DNA from: Actinocorallia herbida
GTDB taxonomy: Bacteria; Actinomycetota; Actinomycetes; Streptosporangiales; Streptosporangiaceae
Reading direction: 5' to 3'
DNA length: 64,000 nt
NCBI RefSeq assembly: GCF_003751225.1
Contig: NZ_RJKE01000001.1
Coordinates: 7,750,001-7,814,000 of the forward strand
The notes under the pieces were generated by a model. That model was not told the origin of the DNA and searched no databases. It worked only from the letters and a program-made list of their open reading frames with translations. Position numbers and translations under genes: made by a program. Shown one piece after another: positions 1-64,000 of this stretch (position 1 is the stretch's first letter; each line of letters opens with the position of its first letter).

Positions 1-87
1 CTGGTGCAGTGCCTCCTGCGCCATGATCGCGGGCATCCCGCCTTCGCGGGCGACGACCGGCTCGTGGAAAGTCGGAGGCTTGCTCAC
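1..87 (-). CDS. N-terminal fragment of a CDS, possibly ClpP protease subunit
   Basis: Only the first 29 codons are in the window; the gene runs off the left edge. The GTG start at 87 has a strong ribosome binding site (GGAGGAACAG) just upstream on the minus strand, and the peptide begins MSKPPTFHEPVV. The gene lies directly downstream of trigger factor on the same strand, where actinomycetes usually carry clpP1. That position is the main reason for the ClpP suggestion. The visible residues fall before any ClpP catalytic or hydrophobic-pocket motif and cannot confirm it. Confidence 0.45.
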   Translation of the reverse strand, partial: MSKPPTFHEPVVAREGGMPAIMAQEALHQ

Positions 88-260
88 CCTGTTCCTCCGT
101 AGGTGTCTAGCGTTCAGTCCCTGAACATTCGGATGCTTGGACACTAACGCGCCCCGCAGGGGGGTCACGCCATACGGGCGGTCTTTTCGCTGGCGGCGTA
201 TCCTCGCCTCTTTTACCCGGCCTGGGTTTAGCGGCGAGGGCCCCCGGCCCCTAATACGAA

Positions 261-292
261 CGCCCCGTGCTCCATTACCGGAACACGGGGCG
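261..292 (-). terminator. Hairpin between tig and the downstream gene
   Basis: CGCCCCGTG at 261-269 pairs perfectly with CACGGGGCG at 284-292 around a 14-nt loop, 21 bases past the tig stop codon. No clear T-run follows on the minus strand, so it may be an attenuating or RNA-stabilising hairpin rather than a full terminator. Confidence 0.6.
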
Positions 293-313
293 TGCGGTGA
301 TGATTCCGACCTT

Positions 314-1750
314 TTACTCCTTGGTGGAGTCCTTGTCCTCGGCGGTGGGCGCCGCGTCCTCGGCGACCTCGGCGGCGGCCTCGGCGGGGGCCTCCTCGGC
401 CTCCTCCGTCGCCTCGTCCGTCTCTCCGTTGATCTCGCGGCGCAGGCTCTCGATGTCGAGCTCGTTGCCGGCCGAGTCGCTGATCTTGACGTGCTCGACC
501 ACGAGGTTCAGCGCCTTGGAGCGCAGCACCTCCGCGACCAGCGCCGGGATCTGGTTGTTCTCGGTCAGGAACTGCGCGAGCTGCTGCGGCGGGAGGCCCA
601 TCTGCATGGCCTGGCTCACCACGTACTCGCTGAGCTCCTCGTTCTCGACGCCCAGCTCCTCGTTCACCGCGAGCTGGTCGAGGATGAAGCCGCCCCGGAC
701 CGCCTTGGCCGCGGCCTCGGCGAGCTCGGCCTCGAACTCCTCGGCGGTCTTGCCCTCTTCTTCGAGGTAGGCCTCGCGGGTCATGCCGGAGAAGCCGAGC
801 TGCTGGTCGAGCTGCTCGTTGCGGCGCTGGAGCTCGGTGTTGACCACGGACTCGGGGACCGGGATCTCGACCTTCTCCAGCAGGGCCTCCAGCGCGTTGT
901 CGCGCGCCTCGGAGATCTGGTTCAGCTTCTTCTGCCGCTCGAGGCGCTTGCGGACGTCGTCCTTGAGCTCCTCGAAGGTGTCGAACTCCGAGGCGAGCTG
1001 CGCGAACTCGTCGTCGGCCTCGGGCAGCTCCTTGACCTTCACCGTCTGGACGGTGACGGTCACGTCCGCCTCCTCGCCGGCCCGGGAGCCCGCGACGAGG
1101 GTGGACTTGAAGGTCGCGGTCTCGCCCGCGGACAGGCCCGTGACGGCCTCGTTGAGGCCGTCGATGGCGCCTTCGGCGCCGACCTCGTAGGTGAAGCCCT
1201 TGGTCGCGGCGTCCTCGACGTCCTCGCCGTCGATCGCGGCGGACAGGTCGATGGTGACGTTGTCCTTCTCGGCGGCGGCGCGCTCGACGACGGTCAGCGT
1301 CCCGAAGCGGTCGCGGAGGTTCTCGACGGTCTGCGCGATCTCCTCATCGGTGACCACGGCCTCCTCGACGGTGACGGGCAGGCCGTCGTACTCGGGGACC
1401 TCGAAGTTCGGGCGGATGTCGACCTCGGCGGTGAACTCCAGCTCCTTGCCGTCGTCCAGGCGGGTCACCTCGACCTCGGGCTGGCTGAGGACGAAGAGCT
1501 CCTTCTCCTCGATCGCCGCGCCGTACAGACCGGGCAGGGCGTCGTTCACGGCCTCCTGGAGGACCGTGCCGCGGCCGACGTACTGGTCGATGAGGGCGGC
1601 GGGCGCCTTGCCCGGGCGGAAGCCCTTGAGCCGCACCTGCTTGGCGAGCTCCTTGTAAGCCTTGTCGAGGCTCGGCTTGAGCTCTTCGAACGGAACTTCG
1701 ATGGTGAGCTTCACCCGGGTCGGGGTCAGCTCCTCGACAGCGGTCTTCAC
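314..1750 (-). CDS. tig: Trigger factor, ribosome-associated chaperone and peptidyl-prolyl isomerase
   Basis: This 478-residue protein binds at the ribosomal exit tunnel and helps nascent chains fold. The N-terminal ribosome-binding domain (about residues 1-115) holds the signature GFRPGKAP near residue 43. The FKBP-like domain follows (about 160-250), then a long helical C-terminal chaperone domain. The last 45 residues are an acidic Ala/Glu tail typical of actinobacterial trigger factors. An upstream in-frame ATG at 1852 exists, but GTG at 1750 is preferred: it has the site AAGGAGA about 9 bases upstream and begins VKTAVEEL, the family's usual N-terminus. The length fits the family. It precedes the probable clpP gene, and tRNA-Pro lies divergently upstream. 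Confidence 0.96.
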   Translation of the reverse strand: MKTAVEELTPTRVKLTIEVPFEELKPSLDKAYKELAKQVRLKGFRPGKAPAALIDQYVGRGTVLQEAVNDALPGLYGAAIEEKELFVLSQPEVEVTRLDDGKELEFTAEVDIRPNFEVPEYDGLPVTVEEAVVTDEEIAQTVENLRDRFGTLTVVERAAAEKDNVTIDLSAAIDGEDVEDAATKGFTYEVGAEGAIDGLNEAVTGLSAGETATFKSTLVAGSRAGEEADVTVTVQTVKVKELPEADDEFAQLASEFDTFEELKDDVRKRLERQKKLNQISEARDNALEALLEKVEIPVPESVVNTELQRRNEQLDQQLGFSGMTREAYLEEEGKTAEEFEAELAEAAAKAVRGGFILDQLAVNEELGVENEELSEYVVSQAMQMGLPPQQLAQFLTENNQIPALVAEVLRSKALNLVVEHVKISDSAGNELDIESLRREINGETDEATEEAEEAPAEAAAEVAEDAAPTAEDKDSTKE

Positions 1751-2044
1751 TGGGGCAGGTCTCCTTGATCCGGCGGATACACACGGCTCGGCGCGCCGGA
1801 GGCCCGTACTCATCGACGTGCCCCGCGCGGCGCGAGCGGCCGCCGGTCTCACTCGATAGATTCGGGCGGCAACACATGCCTATGCGCCGTCAAGTCTAGA
1901 GGGTGGAGCCCACCGGACGTGACATGGTCCCCCGTCCGTCAGCCCCTGCCTTCACACGAAGGCGGGCACGCGGAGATTATTGGCCCTCATGTTGGCCGCC
2001 AAGAGGGCTAGACTGGCGGCTGCTGTCTGAAATCTGACGGCAGG

Positions 2045-2118
2045 CGGGCTGTAGCGCAGCTTGGAAGCGCACTGCCTTTGGGTGGCAGGGGTCGTCGGTT
2101 CAAATCCGTCCAGCCCGA
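2045..2118 (+). tRNA. tRNA-Pro (anticodon TGG)
   Basis: A 74-nt cloverleaf. The acceptor stem CGGGCTG (2045-2051) pairs with CAGCCCG (2111-2117), with discriminator A at 2118. The D stem is GCGC/GCGC, the anticodon stem is CTGCC/GGCAG with loop TTTGGGT (anticodon TGG), and the T loop is TTCAAAT. The T stem has one T-T mismatch. CCA is not encoded. A -10-like TAGACT lies at 2009-2014. A tRNA-Pro next to tig is common in actinomycetes. Confidence 0.95.
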
Positions 2119-2126
2119 CCGCGACG

Positions 2127-2157
2127 AAAGGCCCCGGACCAGGTGTCCGGGGCCTTT
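2127..2157 (+). terminator. Rho-independent terminator of tRNA-Pro
   Basis: AAAGGCCCCGGAC (2127-2139) and GTCCGGGGCCTTT (2145-2157) form a perfect 13-bp stem with a 5-nt loop, 8 bases after the tRNA. The A/T-rich stem base makes it usable from both sides, so it may also stop transcription from narK. Confidence 0.9.
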
Positions 2158-2218
2158 CTCCGTACCGGCGCGCGGCCGCTTGCGCTCGCCCGTGCCCGCG
2201 GGCTCGCCGGCGGCTTTC

Positions 2219-3598
2219 TCAGACGCCCGCGTCGGCGAGGCTGCGCCGGTCCGGGCCGGTCTTGCGCAGGTAGGCGGCCCAGGTGAGGACCACGCAGACG
2301 CAGTAGAAGGCCGCGAGGACCAGCAGCGCCGGGACCACCGACTTGGCTTCGGTCAGCGAGATCCGGAAGGTCTGCTGGATGAGGACGCCGCCCAGGGCGC
2401 CCACCGCCGAGGAGATCCCGATCGCGGCGGCGGCCTTGCGGCGGGCGGTGGCGACCGCCGACTCGACCGCGGTGCCGTCGGCCTCGTCGATCCCCTCCAG
2501 CGCCTTCCTGCGGAAGATCGCCGGGATCATCTTGTAGGTCGAGCCGTTGCCGATGCCGGTCGTGGCGAAGACCAGCAGGAAGGCCGCGAGGAACAGGCCC
2601 CAACTCCCGGCGTTCACCGCGAACCAGACCGCCGCGATGCCGGCCGCCATGACCAGGAAGTTCCAGAACGTCACCCGGGCGCCGCCGATCCGGTCGGCGA
2701 GCAGGCCGCCGATCGGCCGGGCCACCGAACCGACGAGCGCGCCCAGCCAGATGAAGTGGGCCGCCTGGACCTCGGGGAACTGGTTCTTGATCAGCACGCC
2801 GAAGGAGAACGAGTACCCGATGAACGACCCGAAGGTGCCGATGTAGAGGATCGACATGATCATCGTGTGCCGCTCGCGGGAGATCCGGCCCATCTCGCGG
2901 ATCGTGTAGGCGCTCGTCGCCGTCCGCAGGTTGTTCATGAAGAAGTACGCGCCGGCCGCGGCCACCAGGACCAGCGGCATCCACACCCAGCCGACCGCGA
3001 CGAGGCCGAACGCGACGATCAGCGGCGGCATCGTCAGCTGGGTGACGCTGGTGCCGATGTTGCCGCCCGCGGCGTTCAGGCCGAGCGGGAGGCCCTGCTT
3101 GTGGCTCGGGTAGTAGTGGGTGATGTTGGACATGGACGACGCGAAGTTGCCGCCGCCCAGGCCCGTCGTCGCCGCGATGAGCAGCAGCGCCCAGAACGGG
3201 AGGTCGGGGTTGCCGATCGCGTAGACGAACAGCGCGCACGGGATCAGCAGCAGCGTCGCGCTGATGATCGTGAAGTTCCGGCCGCCGAAGCGCGCGGGGC
3301 CGAAGGTGTACGGGACGCGCATGAAAGCGCCGACGAGGTTCGGCACCGTCGTCAGCCAGAGCTGCTGCCCGACGTCAAGGGTCACCCCGACCTTGCCGAG
3401 GTTGATCACCGCGATGCTCCAGAGCAGCCAGACGCAGAAGCCCAGGTGCTCGGTCACGATCGACCAGACGAGATTGCGGCGCGCGACGGCCTTGCCCGTG
3501 GTGTTCCAGAAGACCTCGTCGTCGGGCGCCCAGTGCTCGATCCAACGCCCGCCGGCGGCCGGCGCCGCCTCGGGCTTCTGTGCGGTCAGAGCGGACAT
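2219..3598 (-). CDS. narK: NarK-type nitrate/nitrite transporter (MFS, NNP family)
   Basis: This 459-residue inner-membrane protein has about 12 hydrophobic segments and belongs to the nitrate/nitrite porter branch of the major facilitator superfamily. The NNP signature GLGGGNFASSMSNI is present near residue 148, and a second glycine-rich segment (NAAGGNIGTSV) lies near residue 178. An N-terminal cytoplasmic stretch of about 40 residues (WAPDDEVFWNTTGK) is typical of actinobacterial NarK. It should import nitrate or exchange nitrate for nitrite. No nitrate reductase gene is next to it, so its metabolic partner lies elsewhere. It is monocistronic: tRNA-Pro and its terminator lie downstream, and a long regulatory gap lies upstream. 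Confidence 0.92.
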   Translation of the reverse strand: MSALTAQKPEAAPAAGGRWIEHWAPDDEVFWNTTGKAVARRNLVWSIVTEHLGFCVWLLWSIAVINLGKVGVTLDVGQQLWLTTVPNLVGAFMRVPYTFGPARFGGRNFTIISATLLLIPCALFVYAIGNPDLPFWALLLIAATTGLGGGNFASSMSNITHYYPSHKQGLPLGLNAAGGNIGTSVTQLTMPPLIVAFGLVAVGWVWMPLVLVAAAGAYFFMNNLRTATSAYTIREMGRISRERHTMIMSILYIGTFGSFIGYSFSFGVLIKNQFPEVQAAHFIWLGALVGSVARPIGGLLADRIGGARVTFWNFLVMAAGIAAVWFAVNAGSWGLFLAAFLLVFATTGIGNGSTYKMIPAIFRRKALEGIDEADGTAVESAVATARRKAAAAIGISSAVGALGGVLIQQTFRISLTEAKSVVPALLVLAAFYCVCVVLTWAAYLRKTGPDRRSLADAGV

Positions 3599-3973
3599 GC
3601 CCTGCCTCCCTGCTGCTCGGATGGGGGTATCCCGGTAATCCGGTACAGGTCAGGACGGTAGGTAGCCTGCAAAAGCCCGCTGTTGCCGGTACGTCAAACC
3701 CCGATTACCTGTCGCGCACATCCGGCTCCCCGCCGATGTCAACTCACCCCGCAGGGGGTGCGATCCGATCGTGCGCAGGGCTTAACCGTGCCGTTACACG
3801 GATGTGAAACGACGGCAGTGCACACCCGGTTGGGTGGTTCCGGACACTCCGGAACCCTCGCGGGACCGGTGCCGGTTCGACCGGGGGCCGCTTTGTCCCC
3901 CGGCCGATCTTGCGCCAGGGTGAGCTCTTCAAGCTCTCGATCAACCTAGTAAGGACCCGCGAGGAGGGGCCAA
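3599..3973. promoter_or_regulatory. Divergent intergenic region between narK and khtT-like gene
   Basis: These 375 bases must hold the promoters for narK (leftward) and the antiporter pair (rightward). The only strong structure I see is a perfect inverted repeat, GGTTCCGGA (3836-3844) and TCCGGAACC (3848-3856), with a 3-nt loop. It lacks a T-run and sits 118 bases before the khtT-like start, so an operator or attenuator is more likely than a terminator. No gene is evident. Confidence 0.4.
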
Positions 3974-4450
3974 GTGGACGTGGAACAGACGGCGTTGCCC
4001 GGCATCGGGCTGCGTCATGAGTTCACCACCCGGGCCGGCCGCCGGATCGGGGTCGTGTCCTATCGGACGGGGCGGCGTGATCTCGTCGTCTACGACCCCC
4101 AGGATCCCGACCGCGTCTGCGAGACGGTGAAACTCAACGACGAGGAGGCCGACGCGCTCGTCGAGCTGCTCGGCGCGCCCCGGATCGTGGCGCGGCTCAA
4201 CGCCCTGCACCGCGAGGTCGAGGGGCTCGTCAGCCTTCAGGTCCCCGTCTCCGCGCAGTGGGCCGGCCGTCCGATGGGCGACGCCCAGGTACGGACCCAG
4301 ACCGGAGCGTCCATTGTGGCCATCGTCCGGTCGGGCCAGGTGAACGCCTCGCCCGCCCCGGACTTCGTCTTCGCCGCCCAGGACGTCGTGGTCGTCGTCG
4401 GCAGTCCGGAGAGCACCGAGGCCGCCGGGCACATCCTGGCCGGCGGATAG
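3974..4450 (+). CDS. KhtT-like regulatory subunit of cation/proton antiporter (TrkA-C/RCK_C domain)
   Basis: A 158-residue soluble protein. The first 75 residues form a small domain that starts after GIGLRHEFTTRAGRRIGVVSYR. Residues about 80-155 form an RCK_C (TrkA-C) ligand-binding domain ending DVVVVVGSPE. In the KhtTU family this subunit binds the membrane antiporter and gates potassium/proton exchange in response to nucleotides and pH. The GTG start follows GAGGAGG. The antiporter subunit begins only 7 bases after its stop, so the two are almost certainly co-transcribed and translated together. The ligand cannot be read from sequence. Confidence 0.87.
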   Translation: MDVEQTALPGIGLRHEFTTRAGRRIGVVSYRTGRRDLVVYDPQDPDRVCETVKLNDEEADALVELLGAPRIVARLNALHREVEGLVSLQVPVSAQWAGRPMGDAQVRTQTGASIVAIVRSGQVNASPAPDFVFAAQDVVVVVGSPESTEAAGHILAGG

Positions 4451-4457
4451 GAGCGGC

Positions 4458-5672
4458 GTGCACGAAATCGCAATACTCTTCCTCGAACTCGGGGCGGTGA
4501 TCCTCGGGCTCGGGATACTCGGCTCGTTCGCGCTCCGCGCGGGAATCTCCCCCATCCCCCTCTACCTCCTCGCGGGCCTGTGCTTCGGACACGGCGGCTT
4601 CGTGCCCCTGGCCACCAGCGAGGAGTTCATCCACACGGCGTCGGAGATCGGCGTCATCCTCCTGCTGCTCACCCTGGGCCTGGAGTACAACGCCGACGAA
4701 CTGCTCACCAGCCTCAAGGGCAACGCCCGGGGCGGCATCGTCGACCTGGTGCTCAACGCCGCGCCCGGCGCGATCGTCGCGCTGCTGCTCGGCTGGGGCT
4801 GGGTCGCCGCCGTCGCCATGGCGGGCGTCACCTACGCGACGTCGTCGGGCATCACCGCCAAGGTGCTGTCGGACCTCGGCTGGATCGGTAACCGCGAGAC
4901 CCCCGTGGTGCTGTCGCTGCTGGTCTTCGAAGACCTCACGATGGCGCTGTACCTCCCGATCCTCACCGCGATCCTCGCGGGCGTCTCCTTCGCCACGGGC
5001 GCGGGGACCGTCGCGATCGCGCTCGGCACCGTCAGCGTCGTGCTCGTGGTGTCGCTGAAGTTCGGCAACTACATCGAGGCGTTCGTCAAGAGCCCGAACT
5101 CCGAGGTGCTGCTGCTGAAGGTGTTCGGCCTGACGCTGCTGGTCGCGGGCATCGCCCAGCAGCTCCAGGTGTCGGCGGCGGTCGGCGCGTTCCTCGTCGG
5201 GATCGCGCTGTCGGGCGAGCTCGCGCACGAGGCGCAGGCGCTGCTCGCCCCGCTGCGCGACCTGTTCGCCGCGGTGTTCTTCGTCTTCTTCGGCCTGAAC
5301 ACCGACCCGGCGACGATCCTGCCGGTGGCCGGGATCGCCGTCCTGCTGGCGTTCGTCAGCATCGTCACCAAGCTGCTCACCGGCAACTACGCGGCCAAGC
5401 GGGCCGGGATCGGCCGGGCCGGACGAGCCCGCGCCGGCATCGCGCTCGTCCCGCGAGGCGAGTTCAACATCGTCATCGCGGGCCTCGCCGTCGCCGCCGG
5501 CGCGCATCCGGACCTGGGCCCGCTCGCCGCGGGCTACGTCCTGATCCTCGCGGCCTTCGGACCGCTCGCGGCCCGGATGCTCCAGCCGCTCATCACCGCC
5601 CTGGCCGACCACCCGGAGGAGAAGCTCATCGCGATCTTCCGGATGCGACGGAGCTCCGCCCAGGAGCGGTGA
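4458..5672 (+). CDS. KhtU-like cation/proton antiporter membrane subunit (CPA2 family)
   Basis: A 404-residue integral membrane protein with 11-13 hydrophobic segments and CPA2 (Na+/H+ exchanger, PF00999) features, including GYVLILAAFGPLAARM near the C-terminus. It lacks the long cytoplasmic RCK/TrkA-N extension of KefB/KefC, as expected when regulation comes from a separate KhtT-like subunit encoded just upstream. It probably exports K+ (or another monovalent cation) in exchange for protons. The GTG start at 4458 follows GGAG. Its last 47 bases overlap the tail of the convergent gene at 5626-6597. Confidence 0.88.
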   Translation: MHEIAILFLELGAVILGLGILGSFALRAGISPIPLYLLAGLCFGHGGFVPLATSEEFIHTASEIGVILLLLTLGLEYNADELLTSLKGNARGGIVDLVLNAAPGAIVALLLGWGWVAAVAMAGVTYATSSGITAKVLSDLGWIGNRETPVVLSLLVFEDLTMALYLPILTAILAGVSFATGAGTVAIALGTVSVVLVVSLKFGNYIEAFVKSPNSEVLLLKVFGLTLLVAGIAQQLQVSAAVGAFLVGIALSGELAHEAQALLAPLRDLFAAVFFVFFGLNTDPATILPVAGIAVLLAFVSIVTKLLTGNYAAKRAGIGRAGRARAGIALVPRGEFNIVIAGLAVAAGAHPDLGPLAAGYVLILAAFGPLAARMLQPLITALADHPEEKLIAIFRMRRSSAQER

Positions 5673-6597
5673 CGCCCGCGCCACGCGGTCCCGCCTGCAC
5701 CGGCGGGGCCGCGGCGCGCCGCCCCTCGTGCCGGGGCAGCAGCAGCACCGCGTACAGCGCGAGGAGCATCCCCCCGGCCAGCAGGCCGAGCCACACCGGA
5801 TCGTCCGGCCATGGCTCCCCGTACAGCAGCGTCGCCGAGGCCACGAGGTGGAGCTTGCCGACGACGTTCATCACCGCGACGACGATGATGAGCCTCCTTT
5901 CCTGGAGGCCGATGTGCAGCAGGCCGAGGCCGAGCGCCCCCGCCAGGACGAACAGGTACGGGTACGGGGTCGCGAGCAGGCCCGTCAGATCGTCCGGGAT
6001 GTAGGGGATCACCCCGATGCCCATGACCTCCGCGGTGCCCAGGAGCACCCCCGCGCCGATCCCGTAGGCGACGCCGGTGGTCCGCCGCGTGTGCCGTCCC
6101 TCGACCTTCCGGTCGCGCATGCAGAACAGCCACAGCGGCAGCAGGATCGACACCAGCACCGCGAGCGTGAACGACCAGGCGGCGGGGCTCGGTGGCGCCG
6201 ACGCCCCGCGCGAGGCGATCGCCCCGTACCCCTGGCTCGCGGGCAGCGCCAGCAGAGCCAGCGTCCCGAGCAGCAGCGCCAGCACACGCCCTTCCCTGCC
6301 GCTCACCCGTTCGCCGAACCCCGAGACGCCCACGATGAGCACCAGCACGAGCCCGCACATGTAAGTCGGCAGCAGCACCGCGACCGGTGCCGTGTCCACC
6401 GCGAACGCCGCCACGACCGTCCCGCTCAGCACCGTGACCAGCCCGACCAGCCACGGCAGGCTCGTCACCAGCCTCCCCGCCGCCTGAAACGGCCGGCGCG
6501 CCGTCAACGGCGGCAGCTCGCCACCGGTCGCCTTGAAGATCGAGAATCCGATCAGATAAATGACATGCGCACCGCACGCCAGCAACACAGCCTGCAT
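5626..6597 (-). CDS. Multi-pass membrane protein of unknown function (DMT/EamA-like)
   Basis: A 323-residue protein with about ten hydrophobic helices arranged as two halves of roughly five. This resembles drug/metabolite transporter (EamA) proteins, but I see no diagnostic motif. The ATG start at 6597 is preceded by GGAGGAACCA on the minus strand. The C-terminal 40 residues are Arg/Ala/Pro-rich and overlap the 3' end of the antiporter gene (5626-5672), with no terminator between the two. The family is often found in actinomycetes as an uncharacterised membrane protein. No substrate can be assigned. Confidence 0.75.
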   Translation of the reverse strand: MQAVLLACGAHVIYLIGFSIFKATGGELPPLTARRPFQAAGRLVTSLPWLVGLVTVLSGTVVAAFAVDTAPVAVLLPTYMCGLVLVLIVGVSGFGERVSGREGRVLALLLGTLALLALPASQGYGAIASRGASAPPSPAAWSFTLAVLVSILLPLWLFCMRDRKVEGRHTRRTTGVAYGIGAGVLLGTAEVMGIGVIPYIPDDLTGLLATPYPYLFVLAGALGLGLLHIGLQERRLIIVVAVMNVVGKLHLVASATLLYGEPWPDDPVWLGLLAGGMLLALYAVLLLPRHEGRRAAAPPVQAGPRGAGVTAPGRSSVASGRSR

Positions 6598-6659
6598 TGG
6601 TTCCTCCGAGGGGGTGGATCAGGAGGTCCAGAAGTAGTCACATGGTCACACGCCCCACC

Positions 6660-6895
6660 GACAAAACTGCACGCACCCATGCCAAGGACTCCCACCCCTT
6701 TTTCATCACCACCGGACAATCCACAGACCCCCGACCCTCCAGTCAACCCCCGAGTCCACCCCTCAAGACGAACGCATGAGTAGCCCACCCCACCCCCAAC
6801 CAGCAAAAACACCCCCACCCCTCCCCACGACCCCCCCACCACACCCCCGCCCCCTCCGCTCCCTCCCCCACTTACCACCCACCCACCAAAACCCT
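6660..6895. other. Strongly strand-biased C-rich intergenic tract (G-quadruplex-prone minus strand)
   Basis: From about 6660 the plus strand becomes nearly G-free and C-rich, with many CCC to CCCCCCC runs, densest at 6785-6880. The minus strand therefore carries many closely spaced G runs of 3-7. There is no convincing gene: the open minus frame at 6552-6929 encodes a Gly-rich sequence with no credible start. The tract lies just upstream of tRNA-Gly. Confidence 0.7.
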
Positions 6896-6931
6896 GTACG
6901 CTGTCCCGGTACGCCCCCAAGGGCGCCACAC

Positions 6932-7002
6932 GCGGATGTAGCTCAATGGTAGAGCCCTAGTCTTCCAAACTAGCTACGCGGGTTCGATTCCCGTCATCCG
7001 CT
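6932..7002 (+). tRNA. tRNA-Gly (anticodon TCC)
   Basis: A 71-nt cloverleaf. Acceptor GCGGATG (6932-6938) pairs with CATCCGC (6995-7001), with discriminator T at 7002. The anticodon stem is CTAGT/ACTAG with loop CTTCCAA (anticodon TCC), and the T arm is GCGGG-TTCGATT-CCCGT. CCA is not encoded. Confidence 0.96.
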
Positions 7003-7011
7003 CCGAGCAGC

Positions 7012-7051
7012 AAAGGCCCAGGTCGGAGACCCTTTCTCAGACCGGGCCTTT
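7012..7051 (+). terminator. Terminator of tRNA-Gly
   Basis: AAAGGCCCaGGTC (from 7012) pairs with GACCGGGCCTTT (ending 7051) with one bulged base, and the T-rich TCTTCTTTCC follows. It begins 9 bases after the tRNA. Confidence 0.85.
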
Positions 7052-7765
7052 CTTCTTTCCCGGGATCGGTGTGCGCGTGGGCGTCCCAGTCGGGGCTTTC
7101 GCAGGGGGGACGTGGCACGGGTGATCTTCCCGTCGTCGCGGGTGACGCTCCATTCGCACTGCTTGTCCTGCAGGTCGTGGTCGGCGTCGGCGTGTGTGCC
7201 CGGTGTTGCGGGTCGCTGATCGGCGAGATCTCGACCAGGCTCGGAAGGCGGTCCGTGCACGGTGGCCTCGACCGCGTCGGACTCCGTCGGGGTCCCGGCG
7301 AGGTCGTGGAACTGGGACCGAGGGCCGTCGTGCGGCGCCGTGTGCTCGTCCGGGCCCCTGATGGCCGCGCCGACGGTGTCGGAGAGGAAGGTGCGCCATG
7401 CCGTCCGGCCGGCCTCGTCGAGGTCGGTGAGTCCTCCGGGCGGGCCGTAGGCGTCGATGGTGCCCGTGGTCGTCGTAGTCGGCGAAGGCGCGGGGCGTGC
7501 CGATCCTCATGGTGATCGCGGCCAGGTCCGCGTCCAGGCGACCGCCGAAGACGGTCCGCCATGTGTCGCCGGGCAGCGCCCGGTTCGCGGCGAACTCCTG
7601 CTCCGTGCCGTGCTCCGGAAGGGATCGGGCCGCCGCGGCGGCCCTGGCGGCCGGCCGTGGCCCGTCCCTCGGGCGGCCGGCGCCTGCCATCGCTTCGAGT
7701 TCTGCCGTGAGGGGACGGCCCGCACGGCCGGTCGCCCGTGTGTGCTGGTCGGTCTCTTCCCGCAT
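7052..7765 (-). pseudogene. Decayed, multiply frameshifted gene of unknown family
   Basis: No single frame is convincing, but codons with high G/C at the third position switch frame repeatedly along the minus strand. One frame starts at the ATG at 7765 (MREETDQHT) and runs to about 7465 (FADYDDHG). The next carries TIDAYGPPGGLTDLDEAGR (about 7465-7405). A third carries TAWRTFLSDTVGAAIRG. The coding-like signal then alternates again (LPSLVEISPISDP, then QCEWSVTRDDGKIT near 7145). Each switch fits a small indel. I do not recognise the family. The remnant ends near the tRNA-Gly terminator, and its start faces away from the kinase gene at 7943. Sequencing error is the alternative, but four separate shifts make that unlikely. 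Confidence 0.5.
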
Positions 7766-7942
7766 AGGCCTGGGGTCAACGGATGCGACGATGAGCGACG
7801 CCGAGGAGGGATATGGACGGAGATGGTGGGCGGCGGGGGTGGAACGGGTGCGTCGGTGTGAATCGGCGTTGTACGGTCGCGAACGGCCGACGTGGGTTGC
7901 GCGTCGGAGAAGGCGGTTCGGTGGCTTAGGGGGAGGCTCGGG

Positions 7943-10084
7943 GTGGACGGTGCGGTGCGCGTGCTGGCGGGGCGGTATGAGCTCGGGGACGCGGTGGGGA
8001 GGGGGGCCACCGGGGTCGTCTACCGGGGGGTGGACCGGGAGGGCGGGCGGGTCGTGGCGGTGAAGGTGGTGGATGAGGGGCTGGTGCGGGGGCTCGGGTC
8101 CGCGGCGTTCGCCGTTCGGGAGGTGTGGACGCTCGCGGAGGTCAGGCATCCGGGGGTGGCGGAGATCCGGGATGTGGGGAACGACCCGGAGCACGGGGTC
8201 TGTGTGGTCACCGAGTTCGTCGAGGACGGGGAGCGGGTCGATGGGCTGGCGGACGGGGGGTTGCATCCGGACGCGGTGCTGGAGATCGCCGAGGGGGTGC
8301 TCGCCGTCCTGGCCGAGGGGCATGGGCGGGGGGTGGTGCACGGGGATGTGAAGCCTTCGGATGTGCTCGTGGTGCGGCGGGGCGGGCGGCTGCGGGTGAA
8401 GGTGACGGACTACGGGCTGGTGCGGGTGCTGTCGGGGACGGGGACGCGGTTCACGCAGTCGGGGGAGATGATCGGCGGGGCGGCCTGGACGCCGCCGGAG
8501 GAGGCCGAGCGCGGTGCGGACGGGACCGCGTGGAACCCGGTGGGGGAGGTCGCGCCGGGTGGGCCGGAAGGCGACGTCTACTCGGTCGGGTGCCTGCTTT
8601 ACGGGCTGCTCACCGGGCGGCCTCCCTTCCGCGGGGACGTGCAGGGGGTGCTGCACCAGCAGGTGCACCGGGTCGCCGAGCCGCCGTCCCAGGCCGTGCG
8701 GGGGCTCTCGCCGCAGTGGGACGCCATCCTGATGCGGGCGCTCGCGAAGCGTCCGCAGGACCGGTACGCCGACGCGGCGGCCATGCGGGACGCGCTGGAG
8801 CCGCTGCGCGTGGCCGCGCCCTACCGTCCGGTCGCGGCGCCGGCGGCGCCGAAGGGCGCGAGCGAGCCTTCGCCGGGGAGGCGGCGGCGCGGTCGCGCGC
8901 TATGGCTGGTCCCCGTCGCCGGGCTGACCGCGGCGGCGGCCGCGGCCTATCTGCTCACCGGGACGGGCGGGGGCCTCCCCTCCGCGTCCGGCGCTCCGTC
9001 TTCGCCGGCCGCCGCGGTCCCGGTCTCGCCCGCGTCGGCCGCGCCGGTCGTCCTCGGGCACCTGACGGCGCTGGGAGACGGCTTCGACGAGGACGTGCAG
9101 GCGGTACGCCTCGCGGTCGACGCCTACAACGCCACGCGGCCCGCGGTCCGCGTGGAGCTGCGGCTGTACGACACCGCGGGCGACGACGAACGGGCGGCCG
9201 CGCAGGCCGCGGTGGACGACGGCGTGGTCGGCATCGTCGGTCCGGCGTCTTCCGATGACGCCACTGCCTTCGGGCCCGTCCTCGAAGGGGCGGGTGTTCC
9301 GAACGTCGCGTACGGCACCACCGTGGCGGACCTCGGAAGCCAGGGCTTCGCCTACTGGCACCGGGTCATCGCCGGAGACGACGTGCAGGGCGAGGCCGTA
9401 GGGACGTTCCTCCGGACGGGGTTGAAGGCCGAACGCGTAGCGGTGATCCACGACAACACCGAAGACGGACGTCCGCTCGCCGACCGGGTCCGTCAGGTGG
9501 TGGAGGCCCGGGGCGGAAAGGCCAGGGCCTGGGACTACGAGCTCGCCGACACCGGCTTCGGGGACCTCGTGGACGGGGTGCGCGGCTTCAAGCCGGACGC
9601 GGTGTTCGTCGCCGGGCACGGCCAAGGGGCGGGAAGGCTGCTCAGGGCCTTGCGCGACGGTGAGGTGACCGTGCCCTTCGTCGGCGGAGACGGCACGTTC
9701 GGGCGGGAATTGATCAGCGCCGCAGGAGATGCCGCCGAAGGCGCATTCGCGTCCTGCGCCTGTCTGGTCGACCCCGAAGGCACATCCTCGCCTCCTGCGG
9801 GCGAATTCGCCGAGGCTTACCGCGCCGCGTACGGTGAAGCCCCTTCCGACGCTTATACGGCCGAGGCCTATGACGCGGCGACGCTCTTCCTCGAAGCGGT
9901 GAGATCCGGGGCGGCCCTTCGCCAGGACGTCAACGCCTGGCTCGGCGGAGCACACCTCGCCGGTGTGACGGGCCCGCTCGGCTTCACGGAGCACGGCGAG
10001 CCCGAGGACGCCACGATCCACCTCTACCGGGTGGACCACGGCGCCTTCGTCCGGCTCGGCACCACCACCGAAGCACGCCCCTGA
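7943..10084 (+). CDS. Ser/Thr protein kinase fused to an extracellular substrate-binding (Peripla_BP_6-like) domain
   Basis: A 713-residue single-pass receptor kinase. The kinase domain (about 12-290) has the glycine loop GRGATGVV, VAVK (Lys41) and a C-helix Glu. A Pro/Arg linker precedes one membrane helix near 318-340, followed by a Ser/Pro/Ala stalk. The extracytoplasmic domain (about 365-710) resembles branched-chain amino-acid-type binding proteins (VVGIVGPASSDDATAFGPVLEGAG). The architecture is known in actinobacteria and should couple ligand binding outside to phosphorylation inside. Unusually, the catalytic loop reads HGDVKPSDVL instead of HRDxKPxN, DFG is DYG, and the activation segment lacks a normal GTPxYMAPE. 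Activity may be altered or lost. GTG at 7943 is chosen because AGGGGGAGG lies 6 bases upstream; an in-frame start at 7892 lacks a site. Confidence 0.88.
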   Translation: MDGAVRVLAGRYELGDAVGRGATGVVYRGVDREGGRVVAVKVVDEGLVRGLGSAAFAVREVWTLAEVRHPGVAEIRDVGNDPEHGVCVVTEFVEDGERVDGLADGGLHPDAVLEIAEGVLAVLAEGHGRGVVHGDVKPSDVLVVRRGGRLRVKVTDYGLVRVLSGTGTRFTQSGEMIGGAAWTPPEEAERGADGTAWNPVGEVAPGGPEGDVYSVGCLLYGLLTGRPPFRGDVQGVLHQQVHRVAEPPSQAVRGLSPQWDAILMRALAKRPQDRYADAAAMRDALEPLRVAAPYRPVAAPAAPKGASEPSPGRRRRGRALWLVPVAGLTAAAAAAYLLTGTGGGLPSASGAPSSPAAAVPVSPASAAPVVLGHLTALGDGFDEDVQAVRLAVDAYNATRPAVRVELRLYDTAGDDERAAAQAAVDDGVVGIVGPASSDDATAFGPVLEGAGVPNVAYGTTVADLGSQGFAYWHRVIAGDDVQGEAVGTFLRTGLKAERVAVIHDNTEDGRPLADRVRQVVEARGGKARAWDYELADTGFGDLVDGVRGFKPDAVFVAGHGQGAGRLLRALRDGEVTVPFVGGDGTFGRELISAAGDAAEGAFASCACLVDPEGTSSPPAGEFAEAYRAAYGEAPSDAYTAEAYDAATLFLEAVRSGAALRQDVNAWLGGAHLAGVTGPLGFTEHGEPEDATIHLYRVDHGAFVRLGTTTEARP

Positions 10085-10312
10085 CCAAACCCCTCCTTTT
10101 CCCTTCTCTTCATTACATGACCGACAATCACCCTCATCCAGGCGCTCCCCCACCCCTACCGCCGCACGCCTCGCCATATACTGAAGGCGTCGAAGTGAAG
10201 GACCGGAACATCCGGGTTGATATTCCCTCCCTCATTTCGGCCCCGCAAAGGCACTGCGAGAAGGGCCGCCACGGTCCCTATCGATCAGGCCAAGGCGAGA
10301 AGAAGGAAACAC

Positions 10313-10354
10313 CGCCGGAGACGAGCAATACGGCTCGCCTCCGGCGTTTCTTTT
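10313..10354 (+). terminator. Terminator downstream region of the receptor kinase
   Basis: CGCCGGAGaCGAGC (10313-10326) pairs with GCTCGcCTCCGGCG (10333-10346) with one mismatch, followed by TTTCTTTT. The 230 bases between the kinase stop and this hairpin are less GC-rich and contain no credible gene. Confidence 0.85.
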
Positions 10355-10395
10355 GCCCGCGGCCCGGCCGCGGGCGAGACCGGGTAGGGCGGGAT

Positions 10396-10435
10396 CGGGC
10401 TGTGGGTCGGGCTGTGGGTCGGGCTGTGGGTCGGG
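10396..10435. repeat. Three tandem copies of a 12-bp unit
   Basis: The unit GTCGGGCTGTGG is repeated three times head to tail (first copy with A for G at its first base), followed by a partial copy. It lies between the terminator and the DUF3068 gene, upstream of the probable start at 10497, so it is probably non-coding. Confidence 0.8.
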
Positions 10436-10496
10436 ACAAAGAAGGTTGGGTGCGGGGATGAGGCTGGGGGCGGGAGGGGGGCGGGAGGATCGGGGG

Positions 10497-11456
10497 ATGG
10501 GCAGGTCAGGGCGGGTTCGGGTGGTGGCGGCGGGGTTGATGGCGGCGGGGACGTTCGGGGTGTCGGCGGCGGTGCTGGTGTGGGGCGGGGCGGGTGACCG
10601 GATGGTCAAGGCACCCGCGTGGATCAAGGACGAATGGGTGCTCACGGGGAGCGGGGAGTACCTGGATCTGGCGAAGGGGCGGCGGGTCGAGAACGCGCGG
10701 GTGACCAAGACGCGGAGCCTGACGGCGGTGCCGGCGCTGAGCAGCGGCCGGGTCGCGGTGTGGGACTCCTTCGCGCAGACCGTCGACGCCGAGACCGGCA
10801 CGGTGCTGGGGGTGGAGAACTGGCGGCTGGCGTTCGACCGGCGGACGGGGCGGCTGGCCAACTGCTGCGGTGCCCACGTCGACAAGGACACCGGGGTCCC
10901 GCAGTCCGGGCTGGGCTACCTGTGGCCGTTCACCGGCGTGCGGGTGGCGACCTACCAGGTGTTCGACCCGGTGCTGAAGCGGTCCTGGGGCGCGGGGTTC
11001 ACCGGCGAGGAGACCATCGACGGGATACGGACGTACCGGTTCGTCGAGCGCGTACCATCAACGCCGGTCGGCGAGCTCAAGGGTGTCTCGGGCGCCTTCC
11101 TCGGACTGAAGAAGGGCGCCGTGTACGACGTTGAGAGGGCCTACGAGGCGGAGATCACCGTCTGGGTGGACCCGCGGACGGGCATCCCCGTGGACCGCCG
11201 TGAGCAGACGACCATGACCCTGCGCGTCCAGGTGAAGGACGCCGAGCCCGTCGTCCTTTCCCGCCTCGACGTCCGGCTGGACGCGGACGGCCGCGAGGCC
11301 GCCCTGCGACGGGCCGAGGACCAGGCGGCCTACGTGCGCAGGGTGCAGGTCGTGATCCCTTCGGTGGCGGTCGGCGCCGGCTTCTCGCTGGCGGTCTCGG
11401 GCGCCGCCATCGCGTGGCGGGCCCGCAGGCCGAAGGCGCGGGAGCAGGCCGGATGA
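10497..11456 (+). CDS. DUF3068 (PorA-family) membrane-anchored protein, copy 1
   Basis: A 319-residue protein with an N-terminal membrane anchor/signal (about 8-30), a large extracytoplasmic domain and a second membrane helix near 280-305, then a short basic tail. Family features shared with the copy at 23275 are GEYLDLAKG, VWDSF, WRLAFDRRTGRL with a Cys-Cys pair, PQSGLGYLWPF, and ITVWVDPRTGIPVD. The family is annotated in databases as porin PorA-like, but its biochemical role is poorly established. ATG at 10497 is chosen for the site GGGAGG 8 bases upstream; an in-frame ATG at 10458 is the alternative. Its stop overlaps the next gene's start (ATGA), indicating coupled translation. Confidence 0.82.
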   Translation: MGRSGRVRVVAAGLMAAGTFGVSAAVLVWGGAGDRMVKAPAWIKDEWVLTGSGEYLDLAKGRRVENARVTKTRSLTAVPALSSGRVAVWDSFAQTVDAETGTVLGVENWRLAFDRRTGRLANCCGAHVDKDTGVPQSGLGYLWPFTGVRVATYQVFDPVLKRSWGAGFTGEETIDGIRTYRFVERVPSTPVGELKGVSGAFLGLKKGAVYDVERAYEAEITVWVDPRTGIPVDRREQTTMTLRVQVKDAEPVVLSRLDVRLDADGREAALRRAEDQAAYVRRVQVVIPSVAVGAGFSLAVSGAAIAWRARRPKAREQAG

Positions 11457-12343
11457 TGCGGTTCCTGCGGCCGGTGCTCGGCCTGCTCGCGGTCGGCTTC
11501 CTGGCCAGGCGGATCTACCTGGACCGGGCGGACCTCGCGACCGCCCTCTCGACCCTCTCCCCCGCCGCCTTCGGGACCGCGCTGGCCCTGGTCATCGCCG
11601 GGCTCGTCGCGATGATGCTGGCGTGGCGGACCGTGCTGGCCGACCTCGGGTCGCCGCTCCCGGTGCCCGCGGCGGCCCGGATCATGTTCGCCGGGCAGCT
11701 CGGCAAGTACGTCCCCGGCTCGGTCTGGGCGATGGTCGGGATGGCCGATCTCGCCCGTGACCGGGGTGTGCCGCCGGGCCGGACGGTCGGCTCCGCGACG
11801 ATCTCGCTGGCGCTGACCCTCGGATGCGCGCTCGCCCTCGCGGCGGCCCGGCTGCCCGGCGCGTTCTGGCCGGTGCTGGTGCTCGTGGTGTGCGGGCTGC
11901 ATCCGAAGGTGCTGGCGTGGGCGCTCTCGGTGCCGTTCCGGGTGCTGCGCCGCCCGGTCCCCGAGCACCGGGTGAGCGGGGCGGGGCTGATCGAGGCGGC
12001 CGGTTGGACGGCGGTCGGCTGGCTGCTGTGGGGCGGCGCGGTGTGGGTGCTGGCGGACGCGGTCGCGCCGGCCGGCACCGGATGGTCGCTGTATCCGGTC
12101 GCCGTCTGCGCCTACGCGCTGGCCTGGGCGGGCGGCATCCTTGTCGTGCTGGCCCCGGCCGGCCTGGGGGTGCTGGACGGGGCGCTGGTGCTGGGGCTGA
12201 CCCCGGCCCTGGGCGGTTCCGCGGCGCTGGCCGTGGCCGTCGCGGTCCGCGCGGCGCTGATCCTCGCCGACGTCCTGGTCGCCGCGGCCGGGCTGCTGGT
12301 GCCCGCTCAGGCGCGGGAACGGAAGAGCACCGAGTTGATGTAG
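11453..12343 (+). CDS. Flippase-like membrane protein (lysylphosphatidylglycerol synthase TM-region family)
   Basis: A 296-residue polytopic protein with about eight helices. The motif GQLGKYVPGSVWAMVG near residue 79 and the C-terminal LAPAGLGVLDGALVLGL are typical of the LPG_synthase_TM family, which includes the MprF flippase half and many proteins in glycan clusters. No aminoacyl-transferase domain is attached, so a lipid or glycolipid translocation role linked to the neighbouring glycosyltransferases is a reasonable inference. The start overlaps the stop of the DUF3068 gene. Its last 37 bases overlap the convergent FkbM gene. Confidence 0.83.
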   Translation: MMRFLRPVLGLLAVGFLARRIYLDRADLATALSTLSPAAFGTALALVIAGLVAMMLAWRTVLADLGSPLPVPAAARIMFAGQLGKYVPGSVWAMVGMADLARDRGVPPGRTVGSATISLALTLGCALALAAARLPGAFWPVLVLVVCGLHPKVLAWALSVPFRVLRRPVPEHRVSGAGLIEAAGWTAVGWLLWGGAVWVLADAVAPAGTGWSLYPVAVCAYALAWAGGILVVLAPAGLGVLDGALVLGLTPALGGSAALAVAVAVRAALILADVLVAAAGLLVPAQARERKSTELM

Positions 12344-13083
12344 CGGGGCTCGGGGCGCAGCGCCCGCCGTAGGAATCCGCGGTCAAGGTCGCCCACGCAG
12401 GCGCGCTGGTGGCCCTCCAGATCGAACTCCGCGAGCGGGGTCCACTCCCCCGCCACCAGGACCTCGCCCAGGTAGCCCCACGACTCCAGCAGCGCGACGA
12501 CCGGGGCCACCGGCTGGTGGCGCGCCTCCAGCTCGAGGAGGATCACCGGACGGTCCCGCCGGACGGTCTCGGCGGCGCCGCGCAGCGCGGGCAGCTCGTG
12601 CCCCTCGATGTCGAGCTTGAGGAACCCGACGTCGGTCAGCCCCAGATCGTCGATCCGGACGCAGGGCACGGCCTGCCCTTCCCCGCCGGGCACATCGGCC
12701 TCCAGGACGGCGGTCCCGCCGCGCGGGGCGGTGCCCGTCACCTTGGACGTCCCGGCCAGGCGGGTGCCCGGCGTCGCGGCGAACGCGGCGGTGCCGGGGA
12801 ACTCCGAGACGGCCGCGGCGATCACCTCGGCCCGGGGGAAGGTCCTGGCGAGCATCCGGGCCATCGTCGGGTCCGCCTCGATCGTGACGACCCGGTCGGC
12901 CCGCGCCAGCAGGCTCCGCGTCCAAGGGCCGAACCAGCCTCCCGCGTCCACCGCGGTGCCGCCGCGCGGGACGAACTCGTCGATCCTGGCGAGTTCGGGC
13001 TCCAGCCGGGGGTAGAGCGCCCGGACCAGACGGCCGAGCAGCGGCCGGGGCAGGACGCGGGCGAGGGCGGGACCGGCGGTCAT
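12307..13083 (-). CDS. FkbM-family SAM-dependent methyltransferase
   Basis: A 258-residue class I methyltransferase. The SAM-binding region GGTAVDAGGWFGPWTR is near residues 41-56, followed by VVTIEADPTMARM. The FkbM signature is FLKLDIEGHELPALRGA near residue 153. FkbM enzymes O-methylate sugars or small molecules, and beside two glycosyltransferases a glycan O-methylation role is likely. The ATG start is at 13083. The GT4 gene ends 25 bases upstream on the same strand, so the two likely form an operon with the GT2 gene above. The exact substrate is unknown. Confidence 0.88.
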   Translation of the reverse strand: MTAGPALARVLPRPLLGRLVRALYPRLEPELARIDEFVPRGGTAVDAGGWFGPWTRSLLARADRVVTIEADPTMARMLARTFPRAEVIAAAVSEFPGTAAFAATPGTRLAGTSKVTGTAPRGGTAVLEADVPGGEGQAVPCVRIDDLGLTDVGFLKLDIEGHELPALRGAAETVRRDRPVILLELEARHQPVAPVVALLESWGYLGEVLVAGEWTPLAEFDLEGHQRACVGDLDRGFLRRALRPEPRYINSVLFRSRA

Positions 13084-13108
13084 GGTGCTCCAAACGGCGG
13101 TGGGTCGG

Positions 13109-14221
13109 TCATGCGGGGTCGAGGAGTGCGGCGATGCGGCGGGCGGTGGAGTCCCAGTCGAAGCGGCCCGCCCACTCCCGGCAGGCGGCGTCCAGCTCCG
13201 CCCTCCGGACGGGGTCGGCGACCTCCTTCAGCGCGGCGCCCACGGTCTCGCCGAACGCCTCGGCGGTCGGCGCGAGCCACCCGGTGATCCCGTCCCTGAC
13301 GGAGTCGCGCAGCCCGTCGACGTCGGGCGCCACCGTGGGGACGCCGTGCGCGGCGGCCTCCACGACGCCCAGGCCCCACCCCTCTCCGGCGGAGGCCGCC
13401 ACGTGCAGCCATGCCTCGGACAGGAGCTCGGCCTTGCGCTCGTCGGTCACGAATCCCTCGAACCGAAGGGTATCGGCGAGGCCGTGTGCGCCCGCCAGAC
13501 GCTCCAGCCGCGCCCGGTCGGGCCCCTTGCCGACGATCCGGACGACGAGGCCGGGGAAGTCCTCTCGGAGCCTTACAGCGGCCTCGATCACGAGGTCGAT
13601 CCGCTTGTGCCGGACCAGCCGCCCGACGCAGACGATCGTCGGCGCCTCGGCGGGCGCCCTGACCCCCGACGCGACGGGTTCGGTGCCGTTGGGCACGAGG
13701 TGGATCTCGCCGGGCCAGTCCAGCCGGGCGCGCATCGCCTGCACCGTCGAAGGGGAGACCGCCGCGGTGGCCCGCCGCCGGTAGGTCCGCCGGGCGACCG
13801 GCCCCTCCAGGAATCTGCCGAACCGGGCGACGGCCGGGGGAAGGTACTCGCCGAACTGGCGGTCGTGGACGTGGTGGACCACGCAGACGACGGGCACCCG
13901 GCGCGGGGTGACCCACGGGGTGAAGAAGGGGATGCCGTTCTGGCAGTCGACGACGCCGTCGAAGGAGCCGCGCCGGGCGGCCAGCCAGGCCAGGACGCGC
14001 GGGTAGACGCCGAACCTGCCGCCGAGCCTGACCACCCGCACCCCGTCGGCGTGGTCGGTGCGCGCCTGCCCGGTGTCCCGCGCCGTCAGGTAGGTGACGG
14101 CGTCGCCCTGCGCGGCGAGGCGGGTCGCCACCTGCCAGGCATAGGTCTCGGCGCCGCCCGCGTCGCGGTGCCAGGGGTCGCGCCAGTTCACGACGGCGAT
14201 CCGCCGCGCGGAGCGGGTCAT
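13109..14221 (-). CDS. GT4 family glycosyltransferase (GT-B fold)
   Basis: A 370-residue GT-B enzyme. The N-terminal donor/acceptor half starts VVNWRDPWHRDAGGAETYAWQ, a typical GT4 glycine-rich loop. The C-terminal half has VGRLVRHKRIDLVIEA and the nucleotide-sugar binding Glu motif ASAGEGWGLGVVEAAAHGVPTVA. The reading frame is open upstream to 14929, but the real start is the ATG at 14221: it overlaps the TGA of the GT2 gene (ATGA) and begins just before the domain. It probably transfers a hexose onto an envelope glycolipid or polysaccharide in the cytoplasm. The substrate is not predictable from sequence. Confidence 0.9.
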   Translation of the reverse strand: MTRSARRIAVVNWRDPWHRDAGGAETYAWQVATRLAAQGDAVTYLTARDTGQARTDHADGVRVVRLGGRFGVYPRVLAWLAARRGSFDGVVDCQNGIPFFTPWVTPRRVPVVCVVHHVHDRQFGEYLPPAVARFGRFLEGPVARRTYRRRATAAVSPSTVQAMRARLDWPGEIHLVPNGTEPVASGVRAPAEAPTIVCVGRLVRHKRIDLVIEAAVRLREDFPGLVVRIVGKGPDRARLERLAGAHGLADTLRFEGFVTDERKAELLSEAWLHVAASAGEGWGLGVVEAAAHGVPTVAPDVDGLRDSVRDGITGWLAPTAEAFGETVGAALKEVADPVRRAELDAACREWAGRFDWDSTARRIAALLDPA

Positions 14222-15006
14222 GCGGCCGGCCGGACCAGCGCCGGGGCGGCCGCCAGCTCGTCCGCCGCGCCCGTGCGCGCGGGCCGCGGCCGGACCGGAC
14301 GGGGCAGCACCGTCCACATCCGGACGAGCTCCGCCAGGACGGGCAGGCCGTGGCGGAGCACGGAGAACTTCGAGCCGGGCACGTCCTGCCAGGTGACCGG
14401 AACTTCGAGCGGCAGGGCGCCGCCGAGCCTGGCGCAGCGGGCGAGGAGCTCGACGTCGAAGGCGAATCCGCTGGCGCGCTGGCCGCGCGCGGCGGCCCGG
14501 ACGAGGTCGCCGTGGAAGAACTTGAAGCCGCACTGGGTGTCGCCGACGCCGGGCACGAGGGTGCGGGAGAACCGCCGGAAGAGCTGCGCGCCGGCGGAAC
14601 GGAGCCTGCTGTGCCGGGCCTGGACGTCGGAGCCGGGGTGGGTGCGGGAGGCGATGACGACGGGGTGGGTGCGCAGCAGGGCCAGGAAAGTCCGCAGGAC
14701 GGCCGGGTCGGTGGCCATGTCCGCGTCGCAGAACCCGACGATCGCGGCCCGCGACGACAGGATGCCGGCCCGCACGGCGGCCCCCTTGCCCCGTTTGGCG
14801 CAGTGCACGAGCCGGACCTCGACGGGTCCGGCCGGCCACGCCCGGACGATGTCGGCGGTCCCGTCGGAGCTGCCGTTGTCGACCACGAGCACCGAGGCGT
14901 GCACCGGCAGCTGGGCGAGCCTGCGGCACAGCAGGTCAAGCCCGCGCGGCAGCCGTTCGGCCTCGTTGAAGGCCGGGACGACGACTTCGACCGTGATCGG
15001 GCTCAT
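14218..15006 (-). CDS. GT2 family glycosyltransferase (dolichyl-phosphate sugar synthase-like)
   Basis: A 262-residue GT-A enzyme of the DPM/DPG-synthase type: VVVPAFNEAERLPRGL at the N-terminus, VDNGSSDGTADIV, KRGKGAAVRAGI, and the metal-binding CDADMATDP near residue 87. A later GDTQCGFKFF segment is typical of polyprenyl-phosphate glucose/mannose synthases. It should make a lipid-linked sugar donor for extracytoplasmic GT-C enzymes, which fits the two GT-C-like proteins encoded nearby. Start choice is uncertain: ATG at 15006 has a weak AAAAGAG site, while in-frame starts at 15024 and 15048 are also possible. It is translationally coupled to the GT4 gene below. Confidence 0.88.
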   Translation of the reverse strand: MSPITVEVVVPAFNEAERLPRGLDLLCRRLAQLPVHASVLVVDNGSSDGTADIVRAWPAGPVEVRLVHCAKRGKGAAVRAGILSSRAAIVGFCDADMATDPAVLRTFLALLRTHPVVIASRTHPGSDVQARHSRLRSAGAQLFRRFSRTLVPGVGDTQCGFKFFHGDLVRAAARGQRASGFAFDVELLARCARLGGALPLEVPVTWQDVPGSKFSVLRHGLPVLAELVRMWTVLPRPVRPRPARTGAADELAAAPALVRPAA

Positions 15007-15103
15007 CGGCGCGCTCTTTTCCATGAGGGGCAGCCTGAACGTAGTCACGCGGCGGCGTCGAGGTCACTATGGTGCATCACTAGCAATTTTGGTCGGTTCA
15101 CCA

Positions 15104-16456
15104 ATGAGCCGGACCATCTCGCGCGGGCACGCTTGGCTGATGTCGTCCCGACCAGCGTCACCAGCCCATCAGGACTCCCTCGACGGCATCCGGGCGGCCG
15201 CCGCGTTGACGGTGGTGGTGCTGCACGTCGCGGGCGAGACGGGCGAGACGTCCGGGATGTCGGCGATCCCCAGGTTCATCGGCCACGGGGACATCGGGGT
15301 CGCGATCTTCTTCGTGCTGTCCGGCCTGCTGCTGTACCGACCGTGGGCGACCGCGCTGTTCTCCGGGAAGGCCGGGCCCGAGACCGTCCCGTACCTGTGG
15401 CGCAGATTCTGGCGGGTCGTCCCGGCGTTCTGGCTGGCCGTCGCGATCGGCCTTCTCGCCTTCAATCCCGAGCACGCCGACGAGTGGCGGACCTGGGCGC
15501 AGCTGCTGGGCATGGTGAGCATCTACGACTTCTCGCCCTGGTGGCCCGGCACCGGCCCGACCGGCATCTACCACCTCTGGACGATCTCCCTGGAGATGTC
15601 GTTCTACCTGGTCCTGCCGCTGCTCGGCGCGGCCCTCGCGGCGGTCGCCGGACGGGCGACGGCGCCCGCGGCGCGGGCGCGGAGGGCGCTGCTGGGGCTG
15701 GCCGCGCTGTACCCGCTGCACCTCGTCTACCAGTACTTCACCTACTTCCCCGAGTGGCGGCCGACCCTCAGCATGTGGCTGCCGCGGAGCCTTCCCTGGT
15801 TCGCGCTGGGCATGGCCCTGTCCGTCGTGGCGGCGTGGGCCGCCGCCGAGCCTTCCGGGCCGGCCCGGCGGTTCAGCGCGGGGGTGGGCGCCGCGCTGCC
15901 CGAGTGCTGGACGGCGGCGGGGCTGCTCTACCTCATCTCGTGCACCGAGCTGACGGGGCCGTTCGGGCTGAACTTCGGATACGACATGTTCTGGCCGTCG
16001 ATCTTCCGGGTCGTCCTGTACGGCGCGGTCTCAGTCCTTCTCGTCGCCCCGCTGGCCCTGCACCCCGGCAACCGCCATAGGCTCGCCGTCTTCTTCGGCA
16101 GCAGGCCCATGGCCTGGCTCGGCCGCGTCTCCTACGGGATCTACCTGTGGCACGCGATCCTCCTGCTCGTGCTCGTCCGGCTGCTCGGACCGCGGGTGCA
16201 CACCCTGCCCTTCGCCTTCGGCGTCCTGCTCGCCCTCACCCTGCTCGTCACCCTCCCGGCCGCCGGGCTGTCCCACCGGTTCCTCGAGGAGCCGGTCCGG
16301 CGGCTCGGCACCCGCTGGACGGTCCGCCGCCGCCGCGACGAGCAGGCCGACCGCGGCGCAGCACAGCAACTGCGGCACGGCGCCGGCGAGGCTCGCGCCG
16401 AGTCCGCCCGGAAGGAGACCGTGCACAGCGGCGGCGCCGCCCGCGAGGGCGAGTAG
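15104..16456 (+). CDS. Acyltransferase 3 family membrane protein (OafA/YrhL-like)
   Basis: A 450-residue membrane O-acyltransferase with about ten helices. Family marks are DSLDGIRAAAALTVVVLHVAG at the N-terminus, FFVLSGLLLYRPW, YHLWTISLEMSFYLVLPLL, and GRVSYGIYLWHAILL, with HRFLEEPVRRLG near the usual C-terminus. It probably acylates an envelope glycan using a cytoplasmic acyl donor. The canonical protein would end near 16320; here the frame stays open for about 45 more Arg/Glu/Ala-rich residues to 16456. The gene therefore overlaps the convergent aftD gene by 426 bases in total. ATG 15104 and ATG 15140 are both possible starts, with no clear binding site for either. Confidence 0.85.
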   Translation: MSRTISRGHAWLMSSRPASPAHQDSLDGIRAAAALTVVVLHVAGETGETSGMSAIPRFIGHGDIGVAIFFVLSGLLLYRPWATALFSGKAGPETVPYLWRRFWRVVPAFWLAVAIGLLAFNPEHADEWRTWAQLLGMVSIYDFSPWWPGTGPTGIYHLWTISLEMSFYLVLPLLGAALAAVAGRATAPAARARRALLGLAALYPLHLVYQYFTYFPEWRPTLSMWLPRSLPWFALGMALSVVAAWAAAEPSGPARRFSAGVGAALPECWTAAGLLYLISCTELTGPFGLNFGYDMFWPSIFRVVLYGAVSVLLVAPLALHPGNRHRLAVFFGSRPMAWLGRVSYGIYLWHAILLLVLVRLLGPRVHTLPFAFGVLLALTLLVTLPAAGLSHRFLEEPVRRLGTRWTVRRRRDEQADRGAAQQLRHGAGEARAESARKETVHSGGAAREGE

Positions 16457-19400
16457 CGCGGCCGCCGTCCACGACGGGTCGAGGCGCCGGAGCCGGCCGG
16501 GCAGGAGCACCGCGGCGATCCCGACCGCCGCGCCCGGCCAGGAGGCGGTCCAGTAGCCCGCCGCCGCGCCGAGCGGCACGGTGAGGAGCACCGGCAGCGC
16601 GATCGGGGCGGCCGCGGTTCCCGTGCGACGGGCCGGGCGGCGCCGGACCAGGGCGATCCCCGCGACGAGGACGAGCCCCGCCGCGCCCGCCAGCAGGGCG
16701 GTCCGGTAGGCCCGGTCAGGCCCGAAGGACAGCGTGACCGTCCCCTTCGTCCCGGCCGGGACCCACCACCCCTGACGCCAGCCGTCGACCCGGACGGGCT
16801 TGAGCGCCTCGCCCCCGACGGTGGCCGTCCAGCCGCGGTTGAAGTTCTCCCCGGACATGAGCAGGGCGTCCTCGTCGGCGGCGACCTCGACGGTCCGGGA
16901 GGTCGCCGACCAGGAGCCGATACGGACGCTCCCCGCCGAGCCGGACGGCTCGGGCAGCGCCTCGCGGCCGACCACGAGCCCGTCGATGCGGTACTGCCCG
17001 TAGCGCGAGACCGTGATCCGGTTCTCCCCCTCGGCGAGGGAGACCTTCGCGCACGAGGTGAACCGCAGGGGCCGGCCGGCCAGCACGTCGCCGTAGGTGC
17101 CCTCGGCGCGGGTGGCGACCTGGCCGCCGTTGACCTCGAGGATCGGGCCGAAACCGCACGGCAGCGCGAACGCCGCGTCCGGCGTGGTGCCGATCGCGGA
17201 CACGCCGGGCACCCTGACCTCGGTGACCTGGACGTTCTCCGCGGCCGTGGCGAAGGAGATGCGCAGGCTCTTCGTGCGCAGGGCGGCGAAGCGCAGCATC
17301 CCGGTGTCGTCGAGGACGCCGCCGCGGACCTCCCCGTCGTCGCCCGTGAGGTAGACCTGGATCGGCGCCTCGGCGGCGGGCGGGCGCTCGACCGTGATCC
17401 GGGTGAGCTGCTGGGCGGCGGACCAGCGCAGCGTCAGCGTGGGCTCGTCGTCGTCGGGGTCGGGAAGCCAGGTGGTGGAGGGGTCGTCGTCGAAGGCGGC
17501 GCGGGCCCAGGCGGCCGCTCCGTCCACGGCCTGGCTGCTCGCCCCCGCCTCGGGCAGCGGCCTGAGCCTGGTGTAGTGATCGACGAGCGCGGTCTCTCGC
17601 AGGACGGCGCGGCCGGTCAGCCGTACCCGCCCGGCCGCCGCGGCGAAGGCCCGGTCGAAGCCGTACGCCTCCTCCCCGCCGCGTTCCAGCGACCAGTGGC
17701 AGATCCACCGGTCGGCGCCGCGCATGCACGCCGAAGCCTCGTCGGACCCGCGGGAGAAGACCCAGGACGTCGCGGGCGCCTCGGGCGCCTTGAGGGTGCG
17801 CGACGCCACGACGCCGGGCACCCGCACCTCCGACAGCGCGACGGACGCGCCGAGCTCGGCGGCCTGTGCGGTGGTGAAGCCGATGAAGCGGACGCGCAGC
17901 CACGAGGTCGCGCCCGGCGGGGTGAGCAGGACCTGCTCCTCCCGGTCCGTGCGCACCGTCTGGGTGCGCACGCCGTGCTCGGTCTCGACCGAGATCCGCA
18001 CGGGCGCGGGGCCGAGCGCCTCGTCCGGCACGAGGACGGCCCGGGTGCCGGACACCTCGCGCGGCGCGTCGAAGTCGACCCGCCACCACTGCCCGGCGGC
18101 GCCGGACCAGCCGCCGGACCGCCAGGAGGTGCGCAGGTCGTCGTCCAGCGCGGCGAAGGGCAGGGACCCGGTCTGCTGCTGGGCGGACAGCGCGTCGGGA
18201 TCGGACGCCGACGAGGACGCCGACACCGCCTTCACGCCGGTGTACCGGGCCGTCGTGCGGTAGTCCGCCCAGGGCGGCTCCAGGTAGTCCCTCGGCTCCT
18301 CGCCGTCGGTGAGGGTGGGAGACAGCCCGGTCCGCAACAGGCCGAAGTGGCGCAGCCTGGCGCGCAGCGAGTCCGTGCCGACGGTCGCGGCGGCCCGCAC
18401 GGCGGGCAGGCCCGCGGCGTCGTCGTTGAGGACGGTCGGGCGGTGGGTCTCCAGCAGGCCCTCGTCGGCGAGGTCGAGCAGGGCCTCGGGCGCACCGTCG
18501 ACGTGCAGGAGCGCGGAGGCGCTCTGGAGGGAGACCGCCGCGGCGGCCCCCGCCACCTCGTACACCTCGAGGGCGGGGTACTCCTGGTCGAGGCCGCCCA
18601 CCGCGTCGTCGGTGCTGTAGCCGCCGGTGGTCGGCGGGCCGAACTGGGCGACCTTGGTGAGGCCGGGCGAGTCCGTCAGGGCCTGGTGGACGCGGGCGGG
18701 CCACGCCCCGGTCAGCTCGACCCGGTCGAGGTCATTACGGACCAGGACATAGCGGACACCGACCCGGCCGAGGACGTCGGCGAGGCCGGGCCCGCCGCGC
18801 CCGGTGGCGACACGCCGGTCGACGGCGTCCAGCACCCGGGTCAGCCCGACCGATCCCGCGGCGCCGATCTGCCGCTGCACCCAGCGCACCTCGGAGAGCT
18901 GCTGGAGGGGCTCGTCCAGGGGGCGTCCCCACAGGTACTCGGCGAACCGGGAGCCGGGCAGGGAGAGCACGGCCTGCTGCCCGGTCCTCGCGTTGAGCCA
19001 GGTCGCCGCGTCCGTCCAGTAGGCCGGGACCTGCCTGATCGGGCCGGGCCCGGCGAGGCCGAGCTGGACCGCGGGCGCGGCGGTCGCGGCCAGCGCGACG
19101 ACGACGGCGGCGACCGCGCGCGGCCGGACGGAGGCGAGCAGATGGGCGAGGCCGAGTGCCAGCGGCAGCCGCAGCACCGGATCGAACTTGCGCAGGTTCC
19201 GCAGGGGCGCCAGCGGGCCGTCCAGCAGGTCCCGGACGGGCCCGGCGATGGCCGGCTCCAGCACCCCGATGTGGCCGGCGGAGACCACGACGATCCCGGT
19301 GAGCAGGGTGAGCGTGAGGAAGAGCCGTTCCGGCGCGTCGCGCCGGGTCAGGCCCGCGAGCCCCGCCGCGGCGACGAGCGCGGTGAGCGCCACCAGCCAC

Positions 19401-20302
19401 GGCGTCGTGGCCAGCGCGTGGCCGACGGGCAGGGTCGGGCCGCCGCTGCCGGTCAGCCAGGCGACCCAGTCGGGGGTGCCGCGCAGCACGTTGAGGAGCG
19501 AGGTGACCGGGGTGATGGTCGCGGTGGTCTCGGTGTAGGGCAGGAAGGAGAACGCGTACCCGCCCATGAGCGCGAGCGGGACCGTCCACCACAGGGTCGC
19601 GACGGCGACCATGGCCGTCCACCAGCCCAGCAGCCGCCACTTGGCGGCCTCCCGGTCGCGCGTCACGAGGTAGAGGAACGGCACGACCAGCACCGCGACG
19701 ACCGAGGCGGCGTTCACCCCGCCGCACAGCGCGACCGCGACCGCGGACCGCGCGGCGGCGCCGACCCGGCCGCCTCCGCGCGCCGCGGCGACCAGCGGCA
19801 GGAGGATCCACGGCAGCAGCGCGACCGGCTGGACCTCCGAGGAGAGCACACCGAGGTCGGACATGACGCGCGGGGCCAGCGCGTAGGAGAGCGCGGCGAT
19901 CATCCTGGCGTCCGGCGTGCCGATCCCGAGGCGTCCGGCGAGCCGGTAGAGCCCGGCGAAGGCGGTGACGGCGAGCAGCGCCATCCACAGCCGCTGCACC
20001 ACCCAGCCTTCGAGCCCGATCATCCGGCCGCCGAGGAAGAACTCGGCCATCGGGAAGAGGTAGCCGTTGGCCTGGTTCTGGATCTGGCCGAGCTGGTTGA
20101 CGTCCCAGGCGTGCAGCGACCTGGCGACGAACCCGGCCGGGTCCAGCGCGAAGTCGATCTTGGTGTCGGCGATGAGCTCGCCCGGCCGCGTCAGGAACGT
20201 CAGCGTCACCAGCAGGAGGGCCGCGACGCCCAGCCGCAGCCGGTGCCGCAGCAACGGGACGGCGGCGGCCTCCACGGCCGGCCCGGCGGATTCGGTGCGC
20301 AT
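16031..20302 (-). CDS. aftD: AftD-type alpha-(1->3)-arabinofuranosyltransferase (GT-C, DUF3367)
   Basis: A 1,423-residue protein, close to the 1,400 of M. tuberculosis AftD. The N-terminal 550 residues form a GT-C membrane domain. The first loop carries ADTKIDFALDP and FVARSLHAWD, including the acidic residues expected of the catalytic loop. A large extracytoplasmic C-terminal part contains at least two F5/8-type carbohydrate-binding-like domains (AALDDDLRTSWRSGGWSG and AAFDDDPSTTWLPDP), ending in several helices before about 16320. After the last helix the frame stays open for about 95 charged residues antisense to the acyltransferase gene. In mycobacteria AftD adds arabinofuranose to arabinogalactan and lipoarabinomannan; in this host the acceptor is unknown. 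The ATG at 20302 follows the GT-C-like gene by 8 bases. Confidence 0.87.
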   Translation of the reverse strand: MRTESAGPAVEAAAVPLLRHRLRLGVAALLLVTLTFLTRPGELIADTKIDFALDPAGFVARSLHAWDVNQLGQIQNQANGYLFPMAEFFLGGRMIGLEGWVVQRLWMALLAVTAFAGLYRLAGRLGIGTPDARMIAALSYALAPRVMSDLGVLSSEVQPVALLPWILLPLVAAARGGGRVGAAARSAVAVALCGGVNAASVVAVLVVPFLYLVTRDREAAKWRLLGWWTAMVAVATLWWTVPLALMGGYAFSFLPYTETTATITPVTSLLNVLRGTPDWVAWLTGSGGPTLPVGHALATTPWLVALTALVAAAGLAGLTRRDAPERLFLTLTLLTGIVVVSAGHIGVLEPAIAGPVRDLLDGPLAPLRNLRKFDPVLRLPLALGLAHLLASVRPRAVAAVVVALAATAAPAVQLGLAGPGPIRQVPAYWTDAATWLNARTGQQAVLSLPGSRFAEYLWGRPLDEPLQQLSEVRWVQRQIGAAGSVGLTRVLDAVDRRVATGRGGPGLADVLGRVGVRYVLVRNDLDRVELTGAWPARVHQALTDSPGLTKVAQFGPPTTGGYSTDDAVGGLDQEYPALEVYEVAGAAAAVSLQSASALLHVDGAPEALLDLADEGLLETHRPTVLNDDAAGLPAVRAAATVGTDSLRARLRHFGLLRTGLSPTLTDGEEPRDYLEPPWADYRTTARYTGVKAVSASSSASDPDALSAQQQTGSLPFAALDDDLRTSWRSGGWSGAAGQWWRVDFDAPREVSGTRAVLVPDEALGPAPVRISVETEHGVRTQTVRTDREEQVLLTPPGATSWLRVRFIGFTTAQAAELGASVALSEVRVPGVVASRTLKAPEAPATSWVFSRGSDEASACMRGADRWICHWSLERGGEEAYGFDRAFAAAAGRVRLTGRAVLRETALVDHYTRLRPLPEAGASSQAVDGAAAWARAAFDDDPSTTWLPDPDDDEPTLTLRWSAAQQLTRITVERPPAAEAPIQVYLTGDDGEVRGGVLDDTGMLRFAALRTKSLRISFATAAENVQVTEVRVPGVSAIGTTPDAAFALPCGFGPILEVNGGQVATRAEGTYGDVLAGRPLRFTSCAKVSLAEGENRITVSRYGQYRIDGLVVGREALPEPSGSAGSVRIGSWSATSRTVEVAADEDALLMSGENFNRGWTATVGGEALKPVRVDGWRQGWWVPAGTKGTVTLSFGPDRAYRTALLAGAAGLVLVAGIALVRRRPARRTGTAAAPIALPVLLTVPLGAAAGYWTASWPGAAVGIAAVLLPGRLRRLDPSWTAAALLALAGGAAAVHGLLPGGLGASLAGAVPQLLCCAAVGLLVAAAADRPAGAEPPDRLLEEPVGQPGGREGDEQGEGEQDAEGEGQGVHPRSEQPDEHEQEDRVPQVDPVGDAAEPGHGPAAEEDGEPMAVAGVQGQRGDEKD

Positions 20303-20310
20303 CCTCAGGG

Positions 20311-21777
20311 TCAGCCCTTCCTGGGGTCCAGCTTGTAGAGCGTGAGGTCCGGCCCGGTCAGGACCGGGACGAGCCCGGGGAACCTGGCGCCGAACCCGTC
20401 GGTCTCGGCGTCGACGACGACATAGCGGAAGCCCGCCGCCCGCAGCGGTTCGGTCAGCGGCGCCGCCGACTCCACCAGCGGGGTCAGCGCCGCGGCCCGC
20501 GGATCCTCGGCGGCGACCGTCGTGGCGCCGACCCGGACCGCGTCGTTGAACACGACCCGGCGCGGCAGATACCGGACGAGCGGGTCGAGTGAGCCCCGGC
20601 CGCCGTTCCACGGGTAGGAGCGGTAGGCGTGCCACGGCAGCAGCAGCACGTCGCCGGGAACACGGTCGGCGGCCATGATCTCCCGCGCGGTCGCGAACTC
20701 CGCCGGGTACCGGACGGCCGTGAGCCTGCCCATCCCGCCGAGCAGCAGCCCCGGCAGGAGCAGCAGCGGCGCGGCGACGGCGAGCGGCGCCCAGCCCTCG
20801 CGGAGCCGCGCGACCAGGGCGGCCATCCCGACCGCCTGGAGCAGCGCCAGCGGCGCCACGTACTGCTGGGCGTCGCGCAGCACCGCGAAGCCCGGCCAGA
20901 ACCCGATGAGCGCGCCCAGCAGCCCCGGCGCGAGCGGCTCGCACAGCGCGACCGCGAACCCCGCCGCGGCGGCGACCGCCAGCGGACGGCAGGCCCGCGC
21001 GCCGAACCAGGTCAGCGCCAGCGCGAGCAGCAGCCGCGGGACGGCGAACGCGGGCAGCGCGTAACCGGCGGGAACGACCTCGGCGTTCCACACGCCCGAC
21101 AGGCTCAGCAGGCTGCCGGCGACGCCGAACGGGGTGTCCGCGCGCGCCGCGAACACGTCGGCGCCCACCGGGTCGGCGGGCACCCCGCGCAGCAGCGCCG
21201 GAAGCACCCACGGCAGGCTCAGCACCGCCCAGGCCCCGGCGGTGAACAGCCGCCGCCTGCCGCAGGCCAGCACCGCGGGCAGCGTGACGATCATCGCCAT
21301 GAAGCCCCCGGCGGCGGCGGGCAACAGCGCCGCGACCGTCGCGCGGCGGCCTCCCCGCCGGACCGCGTCGACCGCCCAGGGCAGCCCGGCGTAGCCGAGC
21401 AGCAGCGCCCACTGACCCAGCAGCAGGCGCTCGGCGACGAAAGGGTTCCAGCAGTAGAGGACCGCGGCGGCGACCCTGGCCGCCGGCGGGAGGTCCCGCA
21501 CGAGCCGAGCCGTGCCCGCGCAGGCGAGGACGAAGATCGCCAGCAGGATGAGCTTCTGCACCAGCGCACCCGGCAGGAGCGCGGTGAGCGCGGCGGCCAG
21601 CAGATCGCTGGGGACCGCGCGGGGCGGCGCCGCGGCGAGGCCGATCAGCGCGCCGTCGTACCGCCACCGGGGCACGAACACCATGTCGTAGGCGAGCGTG
21701 AACCCCGGGGCGAGCGCGGGCCCGAGCGCGAGTGCGCCCAGGCCCAGGCCCAGCAGGTACGGCCAGAAGCGGCTCAG
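20311..21777 (-). CDS. GT-C-like polytopic membrane protein of the aftD locus
   Basis: About 488 residues with 10-12 helices. Near the N-terminus is LAYDMVFVPRWRYDG, then CWNPFVAERLLLGQWALLLGYAGLPW, a conserved loop of an actinobacterial GT-C-like family. The soluble C-terminal part (about 370-488) faces outside and ends ATTVAAEDPRAAALTPLV...DLTLYKLDPRKG. Function is unproven; an envelope glycosyltransferase or partner of AftD is likely. No ATG, GTG or TTG fits the N-terminus. The only sensible start is a CTG at 21777 that overlaps the TGA of the small upstream gene (CTGA), implying translational coupling. The next ATG would delete the first helix. Confidence 0.75.
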   Translation of the reverse strand: MSRFWPYLLGLGLGALALGPALAPGFTLAYDMVFVPRWRYDGALIGLAAAPPRAVPSDLLAAALTALLPGALVQKLILLAIFVLACAGTARLVRDLPPAARVAAAVLYCWNPFVAERLLLGQWALLLGYAGLPWAVDAVRRGGRRATVAALLPAAAGGFMAMIVTLPAVLACGRRRLFTAGAWAVLSLPWVLPALLRGVPADPVGADVFAARADTPFGVAGSLLSLSGVWNAEVVPAGYALPAFAVPRLLLALALTWFGARACRPLAVAAAAGFAVALCEPLAPGLLGALIGFWPGFAVLRDAQQYVAPLALLQAVGMAALVARLREGWAPLAVAAPLLLLPGLLLGGMGRLTAVRYPAEFATAREIMAADRVPGDVLLLPWHAYRSYPWNGGRGSLDPLVRYLPRRVVFNDAVRVGATTVAAEDPRAAALTPLVESAAPLTEPLRAAGFRYVVVDAETDGFGARFPGLVPVLTGPDLTLYKLDPRKG

Positions 21778-21902
21778 GGGGTCCCGTAGTTGTAGAGCTC
21801 CGCGCGCGGCGGAGCGACGTTGTCCGACTGGTAGACGAACGTCGTGGTGGCGCCCAGTGCCAGGGCTATCCCCAGCACGCCAGAAACCAGATACGTGGTC
21901 AT
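21774..21902 (-). CDS. Small DUF2613-like membrane protein beside aftD
   Basis: A 42-residue protein: MTTYLVSGVLGIALALG, then a short outside tail ending LYNYGTP. One signal-anchor helix occupies about residues 5-25. The ATG at 21902 has the site GAGGAA 5 bases upstream. DUF2613 proteins (for example Rv0236A) are tiny secreted or membrane proteins encoded beside aftD in other actinobacteria. Position, size and the Tyr-Gly-Thr C-terminus match that pattern. Its stop overlaps the CTG start of the next gene. Function is unknown. Confidence 0.68.
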   Translation of the reverse strand: MTTYLVSGVLGIALALGATTTFVYQSDNVAPPRAELYNYGTP

Positions 21903-22049
21903 TGACTTCCTCGCCCGCTCGCAGGTCCCGACAGGTCCCCCGAGCGTAGGGAAGGCCCGGCCCGACATGCATCGCCGTGCGTCCCAATTCCTTTGTCCGC
22001 GCTTACAAGACGTCCTCGCCCGGGTGCCGGGCGGGTCGGCCCCCGGACG

Positions 22050-23132
22050 TCACGGCGCCGCCTGCGCCGCGTCGGTGATCCGCTCGTACTGGAGCGCCCA
22101 CCAGACCGTCACGAGGTCGTCGACCCGCTCCAGGTGCAGGCCGCTCAGCTCCTCGAACCGCCGGATCCGGTAGCGCAGCGTGTTCGGGTGGACGTGCAGC
22201 TTCGCGGCGGCCTCGGCGATGTGGAGGTCGCGGTCGAGGTAGGCGGTGAGCGTCTCGGTGAACAGGTCGCGCTGCGCCGCCGGGATCGCGCCGAAGCACC
22301 GCTCGGTGACCAGGCCGGTGAGGTTGGGGCTCTCCAGCACGGCGGCGAGCAGCGGCACGTCCTCGATGTGCACCACGCCGGTCATGCCGAACGCCGACGA
22401 GACCCGCAGCACCGTCGAGGCCTGGGCGAACGAGAACGACGCCGATGCCAGCGGCATGCGCTGGCCCATCGCGACGAGCCCGTCGCCCTCCAGCCGGGGC
22501 CGGTGCGCGATGAGGCCGACGAGTTCGCCCTGATGGCTCTCGGCGAGCCCCGCCCCGTCGACGCCCGCCTCGAACCTCCGGCGTGCCTCCGCCCCGGGGA
22601 TCCGCGCCCGGAACGCCGCATAGTGCTCGCCGGGGTCGAGCCCGAACTCCGCGGCGAGCTTGGTCAGCCGCGCCCCGCCCAGCCGGCTGCCGAAAAGGTC
22701 GGTGAGGAAGGCCGCCCTGCGGTACCTGTCCTCCCGCATGATCTCCAGCTCCACCTGGCGGTGCGCCTCGCTGGCGACCTCCAGCGCCTGCACGATCCAC
22801 GGCCACAGCCTGCTGGGCTCGGTGCCGATGACCTCCTGCGCCAGCGCCGCGGCGGTCCGCGCGCCGTGCACGAACGCCGAGAACGGCACCCCGGACCGCG
22901 CCCGCGCGGCGCCGATCCGGGCGACGACCTCGAGTTCGGCCGGGGTCGGCGGGCGGTCCTCGGCGAACGAGGCCGCGGCGGCGCGGACCGCCTCGGTGAT
23001 CCCCGCGAGCAGATCCGCCTGCGGGACGCCCGCGTACTCCGGGACCTCCCGGTACAGCACCTCGCGGCAGTGGTCGATGAAGGCGACCAGCTCGGCGTCG
23101 CCCACGAACCACGAAGGGGACTCAGCGTCCAT
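22050..23132 (-). CDS. PucR-type transcriptional regulator
   Basis: A 360-residue regulator. The N-terminal two thirds form a helical sensory region and a GGDEF-related middle domain without catalytic motifs. The C-terminal 60 residues are the PucR helix-turn-helix (HTH_30): LHIAEAAAKLHVHPNTLRYRIRRFEELSG. The ATG at 23132 follows AGGAGG at good distance. Such regulators often control neighbouring catabolic or envelope genes in response to small molecules. It lies between the aftD operon and the divergent second DUF3068 gene, so both are candidate targets. No operator could be picked out in the 142-base gap at 23133-23274. Confidence 0.88.
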   Translation of the reverse strand: MDAESPSWFVGDAELVAFIDHCREVLYREVPEYAGVPQADLLAGITEAVRAAAASFAEDRPPTPAELEVVARIGAARARSGVPFSAFVHGARTAAALAQEVIGTEPSRLWPWIVQALEVASEAHRQVELEIMREDRYRRAAFLTDLFGSRLGGARLTKLAAEFGLDPGEHYAAFRARIPGAEARRRFEAGVDGAGLAESHQGELVGLIAHRPRLEGDGLVAMGQRMPLASASFSFAQASTVLRVSSAFGMTGVVHIEDVPLLAAVLESPNLTGLVTERCFGAIPAAQRDLFTETLTAYLDRDLHIAEAAAKLHVHPNTLRYRIRRFEELSGLHLERVDDLVTVWWALQYERITDAAQAAP

Positions 23133-23274
23133 GCGGAAAGCCTCCTGGGAACGCGGTTGTGTGCGGAGACAAGCAAGGTTGGCAGCCGCGCCCTAGGCAC
23201 GTGATGAGATCCCCGTCACCATCGCAGGACCCAGTCAGTCGCCCCCTCTCCCTGGCTCTCCGGAGGTCCCCCGC

Positions 23275-24246
23275 ATGCGCAGAACCATCGGCACCGTGCT
23301 GCTGGTCCTCGGTTTCTTCGGTGTGGCGCTCGCGGTGCTCGTGCGCTTCCAGCTCGCCCCGAAGCTGATCGCGGCGCCCCTCGACCAGTACGCCAAGGCC
23401 ACCCTGACCAGCCCGAACGGGCAGTATCTCGACCTGGCGACCGGCCAGCCGGTCACCGTCCCCCTGGTCATCACCGCCACCACCCGGGGCGTGGTCGAGC
23501 AGAGCACCGACGACACCGCCGTGTGGGACTCCTTCACCGCGATCCAGCGGGAGACCGACCAAGAGGTCATGTCCGCCAGCGAATGGCGGCTCGCCTTCGA
23601 CCGGCGCACCGGTGAGCTCAAGACCTGCTGCAGCGCCCATGTGAACGGCAACTCGGCGGTCTCGCAGTCCGGCCTCGGGTTGATGTTCCCGACCGGCGAT
23701 CGGCTCGAGAAGAAGGACTACACCCGGTTCGACTCCTCCACCGGACGGACCTGGACGGCGGAGTTCGCCGGCGAGGAGGACGTCGCCGGCGTCAAGACCT
23801 ACAAGTTCACCGAGAAGATCGAGAACGCGGTGCTGGGCGCCCCGACGCAGGTCCCCGCGACCTTCTTCGACAAGACCGCCAAGGGCGAGGTCAGCGCCGA
23901 GAAGGTCTTCTCCGCCGACATCACCGTGTGGGTGGAGCCCCGTACCGGGTCCCCGATCGACCAGCGGCAGAAGGTCGACACCAAGCTGCGGAGCCAGGCC
24001 GACGGCGCCGAGGTGTCCGTCCTGTCCGGCGACTTCGGCATGACCGACGAGACCCGCGCGGCGCTCGTGGACAACGCCGAGGAGTCGATCGGCAAGATCC
24101 AGCTCCTGAAGCTCACCGGACCGCTCGTCCTGCTCGTCCTCGGCCTCGGCCTGATCGGCGCGGGCGTGGTGCTGCGCCGCACGCCCGGCCGGCGCCGGGC
24201 CGGCGGGGCGGCGCCCGCCGCGGAGAAGGCCCCCGAGACCGTCTGA
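23275..24246 (+). CDS. DUF3068 (PorA-family) membrane-anchored protein, copy 2
   Basis: A 323-residue paralogue of the protein at 10497. It has an N-terminal signal-anchor (about 4-24), a large outside domain, a second helix near 280-300 and a basic tail. Shared marks are GQYLDLATGQPV, VWDSFTAI, EWRLAFDRRTGELKTCC, VSQSGLGLMFP and ITVWVEPRTGSPID. The ATG at 23275 has GGAGG 8 bases upstream. It is divergent from the PucR gene, ends 5 bases before the convergent CoA-transferase-like gene, and has no terminator in that gap. The two copies bracket the glycosyltransferase/aftD island. Confidence 0.85.
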   Translation: MRRTIGTVLLVLGFFGVALAVLVRFQLAPKLIAAPLDQYAKATLTSPNGQYLDLATGQPVTVPLVITATTRGVVEQSTDDTAVWDSFTAIQRETDQEVMSASEWRLAFDRRTGELKTCCSAHVNGNSAVSQSGLGLMFPTGDRLEKKDYTRFDSSTGRTWTAEFAGEEDVAGVKTYKFTEKIENAVLGAPTQVPATFFDKTAKGEVSAEKVFSADITVWVEPRTGSPIDQRQKVDTKLRSQADGAEVSVLSGDFGMTDETRAALVDNAEESIGKIQLLKLTGPLVLLVLGLGLIGAGVVLRRTPGRRRAGGAAPAAEKAPETV

Positions 24247-24251
24247 CGGGT

Positions 24252-24950
24252 TCACTCGACGGCTCCCGAGGCCTTGAGCTCGATGATGCGGTCCCAGCCC
24301 ATCCCGAGGTCCATGAGGATCTCGTCGGTCGGCGCGTCGGTGCCGGACGGCACCCGCGCCGGCCGGTCGAGCACCCGGACGTCGGCGTGCCCCTCCGTCC
24401 ACCAGGCGAGGGTCCGGGCGGAGACCGCGAGGTCCAGCGCGGGGACCTCGCCCGTCCGCTCCCGCCGGAGCAGGGCCGCCGCGACGCCCACGGCGAGGTG
24501 GATGCCCGGGAGGGCGTCCGCCTCGCCGTGGGCGTGCAGGGCGGTCCCGGCTCCCCCGGCGTAGACGATCCGCGCGTTGGCCCGGCGGACGTCGGCCAGC
24601 TCCACGCCGCACCGCGCCCGCTCCGCCGACGGCAGCCCGGTGAGGAAGACGTCCGCGCGCACCACGAGATCGTGGAACACTCCCCGGCCGCCCGCGCACT
24701 CCAGATCGAGGCCGAGTCTGCGCCCGCCGCCCGCCGCGCCCGGATCCTTCCGCGCCGCCCCGGCGTCGCCGACCACCACGAGGTCGGCGCCCCACCCGGC
24801 CAGCACCGCGCCCGCCCAGGACGCTGAATACGGCCCGGCCACCTCGAGCACCCGGAACCCCTCCAGCGGTCCGGGTCCGGCGGCCGACTCTTCCTGCGCT
24901 TTCATCTCCTGAAACAGCAACGGGGGCCCCTCTCGCCCAAAACGTGACAT
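24252..24950 (-). CDS. Shortened CaiB/BaiF (class III) CoA-transferase-like protein
   Basis: A 232-residue protein matching the N-terminal part of family III CoA-transferases: LEGFRVLEVAGPYSASWAGAVLAGWGADLVVV, then GGRRLGLDLECAGGRG and VVRADVFLTGLPSAERARCGV with ANARIVYAG. Full family members have about 380-420 residues. Here the central segment after the last motif is missing, and the rest is compressed into about 90 residues. It could be a degenerate gene or a small subfamily; catalysis is doubtful. The start at 24950 lacks a good binding site, and ATG 24905 is an alternative. It converges on the DUF3068 gene. Confidence 0.65.
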   Translation of the reverse strand: MSRFGREGPPLLFQEMKAQEESAAGPGPLEGFRVLEVAGPYSASWAGAVLAGWGADLVVVGDAGAARKDPGAAGGGRRLGLDLECAGGRGVFHDLVVRADVFLTGLPSAERARCGVELADVRRANARIVYAGGAGTALHAHGEADALPGIHLAVGVAAALLRRERTGEVPALDLAVSARTLAWWTEGHADVRVLDRPARVPSGTDAPTDEILMDLGMGWDRIIELKASGAVE

Positions 24951-25235
24951 GACTCACGCCACTAAACAGACAACTACGACAGAACCCCGTTCTTCTGTCA
25001 ATAGGAGCCCGCCTAAAACCCCAGGTCACAGCTGTGCCCGGCGACCGGCCCCGCGTCGCTGTGAGCTCGGGCACTTCCGCCGCGATGCCGTCCGGCCTGC
25101 GGATCTTCCCCCCTCCCGGCTCGATCGGGACCCCCGGGCCGGACGCCGGGACGCCCGATTCAGGCCGCGAAATTCTCTGTCGCGCCTGTGCCGGATGGGG
25201 CGTGTGGGGCCCGGTGGGGCGGGGATGCTCCGGGC
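24951..25235. promoter_or_regulatory. Divergent promoter region with small inverted repeats
   Basis: The 285 bases separate the CoA-transferase-like gene from the ZIP gene. They include a 7-bp inverted repeat, GACAGAA (24978-24984) and TTCTGTC (24993-24999), and a 10-bp palindrome CACAGCTGTG (25027-25036). The first 60 bases are much more A/T-rich than the rest. These are candidate operator sites only. Confidence 0.35.
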
Positions 25236-25985
25236 ATGCCGATCTTGGTCGCCGGGCTGGCCGCGCTCGCCACGCTGTTCGGTGGGTGGGTGGCGGCGCG
25301 GACACGGGACCGGCGGCATCTGGTGCTCGGGTTCGCGGCGGGGCTGATGCTCGGGGTGGTGGGATTCGATCTGGTGCCGGAGGCGATGGAGCAGGCGTCG
25401 TTCGAGGTGTGGGGGGTGCCGGGGGCGAGCGTGGGGATCGTGGCGGGGTTCCTGTCGATCCATGTGATCGAGCGCGGGGTGGCGCTGCACCGGGCGCACG
25501 AGGCGGAGTACGGGCAGCACGCGCACAAACTGGAGAAGGTGGGGGTGCTGAGCGCGGGCGGCCTCATCCTGCACTCGACGCTCGACGGGTTCGGGATCGG
25601 GATCGGGTTCCAGGCCGGCACCGCGGTGGGCGTCTCGGTGGCGATCGCGGTGATCGCGCACGACTTCGCCGACGGGTTCAACACCTTCACGCTCGCGACG
25701 CTGTACGGCAATCCCGGGATGCTCCCGATCATCCTGGTCGCCCTCGACGCGATCGCCCCGGTCGTCGGCGCCTTCCTGGGGACGGTCTTCCGCGTCCCCG
25801 AGCAGCTCATCGGCCTCTACCTGGGCTACTTCGCGGGATTCCTGCTCTACCTGGCGACCGCCGACATCCTCCCGGAGGCGCACGCCCGGCACCCGTCGCG
25901 TCTCACCCTGCTGTGCACGGTGGCCGGAGCCCTGGCCATGTGGCTGGTCGTGGCCCTCTCCCACGTCCCGACCCACGCGCACTGA
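25236..25985 (+). CDS. ZIP-family divalent metal transporter
   Basis: A 249-residue protein with about eight helices. Two helices carry the metal-path motifs of ZIP proteins: HSTLDGFGIGIGF (about residues 112-124) and HDFADGFNTF (about 142-151). A His-containing cytoplasmic loop (HRAHEAEYGQHAHK) lies before the first of these. Members move Zn2+ and related divalent metals into the cytoplasm. ATG 25236 (MPILVAG) is chosen as the first residue before a helix; an in-frame ATG at 25188 would add a non-hydrophobic leader. It is monocistronic, ending 15 bases before the convergent GH20 gene. Confidence 0.84.
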   Translation: MPILVAGLAALATLFGGWVAARTRDRRHLVLGFAAGLMLGVVGFDLVPEAMEQASFEVWGVPGASVGIVAGFLSIHVIERGVALHRAHEAEYGQHAHKLEKVGVLSAGGLILHSTLDGFGIGIGFQAGTAVGVSVAIAVIAHDFADGFNTFTLATLYGNPGMLPIILVALDAIAPVVGAFLGTVFRVPEQLIGLYLGYFAGFLLYLATADILPEAHARHPSRLTLLCTVAGALAMWLVVALSHVPTHAH

Positions 25986-26000
25986 CCAGGGCGTTCCGCG

Positions 26001-27458
26001 CTACTCCTCGAGTTCGGGCGCCCGGTGGTAGGCGGTGATGCCCGCCGCGTCCCAGCGCGCTGTGTGGGCGCGCAGGCGGCGCACATGCCCCGGCCAGTCG
26101 CGGGGTGCCGCCGACCAGGCGGTGTCGGCGATGCCGGGGAGGCGGGGGAACAGCATGTGGTCGAGGTCGTCGGGGGTGCGCAGGGTCTCGCTCCAGAGCG
26201 GCGCCTCGACGCCCGCGACGTCGGCGCCGGGCACGAGGGCCCCGGGGTCCCACTCGTAGGACCGCCGGACGCCGACGGTCCCGGCCCACATGAGCCCGAG
26301 CGGCGCGTCGTCGGCGTACTTCTGGTCGAGGTAGACACGGTCGGCGGGCGACATGATGAGCCTCACCCCCGCCCGGACCGCCGCGACGAGCGCGGCGGGC
26401 ACCTCCTCACCCGTCGGCCGCCAGTACTGGAGGTGGACGCCCGGAGGGAGTGAGGGCGCGGAGGCGGCCTCCTGCCAGGCGACGACGGTCTTGCCGTGCC
26501 CGCCGACGAGCGGGAGCGCCCGGGACATGAAGTGCGCGTAGTCCTCGGCGGTCGTGGACAGCGCCTCGTCACCGCCGATGTGGAGGAACCCGCCCGGCGT
26601 GAGGGCGGAGACCTGCCCGAACACGTCGTCGAGGAACGCGTAGGTCGAGTCGCGGTGCAGGGCGAGTTCACTGAACCCGACTTCGACGCCCTCGTAGAGC
26701 TCCGGCGACTCCTGCGTCGACAGGTACGGGTAGCTCGACATCGCGGCCTGGGTGTGGCCCGGCACGTCGATCTCGGGGACGACGGTGAAGTACCGGTCGG
26801 CCGCGTACGCGACGATCTCCTTGTAGTCGTCCTGGGTGAAGAACCCTCCGGGTGGTCCCCCGACGGCCGTGGCCGCGCCGTGCTCGGTGAGCCGGGGGTG
26901 GCCGTCGATCTCCAGCCGCCAGCCCTGGTCGTCGCTGAGGTGCAGGTGCAGGACGTTGAACTTGTACGGGACGAGCCTGTCGATGAACCGCTCGACCGCG
27001 GCGACGTCGAAGAAGTGCCGGGCCACGTCGAGCATCACGCCGCGCCAGGCGTACCGCGGGCCGTCCTCGATGGCGACGCACGGAACCCGCCACGGCCCGG
27101 GGACCGCGACCGGGGATTCGATGGCCGGGGGCAGCAGCTGGCGCAGGGTCTGGACGGCCCGGAAGAGCCCCTCGTCGGTGTGCGCGCGCAGCCGGGCGCC
27201 CGCCTCGGTGACGTCCAGGAGGTAGCCCTCCCGGCCGAGCGAGGCGGGCCCGTCGAGGGTCAGCGCGACGGTCGCGGGAGCGCCGGGCGCCGGGGGCGGG
27301 AACGGCAGGCCCGTGGCGCGGTCCAAAAGCGCACGCAGGGAGGCGGCGGCACGGCCGGCGGGCGCGGTCAGCGTGGCGTCGGCGCCGAGGGTGAGCGCGC
27401 CGGGCCCGGACACGAGCGAGCGCGGGACGGGGATGAGGTTCGGTTCCACATCCCGCAT
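26001..27458 (-). CDS. Beta-N-acetylhexosaminidase, GH20 family
   Basis: A 485-residue enzyme that removes terminal GlcNAc/GalNAc from chitin or peptidoglycan fragments. A GH20b N-terminal domain (about 1-125) precedes the TIM barrel, which starts YAWRGVMLDVARHFF. The catalytic Asp-Glu pair is in HIGGDEA (about residues 293-299), and YKFNVLHLHLSDDQGWRLEI is also diagnostic. No signal peptide is seen, so it is likely cytoplasmic and acts on imported disaccharides. The ATG at 27458 has no binding site at normal spacing, so a leaderless transcript is possible. An inverted repeat lies immediately upstream. The kinase gene ends 41 bases before it on the same strand. Confidence 0.92.
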   Translation of the reverse strand: MRDVEPNLIPVPRSLVSGPGALTLGADATLTAPAGRAAASLRALLDRATGLPFPPPAPGAPATVALTLDGPASLGREGYLLDVTEAGARLRAHTDEGLFRAVQTLRQLLPPAIESPVAVPGPWRVPCVAIEDGPRYAWRGVMLDVARHFFDVAAVERFIDRLVPYKFNVLHLHLSDDQGWRLEIDGHPRLTEHGAATAVGGPPGGFFTQDDYKEIVAYAADRYFTVVPEIDVPGHTQAAMSSYPYLSTQESPELYEGVEVGFSELALHRDSTYAFLDDVFGQVSALTPGGFLHIGGDEALSTTAEDYAHFMSRALPLVGGHGKTVVAWQEAASAPSLPPGVHLQYWRPTGEEVPAALVAAVRAGVRLIMSPADRVYLDQKYADDAPLGLMWAGTVGVRRSYEWDPGALVPGADVAGVEAPLWSETLRTPDDLDHMLFPRLPGIADTAWSAAPRDWPGHVRRLRAHTARWDAAGITAYHRAPELEE

Positions 27459-27459
27459 A

Positions 27460-27484
27460 TTAAACAGGTTTCTTTCCTATTTAA
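27460..27484 (-). promoter_or_regulatory. Inverted-repeat operator candidate upstream of GH20
   Basis: TTAAACAGG (27460-27468) and CCTATTTAA (27476-27484) form a 9-bp inverted repeat with one mismatch and a 7-nt spacer. It touches the hexosaminidase start codon and is strikingly A/T-rich for this genome. The centre-to-centre spacing of 16 and the position suggest a repressor site for a sugar-responsive regulator. It does not match the DasR consensus. Confidence 0.5.
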
Positions 27485-27499
27485 ATAAGCACGCCCAGA

Positions 27500-28600
27500 T
27501 CACCCCGTACCGGACTCGCCCGCGACGTCTCCCGCGGCCGGCGCAGGCGCCACTTCCCCGGCACTCGGACCGGCCTCCGGCACCGGTCCCGCCGACAGCG
27601 CGGCGACCACCCCGAGGGCGAGCGCCGCGACCACCGCCATGATCGCCAGCACCAGCAGGGGCCTCCCAGGACGGCCCTCGACCACCACTTCGGGCTCGGG
27701 GGCGGGCGCCGCCTCATCGCGGCCGACGAGCCGCATCATCAGCTCCGGCGCGCTCGGCCGGTCCCCGGGCTTCTTGGCGAGCGCCGCGCGGACCAGGTCC
27801 TTGAGCCCGCCGTCCTCCAGCCCCTCGAGGTCGGGCTCCTCCTGGACGACCCTGCGGGCCACATCGAGCGCCTGGCCCTCGCCGAACGCCGGCCGGCCCG
27901 TGCCCGCGTACGCCATGAGCAGCCCCCAGGCGAACACGTCGGCGGCCGGGGTGGCCGTCCCGCCGACCAGCACCTCGGGCGCCATCCAGCCCGGGGTGCC
28001 GAGGACGGTCCCGGTGGAGGTCAGGCTCGTCGAGGCGTCCAGCGCGCGGGCGATGCCGAAGTCGATGACGCGCGGCCCCGACAGCGTCAGCACCACGTTC
28101 GACGGTTTGAGGTCGCGGTGCACCAGCCCCGCCTCGTGGATCGCCGCCAGCGCGGTCGCCACGCCCGCCGCGACGCCGTGCAGGTCCGAGGCGGGCAGCG
28201 GGCCGCTCTCGGTCACCCGCCGGGCGAGCGGGACGCCGCCGATGTACTCGCTGACGATGTAGGGCAGCCCCGCCTCGTGCAGGCCGGTGTCCGCGCCGTG
28301 CGAGACGATCGCCGCCGTGCAGAAGGACGCGACGCGTCCGGCCAGCGCCGCCTCGTCGGCGAAGCGCGCCCGGAACACCGCGTCCGCGGCGAGCCTGGGA
28401 TGGATGGTCTTGACGGCGACCCGCGCGCCGTCCTCCCCTTCCGCGAGATAGACCGTCCCCATGCCTCCGGAGCCGATCCGGCCGAGAAGGGGGTAGCCGC
28501 CCACGGACTTGGGGTCTTCCAATGAGAGCGGGTGAATGCCGCCGGGCAACGTGTCCTGCACCTGGGTCCGTTCTGTCGCGCCGTCAGTCGGGCCGTCCAA
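27500..28600 (-). CDS. Ser/Thr protein kinase (Hanks type) with one membrane helix
   Basis: A 366-residue kinase. The domain at about 35-290 has GRIGSGGMGTVY, VAVKTI, HRDLKPSNVV, IDFG and GTPGWMAPE, so all catalytic residues are present. One membrane helix follows near 315-335, with only a short Ala/Pro/Glu-rich outside tail of about 30 residues and no recognised sensor domain. The TTG at 28600 is the longest start but has no clear binding site; GTG at 28561 is an alternative. It is followed by the GH20 gene after 41 bases, but the inverted repeat suggests GH20 also has its own promoter. Confidence 0.88.
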   Translation of the reverse strand: MDGPTDGATERTQVQDTLPGGIHPLSLEDPKSVGGYPLLGRIGSGGMGTVYLAEGEDGARVAVKTIHPRLAADAVFRARFADEAALAGRVASFCTAAIVSHGADTGLHEAGLPYIVSEYIGGVPLARRVTESGPLPASDLHGVAAGVATALAAIHEAGLVHRDLKPSNVVLTLSGPRVIDFGIARALDASTSLTSTGTVLGTPGWMAPEVLVGGTATPAADVFAWGLLMAYAGTGRPAFGEGQALDVARRVVQEEPDLEGLEDGGLKDLVRAALAKKPGDRPSAPELMMRLVGRDEAAPAPEPEVVVEGRPGRPLLVLAIMAVVAALALGVVAALSAGPVPEAGPSAGEVAPAPAAGDVAGESGTG

Positions 28601-28744
28601 GCGTGCCCGATCCGCGCGGCGGTATCGGGCATCTCGGCCGAATCGTCATCACGCCGTTCCCGTGCCGCCTCCTTCGGCACGGTGAGACGGGGCGAACCGG
28701 ATTCGTCGGCACGAAACAAACACGTCACCGGCACGTAGCCTTCC

Positions 28745-28985
28745 GTGCGATCTCGCGTCCTAAGCTGAAGTCAGCTCCGAGAGATCGGGGCCGCGCAGGA
28801 CCGGAAGCGATGACCGTCGTCGGCTCCTCCTCGACGGACGACGGTGAGTGCACCCGGGACGCGCGGCGGATCGGTGACCCGCGTGCAAGAGCCCCAGGGG
28901 TGGGAGGTACTGGCACGCGGGCACCGGCACCACCAACGGCGAGGGCCCAGATCATCGGGGATCTGGGCCCTCGCCGTTTCCGCCG
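28745..28985 (+). ncRNA. Candidate structured non-coding RNA or leader
   Basis: The 390-base gap between the kinase and L,D-transpeptidase genes has no credible gene but holds a series of strong helices. They are an AGCTGA/TCAGCT hairpin nested in GATCTC/GAGATC (about 28751-28788); ACCGTCGTC (28813-28821) with GACGACGGT (28837-28845); CGGTG plus CCCGCGTGC (28872-28886) with GCACGCGGG plus CACCG (28913-28926), one bulged A, and CCCC/GGGG inside its loop; then the 19-bp hairpin at 28935-28978 followed by TTTC. The order of helices ending in a terminator-like stem fits a plus-strand RNA. I match no known family. Confidence 0.3.
28935..28978. terminator. Perfect 19-bp terminator-like hairpin
   Basis: AACGGCGAGGGCCCAGATC (28935-28953) is followed by a 6-nt loop and its exact reverse complement (28960-28978). 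It lies 13 bases past the L,D-transpeptidase stop. On the minus strand no T-run follows; on the plus strand TTTC follows. It may end both the transpeptidase transcript and a plus-strand RNA. Confidence 0.75.
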
Positions 28986-28991
28986 CCGGGG

Positions 28992-29684
28992 TCACTTCAC
29001 GCGGACCTGCCAGCCGATCGGGACCAGGTTGAAGAGCTTCATGTCGGTGCCGAAGGGGAGGCGGGCGCAGCCGTGGGAGTCGGGGTAGAGCGGCACGTTG
29101 GGTGAGCCGTGCAGGGCGTAGCCCCGGTAGAAGTAAATGGGGTTGTACAGGGTGCCCAGCGGGGCGTGGCGGACTCCCTTGATCTTGCGTTCGACCCGGA
29201 AGTAGCCGCGCGGGGTCGTGGAGACCGCGCCGTCCTCGTAGCGGCCGCTGCCGGTCGAGGTGTGGCTGATGAGCGCGATCTTGCCGGCCTTGTAGACGAC
29301 CACGAGCTGGCGCTTGATGTTGATCTCGACCCGGTTGCGCTCGCGCCTGCTCTTCGCCGTGATGACGGGCGGGAGCTTCGGGTCGTCCAGCGCCTTCCAG
29401 GTCTTCTTCCCGACCTTGCCCGTCGAGGTGGTGTCCAGGCCGTTGACCTTCTGGAAGGCCCAGACCGCGGCGCGGGTGGTGCCGCCGAACCTGCCGTCGG
29501 CCGTGCCCGGGTCGTACTTGAGCTGCTTGAGGCGCTGCTGGAGCTGCTTCACCGCGGCGCCCTTGCTGCCGAGCGCGAGGTTCGGCGTGTCCGTCGGCGC
29601 CGCCTGGGCGCCCCCGGCGAGCGGTCCGGCGACGAGCGTCCCGGCCAGCGCCACAAGGGCAAATTTCCTCACACGCACCCCCAT
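28992..29684 (-). CDS. L,D-transpeptidase (YkuD) with peptidoglycan-binding domain
   Basis: A 230-residue exported enzyme that makes 3-3 cross-links in peptidoglycan or attaches proteins to it. A signal peptide (VRKFALVALAGTLVAGPLAGGAQA) is followed by a PG_binding_1 domain (about 40-95; LALGSKGAAVKQLQQRL and DGRFGGTTRAAVWAFQ). The YkuD domain (about 110-230) has the catalytic HGSPNVPLYPDSHGCARLP with Cys near 206. Starts are uncertain: TTG 29702, ATG 29684 and GTG 29672 are in frame. The GTG has a GGGGG site 5 bases upstream and would give the cleanest signal peptide. A good -35 box TTGACA lies at 29739-29734. Confidence 0.92.
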   Translation of the reverse strand: MGVRVRKFALVALAGTLVAGPLAGGAQAAPTDTPNLALGSKGAAVKQLQQRLKQLKYDPGTADGRFGGTTRAAVWAFQKVNGLDTTSTGKVGKKTWKALDDPKLPPVITAKSRRERNRVEINIKRQLVVVYKAGKIALISHTSTGSGRYEDGAVSTTPRGYFRVERKIKGVRHAPLGTLYNPIYFYRGYALHGSPNVPLYPDSHGCARLPFGTDMKLFNLVPIGWQVRVK

Positions 29685-29761
29685 AAAGAACGATCTACGC
29701 AACCAGCAAACCCGACCACATGCTGGGGAAATGTGTCAACAGCCTGGACTCTGACGGAGAT

Positions 29762-29779
29762 GTAACTACGTTCAGTTAC
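29762..29779. promoter_or_regulatory. Inverted repeat in the divergent LDT / membrane protein promoter region
   Basis: GTAACT (29762-29767) and AGTTAC (29774-29779) form a perfect 6-bp inverted repeat with 6-nt spacing, in an A/T-rich stretch (29755-29825) unlike the rest of the window. It lies 46 bases before the membrane-protein GTG start and 78 bases or more upstream of the transpeptidase, so one regulator could serve both. Confidence 0.35.
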
Positions 29780-29825
29780 CAATCGGATATATTGCATTTG
29801 AAGGTTAACAAGTCACCATAGGGGT

Positions 29826-30593
29826 GTGTTCGGCAACAACATCTACCAAAAGGAGAACCCCGCCCTTGTCGGCGGTTCTCGCCAACAGGTGTACGAACAG
29901 CTCTGGGAGGCCGATACCGAGAAGCGGAAGCGCACGCGCCGCCGCGGCTCCGTGGTCGCGCTCCTGGTCGGCTACCTCTTCGGCGTCCTCGTCGGCGGGC
30001 TCGCCTTCTACTGGGCGATCGGCTTCGCCGTCGCGTTCCTCGCCTACGACGGCGTGCGGTTCCTGCGCACGCGGGCCGCGTCGCGGGTCTGGCGGTACGG
30101 CGAGGACGGCTCGATGGGCACCTCACGGGCACTGCGCCTGCTGGAGATCGCCGGGCGCGGGCGGTTCGCGGTGCTGCACCGCAGGGCGATCCCCGGGCAC
30201 GGCATCGTCTCCCACCTCGTCGCCTCACCGGGACGGCTGTGGCTCGTGCAGAACGTCGTGCACGCCCCCGACCTCGACGTCACCGCGGTGAGGGGCAGGC
30301 TCTTCTACGGCAAGGACTCCCAGTCCCGCCTCGTCGAAGGGTGGGAGGCCATGGCCCGCAAGGTGTCCGAGGCCCTCTCGCAGGAGATGGACCTGCCCGT
30401 CAAGGCGTCCGTGGTGGTGGCCGTGCACGGCGGACGGGCGGGCAGATCCCGGATGACCGCGGGCGGCGTCGTGCTCATGCGCTCCTGGCGCGTCCCGCTC
30501 TGGATCCGCGCCCGCGCGGGCGACGGCGCGGCCTCCCCCCAGGAGATCGCGCTCACCGCGCAGCGGCTCTTCGGCCCTGGCAAGGCCCTCTGA
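29826..30593 (+). CDS. Membrane-anchored NERD-like protein
   Basis: A 255-residue protein: a basic N-terminal segment (KRKRTRRRG) followed by two hydrophobic helices (about 42-80), then a cytoplasmic domain of about 170 residues. The domain contains LEIAGRGRFAVLHRRAIPG and SPGRLWLVQNVVH, spaced like the start of nuclease-related (NERD) domains in actinobacterial paralogues. The better-preserved relative at 42690 has the same layout. Catalytic residues are not clear here. The GTG start at 29826 follows ATAGGGG. It ends 4 bases before the convergent TetR gene. Function is unknown. Confidence 0.65.
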   Translation: MFGNNIYQKENPALVGGSRQQVYEQLWEADTEKRKRTRRRGSVVALLVGYLFGVLVGGLAFYWAIGFAVAFLAYDGVRFLRTRAASRVWRYGEDGSMGTSRALRLLEIAGRGRFAVLHRRAIPGHGIVSHLVASPGRLWLVQNVVHAPDLDVTAVRGRLFYGKDSQSRLVEGWEAMARKVSEALSQEMDLPVKASVVVAVHGGRAGRSRMTAGGVVLMRSWRVPLWIRARAGDGAASPQEIALTAQRLFGPGKAL

Positions 30594-30597
30594 CGCG

Positions 30598-31245
30598 TTA
30601 GGACTCCGGGAGCCCTCGCAGCAGCATCTCCAGACCGACCTCGAACTCCGCGTCGGGATCGTAGACGTGGCCCTCGGCGAGCAGCGCGGTGACGTTCGGG
30701 TAGCGGCCGGGGTCGATGCCCTCGGCGCCGCGGATGAAGGGGTCGCCGCCCGGCTGCCCGCCGGACTTGGCGGCCCGGTCGAACCGCGCCTCGCGCAGCA
30801 GCGAGCCGATCGCGTACGACAGGAACGCCGAGGCGATCCGCGCCGCGTCGCCGCCGGCGAACCCCGCGGCGCGGGCGATCTCCATCGCGTGCTCGTACAG
30901 GCGCAGCGTCGCGGGCGACTCGAACGTGCGGGTGAGCACGAGGTTGGCCGTCCTCGGCCGGTCCCGCGCGATCTTGCGGAAGGCCCGCATCATGCCGCGG
31001 GCGCGCTCGCGGGGGTCGGCGCCCGGGTCGTCGGCGAAGTCGAGGTCGGCGACCAGCCGCTCCACGACGGCGTCGACGAGTGCCGCCTTGTTGGGCACGT
31101 GGTGGTACAGGGACATGGCCGCGACGCCGAGCCGGGCGGCGACCTTGCGCATGGACAGCGCCTCGACGCCGTCGCGTTCGATCAGGTCGACGGCGGCGAG
31201 CACGATGGCGTCGCGGGAGAGCACGGCGCGCACAGGCTCAGCCAT
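30598..31245 (-). CDS. TetR-family transcriptional repressor
   Basis: A 215-residue regulator. The N-terminal helix-turn-helix (about 10-58) reads LIERDGVEALSMRKVAARLGVAAMSLYHHVPNKAALVDAV. The C-terminal ligand-binding region looks like the TetR_C class (PF02909), often linked to drug or lipid efflux. The ATG start is at 31245. No efflux pump or enzyme is adjacent on the same strand, so the regulated gene is probably itself or distant. A degenerate inverted repeat lies 11 bases upstream. Confidence 0.9.
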   Translation of the reverse strand: MAEPVRAVLSRDAIVLAAVDLIERDGVEALSMRKVAARLGVAAMSLYHHVPNKAALVDAVVERLVADLDFADDPGADPRERARGMMRAFRKIARDRPRTANLVLTRTFESPATLRLYEHAMEIARAAGFAGGDAARIASAFLSYAIGSLLREARFDRAAKSGGQPGGDPFIRGAEGIDPGRYPNVTALLAEGHVYDPDAEFEVGLEMLLRGLPES

Positions 31246-31255
31246 ACATCCCCAT

Positions 31256-31288
31256 TTACCTATTAAGCGGCATTAGTCCGATAAGTAA
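31256..31288 (-). promoter_or_regulatory. Possible TetR operator upstream of its own gene
   Basis: TTACCTAT (31256-31263) and ATAAGTAA (31281-31288) are 7/8 complementary and separated by 17 bases, 10 bases before the TetR start codon. Autorepression is typical for the family. The long spacer keeps confidence low. Confidence 0.3.
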
Positions 31289-31318
31289 CGTTCCAGGTCA
31301 GCCTATACGCCGCACGGC

Positions 31319-31355
31319 GAAGGGGCCGCCCGGAACACGCCCGGACGGCCCCTTC
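31319..31355 (-). terminator. Terminator of pepN
   Basis: GAAGGGGCCGCCCGG (31319-31333) pairs with CCGGACGGCCCCTTC (31341-31355) with one mismatch and a 7-nt loop, 15 bases past the pepN stop. Confidence 0.8.
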
Positions 31356-31370
31356 GATGATCTTCGGCCC

Positions 31371-33938
31371 CTAGGAGGCGGCGGAGGCGTCCTTGGCCCG
31401 CGCCCGCAGCGCGCGCGCCACCCCGTCGCGGCCCTCCACCAGCATGCGGACCAGCGCCGACGGCGGGTTCTCCGCCGCGATGTAGGCGTCGGTCCGGTCG
31501 ATGGTCTCCTGGGTGATGTTCAGGAACGGATAGGCGACCTCGGCGAACGTCTGGGACATGTCGCTGCTCCACTCCTTCCACACCCGGCCGACCTCGGCGA
31601 AGTACGCGTCGGTGTACGGGAGCAGCAGCTCGGCCTGGTCGGGTTCGACGAACCCGCCCATCGTGGCGCGGAACACCGCGTTCGGCAGCTTCCCGCCGAT
31701 GATCCGCTGCCAGGCCGCGGCCTTGGCCTCCGGGGTCGGGATCGCCGCGCGCAGCGCCGCCGCGTGCCGCTCGCCGGCGGCGGTCGCGTCGCGCTCGTGC
31801 TCGGCGGTGATCTCGGCCTCGCCCGCCTTGCCGCGCACCACGAGGCGGCGCAGCAGTCCCCAGCGCAGGTCGGTGTCGACGTTCAGGCCGGGCAGCGCGA
31901 CCGAGCCGTCGAGCAGACCCGCGAGGTAGGCGAGGTGCTCGTCGGAGGTCGCCGAGGACGCGAACGCCTGGAGGTAGGCCAGCTGGAAGTCCGAGCCGGG
32001 ATCGGCCGCCTTCGCCAGGTCGGACAGCGCGTCGGCCATGAGGCCGAGGCCCGTCTCGCGCCAGGCCGGGTCGGCGTACTGGACGACCGCGGTGCGCGCC
32101 TGGCGCAGCAGGGTCTGCGCGACCGAGATGTCGCTGACCCCGCCGACGCCCGACAGCAGCAGCTTGACGTAGTCGCGGGTGGCCAGCTCGGCGTCGCGGG
32201 TCATGTCCCACGCCGCCGACCAGGCCAGCGCCCGCGGCAGGCTGTCCTTGATCTCCCCGATCGAGGAGACCAGCGTGGTCAGCGAGTGCTCGTCCAGCCG
32301 GACCTTGGCGTAGGTGAGGTCGTCGTCGTTGACCAGGACGAGGTCGGGACGGCGTTCCCCGACGAGCTCGGGCACCGCGGTCTTCGCGCCGACCACGTCG
32401 AGCTCGACCCGCTTGCGGCGGACCAGGCCGGCGTCGGTCTTGTCGTACAGGCCGATGGCGACGCGGTGCGAACGCAGCGTCGGGTAGTCCGGGACGGCCT
32501 CCTGGAGCACGGCGAACTCGGTGAAGGCGCCCTCGGCGTCCACCTCGTACGACGGGCGCAGGGTGTTGACCCAGGACGTCTCCAGCCACTCCTTGGACCA
32601 GGAGGTCAGCTCGCGGCCCGAGGTCTCCTCCAGGGCGTCCAGGAGGTCCGCGAGGACGGTGTTGCCCCAGGCGTGCCGCTGGAAGTAGCGGCGCACGCCC
32701 TCCAGGAAGTTGTCCAGCCCGACGTAGGCGACGAGCTGCTTGAGCACCGAGGCGCCCTTGGCGTAGGTGATGCCGTCGAAGTTGACCTCGACCGCCCGGA
32801 TGTCCGGGATGTCGGCCGCGATCGGGTGCGTCGAGGGCAGCTGGTCCTGCCGGTACGCCCACGCCTTCTCGGCGTTCGCGAACGTGGTCCACGCGCTCTT
32901 CCAGCGGGTGGCCTCGGACTGGCAGAGCACCGACATGTACGTGGCGAACGACTCGTTCAGCCACAGGTCGTCCCACCAGCGCATCGTGACGAGGTCGCCG
33001 AACCACATGTGGGCCATCTCGTGGAGGATGGTCTCCGCGCGGCGCTCGTAGGCGGCGTCGGTCACGCGCGACCGGAAGACGTAGTCCTCCAGGAACGTGA
33101 CGGCGCCCGCGTTCTCCATCGCGCCCGCGTTGAACTCCGGCACGAACAGCTGGTCGTACTTGCCGAACGGGTACGGGAAGTCGAAGACCCGCTCGAAGTA
33201 CGCGAAACCCTGCTTGGTGACGTCGAAGATGGCGTCGGCGTCGAGGAACTCCGCGAGGGACGCGCGGCAGAAGACGCCGAGCGGGATGCGGCCGTCGTCG
33301 TAGGAGTCGCGCACGACGTGGTACGGCCCGGCGATGAGCGCGGTGATGTAGGTGGACATCTTCTCCGTCGCCGGGAAACGCCACACCGTCTTGCCTTCGG
33401 CCGAGGCCTCCTGCTCGGGCGCGGTGTTGGAGACGACCTGCCAGCCCTCGGGCGCGGTGACGTCGAACCGGTACGTCGACTTCAGGTCGGGCTGGTCGAA
33501 GCAGGCGAACATGCGGTGCGCGTCGGCCGTCTCGAACTGGGTGTACAGGTACACCTGGTCGTCGACCGGGTCGACCATGCGGTGCAGGCCCTCGCCCGTG
33601 CGGGAGTAGAGGATGTCGGCCTTGACGGTCAGCTCGTTGGCCGCCGCCAGCGACGGAAGGGGCAGCCTGCCCTTCTCGGCGTCGTACGTGGCGACGTCCA
33701 GGGCCGTGCCGTTGAGCACCGCCTCGGTGACGACCGCGTCGTGCAGGTCGATGAAGGTGCCGCCGCCCGCCTCGGCCGCGGTGAAGCGGACCGTGGTGAC
33801 CGACGAGAACCGCTCCTCGCCCGTGGAGACCGCGCCGGCGCCGTTGCCCTCCGTGACGTCCAGCGCCACCTCGTACGCCTCGACGGCCAGTGTCCGGGCC
33901 CGTTCCCGCGCCTCGTCGCGCGTCAGGTTGCCTGCCAC
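31371..33938 (-). CDS. pepN: Aminopeptidase N (M1 family zinc metallopeptidase)
   Basis: An 855-residue cytoplasmic aminopeptidase that trims N-terminal residues from peptides. The exopeptidase motif GAMEN lies in FNAGAMENAGAVTF near residue 270. The zinc site is HEMAH (306-310) with the third ligand Glu329 in WLNESF. The C-terminal half is the ERAP1-like helical domain. The open frame extends to 34220, but GTG 33938 is chosen: GGGAGGGG lies just upstream and VAGNLTRDEARERA is the family's usual N-terminus. It is divergent from the Rv2466c-like gene, an arrangement also seen around M. tuberculosis Rv2467. Confidence 0.95.
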   Translation of the reverse strand: MAGNLTRDEARERARTLAVEAYEVALDVTEGNGAGAVSTGEERFSSVTTVRFTAAEAGGGTFIDLHDAVVTEAVLNGTALDVATYDAEKGRLPLPSLAAANELTVKADILYSRTGEGLHRMVDPVDDQVYLYTQFETADAHRMFACFDQPDLKSTYRFDVTAPEGWQVVSNTAPEQEASAEGKTVWRFPATEKMSTYITALIAGPYHVVRDSYDDGRIPLGVFCRASLAEFLDADAIFDVTKQGFAYFERVFDFPYPFGKYDQLFVPEFNAGAMENAGAVTFLEDYVFRSRVTDAAYERRAETILHEMAHMWFGDLVTMRWWDDLWLNESFATYMSVLCQSEATRWKSAWTTFANAEKAWAYRQDQLPSTHPIAADIPDIRAVEVNFDGITYAKGASVLKQLVAYVGLDNFLEGVRRYFQRHAWGNTVLADLLDALEETSGRELTSWSKEWLETSWVNTLRPSYEVDAEGAFTEFAVLQEAVPDYPTLRSHRVAIGLYDKTDAGLVRRKRVELDVVGAKTAVPELVGERRPDLVLVNDDDLTYAKVRLDEHSLTTLVSSIGEIKDSLPRALAWSAAWDMTRDAELATRDYVKLLLSGVGGVSDISVAQTLLRQARTAVVQYADPAWRETGLGLMADALSDLAKAADPGSDFQLAYLQAFASSATSDEHLAYLAGLLDGSVALPGLNVDTDLRWGLLRRLVVRGKAGEAEITAEHERDATAAGERHAAALRAAIPTPEAKAAAWQRIIGGKLPNAVFRATMGGFVEPDQAELLLPYTDAYFAEVGRVWKEWSSDMSQTFAEVAYPFLNITQETIDRTDAYIAAENPPSALVRMLVEGRDGVARALRARAKDASAAS

Positions 33939-34065
33939 GTGCCCCTCCCGATGTGTGTTCGTATGATCTCCGGATCTTTTCATGTCTACCCAGAGCCGGG
34001 GAATCAACGGAGCTGATGGCCGGTTCGGCTTGGTGGACCCGCACGCCGTCACCCGGAGGTAACCC

Positions 34066-34683
34066 TTGTCGGAGAACGAGACGATCACCGTCGATTTCTG
34101 GTTCGACCCGCTGTGCCCGTGGGCGTGGATCACGTCCCGCTGGATCCACGAGGTCGCCGCGCAGCGTCCGCTGGACGTGCGCTGGCATGTGATGTCGCTC
34201 TCGGTCCTGAACGAGGGCAAGGACGTGCCCGAGCAGTACCGCGAGATGATCCAGCGCGGCTGGCGCCCGGTCCGCGTGGCGATCGCCGCGGAGCAGAAGT
34301 ACGGCGGCGAGGTGCTCGGCCCGCTCTACACCGAGCTGGGCACGCGCATCCACAACGAGGGCCGCGGGATCACCGACGAGGTCATCACCGAGGCGCTCGC
34401 CGCCGCGGGCCTCGACGCCGCGCTCCTGGAGGCCGCCTCCAGCGAGGAGCACGACGACGACGTGCGGGCCTCCCACAAGGTCGGGATCGACAAGGTGGGC
34501 GAGGAGGTCGGCACCCCCGTCGTGGCGATCCAGGGCAGCGCCGCGTTCTTCGGCCCCGTCATCACCCCGATCCCGCGCGGTGACGACGCGCTGCGCCTCT
34601 TCGAGGGACTGCGCCTCGCGGCGTCCGTCCCCGGCTTCTACGAGCTCAAGCGCACCCGCACCGCCGCGCCGAGCTTCGACTGA
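34066..34683 (+). CDS. DsbA-like protein of the Rv2466c (mycothiol-dependent reductase) family
   Basis: A 205-residue thioredoxin-fold protein with an inserted helical domain. It starts ETITVDFWFDPLCPWAW, the family's active-site region, and keeps the cis-Pro region GTPVVAIQG near residue 150. Rv2466c reduces substrates with mycothiol using a CPWC motif. Here the motif is CPWA, so only the first cysteine remains and a monothiol (mycothiol-adduct) mechanism or a changed role is implied. The TTG start at 34066 has a strong GGAGGT site. It lies between divergent pepN and convergent rpiB, the order remembered from M. tuberculosis. Confidence 0.88.
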   Translation: MSENETITVDFWFDPLCPWAWITSRWIHEVAAQRPLDVRWHVMSLSVLNEGKDVPEQYREMIQRGWRPVRVAIAAEQKYGGEVLGPLYTELGTRIHNEGRGITDEVITEALAAAGLDAALLEAASSEEHDDDVRASHKVGIDKVGEEVGTPVVAIQGSAAFFGPVITPIPRGDDALRLFEGLRLAASVPGFYELKRTRTAAPSFD

Positions 34684-34709
34684 GCGGCCGGCCCGACCGG
34701 AGAAACGAG

Positions 34710-34754
34710 AAAAGACCCCTTCGCACCTGAAGAACAGGTGTGAAGGGGTCTTTT
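34710..34754. terminator. Bidirectional terminator between the DsbA-like gene and rpiB
   Basis: AAAAGACCCCTTCGCACCTG (34710-34729) pairs with 34735-34754 over 20 bp with one G-T wobble and a 5-nt loop. The stem has A-rich and T-rich ends, so it works from both sides. It lies 26 bases after the DsbA-like stop and 19 bases after the rpiB stop. Confidence 0.93.
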
Positions 34755-34773
34755 GTCGTCTGCGGACGGGTGG

Positions 34774-35241
34774 CTACGGCAGCGGCGGGAGCTGACGGGT
34801 GTTCTCGTACTCGCTCAGCATGTCGATGCGCCGGGTGTGGCGCGCCTCATCGGAGTACGCGGTGGCCAGGAACAGCTCGACGAAGCGGGTGGCCTCCTCG
34901 AGCGTGTGCTGGCGGGCGCCGATGCTGATGACGTTGGCGTCGTTGTGCTCGCGGGCGAGGGTGGCGGTGTCCTCGCTCCACACCAGCGCGGCGCGGATGC
35001 CCTTGACCTTGTTGGCCGCGATCGCCTCGCCGTTGCCCGAGCCGCCGAGCACGATGCCGAGCGAGGCGGGTTCGGCCGCCGTGCCCTCGGCCGCGCGCAG
35101 CACGAACGGCGGGTAGTCGTCGACGGCGTCGTAGACCTTGGGTCCGCAGTCGACGACCTCGTGGCCGTTGGCCGTCAGCCAGCCGACCAGGTGCTCCTTC
35201 AGCTCGTAGCCGGCGTGGTCCGATCCCAGGAAAACTCGCAT
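34774..35241 (-). CDS. rpiB: Ribose-5-phosphate isomerase B
   Basis: A 155-residue RpiB/LacAB isomerase interconverting ribose-5-phosphate and ribulose-5-phosphate in the pentose phosphate pathway. Signatures are MRVFLGSDHAGYELKEHL (with the phosphate-binding Asp-His), LGGSGNGEAIAANKVKGIRAAL and NDANVISIGAR. The residue before GGSGNGE is Leu rather than the catalytic Cys of the E. coli enzyme. Actinobacterial RpiB uses a Glu instead, and GNGE supplies it. The ATG start is at 35241. The CooC-like ATPase ends 18 bases upstream on the same strand, so the two are probably co-transcribed. Confidence 0.95.
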   Translation of the reverse strand: MRVFLGSDHAGYELKEHLVGWLTANGHEVVDCGPKVYDAVDDYPPFVLRAAEGTAAEPASLGIVLGGSGNGEAIAANKVKGIRAALVWSEDTATLAREHNDANVISIGARQHTLEEATRFVELFLATAYSDEARHTRRIDMLSEYENTRQLPPLP

Positions 35242-35259
35242 GGCGCACAGTCTCCCAGG

Positions 35260-36195
35260 TCAGGCCGGGAACGCGAACTCCGGGTCCACCTGCGCGGCGA
35301 GGTCCTCCCCCGTCGCCCGGTTGGCCCAGCTCCGCGCGTTCTTCACATGGAACTCCGCGGCCTGGCGCAGGTAGGTGCCCCAGTCCTTGACCTGCTCGTC
35401 GACGGTCTTGCGCAGCACGTCCATGGAGGCGATGCCGGCCTCTTCCAGGGCCGCGCCCTCACGGCCCTGCTCGATCGCCCGGACGGCCGGGGAGTGCCCG
35501 AACCAGGTGAGCAGGTCCGCGCCGACGTGTTCGCGCAGGTAGTCCACGTCCTGCTCGTCGTGCACCTTGTTGCCGACGACCTTGATGGTGACGTCGTAGT
35601 CGCGGGCGTAGTCGGTGTACTGGCGGTAGACGCTGACGCCCTTGCGGGTGGGCTCGGCGACCAGGAACAGCACGTCGAAGCGGGTGAACAGACCCGACGC
35701 GAAGGTGTCGGCGCCCGCGGTCATGTCGACGACGACGTACTCGCCGGGACCGTCCACGAGGTGGTTGAGGTACAGCTCCACCGCGCCGGTCTTGGAGTGG
35801 TAGCAGGCCACGCCCAGGTCGTCGTCGGTGAACGGGCCGGTGGCCAGCAGCTTGAGGCCCGGCGCGACGTCCAGCGCCAGGTCGGTGTGGAACGGGTCGC
35901 GGCCGAACAGGTGGAGCAGCCGCGAGCCGCGGCCCGGCGGCGTGGTCTTCACCATGGTCGCGGCCGAGCCGATGCGCGGGTTGTCGCCGCGCAAGTGGTC
36001 CTTGAGCAGGGCCAGGTGGTCGCCGAGCGGCGGCGCGACGGACTCGTCGGACAGGCCGAGCGCGGTGCCCAGGTGCTGGTTGATGTCGGCGTCGACGGCC
36101 ACGACGGGCAGGCCCGTGGCGTGCAGATGACGGATGAACAGCGAGGACAGGGTGGTCTTGCCGCTACCGCCCTTGCCGACGAAAGCTACCTTCAC
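35260..36195 (-). CDS. CooC/MinD-like P-loop ATPase, candidate nickel-enzyme maturation factor
   Basis: A 311-residue SIMIBI-class ATPase. The deviant Walker A is GKGGSGKTT (residues 7-15), switch I region VDADINQHLG and Walker B-like YVVVDMTAGADTFASGL near 155. LVAEPTRKGVSVYRQY is typical of CooC, the ATPase that inserts nickel into CO dehydrogenase. The CXC nickel motif of true CooC is not present. No target enzyme is adjacent, but the four genes upstream form a nickel/cobalt ECF transporter. The GTG start at 36195 follows GGGGG. A 15-bp Zur/Fur-like palindrome sits 35 bases upstream, so it may have its own metal-regulated promoter. Roles in nickel delivery remain inference. Confidence 0.78.
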   Translation of the reverse strand: MKVAFVGKGGSGKTTLSSLFIRHLHATGLPVVAVDADINQHLGTALGLSDESVAPPLGDHLALLKDHLRGDNPRIGSAATMVKTTPPGRGSRLLHLFGRDPFHTDLALDVAPGLKLLATGPFTDDDLGVACYHSKTGAVELYLNHLVDGPGEYVVVDMTAGADTFASGLFTRFDVLFLVAEPTRKGVSVYRQYTDYARDYDVTIKVVGNKVHDEQDVDYLREHVGADLLTWFGHSPAVRAIEQGREGAALEEAGIASMDVLRKTVDEQVKDWGTYLRQAAEFHVKNARSWANRATGEDLAAQVDPEFAFPA

Positions 36196-36229
36196 GATGG
36201 CCCCCGGTGGATCTCGTGGTGAAGTGAAA

Positions 36230-36244
36230 TGAAAACGGTTGTCA
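36230..36244 (-). promoter_or_regulatory. Zur/Fur-type box candidate upstream of the CooC-like gene
   Basis: TGAAAACGGTTGTCA is a 7-1-7 palindrome with one mismatch, the form of actinobacterial Zur boxes (TGAAAATnATTTTCA-like). It lies 35 bases before the GTG start and 79 bases after the cbiO stop, where a promoter for the ATPase would be. A second inverted repeat, GAAGTG (36221-36226) and CACTTC (36243-36248), overlaps it. Confidence 0.5.
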
Positions 36245-36323
36245 CTTCAAAGTGTCGCCGATCACTCACCGTGGCGCAACAGGAACGCGGTTTCCCCCGG
36301 TCGAGAAGACGCTTCGGCCGGGT

Positions 36324-37079
36324 TCAGGCGCCGGACAGGGCCTGCGGCACGAAGCCGAAGGGAAGCTCCAGCCTGTGCGCGGCCATCAGGTCGGCGTCGG
36401 AGAGCAGGCCCAGGATCGGGCCGTCGGCGGCGATCACCCCGCCGGACAGGACGAGCGCCCGCGGACAGAGCTGCGCCGCGTAAGGCAGGTCGTGCGTGAC
36501 CATGAGGACGGTGACGTCGAGGGAGAGCAGGATCTCGGCGAGCTCCCGGCGCGAGGCGGGGTCGAGGTTGGACGACGGCTCGTCCAGCACGAGGATCTCC
36601 GGCTCCATCGCCAGCACCGTCGCCACCGCGACCCTGCGGCGCTGGCCGAAGCTGAGGTGCTGCGGCGCCCGGTCGGCGAACTCCGCCATCCCGACCCGCT
36701 CGAGCGCGTCGGCGACGCGCCGGTCGAGGTCCCGGCCGCGCAGGCCCAGGTTGGCCGGGCCGAACGCGACGTCCTCCTTGACCGTGGGCATGAAGAGCTG
36801 GTCGTCGGGGTCCTGGAAGACGATTCCGACACGCCGCCGGATCTCCTTCAGCGCCTTCTTGTCCGACGGGTCCACGGTCATCCCGCCCACGCGCACGGTG
36901 CCCGCGCCGCCGTGCAGGATGCCGTTGAGGTGAAGGACGAGGGTCGTCTTGCCCGCGCCGTTCGGGCCGAGGAGGGCGACCCGCTCCCCGCGCGCTATCG
37001 ACGTGGTCACGCCGAACAGCGCCTGGGTGCCATCGGGGTAGGCGTAGGCGAGGCCGGAGAGCTCTAGTGAAGCGTCCAC
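36324..37079 (-). CDS. cbiO: ECF transporter ATP-binding protein CbiO (nickel/cobalt)
   Basis: A 251-residue ABC ATPase that powers the nickel/cobalt uptake complex with CbiMNQ. It has Walker A GPNGAGKTT near 40, Q-loop FQDPDDQLF, signature LSFGQRRRVAVA (Phe in place of the usual Gly) and Walker B ILVLDEPSSNLDP, then the H-loop MVTHDL. GTG 37079 is chosen because it overlaps the cbiQ stop by 16 bases and begins VDASLELSGLAYAYPDG; the longer open frame to 37145 lies inside cbiQ. Confidence 0.92.
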   Translation of the reverse strand: MDASLELSGLAYAYPDGTQALFGVTTSIARGERVALLGPNGAGKTTLVLHLNGILHGGAGTVRVGGMTVDPSDKKALKEIRRRVGIVFQDPDDQLFMPTVKEDVAFGPANLGLRGRDLDRRVADALERVGMAEFADRAPQHLSFGQRRRVAVATVLAMEPEILVLDEPSSNLDPASRRELAEILLSLDVTVLMVTHDLPYAAQLCPRALVLSGGVIAADGPILGLLSDADLMAAHRLELPFGFVPQALSGA

Positions 37080-37840
37080 ACGGCCATCCAAGCACCCGCC
37101 GCGACCAGGGCGGCTGCCGCGGGCAGCACCGCGCTGACCGCCCATTGGCCCCGGGACGCCCCGGCCTCGGCCAGGACGGGCATCCGGCCGTCGTAGCCGC
37201 GGCTCAGCATCGCGAGGTGAACCCGCTCACCCCGCTCGTAGCAGCGCAGGAACAGCGAGCCGAGGGAGCGGGCGAGGATCCTGGCGTCGCGCAGGTCGCG
37301 CGCCTCGAATCCGCGCGACGCCCTGGCCACCCGCATCCGGCGGAGTTCATCGGTCACGACGTCGAGGTAGCGGAACATGAAGGTGGCGATCTGGGTGAGC
37401 AGCGGCGGCAGGCCGAGCCGCTCGACCCCGAGCAGGAGCGTGCGCGGCTCGGTGGTGGCGGCCAGCAGGATCGACGCGACGACGCCGAGGGTGCCCTTGG
37501 CGAGGATCCCGAACGCGCCCCACAGGCCGTCCCGGCTGAGCGCGAGGCCCAGGACCTCGACCTCGGGCCCCCGGGCGACGAAGGGAAGGAAGAGGGCGAA
37601 GGCCACGAACGGCACCTCGATCACCATCCGCCGCGCGATCGTCCCCGCGGGGATGCGGGCGATCGCCGCCACGGCCCCCAGCAGCACCGCGTAGAGCGCG
37701 AAGGCCCAGATCACGTGCCGCGGGGTGACCGCGACGGCCAGCACGAAGCCGACCGTCGCGAGGATCTTGCAGTGCGGCGGCAGCGCGTGCACCGGCGACT
37801 CCCGGCGCACGTACAGATCGTGCGCGTGACCCGCCCCCAT
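37064..37840 (-). CDS. cbiQ: ECF transporter transmembrane protein CbiQ
   Basis: A 258-residue membrane coupling protein with five to six helices. The coupling-helix motif MRVARASRGFEARD near 165 and MLSRGYDGRMP near 210 carry the Ala-Arg-Gly signatures that dock on CbiO. It starts MGAGHAHDLYVRRESPVHALPPHCKI, typical of CbiQ. It lies 1 base after the cbiN-like gene and overlaps cbiO, so the four genes are one operon. Confidence 0.93.
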   Translation of the reverse strand: MGAGHAHDLYVRRESPVHALPPHCKILATVGFVLAVAVTPRHVIWAFALYAVLLGAVAAIARIPAGTIARRMVIEVPFVAFALFLPFVARGPEVEVLGLALSRDGLWGAFGILAKGTLGVVASILLAATTEPRTLLLGVERLGLPPLLTQIATFMFRYLDVVTDELRRMRVARASRGFEARDLRDARILARSLGSLFLRCYERGERVHLAMLSRGYDGRMPVLAEAGASRGQWAVSAVLPAAAALVAAGAWMAVWTLH

Positions 37841-37841
37841 C

Positions 37842-38177
37842 TCAGGCCGCGTCCTCGGGCGCCTGACGGCGACGCAGCGCCCAGAACAGCCCTCCGCCCA
37901 CCACCAGGACCACCCCGACGCCGATCACACCGGACAGGCCACCTGAAAGCCGGGCATTCTCCACGCCGGAGACGCCGTAGTCGGCGAGCGGCGAACCGGC
38001 GGAGGCGTGATCCTCGGCCCCCGCGTCGAAGCCCTTGTCGGCCGCGACCTTCTCCAGGCCGTCGGGACTGCCGGAGGCGTAGTAGCTGACGAACCCTGCG
38101 AGGACGAGCGCGACGAGGAGGCCCGCGGCCACGAAGACCTTGGTCCCGACCCGGCGGCCGGTGCTGACTGCGCTCAC
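37842..38177 (-). CDS. cbiN: CbiN-like PDGLE-domain component of the nickel/cobalt ECF transporter
   Basis: A 111-residue protein with two helices (about 14-32 and 82-102) and an outside loop carrying SPDGLEKVAADKGF. This PDGLE motif defines the small component that pairs with CbiM/NikM. It overlaps cbiM by 4 bases and is followed by cbiQ after 1 base. By the naming of the nickel systems it could equally be called NikN. Confidence 0.88.
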   Translation of the reverse strand: MSAVSTGRRVGTKVFVAAGLLVALVLAGFVSYYASGSPDGLEKVAADKGFDAGAEDHASAGSPLADYGVSGVENARLSGGLSGVIGVGVVLVVGGGLFWALRRRQAPEDAA

Positions 38178-38872
38178 GCGGCGGCTCCCTGGGAGTCGGA
38201 GACCTTGATGATCTGGAGGGGCTTGCGCAGCCCTCGGGCGCCGTACACGAGGTCGGGCCGGACGGCCAGCGCGCTGGAGACGGTCGCCGTGGTGATCACC
38301 GCCTCGCCGAGGCCGATGAGGAGGTGGACGCCGACCATCGCGGTGAGCATCGAGCCGAGCGGAATGTCGGTGGTGCCGCCGATCGCGTAGATCCCGGTGA
38401 AGACGACCGCCGCGGCCGGGACCGAGACGACCGCGCCGAGGAAGGTCGCGACGGAGACGCTCACGCGCTTCTCGGGCAGCACGGCGAGGACGGCCCTGAA
38501 TACGCCGTAGCCGACGAGCACCGTCACCAGGGACATGATCGTGATGTTGGTGCCCAGGGCCGTCAGTCCGCCGTCGGCGAAGAGCAGGCCCTGCACGAAG
38601 AGCACGACCGCCACCACGAGGGCCCCGGTATAGGGGCCGACCAGGATCGCGGCCAGCGCCCCGCCCAGCAGGTGGCCGCTGGTACCCGCGGCGACGGGGA
38701 AGTTGAGCATCTGGGCCGCGAAGATGAAGGCCGCGCTCACCCCGGCGAGGGGCGCGGTGGCGTCGTCGAGTTCACGACGGGCGCCGCGCAAGGCGACGCC
38801 CACGCCGATTGCGGCCACGACCCCCGTCGCGACCGAGACCGGCGCGTTGATGAAGCCGTCGGGTACATGCAC
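38174..38872 (-). CDS. cbiM: CbiM/NikM substrate-binding membrane protein of nickel/cobalt ECF transporter
   Basis: A 232-residue S-component with seven helices. The N-terminus MHVPDGFINAPVS supplies the conserved metal-binding amino group and His2. A second conserved segment, AGTSGHLLGGALAAILVGPYTGALV, holds another His, and GVHLLIGLGEAVI lies near 190. The ATG start at 38872 follows GGGAGGA. Sequence alone does not separate cobalt from nickel, but the Nur-like box 57-73 bases upstream favours nickel. Confidence 0.94.
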   Translation of the reverse strand: MHVPDGFINAPVSVATGVVAAIGVGVALRGARRELDDATAPLAGVSAAFIFAAQMLNFPVAAGTSGHLLGGALAAILVGPYTGALVVAVVLFVQGLLFADGGLTALGTNITIMSLVTVLVGYGVFRAVLAVLPEKRVSVSVATFLGAVVSVPAAAVVFTGIYAIGGTTDIPLGSMLTAMVGVHLLIGLGEAVITTATVSSALAVRPDLVYGARGLRKPLQIIKVSDSQGAAA

Positions 38873-38928
38873 GGCGGATCCTCCCTGGTAGAACCAATGG
38901 ATCCTACTTTGTAACGCACCAAACGTTG

Positions 38929-38945
38929 TTGCAAGACCCTCGCAA
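38929..38945 (-). promoter_or_regulatory. Nur box candidate upstream of cbiMNQO
   Basis: TTGCAA-GACCC-TCGCAA matches the Streptomyces Nur consensus tTGCaa-N5-ttGCAA at 11 of 12 arm positions. The flanks extend the symmetry (TTG before, TAA after). It lies in the cbiM promoter region. Nur is a Fur-family repressor of nickel uptake genes. Confidence 0.7.
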
Positions 38946-39030
38946 TAACTATCTCAGGGCGCTGTCCTCGGGGTGAGGGTCGGGCGGATTGACGCCGCAG
39001 GGCGGTTTTGCTCGATACAGTGGCGACGAC

Positions 39031-40164
39031 ATGCTGCAACGCCTGGTTCACCTCCTGCCGCCCAAGGTGCGCGCCCAACTCCGGCGTGTGCCGGTCCTCG
39101 TGGCGCTCTATCGCTGGATGCGGCGCGGCCGGATCCGTGAGCGGTATGTCCTGATCTTCCTCTCCGCGGTCGCGCTCGGCATGTGCGCGGGCACCAAGTG
39201 GGTCGGCCAGCAGTGGTTCCCGCCGAGCGCCCTCGTCCTGGTCGTCCTGGCGGGCGGCCTGCTGCTGCGGGTCCGCGCGCTGACCGCGCTGCTCGTGGTC
39301 GTCGCGGCCGTGGTCGCCGCCGACACCGCGATCATCGACCGCGGCTTCTCCCCCGGCATCATCGTCACCGTCGGCCTCACCACGGTGCTGGCGCTCGCGC
39401 TGTCCCGCAACCGCCAGCAGCTCGGCGTCCAGGGCCTGCGCGGCGAGACCATGCTGCTGGAACTGCGCGACAGGCTGAACCGGCAAGGGCAGATCCCCGA
39501 GATCCCCAGCCCCTGGGACAGCAACGTCGAACTCGCCCAGGCGGGCGGATCGTCCTTCGGCGGCGACTTCGTCGTCTCCTGCCGGCATCTCTCCCCCGAC
39601 GGCGAGCGCGACCTCCTCGAGGTCGCGCTGGTCGACGTCTCGGGCAAGGGCGTCGCCGCGGGCACCCGCGCGCTGATGCTGTCCGGCGCCTTCGGCGGCC
39701 TCCTTGGATCGGTCCCCCCGGAGCAGTACCTCGGGGCCTGCAACTCCTACCTCCACCGCCAGTATTGGGACGAGGGCTTCGTCACCGCGGTCCACGTGGT
39801 GCTCGACCTCGGCACCGGCGACTACGTGATCGAGTCGGCGGGGCATCCTCCGGCCGTCAAGTTCGACGCGAGTGCCGGAACCTGGCACGTCGGGACCGCC
39901 AAGGGCGTTGTGCTCGGTGTGGTGCCCGATCTGAAGTGCGAGCCGGAGTCCGGGCGACTCGGCCCCGGCGACGCGCTCATGCTGTACACCGACGGCCTGG
40001 TCGAGCAGCCGGGCCGCGACCTGGACCAGGGCATCGACGAACTGCTCGCCTCGGCGGACCGGCTGGTCGCGCAGGGGTTCCGCAAGGGCGCGCGGGAGAT
40101 CGTCCAGTCGATGTCCGCGGCCCACGACGACGACTGCGCGCTCGTCCTGCTCTGGCGGCGCTGA
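39031..40164 (+). CDS. SpoIIE/PP2C-family serine phosphatase with membrane domain
   Basis: A 377-residue protein. A short basic N-terminus precedes about four helices (roughly 36-120). The PP2C/SpoIIE domain (about 155-375) has FGGDFVV, VALVDVSGKGVAAG and MLYTDGLVEQ, whose Asp residues bind the metals. Such phosphatases act on anti-sigma-factor antagonists or other phosphoproteins. ATG 39031 is preferred over the TTG at 38989, although neither has a strong binding site. It is divergent from the nickel locus and is followed by the hypothetical gene after 23 bases. Confidence 0.88.
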   Translation: MLQRLVHLLPPKVRAQLRRVPVLVALYRWMRRGRIRERYVLIFLSAVALGMCAGTKWVGQQWFPPSALVLVVLAGGLLLRVRALTALLVVVAAVVAADTAIIDRGFSPGIIVTVGLTTVLALALSRNRQQLGVQGLRGETMLLELRDRLNRQGQIPEIPSPWDSNVELAQAGGSSFGGDFVVSCRHLSPDGERDLLEVALVDVSGKGVAAGTRALMLSGAFGGLLGSVPPEQYLGACNSYLHRQYWDEGFVTAVHVVLDLGTGDYVIESAGHPPAVKFDASAGTWHVGTAKGVVLGVVPDLKCEPESGRLGPGDALMLYTDGLVEQPGRDLDQGIDELLASADRLVAQGFRKGAREIVQSMSAAHDDDCALVLLWRR

Positions 40165-40187
40165 CGACCTGGCGGTAGGGGGATCGG

Positions 40188-41138
40188 TTGGCGGTTCTGG
40201 CGGAACTGGCGCGGCGCTGCGCCTTCGGTGACCTCGCCGCGCTGGCCAGGTCCGGGCACGCGCCGCGGCGGATCGAGGGCATCGCGGAGTTCGGCCACCA
40301 GCTTCTCCAGCTCGACGCCGAGGATTTCGGCGTCGCGGATCCGTCGGTGCCTCGCGCGCTGGTGGACCGGGCGAGGGCCGTCCGGGTGCCGCAGGAGCCC
40401 GGCGAGGTCGACCGCGGGGCGCTCGGCTCCATGCACGCGGGCTTCCGGCTGCTGCTCGAGGTGATCGCGGTGCACTGGGAGCGGCGCGAGCTGGGCGGGG
40501 TGGTCGCCGCCGCGCACATCGCCGCCGAGTACCTGCCCGTGCTGGCCTGGGAGCCCGTCCTCGGGCACGCCGCCGACCCTGCGCGGCTGCCCGAGCGGAT
40601 GAAGGTCGCCGGAAGCCGGTTCGGCGTCGCCGCCGAGAACGACCGCTGCACGCACACCCGGGGCCTGGTCGCGGCGTGCGAGCGGTCCCTGCGCGTCGCC
40701 GGGGACCCGCCGGAGGGCTGGCGCAACTACCTCGACCGCCAGCACACCACGGTGATCAAGGCGCTGAGCGTCTGCGCGTTCGAGTGCCGCACGCCGTGCG
40801 CCGTGATCGAGAATCAGCGCGCCGACGAACGGGCCCTCCTGGCCGCCCGCTGCCGCCTCGCCCGCGAGTACGCCGACGGCGCGTTCGTCCGGCTGCGGCA
40901 CGCCGCCCCGGTCGGCCACGGCTTCGGCGTCCCCTCCGAGGAGGAGGTCCTGGACGCCTGGGGCCGGTCGAGCCGCTCCCTCGACAAGCACGCGCTCTTC
41001 CGCGACGAGCCCGAAGGCCCCGACTTCCCCATCCCCGGTCTCCCCCGTGTCTTCTCCGCCGTCGCGGGCGTCCCGATCACCCCGGACACCCTCCTCGCCG
41101 ACGTCTCGGCCCACCTGATCACCCTGCTGCACACCTGA
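40188..41138 (+). CDS. Conserved hypothetical protein with a Cys-rich central segment
   Basis: A 316-residue soluble, mostly helical protein that I do not recognise. The central part holds several Cys residues (DRCTHTRGLVAACERS, then SVCAFECRTPC and a later AARC), which could bind a metal or form a redox site. The TTG start at 40188 follows AGGGGGA. It lies 23 bases after the phosphatase gene on the same strand, so it is probably co-transcribed and may be its partner. It converges on the amidase gene with a 17-base gap. No function is assigned. Confidence 0.65.
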   Translation: MAVLAELARRCAFGDLAALARSGHAPRRIEGIAEFGHQLLQLDAEDFGVADPSVPRALVDRARAVRVPQEPGEVDRGALGSMHAGFRLLLEVIAVHWERRELGGVVAAAHIAAEYLPVLAWEPVLGHAADPARLPERMKVAGSRFGVAAENDRCTHTRGLVAACERSLRVAGDPPEGWRNYLDRQHTTVIKALSVCAFECRTPCAVIENQRADERALLAARCRLAREYADGAFVRLRHAAPVGHGFGVPSEEEVLDAWGRSSRSLDKHALFRDEPEGPDFPIPGLPRVFSAVAGVPITPDTLLADVSAHLITLLHT

Positions 41139-41155
41139 CCGGCCGGGAGTCCGGG

Positions 41156-42559
41156 TCAGCCGAAGGGGAAGGGCGGCCCGGCGGGCGCGGCGGCCTCCAG
41201 CCGGGCGGCGAGGGCGATGAGCGCGGCGTCCCCGCCGGGGCGGCCCGAGAGCATGACGCCGACGGGCAGGCCGTCGCGCGTCCAGTGCAGGGGCAGGGTC
41301 AGCGACGGCTGCCCGGTGATGTTGGCCAGCGCCGCGAACGGGGTGTGCGCGTTCTGCCGGGCGAAGTCCTCCTCGGGCGAACCCGACGTGAAGTGCCCGA
41401 CCGGTGCGGGCGGCTCGGCCAGCGCGGGGGTGAGCACGGCGTCGTAGGGCGCCATCACGGCGAGCGCGCGGTCGGCCTCGGCGGCGAGGGCGGTCCGCAG
41501 TTCCGCGAGCGCCGCGGGCCCGACCCTGCCACCGCGCTCGCGCAGCCAGCGGGTGAGCGGCTGGAGCAGGCGCTCCCGATCCGCCGGGACGCGCTCGGCC
41601 GCGGCGAGCACGGTCCAGGCCGTCTCGAAGAGGCGGGCCAGTGCCGGGGTGCGGACGGGCGGCAGCTCGACGATCTCGTGGCCGAGCCCGGCCAGCAGCC
41701 GCGAGGCGGTCTCATAAGCGGCCAGGCACTCCGGGTGGATCACCGTGCCGGGGTCGGCGGGCAGGGCCGTCCTGGCGATCCGCAGCGGGCCCGGCGGGCG
41801 TTCCGCGGCGTCGAGGAACGGGGTTCCGGCCCGCCCGGACAGCGCGTCGAGCAGCAGCGCGGCGTCCCGCACGTCGCGGGCGATCGGTCCGCTGACCGCG
41901 AGGCCGAACGGGTCGGCGCCGACCGGCACCACGCGCCGGCTCGGCTTGATCCCGACGAGGCCGCAGGCGCTCGCGGGGATGCGGATCGAGCCGCCGCCGT
42001 CGCTGCCGTGCGCCAGCGGCGCGAGCCCCGCCGCGACGGCCGCGGCGGCGCCCCCGCTGGATCCCCCGGCCAGCCGGTCCGGCGCCCAGGGATTGCGGAC
42101 GGTAGGCGGCACGACGCCTTCGGCCAGGTCAGCGGCCTGGGCGAAGTGGGTGAAATCGGTGTAGCAGGTCAGCCCGAACTCAGGACTGCCCGTCTTGCCG
42201 AGCACGACCGCGCCCGCCGCGCGCAGCAGCGCGGCCACCGGCCCGTCGACCGGCGAGCGCGGCTCGCCTCGGGCCAGGCTGCCGTACCCGGTGGGCAGCC
42301 CCGCGGCCACGTGGAGGTCCTTCACCGGCACCGGCAGCCCCAGCAGGACGGGCGGGGCGACGGCCTCCGCGACGATCCGCTCGGCCTTCCGCGCCTGATC
42401 AAGGGCAGTTTCCGGGCAGTGCGTGACGAAAGCCCCGACACGGTGATCCAGTCGGTCGACGCGCTCGAGATAATGCGCCGTGAGCTCCACCGGGGAGATC
42501 TCACCCGAGCGCACGGCGGCCGCCTGCCGCCTGGCCGTCAGGTGATGCATCTCCGCCAC
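41156..42559 (-). CDS. Amidase-signature family hydrolase
   Basis: A 467-residue amidase-signature enzyme. The Ser-cisSer-Lys triad is visible: Lys in VPVKDLHVAAG near residue 79, and the Gly/Ser loop RLAGGSSGGAAAAVAAGLAPLAHGSDGGGSIRIPAS near 165-200. ACGLVGIKPSRRVVP follows. It hydrolyses a carboxylic amide; the substrate is unknown, and neighbours do not suggest GatA (no gatC or gatB). The start is GTG 42559, with ATG 42550 close behind. It is divergent from the NERD gene. Confidence 0.92.
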   Translation of the reverse strand: MAEMHHLTARRQAAAVRSGEISPVELTAHYLERVDRLDHRVGAFVTHCPETALDQARKAERIVAEAVAPPVLLGLPVPVKDLHVAAGLPTGYGSLARGEPRSPVDGPVAALLRAAGAVVLGKTGSPEFGLTCYTDFTHFAQAADLAEGVVPPTVRNPWAPDRLAGGSSGGAAAAVAAGLAPLAHGSDGGGSIRIPASACGLVGIKPSRRVVPVGADPFGLAVSGPIARDVRDAALLLDALSGRAGTPFLDAAERPPGPLRIARTALPADPGTVIHPECLAAYETASRLLAGLGHEIVELPPVRTPALARLFETAWTVLAAAERVPADRERLLQPLTRWLRERGGRVGPAALAELRTALAAEADRALAVMAPYDAVLTPALAEPPAPVGHFTSGSPEEDFARQNAHTPFAALANITGQPSLTLPLHWTRDGLPVGVMLSGRPGGDAALIALAARLEAAAPAGPPFPFG

Positions 42560-42689
42560 GGCCGCACCCTAGCCGAGGGCTGGTGGGGTGAGGACAACCG
42601 AGTTACCTTCCGGTAAGCGTTTCCCTCACCGGGAGGGGGCATGTAAACCGATGACGCGCCTCAAGGCGAGAAGGATAAGGGGTTGAGCT

Positions 42690-43454
42690 ATGGCCATCAT
42701 CGACCGTGGCGAGCCCGGCGGTGCCCGCGGGCAGCCTCCGGAAGAGCGTCCACGCCCCGACCTCCGCGCGCTGGCGAGACATCCCCGTGCCCGGCTGTGG
42801 GCGATCCGCACCGCGGTCGCGCTGGTCGTCGGCGTGCTCTTCGCGATCGTGTTCGACCCCCGTGTCGGCCTCACGCTCGCGGTGGTGGTGATGATCGCCG
42901 ACACCGTGCGCACCGCGCGGGCGGGCGGCGGAGACCGCGGTTACCCGGTCTCCTCAGCCGAGCGGAGGACCGAGCGGCAGCTCCGCGCGCTGGCCAAGGA
43001 CGGCTGGCGGGTGCTGCACGCGAGGGCCGTGCCCCGCGACGGCGAGGGCGTGAGCGACGGCAAGATCGACCATCTGGTGATCGGCCCGACCGGCGTCTAC
43101 GCCATCGACTCCGAGTCGTGGGACAAGCGCCTCCCGGTCCGCAGCCTCTCCCACACCCGCCTCTTCCACGGACCCTTCGAGATGAAGGACCGGCTGGACG
43201 AGGCCCGCTGGGAGGCCAACCAGGCGAGCCGGCTGCTGAGCAAGGCGATGGCCACGGACATCCCCGTCCAGCCATCGGTGGCCATCTACGGCCCATCGGT
43301 CCCCTGGCGGGTGATGTCGGTGCGCAACGTCGACGTCTACGCCGGGAACCAGGCCAGGAAGTACCTCCGCAAGCGGCCCAAGGTCCTCACGCCCGAGGAC
43401 GTCACGCGGATCGGCGAGGCCGCCGAACGGGTCTTCCCTTCGAAGTACGAGTGA
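42690..43454 (+). CDS. NERD-domain membrane protein
   Basis: A 254-residue protein. A Pro/Arg-rich N-terminus precedes two helices (about 34-70). The NERD (nuclease-related) domain, about 90-200, has SSAERRTERQLRALAKDGWRVLHARAVP, then IDHLVIGPTGVYAIDSESW, the core of the predicted nuclease fold with its Asp. The ATG at 42690 follows AAGGGG. Biochemical activity of such actinobacterial proteins is unproven. It resembles the protein at 29826 in layout. A terminator lies just after it. Confidence 0.83.
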   Translation: MAIIDRGEPGGARGQPPEERPRPDLRALARHPRARLWAIRTAVALVVGVLFAIVFDPRVGLTLAVVVMIADTVRTARAGGGDRGYPVSSAERRTERQLRALAKDGWRVLHARAVPRDGEGVSDGKIDHLVIGPTGVYAIDSESWDKRLPVRSLSHTRLFHGPFEMKDRLDEARWEANQASRLLSKAMATDIPVQPSVAIYGPSVPWRVMSVRNVDVYAGNQARKYLRKRPKVLTPEDVTRIGEAAERVFPSKYE

Positions 43455-43460
43455 TCGCAC

Positions 43461-43491
43461 GGCACCCCGCCGGAGCAGCCGGGGTGCCTTT
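43461..43491 (+). terminator. Terminator after the NERD gene
   Basis: GGCACCCCG (43461-43469) pairs with CGGGGTGCC (43480-43488), then TTT. It lies 6 bases after the NERD stop, before the ilvD promoter region. Confidence 0.8.
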
Positions 43492-43579
43492 GCGGGGGTA
43501 GTAGGCTGGACTCACCGAGTCCCTTCGCCGCCCCCTACCCGGGGCCACCCACCTTTTGATCCACGGTTGGGAGAGTCCC

Positions 43580-45439
43580 TTGCCTCCGCTCAGGTCACGC
43601 ACAGTCACCCACGGCCGCAACATGGCGGGCGCGCGCGCCCTCCTGCGCGCCACCGGCGTCGCCCGCGAGGACTTCGGCAAGCCGATCATCGCCATCGCCA
43701 ACAGCTTCACGCAGTTCGTGCCGGGTCACGTGCACCTGCGCGAGGTGGCCCAGGTCGTCGCCGAGGCCGTGCGCGAGGCGGGCGGCATTCCGCGCGAGTT
43801 CAACACCATCGCCGTCGATGACGGCATCGCCATGGGCCACGACGGCATGCTCTACTCGCTGCCGTCCCGCGAGCTGATCGCCGACGCCGTGGAGTACATG
43901 GTCGAGGCGCACCGGGCCGACGCGATCATCGCGCTGTCGAACTGCGACAAGATCACCCCCGGGATGCTGCTGGCCGCCCTGCGCCTGAACATCCCCACGG
44001 TCTTCGTGTCCGGCGGTCCGATGGAGGCCGGCAAGGTCACCGTCGTCGACGGCGCCGCCAAGACCGTCCGCAAGCTCGACCTCATCGACCCGATGATCGC
44101 CGCGGCGGACGAGTCGGTGTCCCAGGAGGCCCTGGACGAGATGGAGGAGAACGCCTGTCCGACCTGTGGGTCGTGCTCGGGCATGTTCACCGCCAACTCC
44201 ATGAACTGCCTCACCGAGGCGATCGGCCTGTCCCTGCCGGGCAACGGCACCACGCTGGCCACGCACGCCGCGCGCAAGGAGCTGTTCGAGCGCGCCGGCC
44301 GGACCATCGTGGACGTCTGCCGCCGGTACTACGAGGACGGCGACGAGTCGGTCCTGCCGCGCGCCATCGCCTCGCGCGACGCCTTCGAGAACGCCATGAC
44401 GCTGGACGTCGCCATGGGCGGGTCGACCAACACGATCCTGCACCTGCTGGCGGCCGCGCACGAGGCCCAGGTCGACTTCGGCCTCAAGGAGATCGACGAG
44501 CTGTCCCGGCGCGTCCCGTGCGTCTGCAAGGTCGCCCCGGCGACGAACAAGTACCACATCGAGGACGTGCACCGGGCGGGCGGCATCCCCCGTCTGCTGG
44601 GCGAGCTGAACCGGGCCGGGCTGCTGCACCCCGACGTCCCGACGGTCCACGGGTCCACGCTGGGCGAGTTCCTCGACGCCTGGGACATCAAGTCCCCGAA
44701 CGCGCTGCCCGAGGCCGTCGAGCTGTTCCACGCCGCCCCCGGCGGGGTCCGCACCATCGAGGCCTACAGCCAGAACACCCGCTGGGACTCCCTCGACCTC
44801 GACGACGAGCAGGGCTGCATCCGCGCGGTTGAGCACGCCTACACCCAGGACGGCGGCCTGGCCGTCCTGTACGGCAACATCGCCCCGGACGGCGCGATCG
44901 TGAAGACCGCGGGCGTCGAAGAGGAGCTGTGGACCTTCGAGGGCCCGGCCGTCGTCTTCGAGTCGCAGGACGACGCGGTCGAGGGCATCCTCGGCAAGAA
45001 GGTCAAGGAGGGCGACGTCGTCGTCATCCGCTACGAGGGCCCGCGCGGCGGTCCCGGCATGCAGGAGATGCTCTACCCGACGTCCTTCCTCAAGGGCCGG
45101 GGCCTGGGCAAGGCCTGCGCGCTGATCACCGACGGCCGCTTCTCCGGCGGCACCAGCGGCCTGTCGATCGGCCACGCCTCCCCGGAGGCCGCGGCCGGCG
45201 GCATGATCGCGCTGGTCCAGGACGGCGACCGGATCGTCATCGACATCCCGCGCCGCACCCTGGAGCTCGACGTCTCCTACGAGGAGCTGGCCGAGCGCCG
45301 CGAGAAGCTGCTGCACGACCTCGGCGGCTACCGCCCCGTGAACCGTGAGCGCAAGGTCAGCGTCGCCCTTCAGGCCTATGCCGCCATGGCGACCTCGGCC
45401 TCCACCGGCGCCGCCCGCGACATCTCGCAGCTGCGCTGA
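43580..45439 (+). CDS. ilvD: Dihydroxy-acid dehydratase
   Basis: A 619-residue iron-sulfur enzyme converting 2,3-dihydroxy-isovalerate and its homologue to the 2-keto acids in valine/isoleucine synthesis. Marks are [32 protein letters not shown], the cluster Cys motif [19 protein letters not shown] near 193, and [19 protein letters not shown], then [18 protein letters not shown] 43580 is chosen because GGGAGAG lies 5 bases upstream and the product begins MPPLRSRTV; the TTG at 43556 would add eight residues. It is monocistronic, away from other ilv genes. Confidence 0.96.
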
Positions 45440-45488
45440 GCTTCTCGCCGCGGCTCCTTCACCGCCGCGGTGTTCGGGCGCTTTCGAG

Positions 45489-45549
45489 CCCCGGCGTCTG
45501 CCCCTTCGGCCTTGGCGGCCTATGGGGCAGACGCCGGGGCGCCCGAACA
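45489..45549. terminator. Long hairpin between ilvD and the zinc-ribbon gene
   Basis: CCCCGGCGTCTGCCCC (45489-45504) and its exact complement (45534-45549) form a 16-bp stem with a 29-nt loop. It lies 49 bases after ilvD and 65 bases past the FmdB stop, so it could serve both. Confidence 0.75.
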
Positions 45550-45614
45550 GGGGTCCACGTGATGCGTGTTCTTCCAGGTACATCGGGGTGGGTCGCTCCC
45601 CACCCGGACCCGGG

Positions 45615-45833
45615 TCAGCCGCAGCAGCCGCCTCCGCAGCAACCTCCGCCGCCACCGCCCGCGGGGCGCTGGACGGGGGCCGCGGCGCCGCCGGTCATCG
45701 CGACGGTCGACAGCAGCTTGACGGTGTCGTCGTGGCCCTGGGGGCAGGAGGCCGGGTCGGCCGACTGCGCCATCGGCCGGGACAGCTCGAACGTGTCGCC
45801 GCAGGAGCGGCACCGGAAGTCATAACGGGGCAT
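45615..45833 (-). CDS. FmdB-family zinc-ribbon protein with Gly/Cys tail
   Basis: A 72-residue protein: MPRYDFRCRSCGDTFELSRPM, the zinc ribbon of the FmdB/CxxC_CxxC_SSSS family. CPQGHDD supplies the second half, with His replacing one of the usual Cys. After residue 50 the sequence becomes a run of Gly followed by CCGGGCCG, ending with four Cys in pairs. This tail may bind metal. The ATG start is at 45833. The HNH gene lies 41 bases upstream on the same strand. Function is unknown; the family is named from a formamidase-regulation gene. Confidence 0.85.
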   Translation of the reverse strand: MPRYDFRCRSCGDTFELSRPMAQSADPASCPQGHDDTVKLLSTVAMTGGAAAPVQRPAGGGGGGCCGGGCCG

Positions 45834-45874
45834 GCCCCGAGTGTAGGCGGGACCCCGGCGAGCCGGGGTCCCGC

Positions 45875-46387
45875 TCATGCAGCGGGTTCGGTGACGTAGG
45901 CGGCCCACTGGGGGTCGCCGTCGGTGCCGATGAGGCCGATCAGGCGCCAGTGGGCGCCGCGGGGGACGGACGGGGGGATGTCGAGCGACCAGCCGAGCTC
46001 CTCGAGGAGGCGGTCGGCCTTGCGGTGGTTGCACGGCGTGCAGGAGGCCACGCAGTTCTCCCAGGCGTGCTTGCCGCCGCGGCTGCGCGGGTGGACGTGG
46101 TCGATGGTCTCGGCCTTGCGGCCGCAGTAGACGCACCGGTAGTTGTCGCGCCGCATCAGCGCCGCCCGGGTCAGGGGGATCCTGGTCCGGAAGGGGATCC
46201 GGACGTACCGGCGCAGCCGGATCACCGACGGCACCTGGACGGAGGTGTTGGCCGACCGTACGAGGGAGCCCGAAGAGTCGTGATGGACGACTTCGGCCTT
46301 CTCCCTGAGCACCAGGCACACTGCCCGCCGCAGCGGGAGCGTGGTGAGCGGTTCGTACGTGGCGTTCAGGAGAAGGACCTGTCGCAT
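45875..46387 (-). CDS. HNH endonuclease-domain protein
   Basis: A 170-residue protein. It starts MRQVLLLNATYEPLTTLPLRRAV, an N-terminus shared by a widespread actinobacterial HNH family, and carries the zinc-bound HNH motif CVYCGRKAETIDHVHPRSRGG, WENCVASCTPCNHRKAD (about 85-125). These genomic HNH proteins are not linked to any mobile element here. The family is conserved in the M. tuberculosis region of the same order (Rv2469c, from memory). Its role in the cell is not established. The ATG start is at 46387. Confidence 0.9.
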   Translation of the reverse strand: MRQVLLLNATYEPLTTLPLRRAVCLVLREKAEVVHHDSSGSLVRSANTSVQVPSVIRLRRYVRIPFRTRIPLTRAALMRRDNYRCVYCGRKAETIDHVHPRSRGGKHAWENCVASCTPCNHRKADRLLEELGWSLDIPPSVPRGAHWRLIGLIGTDGDPQWAAYVTEPAA

Positions 46388-46657
46388 CAGCCGACCCCCG
46401 CCTCTCGGCTGAGGCCATGCCTACTACCCGATCTGCCTGGTATGCCCGGCTTTTCCGGCACGCCTGACATGGCGTGCCGTGGCCGGGCCCCTGGCTCGGC
46501 CGAATCTGTCGCACCCGCCACGAGGACCTCCTCTGTGGGCGATGAGTCAACCCCAAGTTGTCAACAGTGTGACCAATGGGATGCGGTTCGCGCTACCCCT
46601 TTATGCCCCGATCCGGGCAACAGCAGTCCTGGTCTGCTTGGTCGTAGGCTGATCGTC

Positions 46658-48730
46658 ATGGACTATCCGGTGGCACAGCGGCAGGACATCGTCGAGGAGA
46701 TCCACGGGCAGCGGGTCGCCGACCCCTACCGGTGGCTGGAGGACCCGAACGGCACCGAGACCAAGGACTGGCTCGCCGCCCAGGACGAGCTGTTCCACGC
46801 CGAGGTCGACGACCTGCCCGGCCGGGACCGGCTGCGCGCCCGCATCACCGAGCTGCTCGGCGCGGGCAACGTCTCCTCCCCCGTCTGGCGGGGCGAGCGC
46901 CGCTTCTTCATGCGCCGCACTCCCGAGCAGGAGCTGGCGGTGCTCTACACCGTCGACCCCGACGGGACCGAGCGGGCCCTGATCGACCCGATCGCGCTCG
47001 ACGCGACCGGCAAGACCACCCTCGACTCCTGGCAGCCCGATAAGGAAGGCAGACTGCTCGCCTACCAGCTCTCGATCGGCGGCGACGAGGAGTCCCAGCT
47101 CTCGATCATGGACGTGGCCACCGGCGCGACCATCGAGGGACCGATCGACAGGTGCCGGTACTCGGCGGTCGCGTGGCTGCCCGGAGGCGAGGCCTTCTAC
47201 TACGTCCGCCGCCTTCCCAAGGACCAGGTCCCCGAAGGCGAGGACCAGTACCACCGCCGCGTCTACCTGCACCGGCTCGGCACCGACCCCGAGACCGAGG
47301 ACGTCCTGATCTTCGGCGAGGGCCGGGAGAAGACCGAGTACTACGGCGTCGGGGTGAGCCGCGACGGGCACTACCTGACCGTCAGCGCCTCCCTCGGGAC
47401 CGCCCCGCGCAACGACCTCTGGTACGCCGACCTCACTTCCGGCGAACCGGACGCCCCCGCGCTCGAGCCGATCCAGATCGGGGTCGACGCGCAGACGGGC
47501 GTCCGGTTCGGCAGGGACGGCCGCGCCTACGTGTTCACCGACCTGGACGCCCCGCGCGGCCGCCTCGCGATCGCGGACCCGGCCGACCTGGCCGCCGAAT
47601 CCTGGCGGGACCTGCTGCCCGAGGACCCCGAGGCGGTGCTCAGCGACTTCGCCATCCTCGACGAGCTGGACCGGCCGATCCTGCTCGCGGGCTGGACCAG
47701 GCACGCGATCAGCGAGATCACCGTGCACGACCTGGAGACCGGCGAGCGGATCGGCGAGGTCCCGCTGCCCGGCCTCGGCTCCATCGGCGGGATCGTCGAG
47801 CGGCCGGAGGGCGGCCACGAGGCGTGGTTCGGCTACACCGACAACGTCACCCCCGGCGGCATCCAGCACTATGACGCCCGCACCGGCGCGACGACCCTGT
47901 GGGCGGCCCCTCCCGGATCCGTCGAGGTCCCCGAGGTCGAGGCCAGGCAGATCGCCTACACCTCGGCCGACGGCACGACGGTCCGGATGCTCGTCCTCGG
48001 CAGCCTCGAAGGCGGCCCGAAGCCGACCATCCTGTACGGGTACGGAGGCTTCAACGTCTCCCTGACCCCCGCCTACTCGGCGGGCATCCTCGCCTGGGTC
48101 GAGGCCGGCGGCGTCTACGCCATCGCCAACCTGCGCGGCGGCTCGGAGGAGGGCGAGGAGTGGCACCGGGCGGGCATGCTCGGGCACAAGCAGAACGTCT
48201 TCGACGACTTCCACGCCGCGGCCGAGCGGCTGATCGCCGACGGCTGGACCACCGCCGACCGGCTGGCGATCTCCGGCGGGTCCAACGGCGGCCTGCTCGT
48301 CGGCGCGGCGCTGACCCAGCGGCCCGACCTCTACAAGGCGGTCGTCTGCTCGGCCCCGCTGCTCGACATGATCAGGTACGAGAGGTTCGGCCTCGGGCAG
48401 ACCTGGAACGTCGAGTACGGGACCGTCGAGGACGCCGAGGAGTTCGGCTGGCTGCTGGGCTACTCGCCCTACCACCACGTCGAGGCCGGGGTGTCCTACC
48501 CGGCGACACTGTTCACCGTCTTCGAGAGCGACACCCGGGTCGACCCGCTGCACGCCCGCAAGATGGCCGCGGCGCTCCAGCACGCGGTGGGCACCGCGGC
48601 GAAGGGCGGGCCGATCCTCCTGCGCAACGAGGCCGAGGTCGGGCACGGCGCGCGGTCGGTCTCCCGGACCGTCGACCTTTCGGTGGACACCATGTCGTTC
48701 ATGGCCCACCAGACGGGCCTGACGCTGTAG
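46658..48730 (+). CDS. Prolyl oligopeptidase-family serine peptidase (S9A, oligopeptidase B-like)
   Basis: A 690-residue cytoplasmic peptidase. The N-terminal part (about 70-400) is the seven-bladed propeller. The C-terminal alpha/beta-hydrolase (about 425-690) has the nucleophile in [15 protein letters not shown], Asp in [13 protein letters not shown] and His in EVGHGARS. Earlier motifs [11 protein letters not shown] and [15 protein letters not shown] are typical of S9A. It cleaves small peptides after Pro or basic residues; specificity is open. ATG 46658 starts at the family's usual N-terminus ([17 protein letters not shown]); the much longer open frame upstream is antisense to the HNH gene. 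Confidence 0.93.
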
Positions 48731-48748
48731 CCGGCTCCGCCGGAGGGC

Positions 48749-48785
48749 CCGTCCGGGCGGGGAACTCGCCTCCCCGCCCGGACGG
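48749..48785. terminator. Terminator between S9 peptidase and GNAT genes
   Basis: CCGTCCGGGCGGGGA (48749-48763) is followed by a 7-nt loop and its exact complement (48771-48785). It lies 18 bases after the peptidase stop and 7 bases past the convergent GNAT stop, so it probably serves both. Confidence 0.85.
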
Positions 48786-48791
48786 CCCGCC

Positions 48792-49286
48792 TCAGCTGAG
48801 CTTCTTCTCGCCGTAGATGTTGACGATGCCGTTGATCATCTCGCGGCGCAGCTCCACCCAGCCGAACGTGCGGTACAGCTCCAGCGCCGGGCCCTGGAGC
48901 TCGGTGGTGTCGCCGATGAGGCGCGTGTAGCCGAGCTCCAGCGCACGGTGCTCCAGGGCCTGGAGCATCGCCGCCCCGTAGCCGAGGCGGTGCAGGTCGT
49001 GCCTGACCCGCAGCCGGACCATCTCGCCGGTGCACGGGTCGACCCTGCGCAGGCCGCCCATGGCGACGGGATCACCGTCCGGATCCACCCCGACGAGGAA
49101 GTCGCCGCCCCGGCCGTCGGCCAGGTAGATCCCTTCCAGGTCGTGCAGATCGTTCTCGTAGTAGACGCCGTCTCCCGGGCGCAGCCCTATGCGGGCCAGG
49201 CCCTCCCGGTGCAACGACAGCACCACCGGGTTGTCGACCGCCAGATAGCGGCGGATCGTCAGGTCGCCGAACGTCCACTCGGGCAT
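48792..49286 (-). CDS. GNAT-family N-acetyltransferase
   Basis: A 164-residue acetyltransferase: VAMGGLRRVDPCTGEMVRLRVRHDLHRLGYGAAMLQALEHRA, containing the acetyl-CoA pyrophosphate loop R-x-x-G-x-G/A near 90-100, and LELYRTFGWVELRREM. The acceptor is unknown. ATG 49286 (MPEWTFGDLTIRRY) is chosen over the GTG at 49337, because the extra residues do not fit the fold; neither has a clear binding site. It lies just after the TPR regulator gene on the same strand. Confidence 0.85.
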   Translation of the reverse strand: MPEWTFGDLTIRRYLAVDNPVVLSLHREGLARIGLRPGDGVYYENDLHDLEGIYLADGRGGDFLVGVDPDGDPVAMGGLRRVDPCTGEMVRLRVRHDLHRLGYGAAMLQALEHRALELGYTRLIGDTTELQGPALELYRTFGWVELRREMINGIVNIYGEKKLS

Positions 49287-49344
49287 GATGGCTGGGCGCC
49301 GGACGAGTGTCCTGGCGCCGCTCCCGATGGCCACCACAGCCGGG

Positions 49345-50964
49345 TCAGACCTGATCCGAGGGAGGTGATTTCTCCCCCGGGTTCATCGGGCTCTGCACGG
49401 ACGGCACCGAGGCCAGCGTCTCGCGCAGATCGCGGAGCAGCGGGTAGTCCCCGAACTGCTGGTGGGCCGCCGTGGCGAGCTGGCGGGCCCGGTGCATGAG
49501 GATGTCGGACCTGTGCTCGGGGTCCAGCTCCATGATCGCTTCCTTGGCCCTTACCGCCGCGGCGTCGGCGTCGCCCGCGTGGATCGCGCAGTGCGCGCGG
49601 TCCAGCTTGACGAGGGTCCGGTCGATGATCTCGGTCGGCGAATAGAGCGTGAGGGCGTTGCGCAACGTCTCCTCGCCCTTGGCGTGGTCGCCGAGGTTGG
49701 TGAAGGTGTCTCCCTCGTAGAACGACATCTGGCGGTCGGTGAAGCCGAACACCAGGTCGCTCGTCTGGGCCTTGCTGAGCTGGTCGAAGACCGCCCTGCC
49801 GCGCACGAGCGCGCGCCGGGCCGTCGGGGCGGCGTCCGAGCGGCCGCGCAGCGCGAGCTGCCCGAGCGCCCTTGCCTCGACGGCCGGGGCCATCGCCGCC
49901 GCGACGTTGGGGCTGCGCCCTGCCAGGTCCTGGGCCTTGCGGGCCAGGTGCAGGGCCTCCCTGGGGTCGCCGTAGTACAGCGGCAGCAGGGACTCCCGGA
50001 CCGTCACCCAGGCCCGCAGGCCCCGGTCGCCGGTCTCGTCGGCGGCGGTGCGGGCGGTCCGGAAGAACGAGCGGGCGAGGCGGTGGTCACCGAGATTGAT
50101 CATGATGAGCCCCGAGATCCCGGAGAGCTGGGCCGCGATCCGGCACAGCCGTTCCTGGAGCTCGATCGGCTGGCGCTGGTCGCACAGCCTGCGGACCTCG
50201 CTGAAGTCCAAGAGCACATCGCACAGCATCCGCAGCGAGGGCGTCGACTGGTACGACTGGCCGTACCCGAGGATCGTCTCTTCCCATTGGTCGAGCATGG
50301 TCGGCGACACCGTGGCGTTCACGAGGGTGTCGTCCATCTTCCTGCGGAGCTGGTCCACCGCCCCGAGGAACTGGCCGTCCAGGGCCACGCCTGTCCCGGC
50401 CAGCAGCTGCAGTAGCGTCCGGCGGAGCACGACGTCCTCCTCTCCTAGGTCCAACGACCCCGGTCCCTCGATACCGGGCAGACCCTGACCCAGCTGCTGG
50501 CGGACCAACCAGGCCCGGTCGATGACCGAGCCGATCAGCGCCTCCGCGTCGTCCCGGGCGGCAGCTGCCTGAGTGCCGCCGGGTCTGTGGTCATGGGTCC
50601 GCCCGCACACGCAGGGGCCCGGGTAACCGAGATCGCCGGGTTCGACGCGGTAGACCAGGCAGATGTAGTGCAGATACTCCGGTCCTGGTCTCTTGTAACC
50701 GCTCTCGTACGCGGAGAGCAGGGTCTCGCCGATCTTCGGCGGAGGCTTGCCGTCCAGCTCGTACAGAGCCCGCATCTGAGCCACCACGTCTGACAGCGCC
50801 ACCCCACCGGCCAACCGATGGGCCTTGATCCGGCTCGTGCTGAAAAGAGGGCCGCACTGCTCGGCGATCTCCGCCGCTATCTGTGCGACGGCGAGGCCGC
50901 GCGCCAGGCCCTGCGCGCGAATCCAGCGTGCCCGGTCGGCTTCCTTACGGGGGGGTTCCGCCAT
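49345..50964 (-). CDS. XRE-like transcriptional regulator with TPR-type C-terminal domain
   Basis: A 539-residue regulator. The N-terminal helix-turn-helix region (about 8-90) includes IGETLLSAYESGYKRPGPEYL, typical of actinobacterial XRE proteins whose recognition helix ends with a Tyr-Glu-Ser-Gly loop. A short CVCGRTHDH motif follows near 118. The remainder is helical TPR-like repeats (LARSFFRTARTAADETGDRGLRAWV). Such proteins often sense peptides. ATG 50964 is chosen because GAGGAGG lies about 9 bases upstream. A small ORF divergent from it at 51309 may be a partner, as seen around related regulators. Confidence 0.85.
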   Translation of the reverse strand: MAEPPRKEADRARWIRAQGLARGLAVAQIAAEIAEQCGPLFSTSRIKAHRLAGGVALSDVVAQMRALYELDGKPPPKIGETLLSAYESGYKRPGPEYLHYICLVYRVEPGDLGYPGPCVCGRTHDHRPGGTQAAAARDDAEALIGSVIDRAWLVRQQLGQGLPGIEGPGSLDLGEEDVVLRRTLLQLLAGTGVALDGQFLGAVDQLRRKMDDTLVNATVSPTMLDQWEETILGYGQSYQSTPSLRMLCDVLLDFSEVRRLCDQRQPIELQERLCRIAAQLSGISGLIMINLGDHRLARSFFRTARTAADETGDRGLRAWVTVRESLLPLYYGDPREALHLARKAQDLAGRSPNVAAAMAPAVEARALGQLALRGRSDAAPTARRALVRGRAVFDQLSKAQTSDLVFGFTDRQMSFYEGDTFTNLGDHAKGEETLRNALTLYSPTEIIDRTLVKLDRAHCAIHAGDADAAAVRAKEAIMELDPEHRSDILMHRARQLATAAHQQFGDYPLLRDLRETLASVPSVQSPMNPGEKSPPSDQV

Positions 50965-51308
50965 CCGTGCCGGCCTCCTCACCTCTGCCGGTTGTGTGCT
51001 TCGTCACTACTGTGCACGCCCCCGAGCGCTGGCGACCGGCTTTCTCGGTCAGTTTCGTAATTGATATCCATACGCAGCGTAAGGCGGACACCTTGAACGG
51101 CCAACCCACCTCGGGAGATTGCACCGAGCTACGGGAGTAACACCGATTCCAGAAAGAACGAATCCTCATGCGGAGTAGAAAGATCCTCCTACGAGGGAGG
51201 GGCAAACCCAGTCGAACCCGTGAGTAGACCACCTTGACCCGACCCCGCCATGTTGCAATTCTCGCTGCAAGGTCAAGGAACGGACTCAAGCCAAGGGGGT
51301 GTGCGCGG

Positions 51309-51590
51309 GTGACGGGAGACGAGCGGGTCGACCACCTGGAAGGGCTCGTCCGGGAACTTGCGGAACGGGGGCTGCTGGCCCGGGTCGTCAGGACCCGTTC
51401 CGGACCTGCCTTCCTCAGGGTCGTCAACCCCGACGCCGCGAGCCTCACCGAGAACGTCACGTGCGCGCCGGCGCCGGAATCCCGCGAGCCCTGGTTCTGG
51501 TGGAGCTGGGGCGAGAGGCTGCACCGGGTCGACGACCCGCGCGCGGCGGCCCGCAAGCTCGCGCGCGTGCTCGAACCGCACACCCCATAA
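51309..51590 (+). CDS. Small conserved protein divergent from the XRE/TPR regulator
   Basis: A 93-residue protein: VDHLEGLVRELAERGLLARVV, then FLRVVNPDAASLTENVTCAP and EPWFWWSWGERLHRVDDP. The Trp-rich centre and the length are typical of a family found next to XRE-type regulators in actinomycetes. The start is GTG 51309 with AAGGGGG 9 bases upstream; an in-frame ATG at 51234 has no site. The 344-base gap to the XRE start holds the promoter region. Role unknown; a small effector or antagonist of the regulator is a guess from position. Confidence 0.7.
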   Translation: MTGDERVDHLEGLVRELAERGLLARVVRTRSGPAFLRVVNPDAASLTENVTCAPAPESREPWFWWSWGERLHRVDDPRAAARKLARVLEPHTP

Positions 51591-51914
51591 AAGCCCGGAC
51601 GGGTTCCGCGGGACTACCGGGAACCAGGCGCGGTGGCCGGAACGCCCCGCGGAATCCGTCCGCGACATGACAAAAGCCCCACCGATTCACGGCAGTTGTT
51701 TCGCCCCGATTGTCGTGAATCGTCCCAGGTGGTCACGGCCTTCCGGAGGGGGGAGCGCCGACAAACCACCGAAATGGCCCTCCCCCGCGGGGCCGGCCGG
51801 CCTCACCCAGCGGCTCGGTACGGTCCGATCAGTTCCGTCCCCTACGATCGGTAAAGTCCGAAGCCGCACGTCCACGGCGGTGCCGCCGGCCGATCCCGGG
51901 GGGAGGGTCCTCCT
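51591..51914. other. Intergenic region before the MscS gene
   Basis: No gene is visible. A perfect 9-bp inverted repeat, CGATTCACG (51683-51691) and CGTGAATCG (51714-51722), with a 22-nt loop, lies in the middle. It could be a transcription terminator for the small gene, though no T-run follows, or an operator. Confidence 0.4.
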
Positions 51915-51935
51915 CTGTTCTTCAAAGACCAGCCG

Positions 51936-52871
51936 ATGCCCGACGACGTCTGCGACGCCAAGCCCAGCGTCGCCTGCCGGACCGTCTGGAACGTCTCGCA
52001 CAGCGACGACGTCACCCGGTTCTTCCACACCTGGCTCGACGGGATCGTCACCGCGCTCATCTGGGCCGTCCTCGCCTTCGGCGTCGCCCTGATCATCCGG
52101 ACCTTCGTGCACCGCCTGATCACCCGGATCACCGCGCGGATGGCCAACGGCGCCGTGCCCGGCCGCTTCCGCGAACGCCTCGAAGGCACCCAGCTGCTGG
52201 TGCACGAACGGCGCAGGCAGCGCATGGAGACCCTCGGGTCCGTGCTGCGCAGCATCGCGTCCGTCGTGATCTTCGGCACCGCCCTGTTCACCGTCCTCGG
52301 CGAGATGGGGCTGAACCTCACCCCCATCCTCGCCAGCGCCACCGTCGTCGGCGCCGCGGTCGGCTTCGGCGCGCAGAACACCATCAAGGACCTGCTCGCC
52401 GGCCTGTTCATGCTCCTGGAGGACCAGTACGGCGTCGGCGACGTCGTCGACACCGGAACGGCCAAGGGCACCGTCGAGTCGGTCTCCCTGCGGATCACCC
52501 GGCTCCGGGACGTCAACGGCGTCGTCTGGTACGTCCGCAACGGCGAGATCACCCGGCTCGGCAACGAGTCCCAGAACTGGGGCCGGGCCCTGCTCGACCT
52601 GCCCGTCGCGCCCGACCAGGACATCGACGAGGTCCGCGACCTGATCCAGAAGGCCGCCGAGGAACTCGCCTCCGACGACGACTGGAAGCCGTTCATCCTG
52701 GAGGAACCGTCCGTCTGGGGCGTCCAGGCGCTCACCAACGACGCGATGGTCGTCCGCGTGACGATCAAGACGGTCCCCAACCGACAGGCCGAGATCGCCA
52801 GGGAACTGCGCGTGCGCGTCAAGAAGGCGTTCGACGAAGCGGGCATCGCACTGGGCTCACTGGTGCCATAG
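51936..52871 (+). CDS. Small-conductance mechanosensitive channel (MscS family)
   Basis: A 311-residue channel. An N-terminal helix (about 37-57) precedes a charged cytoplasmic loop, then two helices near 100-145, the last being the pore-lining segment [33 protein letters not shown] with its conserved Gly/Ala pattern. The C-terminal part is the beta/alpha cage. It opens on membrane tension to release solutes. ATG 51936 is given, but a CTG at 51915 in the same frame has a better-spaced GGGGGGAGGG site and would add seven residues (LFFKDQP). It is followed by glbO after 10 bases, so the two may share a transcript. Confidence 0.9.
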
Positions 52872-52881
52872 GCTGGAAGCG

Positions 52882-53265
52882 ATGAGCCAGCAGGTGACGT
52901 TCTACGAGGCCGTAGGCGGCGAGGAGACCTTCCGCCGCCTCGTCCGCAAGTTCTATGAGGGCGTGGCGGACGATCCCGTGCTGCGCCCGATGTACCCCGA
53001 GGAGGATCTCGGCCCCGCCGAGGAGCGGCTGCGGCTGTTCCTCACCCAGTACTGGGGCGGGCCGTCCACCTACAGTGAGCAGCGCGGCCACCCCCGGCTG
53101 CGGATGCGGCACTTCCCCTTCACCATCGGCGAGCGCGAGCGCGACGCCTGGCTGGCGCACATGCGCACCGCGGTCGATTCCCTCGACCTGCACCCGCAGG
53201 CGGCGGAGATGCTGTGGGAGTACCTGTCCCGCGCCGCGCACAGCCTGGTGAACTCCGAGGGGTGA
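52882..53265 (+). CDS. glbO: Group II truncated haemoglobin (trHbO)
   Basis: A 127-residue haem protein. [34 protein letters not shown] holds the B10 Tyr. The proximal His is in [11 protein letters not shown] near residue 75, and [16 protein letters not shown] carries the G8 Trp typical of group II. In mycobacteria GlbO binds oxygen, NO and peroxides. ATG start 52882 follows GGAAGCG. It is followed by the GH13 gene after 18 bases, the same order as M. tuberculosis glbO-aglA. Confidence 0.94.
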
Positions 53266-53283
53266 GCGGGTAGGTCGATCCCC

Positions 53284-54777
<1,494 letters not shown>

Positions 54778-54785
54778 CCCGCCGA

Positions 54786-54816
54786 CCGGGCCCCGCGACC
54801 GCGCGACGGGGCCCGG
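54786..54816. terminator. Terminator between aglA and the small secreted protein gene
   Basis: CCGGGCCCCG (54786-54795) pairs exactly with CGGGGCCCGG (54807-54816) around an 11-nt loop, 8 bases past the aglA stop. Without a T-run, but well placed for both convergent genes. Confidence 0.7.
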
Positions 54817-54838
54817 CCGCCCGGCACCTCCCCGGAGA

Positions 54839-55195
54839 TCAGCGCACGATCCAGCAGTTCTTCCCATAGGAGAACTGCCAGTGCCTGCCCGGCAGCCGGT
54901 AGGTCTTGGACCTGACCTGTTTCTTGCCCGCGCGGGCGATCACGTCGATCACACGCGGCTTCACCTTCGCCTTCCGAAGGTTCGCCACGGCCTTGTCCGC
55001 CCGCGCCAGCGCGGCCTTCTTGCTCGCCGCCTTGACCGTGACGTACAGGGCCTCGGGGTCGCCGCCGAAGGAGCAGCCCTTCACTCCGGTGCAGGGCCGC
55101 GGGTTCGGGGTGACGCACCCCGCCGCGGCGGCCTGCCCCTGGACGCCCAGGACGAGTCCGCACCCCACCACGAACGCCAGTGTGATCCGTCGCAA
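54839..55195 (-). CDS. Small secreted basic protein of unknown function
   Basis: A 118-residue exported protein. A signal peptide (LRRITLAFVVGCGLVLGVQGQAAAA) precedes a mature region with four Cys (GCVTPNPRPCTGVKGCSF near the N-terminus, and KNCWIVR at the C-terminus), suggesting two disulfides, and many Lys/Arg residues. TTG at 55195 is the chosen start: GGGAGGTT lies just upstream and the signal peptide begins there. The open frame continues upstream to 55249, but that stretch has no export features. No family recognised. Confidence 0.65.
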   Translation of the reverse strand: MRRITLAFVVGCGLVLGVQGQAAAAGCVTPNPRPCTGVKGCSFGGDPEALYVTVKAASKKAALARADKAVANLRKAKVKPRVIDVIARAGKKQVRSKTYRLPGRHWQFSYGKNCWIVR

Positions 55196-55391
55196 GGAAC
55201 CTCCCGTGTGAAGATCGCGAGGTCCACAGGCTACGCCCGGCCGGGTCACGTCAAGGGCGTCATGGTCCGGCCGATACCGGCGTTTTACCCCGTCCCGGAA
55301 AAGGGAAAGGCGCGCGACGAAGCGGGCTACCTTTGAGATTTGCGTGATTTGACACGATTTCCGAGACGCACCCCCTCTAGGGTGGCGGAGC

Positions 55392-56498
55392 GTGTCTACC
55401 TATGTCGTCTATTACCGCAGCCATCTTCCCTCCGCCCATCTGGGATCCCTGCGCGCCTCCTGGGCCGGCTGGACCGCCGAGGACGACGAACTCGGCGACG
55501 GCTGGCGCTCGGCCGAGTTCGGCGGCGCGCCCGACGCCCCCGCCGACGCCGTCCAGCGCGTGAGCGAGGAGACCCGGTGGCCCGCGCTCATCCTCGCGAT
55601 CAACGCCGAGGCGGAGGTCATCGTCGCGTTCGCGCACAACCCCGCGCGCGGGGTGACCTTCCCCATCTACTGCGGATCCGAGCAGGCGGGCCGGCTCGGC
55701 CTGACGATCTCCGAGGACGATGTGGATCTCGGCTTCCGGGAGGCGGTCCGCTGGTCGGAGGCGGCCGGGCTGCCCGCGTCCTCCGCGATGCTCGCCTCGG
55801 TCGGGTACACCTTCGAGACCGACGTCCACAAACTGGGCGCCGCGCTCCTGGCCGGGCTCGGACTGCCCGGGTACGCGGGCAAGGACATCCTCGAGGACTC
55901 CAGGATCAAGGCGGAGATCGTCCTCAGCCCCGTCCTGCTGGCCCGGTCACCCGTGCCGCTGCGCGACCTGGCCTGCGCCCGGCCCTGGCCCGGCGGCCTC
56001 GGCGGCGACGAGATGGGCTTCAAGGACGGCTGGCGCGCCGCCTGCCCCGTCGACTGGCCCCGCGGCGACGCCATCGACCACGCCCTCGCCGCGTTCGCGA
56101 ACGAGACCCGCGGGCCGACGATGCTGGGGCTGCTCGCCGACCACGGCTTCGGCGCGTTCTTCGCCACCTACCGGCCCGGCCACCACTTCGAGTTCCACCT
56201 CGGCCTCGACGCGGCCCACGAGGCCGGGCACCTGTGGGGCGCCGCCAACGACGAGAACCACCCCGAGGTCGTCCGGTGGGCGGCGGCCGCCGGGCTGCGC
56301 CCCGACCCGCAGGTGCTGGACATCGCCCTGCACCGGCGCGGCGGACCCGGCGAGGAGCACGCGCTGACGCTCGCGCTGTTCAAGGGGCTGGGCGTCCCCG
56401 GCACCGGCCGCGTCGACCCGCACTGGGACGGCACCGACCAGGAATCAGGCGGACGGAGCCGCTGGGGCCTGTCCGTCACGTTCGAGATCGGGTTCTGA
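55392..56498 (+). CDS. Hypothetical protein made of two tandem related domains
   Basis: A 368-residue soluble protein that I do not recognise. It contains an internal duplication. Residues about 30-165 (DELGDGWRSAEF, SEETRWPALILAI, FAHNPARGVTFPIYC, EAVRWSEAAGLP, ALLAGLGLPG) align in order with about 200-345 (DEMGFKDGWRAAC, ANETRGPTMLGLL, FATYRPGHHFEFHLG, EVVRWAAAAGLR, ALFKGLGVPG). The start is GTG 55392, after GGCGGAG. It lies upstream of the convergent thioesterase gene with a 6-base gap. Similar in size to actinobacterial hypothetical proteins; no catalytic motif seen. Confidence 0.7.
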   Translation: MSTYVVYYRSHLPSAHLGSLRASWAGWTAEDDELGDGWRSAEFGGAPDAPADAVQRVSEETRWPALILAINAEAEVIVAFAHNPARGVTFPIYCGSEQAGRLGLTISEDDVDLGFREAVRWSEAAGLPASSAMLASVGYTFETDVHKLGAALLAGLGLPGYAGKDILEDSRIKAEIVLSPVLLARSPVPLRDLACARPWPGGLGGDEMGFKDGWRAACPVDWPRGDAIDHALAAFANETRGPTMLGLLADHGFGAFFATYRPGHHFEFHLGLDAAHEAGHLWGAANDENHPEVVRWAAAAGLRPDPQVLDIALHRRGGPGEEHALTLALFKGLGVPGTGRVDPHWDGTDQESGGRSRWGLSVTFEIGF

Positions 56499-56504
56499 GG
56501 AGCC

Positions 56505-56954
56505 TCAGACGTCGGCGGGCTTGACGAAACGGCCGATGTACTCACGCTCCGCGGCCGTGTACCGGCGCAGGCGGGCGTTCTCGACGTCGAAGGCCACCAG
56601 GGTCGAGGTCGCCGTCGCGTAGACGTTGGCGTCGTCGCGGACCTCGTAGGCGAGCTTGAAGGACGCGGCGCGCAGCTCCGTCACCCAGGTCTCGACGCGG
56701 ACCGGGTGGATCACCCCGGTCAGCGGGACCTTGTAGTCGATCTCGTGGCGGGACACGACCATGCCGCGGACCGGCTCGAGCCCCGACCGCACCGGGTCGG
56801 TGTGGAACATCTCCAGCCGGGCGTCCTCGAGATAGCCGAGGAACTTCACGTTGTTCACATGCATCTGGGAGTCGATATCCCCAAAACGAATGCGGAACTC
56901 GTAAATGTGGCGGTACGAGGTGTCGCGTGCCGGAAGCGTAGCGGTGTCTTCCAT
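56505..56954 (-). CDS. Acyl-CoA thioesterase-like hotdog protein
   Basis: A 149-residue hotdog-fold protein of the 4-hydroxybenzoyl-CoA thioesterase type: FRIRFGDIDSQMHVNNVKFLGYLEDAR with the catalytic-type Asp in the D-x-D-x-x-x-H-V-N-N motif (about 25-36). It hydrolyses acyl-CoA; the acyl group is unknown. The ATG start is at 56954. It lies directly downstream of ettA, with a strong terminator between, so it may have its own promoter. A thioesterase also sits beside the ettA homologue Rv2477c in M. tuberculosis (Rv2475c). Confidence 0.86.
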   Translation of the reverse strand: MEDTATLPARDTSYRHIYEFRIRFGDIDSQMHVNNVKFLGYLEDARLEMFHTDPVRSGLEPVRGMVVSRHEIDYKVPLTGVIHPVRVETWVTELRAASFKLAYEVRDDANVYATATSTLVAFDVENARLRRYTAAEREYIGRFVKPADV

Positions 56955-57003
56955 GTCCTACCTCGGGGGTCTCGGGCCGGGAACTGCCTGATCGTACAAG
57001 AAA

Positions 57004-57031
57004 GGGCCGTCCCGACTTTCCGGGACGGCCC
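57004..57031 (-). terminator. Rho-independent terminator of ettA
   Basis: GGGCCGTCCCG (57004-57014) pairs exactly with CGGGACGGCCC (57021-57031) around a 6-nt loop; on the minus strand TTTCTTG follows. It lies 12 bases past the ettA stop. Confidence 0.9.
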
Positions 57032-57042
57032 CCTCTCGATCG

Positions 57043-58704
<1,662 letters not shown>

Positions 58705-58858
58705 GCCCCTACCTTATGGGCTCCCGCCCCTTCCCCACGCCGCTCCGCGTCGTGCGCGGCATCTCACCAGCCGGTCAGGACTCCGTGACCTCGGCGCGGG
58801 CACGCGGCGGCCCGGGGCGGGGCCCCTCGGGCCCGCGGCACGGCCAGGCGGCCGGGGT

Positions 58859-60148
58859 TCAGGTGGATTTGCGGATGGCGGGGAGGCAGACGCGGTCGCG
58901 GCCCGACTCCTTGGCCCGGTAGAGGGCCAGGTCGGCGGAGGCGAGGAGCTCGATGAGGTCCTGGCCGTGGGTGCGGTACAGGGACACGCCGACGGAGATC
59001 GTCACCGAGACCGTGGTGTCCTCGGCGGGCACGGCGAGGCGGCGGACACGGGCGCGCAGCCGCTCGGCGACGCGGCACGCCTCGACCGTGTCGGCCCCGG
59101 GCAGCAGGACGGCGAACTCCTCACCGCCGAACCTGCCGATCACGTCGTAGTCGCGCAGCTGGTGGCACAGGGTCGTGGCGACCGCCACGAGGACCTGGTC
59201 GCCGGTGAGGTGGCCGTAGGTGTCGTTGACCCGCTTGAAGTAGTCGATGTCGATCAGCAGCACGGCCAGCGGCTCGGTCGAGCGCTCGGCCCGGGACAGC
59301 TCGGTCTCCGCCTCCCGCTGCCAGGCGTTCGCGTTCAGCAGGCCCGTCTTGGCGTCGGTGCGGGCCGCGGCCTGGAGCTGCTGGTGCATGAGGCTGCGCT
59401 GGAGCAGCACCACCGGTGGCAGCGCGAGCAGCAGCAGCGCGGGCGAGATCACACAGGTGATCGTGATCAGCACCCCCAGGCACAGCTCCACCATGTCCAG
59501 CTCGACGTTCTCGCGGTTCCACAGCACGTCGCGCCAGCGGCCCTGCGGGGTGCTCGCCCGCGCCGCGACCGCCACGATCAGCAGGTTCAGCACCGCGAAC
59601 AGCACCGCGCAGCCGACCGCCACGAGGATCGCGCCCTGCTGGTCGACGATCCAGCCGGGCCCCGCCTCCAACGGCTCGGGCACATACCGGTGGAAGACCC
59701 CCGAAGCCGCGGCGCCCGACAGCCCCAGCGCCGCGGTGACCAGCACCCTGCGGTGCGGCAGCGCCCGGCGCACCCGGTACTGGAGCAGCGCCTGCATCGG
59801 CACCGGCATGAGCAGCGCGTAGATCGGCGGCAGCAGCAGCGCGGCGGGCAGCCACCACGCCGACAGCAGGTCGCGGGCCACGCCCGCGGGCATTCCGAGC
59901 CGCCGGGACGCCTCGATGCAGACCGCGCAGCACAGCGCCAGCGCGACGCACGTCAGCGCGTCCCACGGCCGGAACACGGTGACCGCGAACTGCCAGACGA
60001 GCACCGTGAGGTAGGCGACCACGACCAGCAGCACATAGGCGACCACCCGCGGCGGCTGCGCCAGCAGCGCCGATCTCCCGTGGCCCCGCCCGGGCTCCCC
60101 GCCCTCCCGGCGCTGCTCATCGGCGGCTGACTGGTGCACTGCCGTCAT
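58859..60148 (-). CDS. Membrane-bound diguanylate cyclase (GGDEF domain)
   Basis: A 429-residue protein. A hydrophobic N-terminal part (about 35-240) has six to eight helices. The GGDEF domain (about 260-420) has TDAKTGLLNANAW, LLIDIDYFKRVNDTYGHLTGD and the active GGEEF. It should make cyclic di-GMP. No EAL domain. The inhibitory-site R-x-x-D is not evident. ATG 60148 is chosen because GGGGGAAGC lies upstream and the protein starts MTAVHQSAADEQ; the open frame to 60445 is Gly-rich and non-coding in character. Nothing downstream is linked to it in the window except ettA. Confidence 0.9.
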   Translation of the reverse strand: MTAVHQSAADEQRREGGEPGRGHGRSALLAQPPRVVAYVLLVVVAYLTVLVWQFAVTVFRPWDALTCVALALCCAVCIEASRRLGMPAGVARDLLSAWWLPAALLLPPIYALLMPVPMQALLQYRVRRALPHRRVLVTAALGLSGAAASGVFHRYVPEPLEAGPGWIVDQQGAILVAVGCAVLFAVLNLLIVAVAARASTPQGRWRDVLWNRENVELDMVELCLGVLITITCVISPALLLLALPPVVLLQRSLMHQQLQAAARTDAKTGLLNANAWQREAETELSRAERSTEPLAVLLIDIDYFKRVNDTYGHLTGDQVLVAVATTLCHQLRDYDVIGRFGGEEFAVLLPGADTVEACRVAERLRARVRRLAVPAEDTTVSVTISVGVSLYRTHGQDLIELLASADLALYRAKESGRDRVCLPAIRKST

Positions 60149-60229
60149 GCTTCCCCCACCCCCGCCACCTATCACGTTAGGTAACACGATAGTTGCAAGG
60201 CGTGCTGTGCGGGGCGAAAAGCCCGACGT

Positions 60230-60350
60230 TCTTCGACACATCCCGCCCCGCCCTCCCCCTCTCCCCCACCCCGCCCACCCCACCCCCTTTAGACCGTTCC
60301 ACCCTCTCTGACCACATCCAGCCACCACCCCGCCCCAAGAACCCCCCAAG
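60230..60350. other. C-rich tract with G-quadruplex potential upstream of the diguanylate cyclase
   Basis: The plus strand carries about ten runs of three or more C in 60240-60345 (for example CCCCGCCCTCCCCCTCTCCCCCACCCC), so the minus strand is G-rich. It lies 90-200 bases upstream of the diguanylate cyclase start, on the strand its transcript is copied like. Confidence 0.6.
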
Positions 60351-61000
60351 ACCAACAGGAAGTCAATCGTGCCCATAGGCCCGGAGGTACGCCCGACCGG
60401 GCCGCCGCGGTTCGCGTGCCCGGGCGGCATCATCTCCACGCGCACCTCCGACGGGCCGGCACGCGTGGCGGCCCCGCGCCGGGCACGGGGGCGCGCCCGG
60501 CCCGGCTTGCGTGCGACACCGATCCGCCGTCCTCGGCGGACTCGGCGCGCGCACCCTATGTGCCCTACGTGCGCTTCTGCCCTCAGCGGCGGAGTTCGGC
60601 CAGACGGGTCGAGCCGAGGTGCGGGGCAGGGCCGACCTCCGAGTGGTCGCCGCGCGGGGGTTCCGCCACCGGACCCGCCCTGTGATCAGAACCGTAGGGG
60701 CCGACCCGAATGGAGGCGCGGGCCGCTTCGTGCGAGGCCCTCCTTGACCGGATCCGGTCGCGCGGACGAGCAGAGCGGGAACGAGGACGACGAGGTGTGG
60801 ATCATCAGCGGTCCGTTCGCGGGCGAGCAAAGCGGTCCGAGATGTGCTCGCTCCGGGCGGACGGACGGGCCGCTTCGAGCGGGCCTCCTCGACCCCGCAC
60901 CTCCCTTCCGACCGCCCGCGCGGGCTCCGCCCCGAGCCCGCCGAGCAGGGCGGACCCGTCGAACATGGACCGCACGGCACACGAACCCGTCCCTCGCGCA

Positions 61001-61139
61001 CCAGGCCCGCCCCGCGCACGACAAGCCCATCAGGAACAACGCCCACACCGAACAAGCCCACCCCTCCCACACCAAGCCCGCCCCACGCACAACAAGCCCA
61101 TCAGGAACAACGCCCACACCGAACAAGCCCACCCCTCCA
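61001..61139. repeat. Direct repeat, two copies at 71-bp spacing
   Basis: The blocks 61001-61068 and 61072-61139 are nearly identical for about 67 bases, sharing for example AAGCCCATCAGGAACAACGC and GAACAAGCCCACCCCTCC. They are head-to-tail and differ at a few positions. Confidence 0.85.
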
Positions 61140-61212
61140 CCGGGTCGACCCCGCCCCTTCCCCACCCTGCGCCTCGGCCCCCGACCCGAGGCCGACTGAA
61201 TCCGTCAGCAAC

Positions 61213-61384
61213 GGGACCACCGCACACGAACGCACCCCTCCCAGACCTCTGTGCACCCCAGCCCCGGAGCCGCTGCGCACACGACGGACCTATCAGGGGA
61301 CCACCGCACACGAAAACACCCCTCCCAGACCGTGTGCACCTCAGCCCCGGACCCGCCCCCCGCGCACACGACGGACCTATCGGG
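61213..61384. repeat. Direct repeat, two copies at 84-bp spacing
   Basis: The blocks from 61213 and from 61297 share GGGACCACCGCACACGAA, ACACCCCTCCCAGACC-like and GCACACGACGGACCTATC segments in the same order with indels between. They follow the 71-bp pair, suggesting repeated duplication here. Confidence 0.75.
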
Positions 61385-61540
61385 AACGGGGCCGACGCGG
61401 GCGAGCCCACGGCTCTGTCCGGGTCGGCCGTGACCCGGCCCCGCCCTGTGCCTCGACTCCGGGCCGGGGCCGCCGGGCACAGGGGGTCCTTCGGGCAGGG
61501 GCCTTGCGGACAGATGTCCGCAGCTCCGCCTGGGCGGGCG

Positions 61541-61647
61541 GGCCTTGCCGGGCCGGGCCTTGCCGGGCCGGGCCTTGCCGGGCCGGGCCTTGCCGGGCCG
61601 GGCCTTGCCGGGCCGGGCCTTGCCGGGCCGGGCCTTGCCGGGGACGG
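61541..61647. repeat. Seven tandem copies of a 15-bp GC-only-rich unit
   Basis: The unit GGCCTTGCCGGGCCG is repeated seven times, copies beginning at 61541, 61556, 61571, 61586, 61601, 61616 and 61631. The last is truncated. On the plus strand it would read GLAGP repeats, but no gene context supports translation. Confidence 0.9.
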
Positions 61648-61904
61648 GCACGGCGGATCCGTCGGGAGAGCGGTCCATGCGCGTGAGGCCGGTCCTTCGC
61701 TCGGGCCGGGGCACGGCCGGCGTGCCGCACCGTGCAGGCGCGGTGGACGCGTCGGGGAATGGGCACGGGTGCGCCTGCTCGGCTCCGTGCTCGGGGCGCG
61801 CGGCGGAATCGCCGGGCACGGGATGCCGCTTCGGGGCGGTTTCACCTCGCTCTCGGTCGGGTCTGGGCTCTGTGCTTGAGGGGCCAGGGCGGGGCCGGGC
61901 GGGG

Positions 61905-62354
61905 TCAGGCCGCGTTGGGGAACTGCCCGTGGCCGGGCGGTAGGGGTGCGGGGGTGGGTTCAAGGGGGGTGGTGGGTGAAGGGGCCGACGTGCGGGTGGC
62001 TCGGTGGAAGCGGGCCGTGCCCCGGTTGAGGTCGGGGCCTATGGCCAGGGCCTCGATGTCCACGGACACGCGGTGTTCGCCGTCGCGTTCGTAGTCGCGG
62101 ACGCGCAGGCGGCCCTGGACGATCACCGGGGTGCCGGGGACCAGGTCCGAGGCGTGCACGTTCTCGGCGAGGGCGCGCCAGCAGGTGACGCCCAGGAAGG
62201 TGGGCTGACCGGACTCCCACCGGCCCGTCGTGCGGTCGAACCGGGCCGGTGTGACGCCGACCCGTAAAGCCAGGAAGGGGATCCCGTTGCGGGTAACGGT
62301 GAGCATGGGGCGTTTGGCCACCCAGCCGACCACGGTCGTCAGCGCCTCGTCCAT
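61905..62354 (-). CDS. Single-stranded DNA-binding protein paralogue (SsbB-like)
   Basis: A 149-residue OB-fold protein: TTVVGWVAKRPMLTVTRNGIPFLALRVGVTP, then QPTFLGVTCWRALAENVHASDLVPGTPVIVQGRLRVRDYERDGEHRVSVDIEALAIGPDL. The end is Pro/Thr-rich and lacks the acidic interaction tip (DDDIPF) of the main SSB. Actinobacteria have a second such SSB, seen beside ettA in M. tuberculosis (Rv2478c, from memory). ATG 62354 follows GGAGGCCGTG. The open frame continues upstream to 62399. Confidence 0.85.
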   Translation of the reverse strand: MDEALTTVVGWVAKRPMLTVTRNGIPFLALRVGVTPARFDRTTGRWESGQPTFLGVTCWRALAENVHASDLVPGTPVIVQGRLRVRDYERDGEHRVSVDIEALAIGPDLNRGTARFHRATRTSAPSPTTPLEPTPAPLPPGHGQFPNAA

Positions 62355-62433
62355 CACGGCCTCCGTACGGTTCGGAGCCCTCCTCGGGCCCGCCTGCACT
62401 CAAGCCTGCACCCGCCGACCCCGCTCCGGGACG

Positions 62434-62456
62434 ACAGAATCAGATTCTGTGGATAA
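62434..62456. promoter_or_regulatory. Palindrome with adjoining DnaA box
   Basis: ACAGAATC (62434-62441) and GATTCTGT (62443-62450) form a perfect palindrome around one A. TGTGGATAA (62448-62456) is a perfect DnaA box on the minus strand (TTATCCACA). They lie between the GTPase stop and the ssb-like gene, likely in its promoter. No cluster of boxes is present, so this is not an origin. Confidence 0.5.
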
Positions 62457-62486
62457 CTTCCCCGGACCGGGGCCGGGCGCGGTGCG

Positions 62487-64000
62487 TCAGCGCAGGACGC
62501 CGTCGACCGTCACCCGGTAGTCGGCGTAGGTCTTCAGCTCCGCGGCCACCGGGCGCAGCACGAGTTCGTCGGCGATCGACGCGAGGGTCTCGCGCATGCC
62601 CGCCTCGATCCGCTCGCCGTGCCGCGCGGCCGACAGGGCCACGACGTTCCGGCAGGCCGCCGCGGTGAGCGCGCCCATCCCGAGCATGCACCCGGTGAGC
62701 ACCAGCACCCACGGCAGGATCGACAGGTCGCCGATCAGCGCGCTGGGCGCCTCGGCGATGTCGAACCCGCCGTACAGGAGGAGCAGGAGGCTCCACACCA
62801 GGCCGAGCGCGGTCCCGCCGACCAGCACGCGCTGCCAGATCTTGACCAGGGACCACCAGCGCGGCACCTGGTTGAAGCCGGGGACCGTGGCGCGCAGCGC
62901 CGAGCCCAGCTCGTCGGGGAGGCGTCCGGCGTGGGTGCGCGCGGCGGCCCGCACCGACAGGCGCCAAGGGCCGGGCAGGTCCTCGGTGACGCCGTCGGTG
63001 ACGCCGTGCAGGGCGCTGTCCACGCCGCCCTGCTGGGCGCCGAGCGGCCCGGTGAAGGAGTCGCGCAGTTCCTCGCGCAGCTCCGACAGCCGCATCATGC
63101 GCAGCGGGTCGCGACGGAACCGCCTCACCCAGCGCGCGAACGGCCAGCCGACGTAGTCGGCGGCGCGCAGCTCGAAGGCGCTCTGCATGGCCTCGGCGAC
63201 GGCGGGCACACCGGCCGCGACCGTCAGGGCGTCGATGAGCGCCTCGGCGTGCGGGGCGTCCACCTCGGCGGGCACCTCGCCCGCGTCGGCGGGTCCGGCG
63301 AACCGCTCGAACCGCTCGATCAGCCGGTCGATGTCGGCGCCCAGCCGCTCCGCGCGGGCGCTCTGCCCGGCGACGGTCTCGGCGAGGATCTCGCGCAGCT
63401 CGTCCACCCCACCGCGCGCGACGGCCGAGGTGGTGATGATCCGCGGGTCGCTCAGCCCCTCGGCCTCCAGGAGGCGCCGCAGGTCGGTGACGCAGTCCTT
63501 GACCTCGGCCGGGCCGAGCCTGTCGACCTGGTTGAGCACGATCAGGGTGACGGCGGCGTGCCGGGCGAACGGGATGATGTAGTCGTGGTGCAGGGACGCG
63601 TCGGCGTACTTCTGCGGGTCCACGACCCAGATCAGCAGGTCGGCGACGCCCGTGAAGCGGTCGACCTCGGCGCGGTGCGCGGCCTGGATCGAGTCGTGGT
63701 CGGGCAGGTCGATCAGGACCAGTCCGCGCAGCGACCCCTCGGCCCGCGATCCGGACCTGTCCAGCGCGCTGGCGCGGGCGTAGCGGAACCTCTTGTCGAT
63801 GTTCAGCCAGTCCAGCAGCGGGGCCGCGCCTTCCATGCCCCACACGCAGGCGTGCGCGAGCGACGTCATCGGACGCCGCATTCCGGTCGGCGACAGCTCA
63901 AGGCCGCATACCGCGTTGAACAAGGATGACTTGCCACTGCCGGTGCCGCCCGCGAGGGTGACGACGGTGTGGTCACCGGACAGGCGCATCCGCTCGCCCG
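62487..64000 (-). CDS. Membrane-associated dynamin-like GTPase (YfjP family), 5'-truncated
   Basis: At least 500 residues; the start lies beyond the window edge, as the frame is open through ...GERMRLSGDHT. The GTPase domain has Walker A AGGTGSGKSSLFN, the GMRRPMTS switch I region, LIDLPDHDS (G3) and NQVDRLG (G4 variant). The C-terminal 150 residues contain two helices (VLVGGTALGLVWSLLLLLYGG and LPWVLVLTGCMLGMGALTAAAC). Related actinobacterial GTPases are often encoded in pairs near ssb or ettA. Function unknown; roles in membrane or DNA processes are suggested. Confidence 0.86.
   Translation of the reverse strand, partial: GERMRLSGDHTVVTLAGGTGSGKSSLFNAVCGLELSPTGMRRPMTSLAHACVWGMEGAAPLLDWLNIDKRFRYARASALDRSGSRAEGSLRGLVLIDLPDHDSIQAAHRAEVDRFTGVADLLIWVVDPQKYADASLHHDYIIPFARHAAVTLIVLNQVDRLGPAEVKDCVTDLRRLLEAEGLSDPRIITTSAVARGGVDELREILAETVAGQSARAERLGADIDRLIERFERFAGPADAGEVPAEVDAPHAEALIDALTVAAGVPAVAEAMQSAFELRAADYVGWPFARWVRRFRRDPLRMMRLSELREELRDSFTGPLGAQQGGVDSALHGVTDGVTEDLPGPWRLSVRAAARTHAGRLPDELGSALRATVPGFNQVPRWWSLVKIWQRVLVGGTALGLVWSLLLLLYGGFDIAEAPSALIGDLSILPWVLVLTGCMLGMGALTAAACRNVVALSAARHGERIEAGMRETLASIADELVLRPVAAELKTYADYRVTVDGVLR

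Follow-up and report, generated by a model that had tools for sequence, protein, structure and literature searches.

A 64,000-nucleotide stretch of the Actinocorallia herbida genome (the window) contains a gene that joins a Hanks-type kinase, a predicted transmembrane helix, and a LivK-type binding protein in one frame (Table 1). In the best explanation, which is an even call, the gene encodes a young, lineage-specific single-pass receptor that would bind an amino-acid-like ligand and have a weak or altered kinase output. An active kinase of this sort is ranked over a non-catalytic receptor, the main rival, which is plausible but short of an even call.

A kinase-binding-protein fusion had been predicted here from the letters of the sequence, and Pfam bears this out, with Pkinase (9.6e-32) and Peripla_BP_6 (5.1e-37) both well over the cut-off in the one frame. 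The extracellular domain had been taken for a complete binding protein, and the match indeed covers profile positions 21–339 of 343. The open frame extends from 7892 to 10084 on the plus strand; GTG 7892 is an alternative start that would give 730 aa, and the residue numbers used here are those of the 713-aa form starting at GTG 7943. Codon-position GC over the kinase part (0.83/0.50/0.93) fits that expected of a real gene in a GC-rich genome. AF2 models of the two parts have pLDDT values of 86.3 (kinase) and 93.3 (ectodomain), with residues 166–168, 170–172, and 197–203, near the activation segment of the kinase, below 50. The best structural matches of the kinase model are PknA (4ow8, Z 32.0) and PknB (5u94, Z 31.1), PknB being the best by sequence. 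Judging from the positive charges (RRRRGR) before the helix, the kinase would be cytoplasmic and the binding protein extracellular.

Table 1. Position of the fusion gene, its domains and key residues, and its surroundings in the window
Feature	Position	Strand	Basis
Kinase-transmembrane-binding-protein fusion gene, 713 aa	7943..10084	+	ORF, Pfam, hydropathy
Shine-Dalgarno-like AGGGGGAGG, 6 bases before GTG 7943	7928..7936	+	Sequence
Hanks-type kinase domain (Pkinase)	7976..8776	+	Pfam; AF2 model; PknA/PknB best structural matches
Lys41 (VAIK Lys), kept	8063..8065	+	Lys in 34/34 others
Glu60 (alpha-C Glu), kept	8120..8122	+	Glu in 34/34 others
Catalytic loop HGDVKPSDVL: Gly134 for Arg, Asp135 and Lys137 kept, Asp140 for Asn	8339..8368	+	Alignments
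DYG: Asp156 kept, Tyr157 for Phe	8408..8416	+	Alignment
GGAAWTPPE, P+1/APE segment: Gly179 for GT Thr, Pro-Glu kept	8474..8500	+	Alignment
Predicted transmembrane helix, residues 320-338, after RRRRGR	8900..8956	+	Hydropathy scan
Peripla_BP_6 (LivK-type, type I) binding-protein domain	9092..10036	+	Pfam; AF2; LivK 3td9 match
tRNA-Gly(TCC), left edge of variable interval	6932..7004	+	Matching edge in G002 carries the same tRNA
Interval between blocks collinear with G002	7005..26000		1/10 tested genes (the fusion) matched in 98 kb of G002

The catalytic loop had been read as HGDVKPSDVL and the DFG motif as DYG, and the alignments uphold both. The further claim, that a normal GTPxYMAPE is missing, holds for the letters as such. 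The segment itself is present in register, however, with Pro-Glu kept; the residue lost within it is the Thr of GT. A joint kinase/binding-protein alignment (A1) misaligned the kinases (15%–21% identity) and was replaced by A3 and A4. A3 aligns the fusion kinase with 34 other kinases, drawn from 47 stretches found in its own genome and in relatives. All 34 have Arg at position 134 and Asn at position 140, where the fusion has Gly and Asp; Phe occupies position 157 in 33/34 (Tyr in the fusion) and Thr position 179 in 31/34 (Gly in the fusion). Lys41, Glu60, Asp135, Asp156, Glu186 (the APE Glu), and Asp211 (the αF Asp) are the same in the fusion and all 34 others, and Lys137 matches 33 of them. 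L149 and two domains of L131, own-genome kinases whose loops are odd, fall outside A3 but are counted in the own-genome set. This set was brought in by search, consists of 48 domains including the fusion, and is part of the kinome, to which at least one further kinase (27500–28600) belongs. Among its 47 other domains, the HRD Arg site is Arg in 45 and Gly in 2, the metal Asn site is Asn in 44 and Ser, His, and Thr in one each, with Asp in none, and the Phe of DFG is found in 46. On these alignments, the combination of loop, DYG, and GG is peculiar to the fusion gene among the kinases compared, and the presence of HRDx[KQ]PxN in 34/34 relatives (A3) suggests that the active-site change is derived in the fusion gene.

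Odd loops were also seen elsewhere in the genome. L149 (G000:C1:6563000-6566500) has HRDVKPSSIL, with Ser for the metal Asn, together with DFG and GTPAYRSPE. At L131 (G000:C1:4282300-4289300), two adjacent kinase-like domains (HGDVQPDH with GFG, HGGVEPGT with GFG) stand beside canonical kinases; lacking the catalytic set, the pair likely represents true pseudokinases in a kinase cluster. The second kinase of the window (27500–28600, minus strand) is canonical (HRDLKPSNVV, DFG), adjoins the GH20 gene, and is 88% identical in the sister species (G002).

In a tree of 74 kinase domains, the fusion kinase groups with L003, L040, L045, and L035 of its own genome (support 98/96), its exact place inside the clade being weakly supported (87/32). 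The end branch of the fusion kinase measures 1.19 changes per column, compared with 0.18, 0.18, 0.11, and 0.32 for L003, L040, L045, and L035, respectively. L003, L040, and L045 are 39%–45% identical to the fusion in the kinase part and have HRD, KPxN, and DFG; they share its clade but differ in the canonical loop and in carrying WD40 repeats (Pfam) where the fusion has a binding protein. L035 reads HRDIQPSN, with Gln for the catalytic-loop Lys, and DFG. By tree and alignment, the kinase part is related to HRD/DFG kinases and diverges fast.

The rarity of the HGDxKPxD loop was assessed with a DNA pattern in which the x after HGD and the one after the last D are limited to codons with a middle T. 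It occurs at three places in 297 family genomes, own genome included. Both other family kinases with this loop (L049 and L050) lack D-x-G on by-eye reading, which counts against the best explanation. A slightly longer pattern found 47 stretches in a collection of 84,980 species, of which 19 are kinases by a home-made HMM; among the remaining 28, 21 carry the motif in frame without a kinase match and 7 have no frame carrying it. D-x-G is kept in 13 of the 19, as read by eye from the segments, and the 19 include kinases from Embleya, Mycobacterium, Pseudonocardiales, Armatimonadota, and Sumerlaeota. This scattered recurrence, mostly with D-x-G in place, favors the best explanation. HGDxKPxD does not mark a single family: after omission of 5 weak or short ones from 21 kinase matches, the 16 left are scattered over the tree, none beside the fusion kinase. 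The loop thus has more than one origin; the rows were picked by pattern and hence are silent on loop conservation within each lineage.

The fold, the Pkinase profile, and the presence of the VAIK Lys, the αC Glu, the HxD and DxG Asp, the APE Glu, and the αF Asp place the fusion in the Hanks-type superfamily. From the canonical RD (HRDxKPxN) Ser/Thr kinases it differs in both the Arg before the catalytic Asp and the metal-binding Asn. A pseudokinase, as usually defined in a passage of a 2025 review, has lost the VAIK Lys, the HRD Asp, or the DFG Asp (PMC12599244). The fusion has all three residues (Lys of VAIK, Asp of HxD, and Asp of DxG) and is therefore not a pseudokinase by the usual definition; its residues describe it as a kinase of the non-RD kind whose metal site is altered and whose P+1 Thr is lost. 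Of the two readings offered by the original prediction, the ligand-sensing pseudokinase does not fit that definition, and the unusual active kinase is possible and ranked higher.

With the GT Thr gone and Asp in place of the metal Asn, reduced activity is likely. The GT Thr bonds the catalytic Asp in Ser/Thr kinases according to a section of PMC3513839, and for this reason its loss, named only in passing by the original prediction, may matter most. A Tyr at the Phe site of DFG does not necessarily break the metal loop, since SelO, which is given with DYG in a review table and is counted there as a pseudokinase, transfers AMP (PMC12599244). Non-RD kinases are described as having weak activity in vitro, and in the same portion of that work the catalytic activity of the plant non-RD receptor EFR is dispensable for its signaling (PMC8463890). 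A non-catalytic receptor would work in the way proposed for EFR: the kinase fold would bind nucleotide and signal through its conformation or as a docking site for an active partner kinase. The EFR precedent, three catalytic-region positions altered together, and the long kinase branch favor such a receptor, whereas all three pseudokinase-defining residues and the αC Glu are kept. The key residues are retained despite an end branch of such length, which would argue that nucleotide and metal binding are under selection, bearing in mind that sites differ in rate. Set against an active kinase, the GT Thr, HRD Arg, and metal Asn losses together could abolish phosphotransfer, and the low pLDDT of model residues close to the activation segment weighs against the best explanation as well.

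The fold of the ectodomain model is that of LivK (3td9, Z 40.8, rmsd 2.6, 336 residues aligned), tied with LivJ (4gnr), and with its full-length profile match it is of the type I LivK/Peripla_BP_6 class. A LivK of the same genome (L002), located next to ORFs read as LivH and LivM permeases, is 40% identical to the ectodomain. The nearest relative is L127 of the sister species, at 43% identity, and the two form a pair in the tree (100/99). The first ectodomain tree gave a long-branch warning for L043, L154, and one more sequence, which could have been a member of this pair; upon removal of five distant sequences (L154, L155, L043, L183, and L026) the warning was gone and the pair still had 100/99. 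Both branches are long (L127 1.8, fusion 0.64) and both sequences are odd in letter make-up, so the pairing calls for some caution. L127 starts with its own hydrophobic segment and has no kinase directly upstream. A home-made kinase HMM gave no match in 62 loci of L127 and the LivKs with ∼1.5 kb flanks; these proteins have the same fold as the ectodomain and stand without a kinase in the searched loci. In leucine-binding protein, Ser79, Gly100, Thr102, Tyr202, and Glu226 are taken here to be the ligand contacts. By hand mapping on the alignment, Ser79, Gly100, Thr102, and Glu226 correspond to Ser437, Gly458, Thr460, and Asp583 of the fusion, all identical or like in kind, and Tyr202 corresponds to His559. 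The ligand of the ectodomain is probably amino-acid-like. No ABC permease or ATPase was found among 18 Pfam-scanned window proteins, a subset of the window genes.

Comparison of 40 window genes with 98 kb of contig C4 of G002 places the fusion gene in a variable interval. On either side, 5/5 genes at 314–6597 and 24/25 at 26001–63989 have collinear matches at 67%–97% protein identity. Among the 10 genes tested at 7943–25985, only the fusion matched in G002, to L127 at 40% (E 1e-15). The interval is bounded by tRNA-Gly(TCC) and the GH20 gene in both species, and G002 has other genes there; within it, L127 occupies the GH20 end and the fusion the tRNA end, and both are oriented toward GH20. A variable island of this kind accounts for the lack of orthologues. 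It is also consistent with a kinase having recently been joined to an anchored binding protein, the alternative being that the kinase half was lost in G002. The PgfA-like gene next to the fusion is without a close orthologue in G001 or G002 (33%–36% matches). The island also holds an AftD-type arabinofuranosyltransferase gene (16031–21667, minus strand; GT-C_AftD, 2.4e-212), two PgfA-like envelope genes (10353–11456 and 23275–24246), an FkbM methyltransferase gene, and an acyltransferase gene, which are perhaps an accessory envelope gene set.

A pattern search of genome contigs returned 43 stretches, none encoding a relative. With the full protein as query against its own genome and relatives (21 genomes, E 1e-40), no other match spanned both parts; the remaining ectodomain matches come from frames 393–437 aa long. 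The ectodomain alone gave 29 other matches in 100 family genomes (E 1e-55; frames 390–458 aa) and at least 29 in 246 class genomes (E 1e-40; best 8 candidates per genome scored; frames 381–583 aa), with no orthologous fusion in either set and four places common to the two; these searches would miss kinase fusions to more distant binding domains. None of 559 matching plasmid records had 80% query coverage. Conservation of the active site is hence unsupported by orthologues, none having been found in the searched sets, which counts against the best explanation. A decaying gene, that is, a recent fusion drifting functionless in the variable island, would suit this lack of orthologues, the fast branches in both halves, and the variable interval beside a tRNA, but is quite unlikely in view of 713 open codons with normal codon-position bias, a good Shine-Dalgarno sequence, and two confidently modeled domains with key residues kept. 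Human Bub1 is an active kinase. An ordinary active Ser/Thr kinase with neutral loop changes is highly improbable: the catalytic Asp, the Lys, and the DxG Asp are kept and PMC3513839 lists human Bub1 with an HGD loop, but Asp occupies the Asn site in 0/47 other own-genome domains and 0/34 relatives, and among 297 family genomes HGDxKPxD is confined to 3, the fusion's own being one of them. The HGD loop of Bub1 also speaks for the best explanation.

In the best explanation, the receptor would have originated when a kinase copy was joined to an anchored binding protein. An amino-acid-like ligand would close the ectodomain, and the single helix, probably in dimers, would relay this closure to a kinase domain of the non-RD kind, which is independent of the Arg-phosphothreonine contact. 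The output would be that of a weak or metal-altered (e.g., Mn2+-preferring) kinase with few substrates. A further-reaching version, a young amino-acid-gated receptor kinase from the tRNA-Gly island that, with the Asn-to-Asp change and without the HRD Arg and GT Thr, still works and uses a different metal or acceptor from canonical kinases, is unlikely to hold in every part.

The signals of bacterial Ser/Thr kinases are described as an open question in a section of PMC6069109. In the fusion the sensor is a binding protein, so its ligand would be directly screenable, and the stand-alone binding protein in the sister species, together with a canonical kinase relative in the same genome, makes the effects of the active-site changes testable. 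As far as the searches reached, the fusion is a single gene of a single species, which limits its interest. A literature search, thin on subscription journals, found no report of a kinase-LivK fusion.

PknB-like kinases have a standard order of cytoplasmic kinase, one transmembrane helix, and extracellular sensor, as in the fusion. PknA/PknB-type Hanks kinases share the kinase fold of the fusion but have HRD, KPxN, DFG, GT, and a PASTA sensor, where the fusion has HGD, KPxD, DYG, GG, and a LivK-type sensor. Streptomyces annotation contains product names for kinase/substrate-binding fusions. In WP_168720682.1 of Streptomyces sp. SAT1, a kinase and an SBP_bac_5 domain share one chain, separated by a hydrophobic stretch; like the fusion, this protein pairs a kinase with a solute-binding protein, but the latter is of another family and the kinase has HRDIKPPN and DFG. 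In GlnH-GlnX-PknG, an amino-acid binding protein on the outside is proposed, in the part of the article drawn on here, to control a Ser/Thr kinase on the inside (PMC6069109). By analogy, this precedent of a binding protein feeding a Ser/Thr kinase would support the best explanation, although the proteins there are separate and of other binding-protein and kinase types. The plan of kinase, transmembrane helix, and sensor is already known, as is a chain of kinase and solute-binding protein (SAT1); what appears new, within the searched sets, is the pairing of a kinase with a LivK-type protein and the combined HGD/KPxD/DYG/GG changes.
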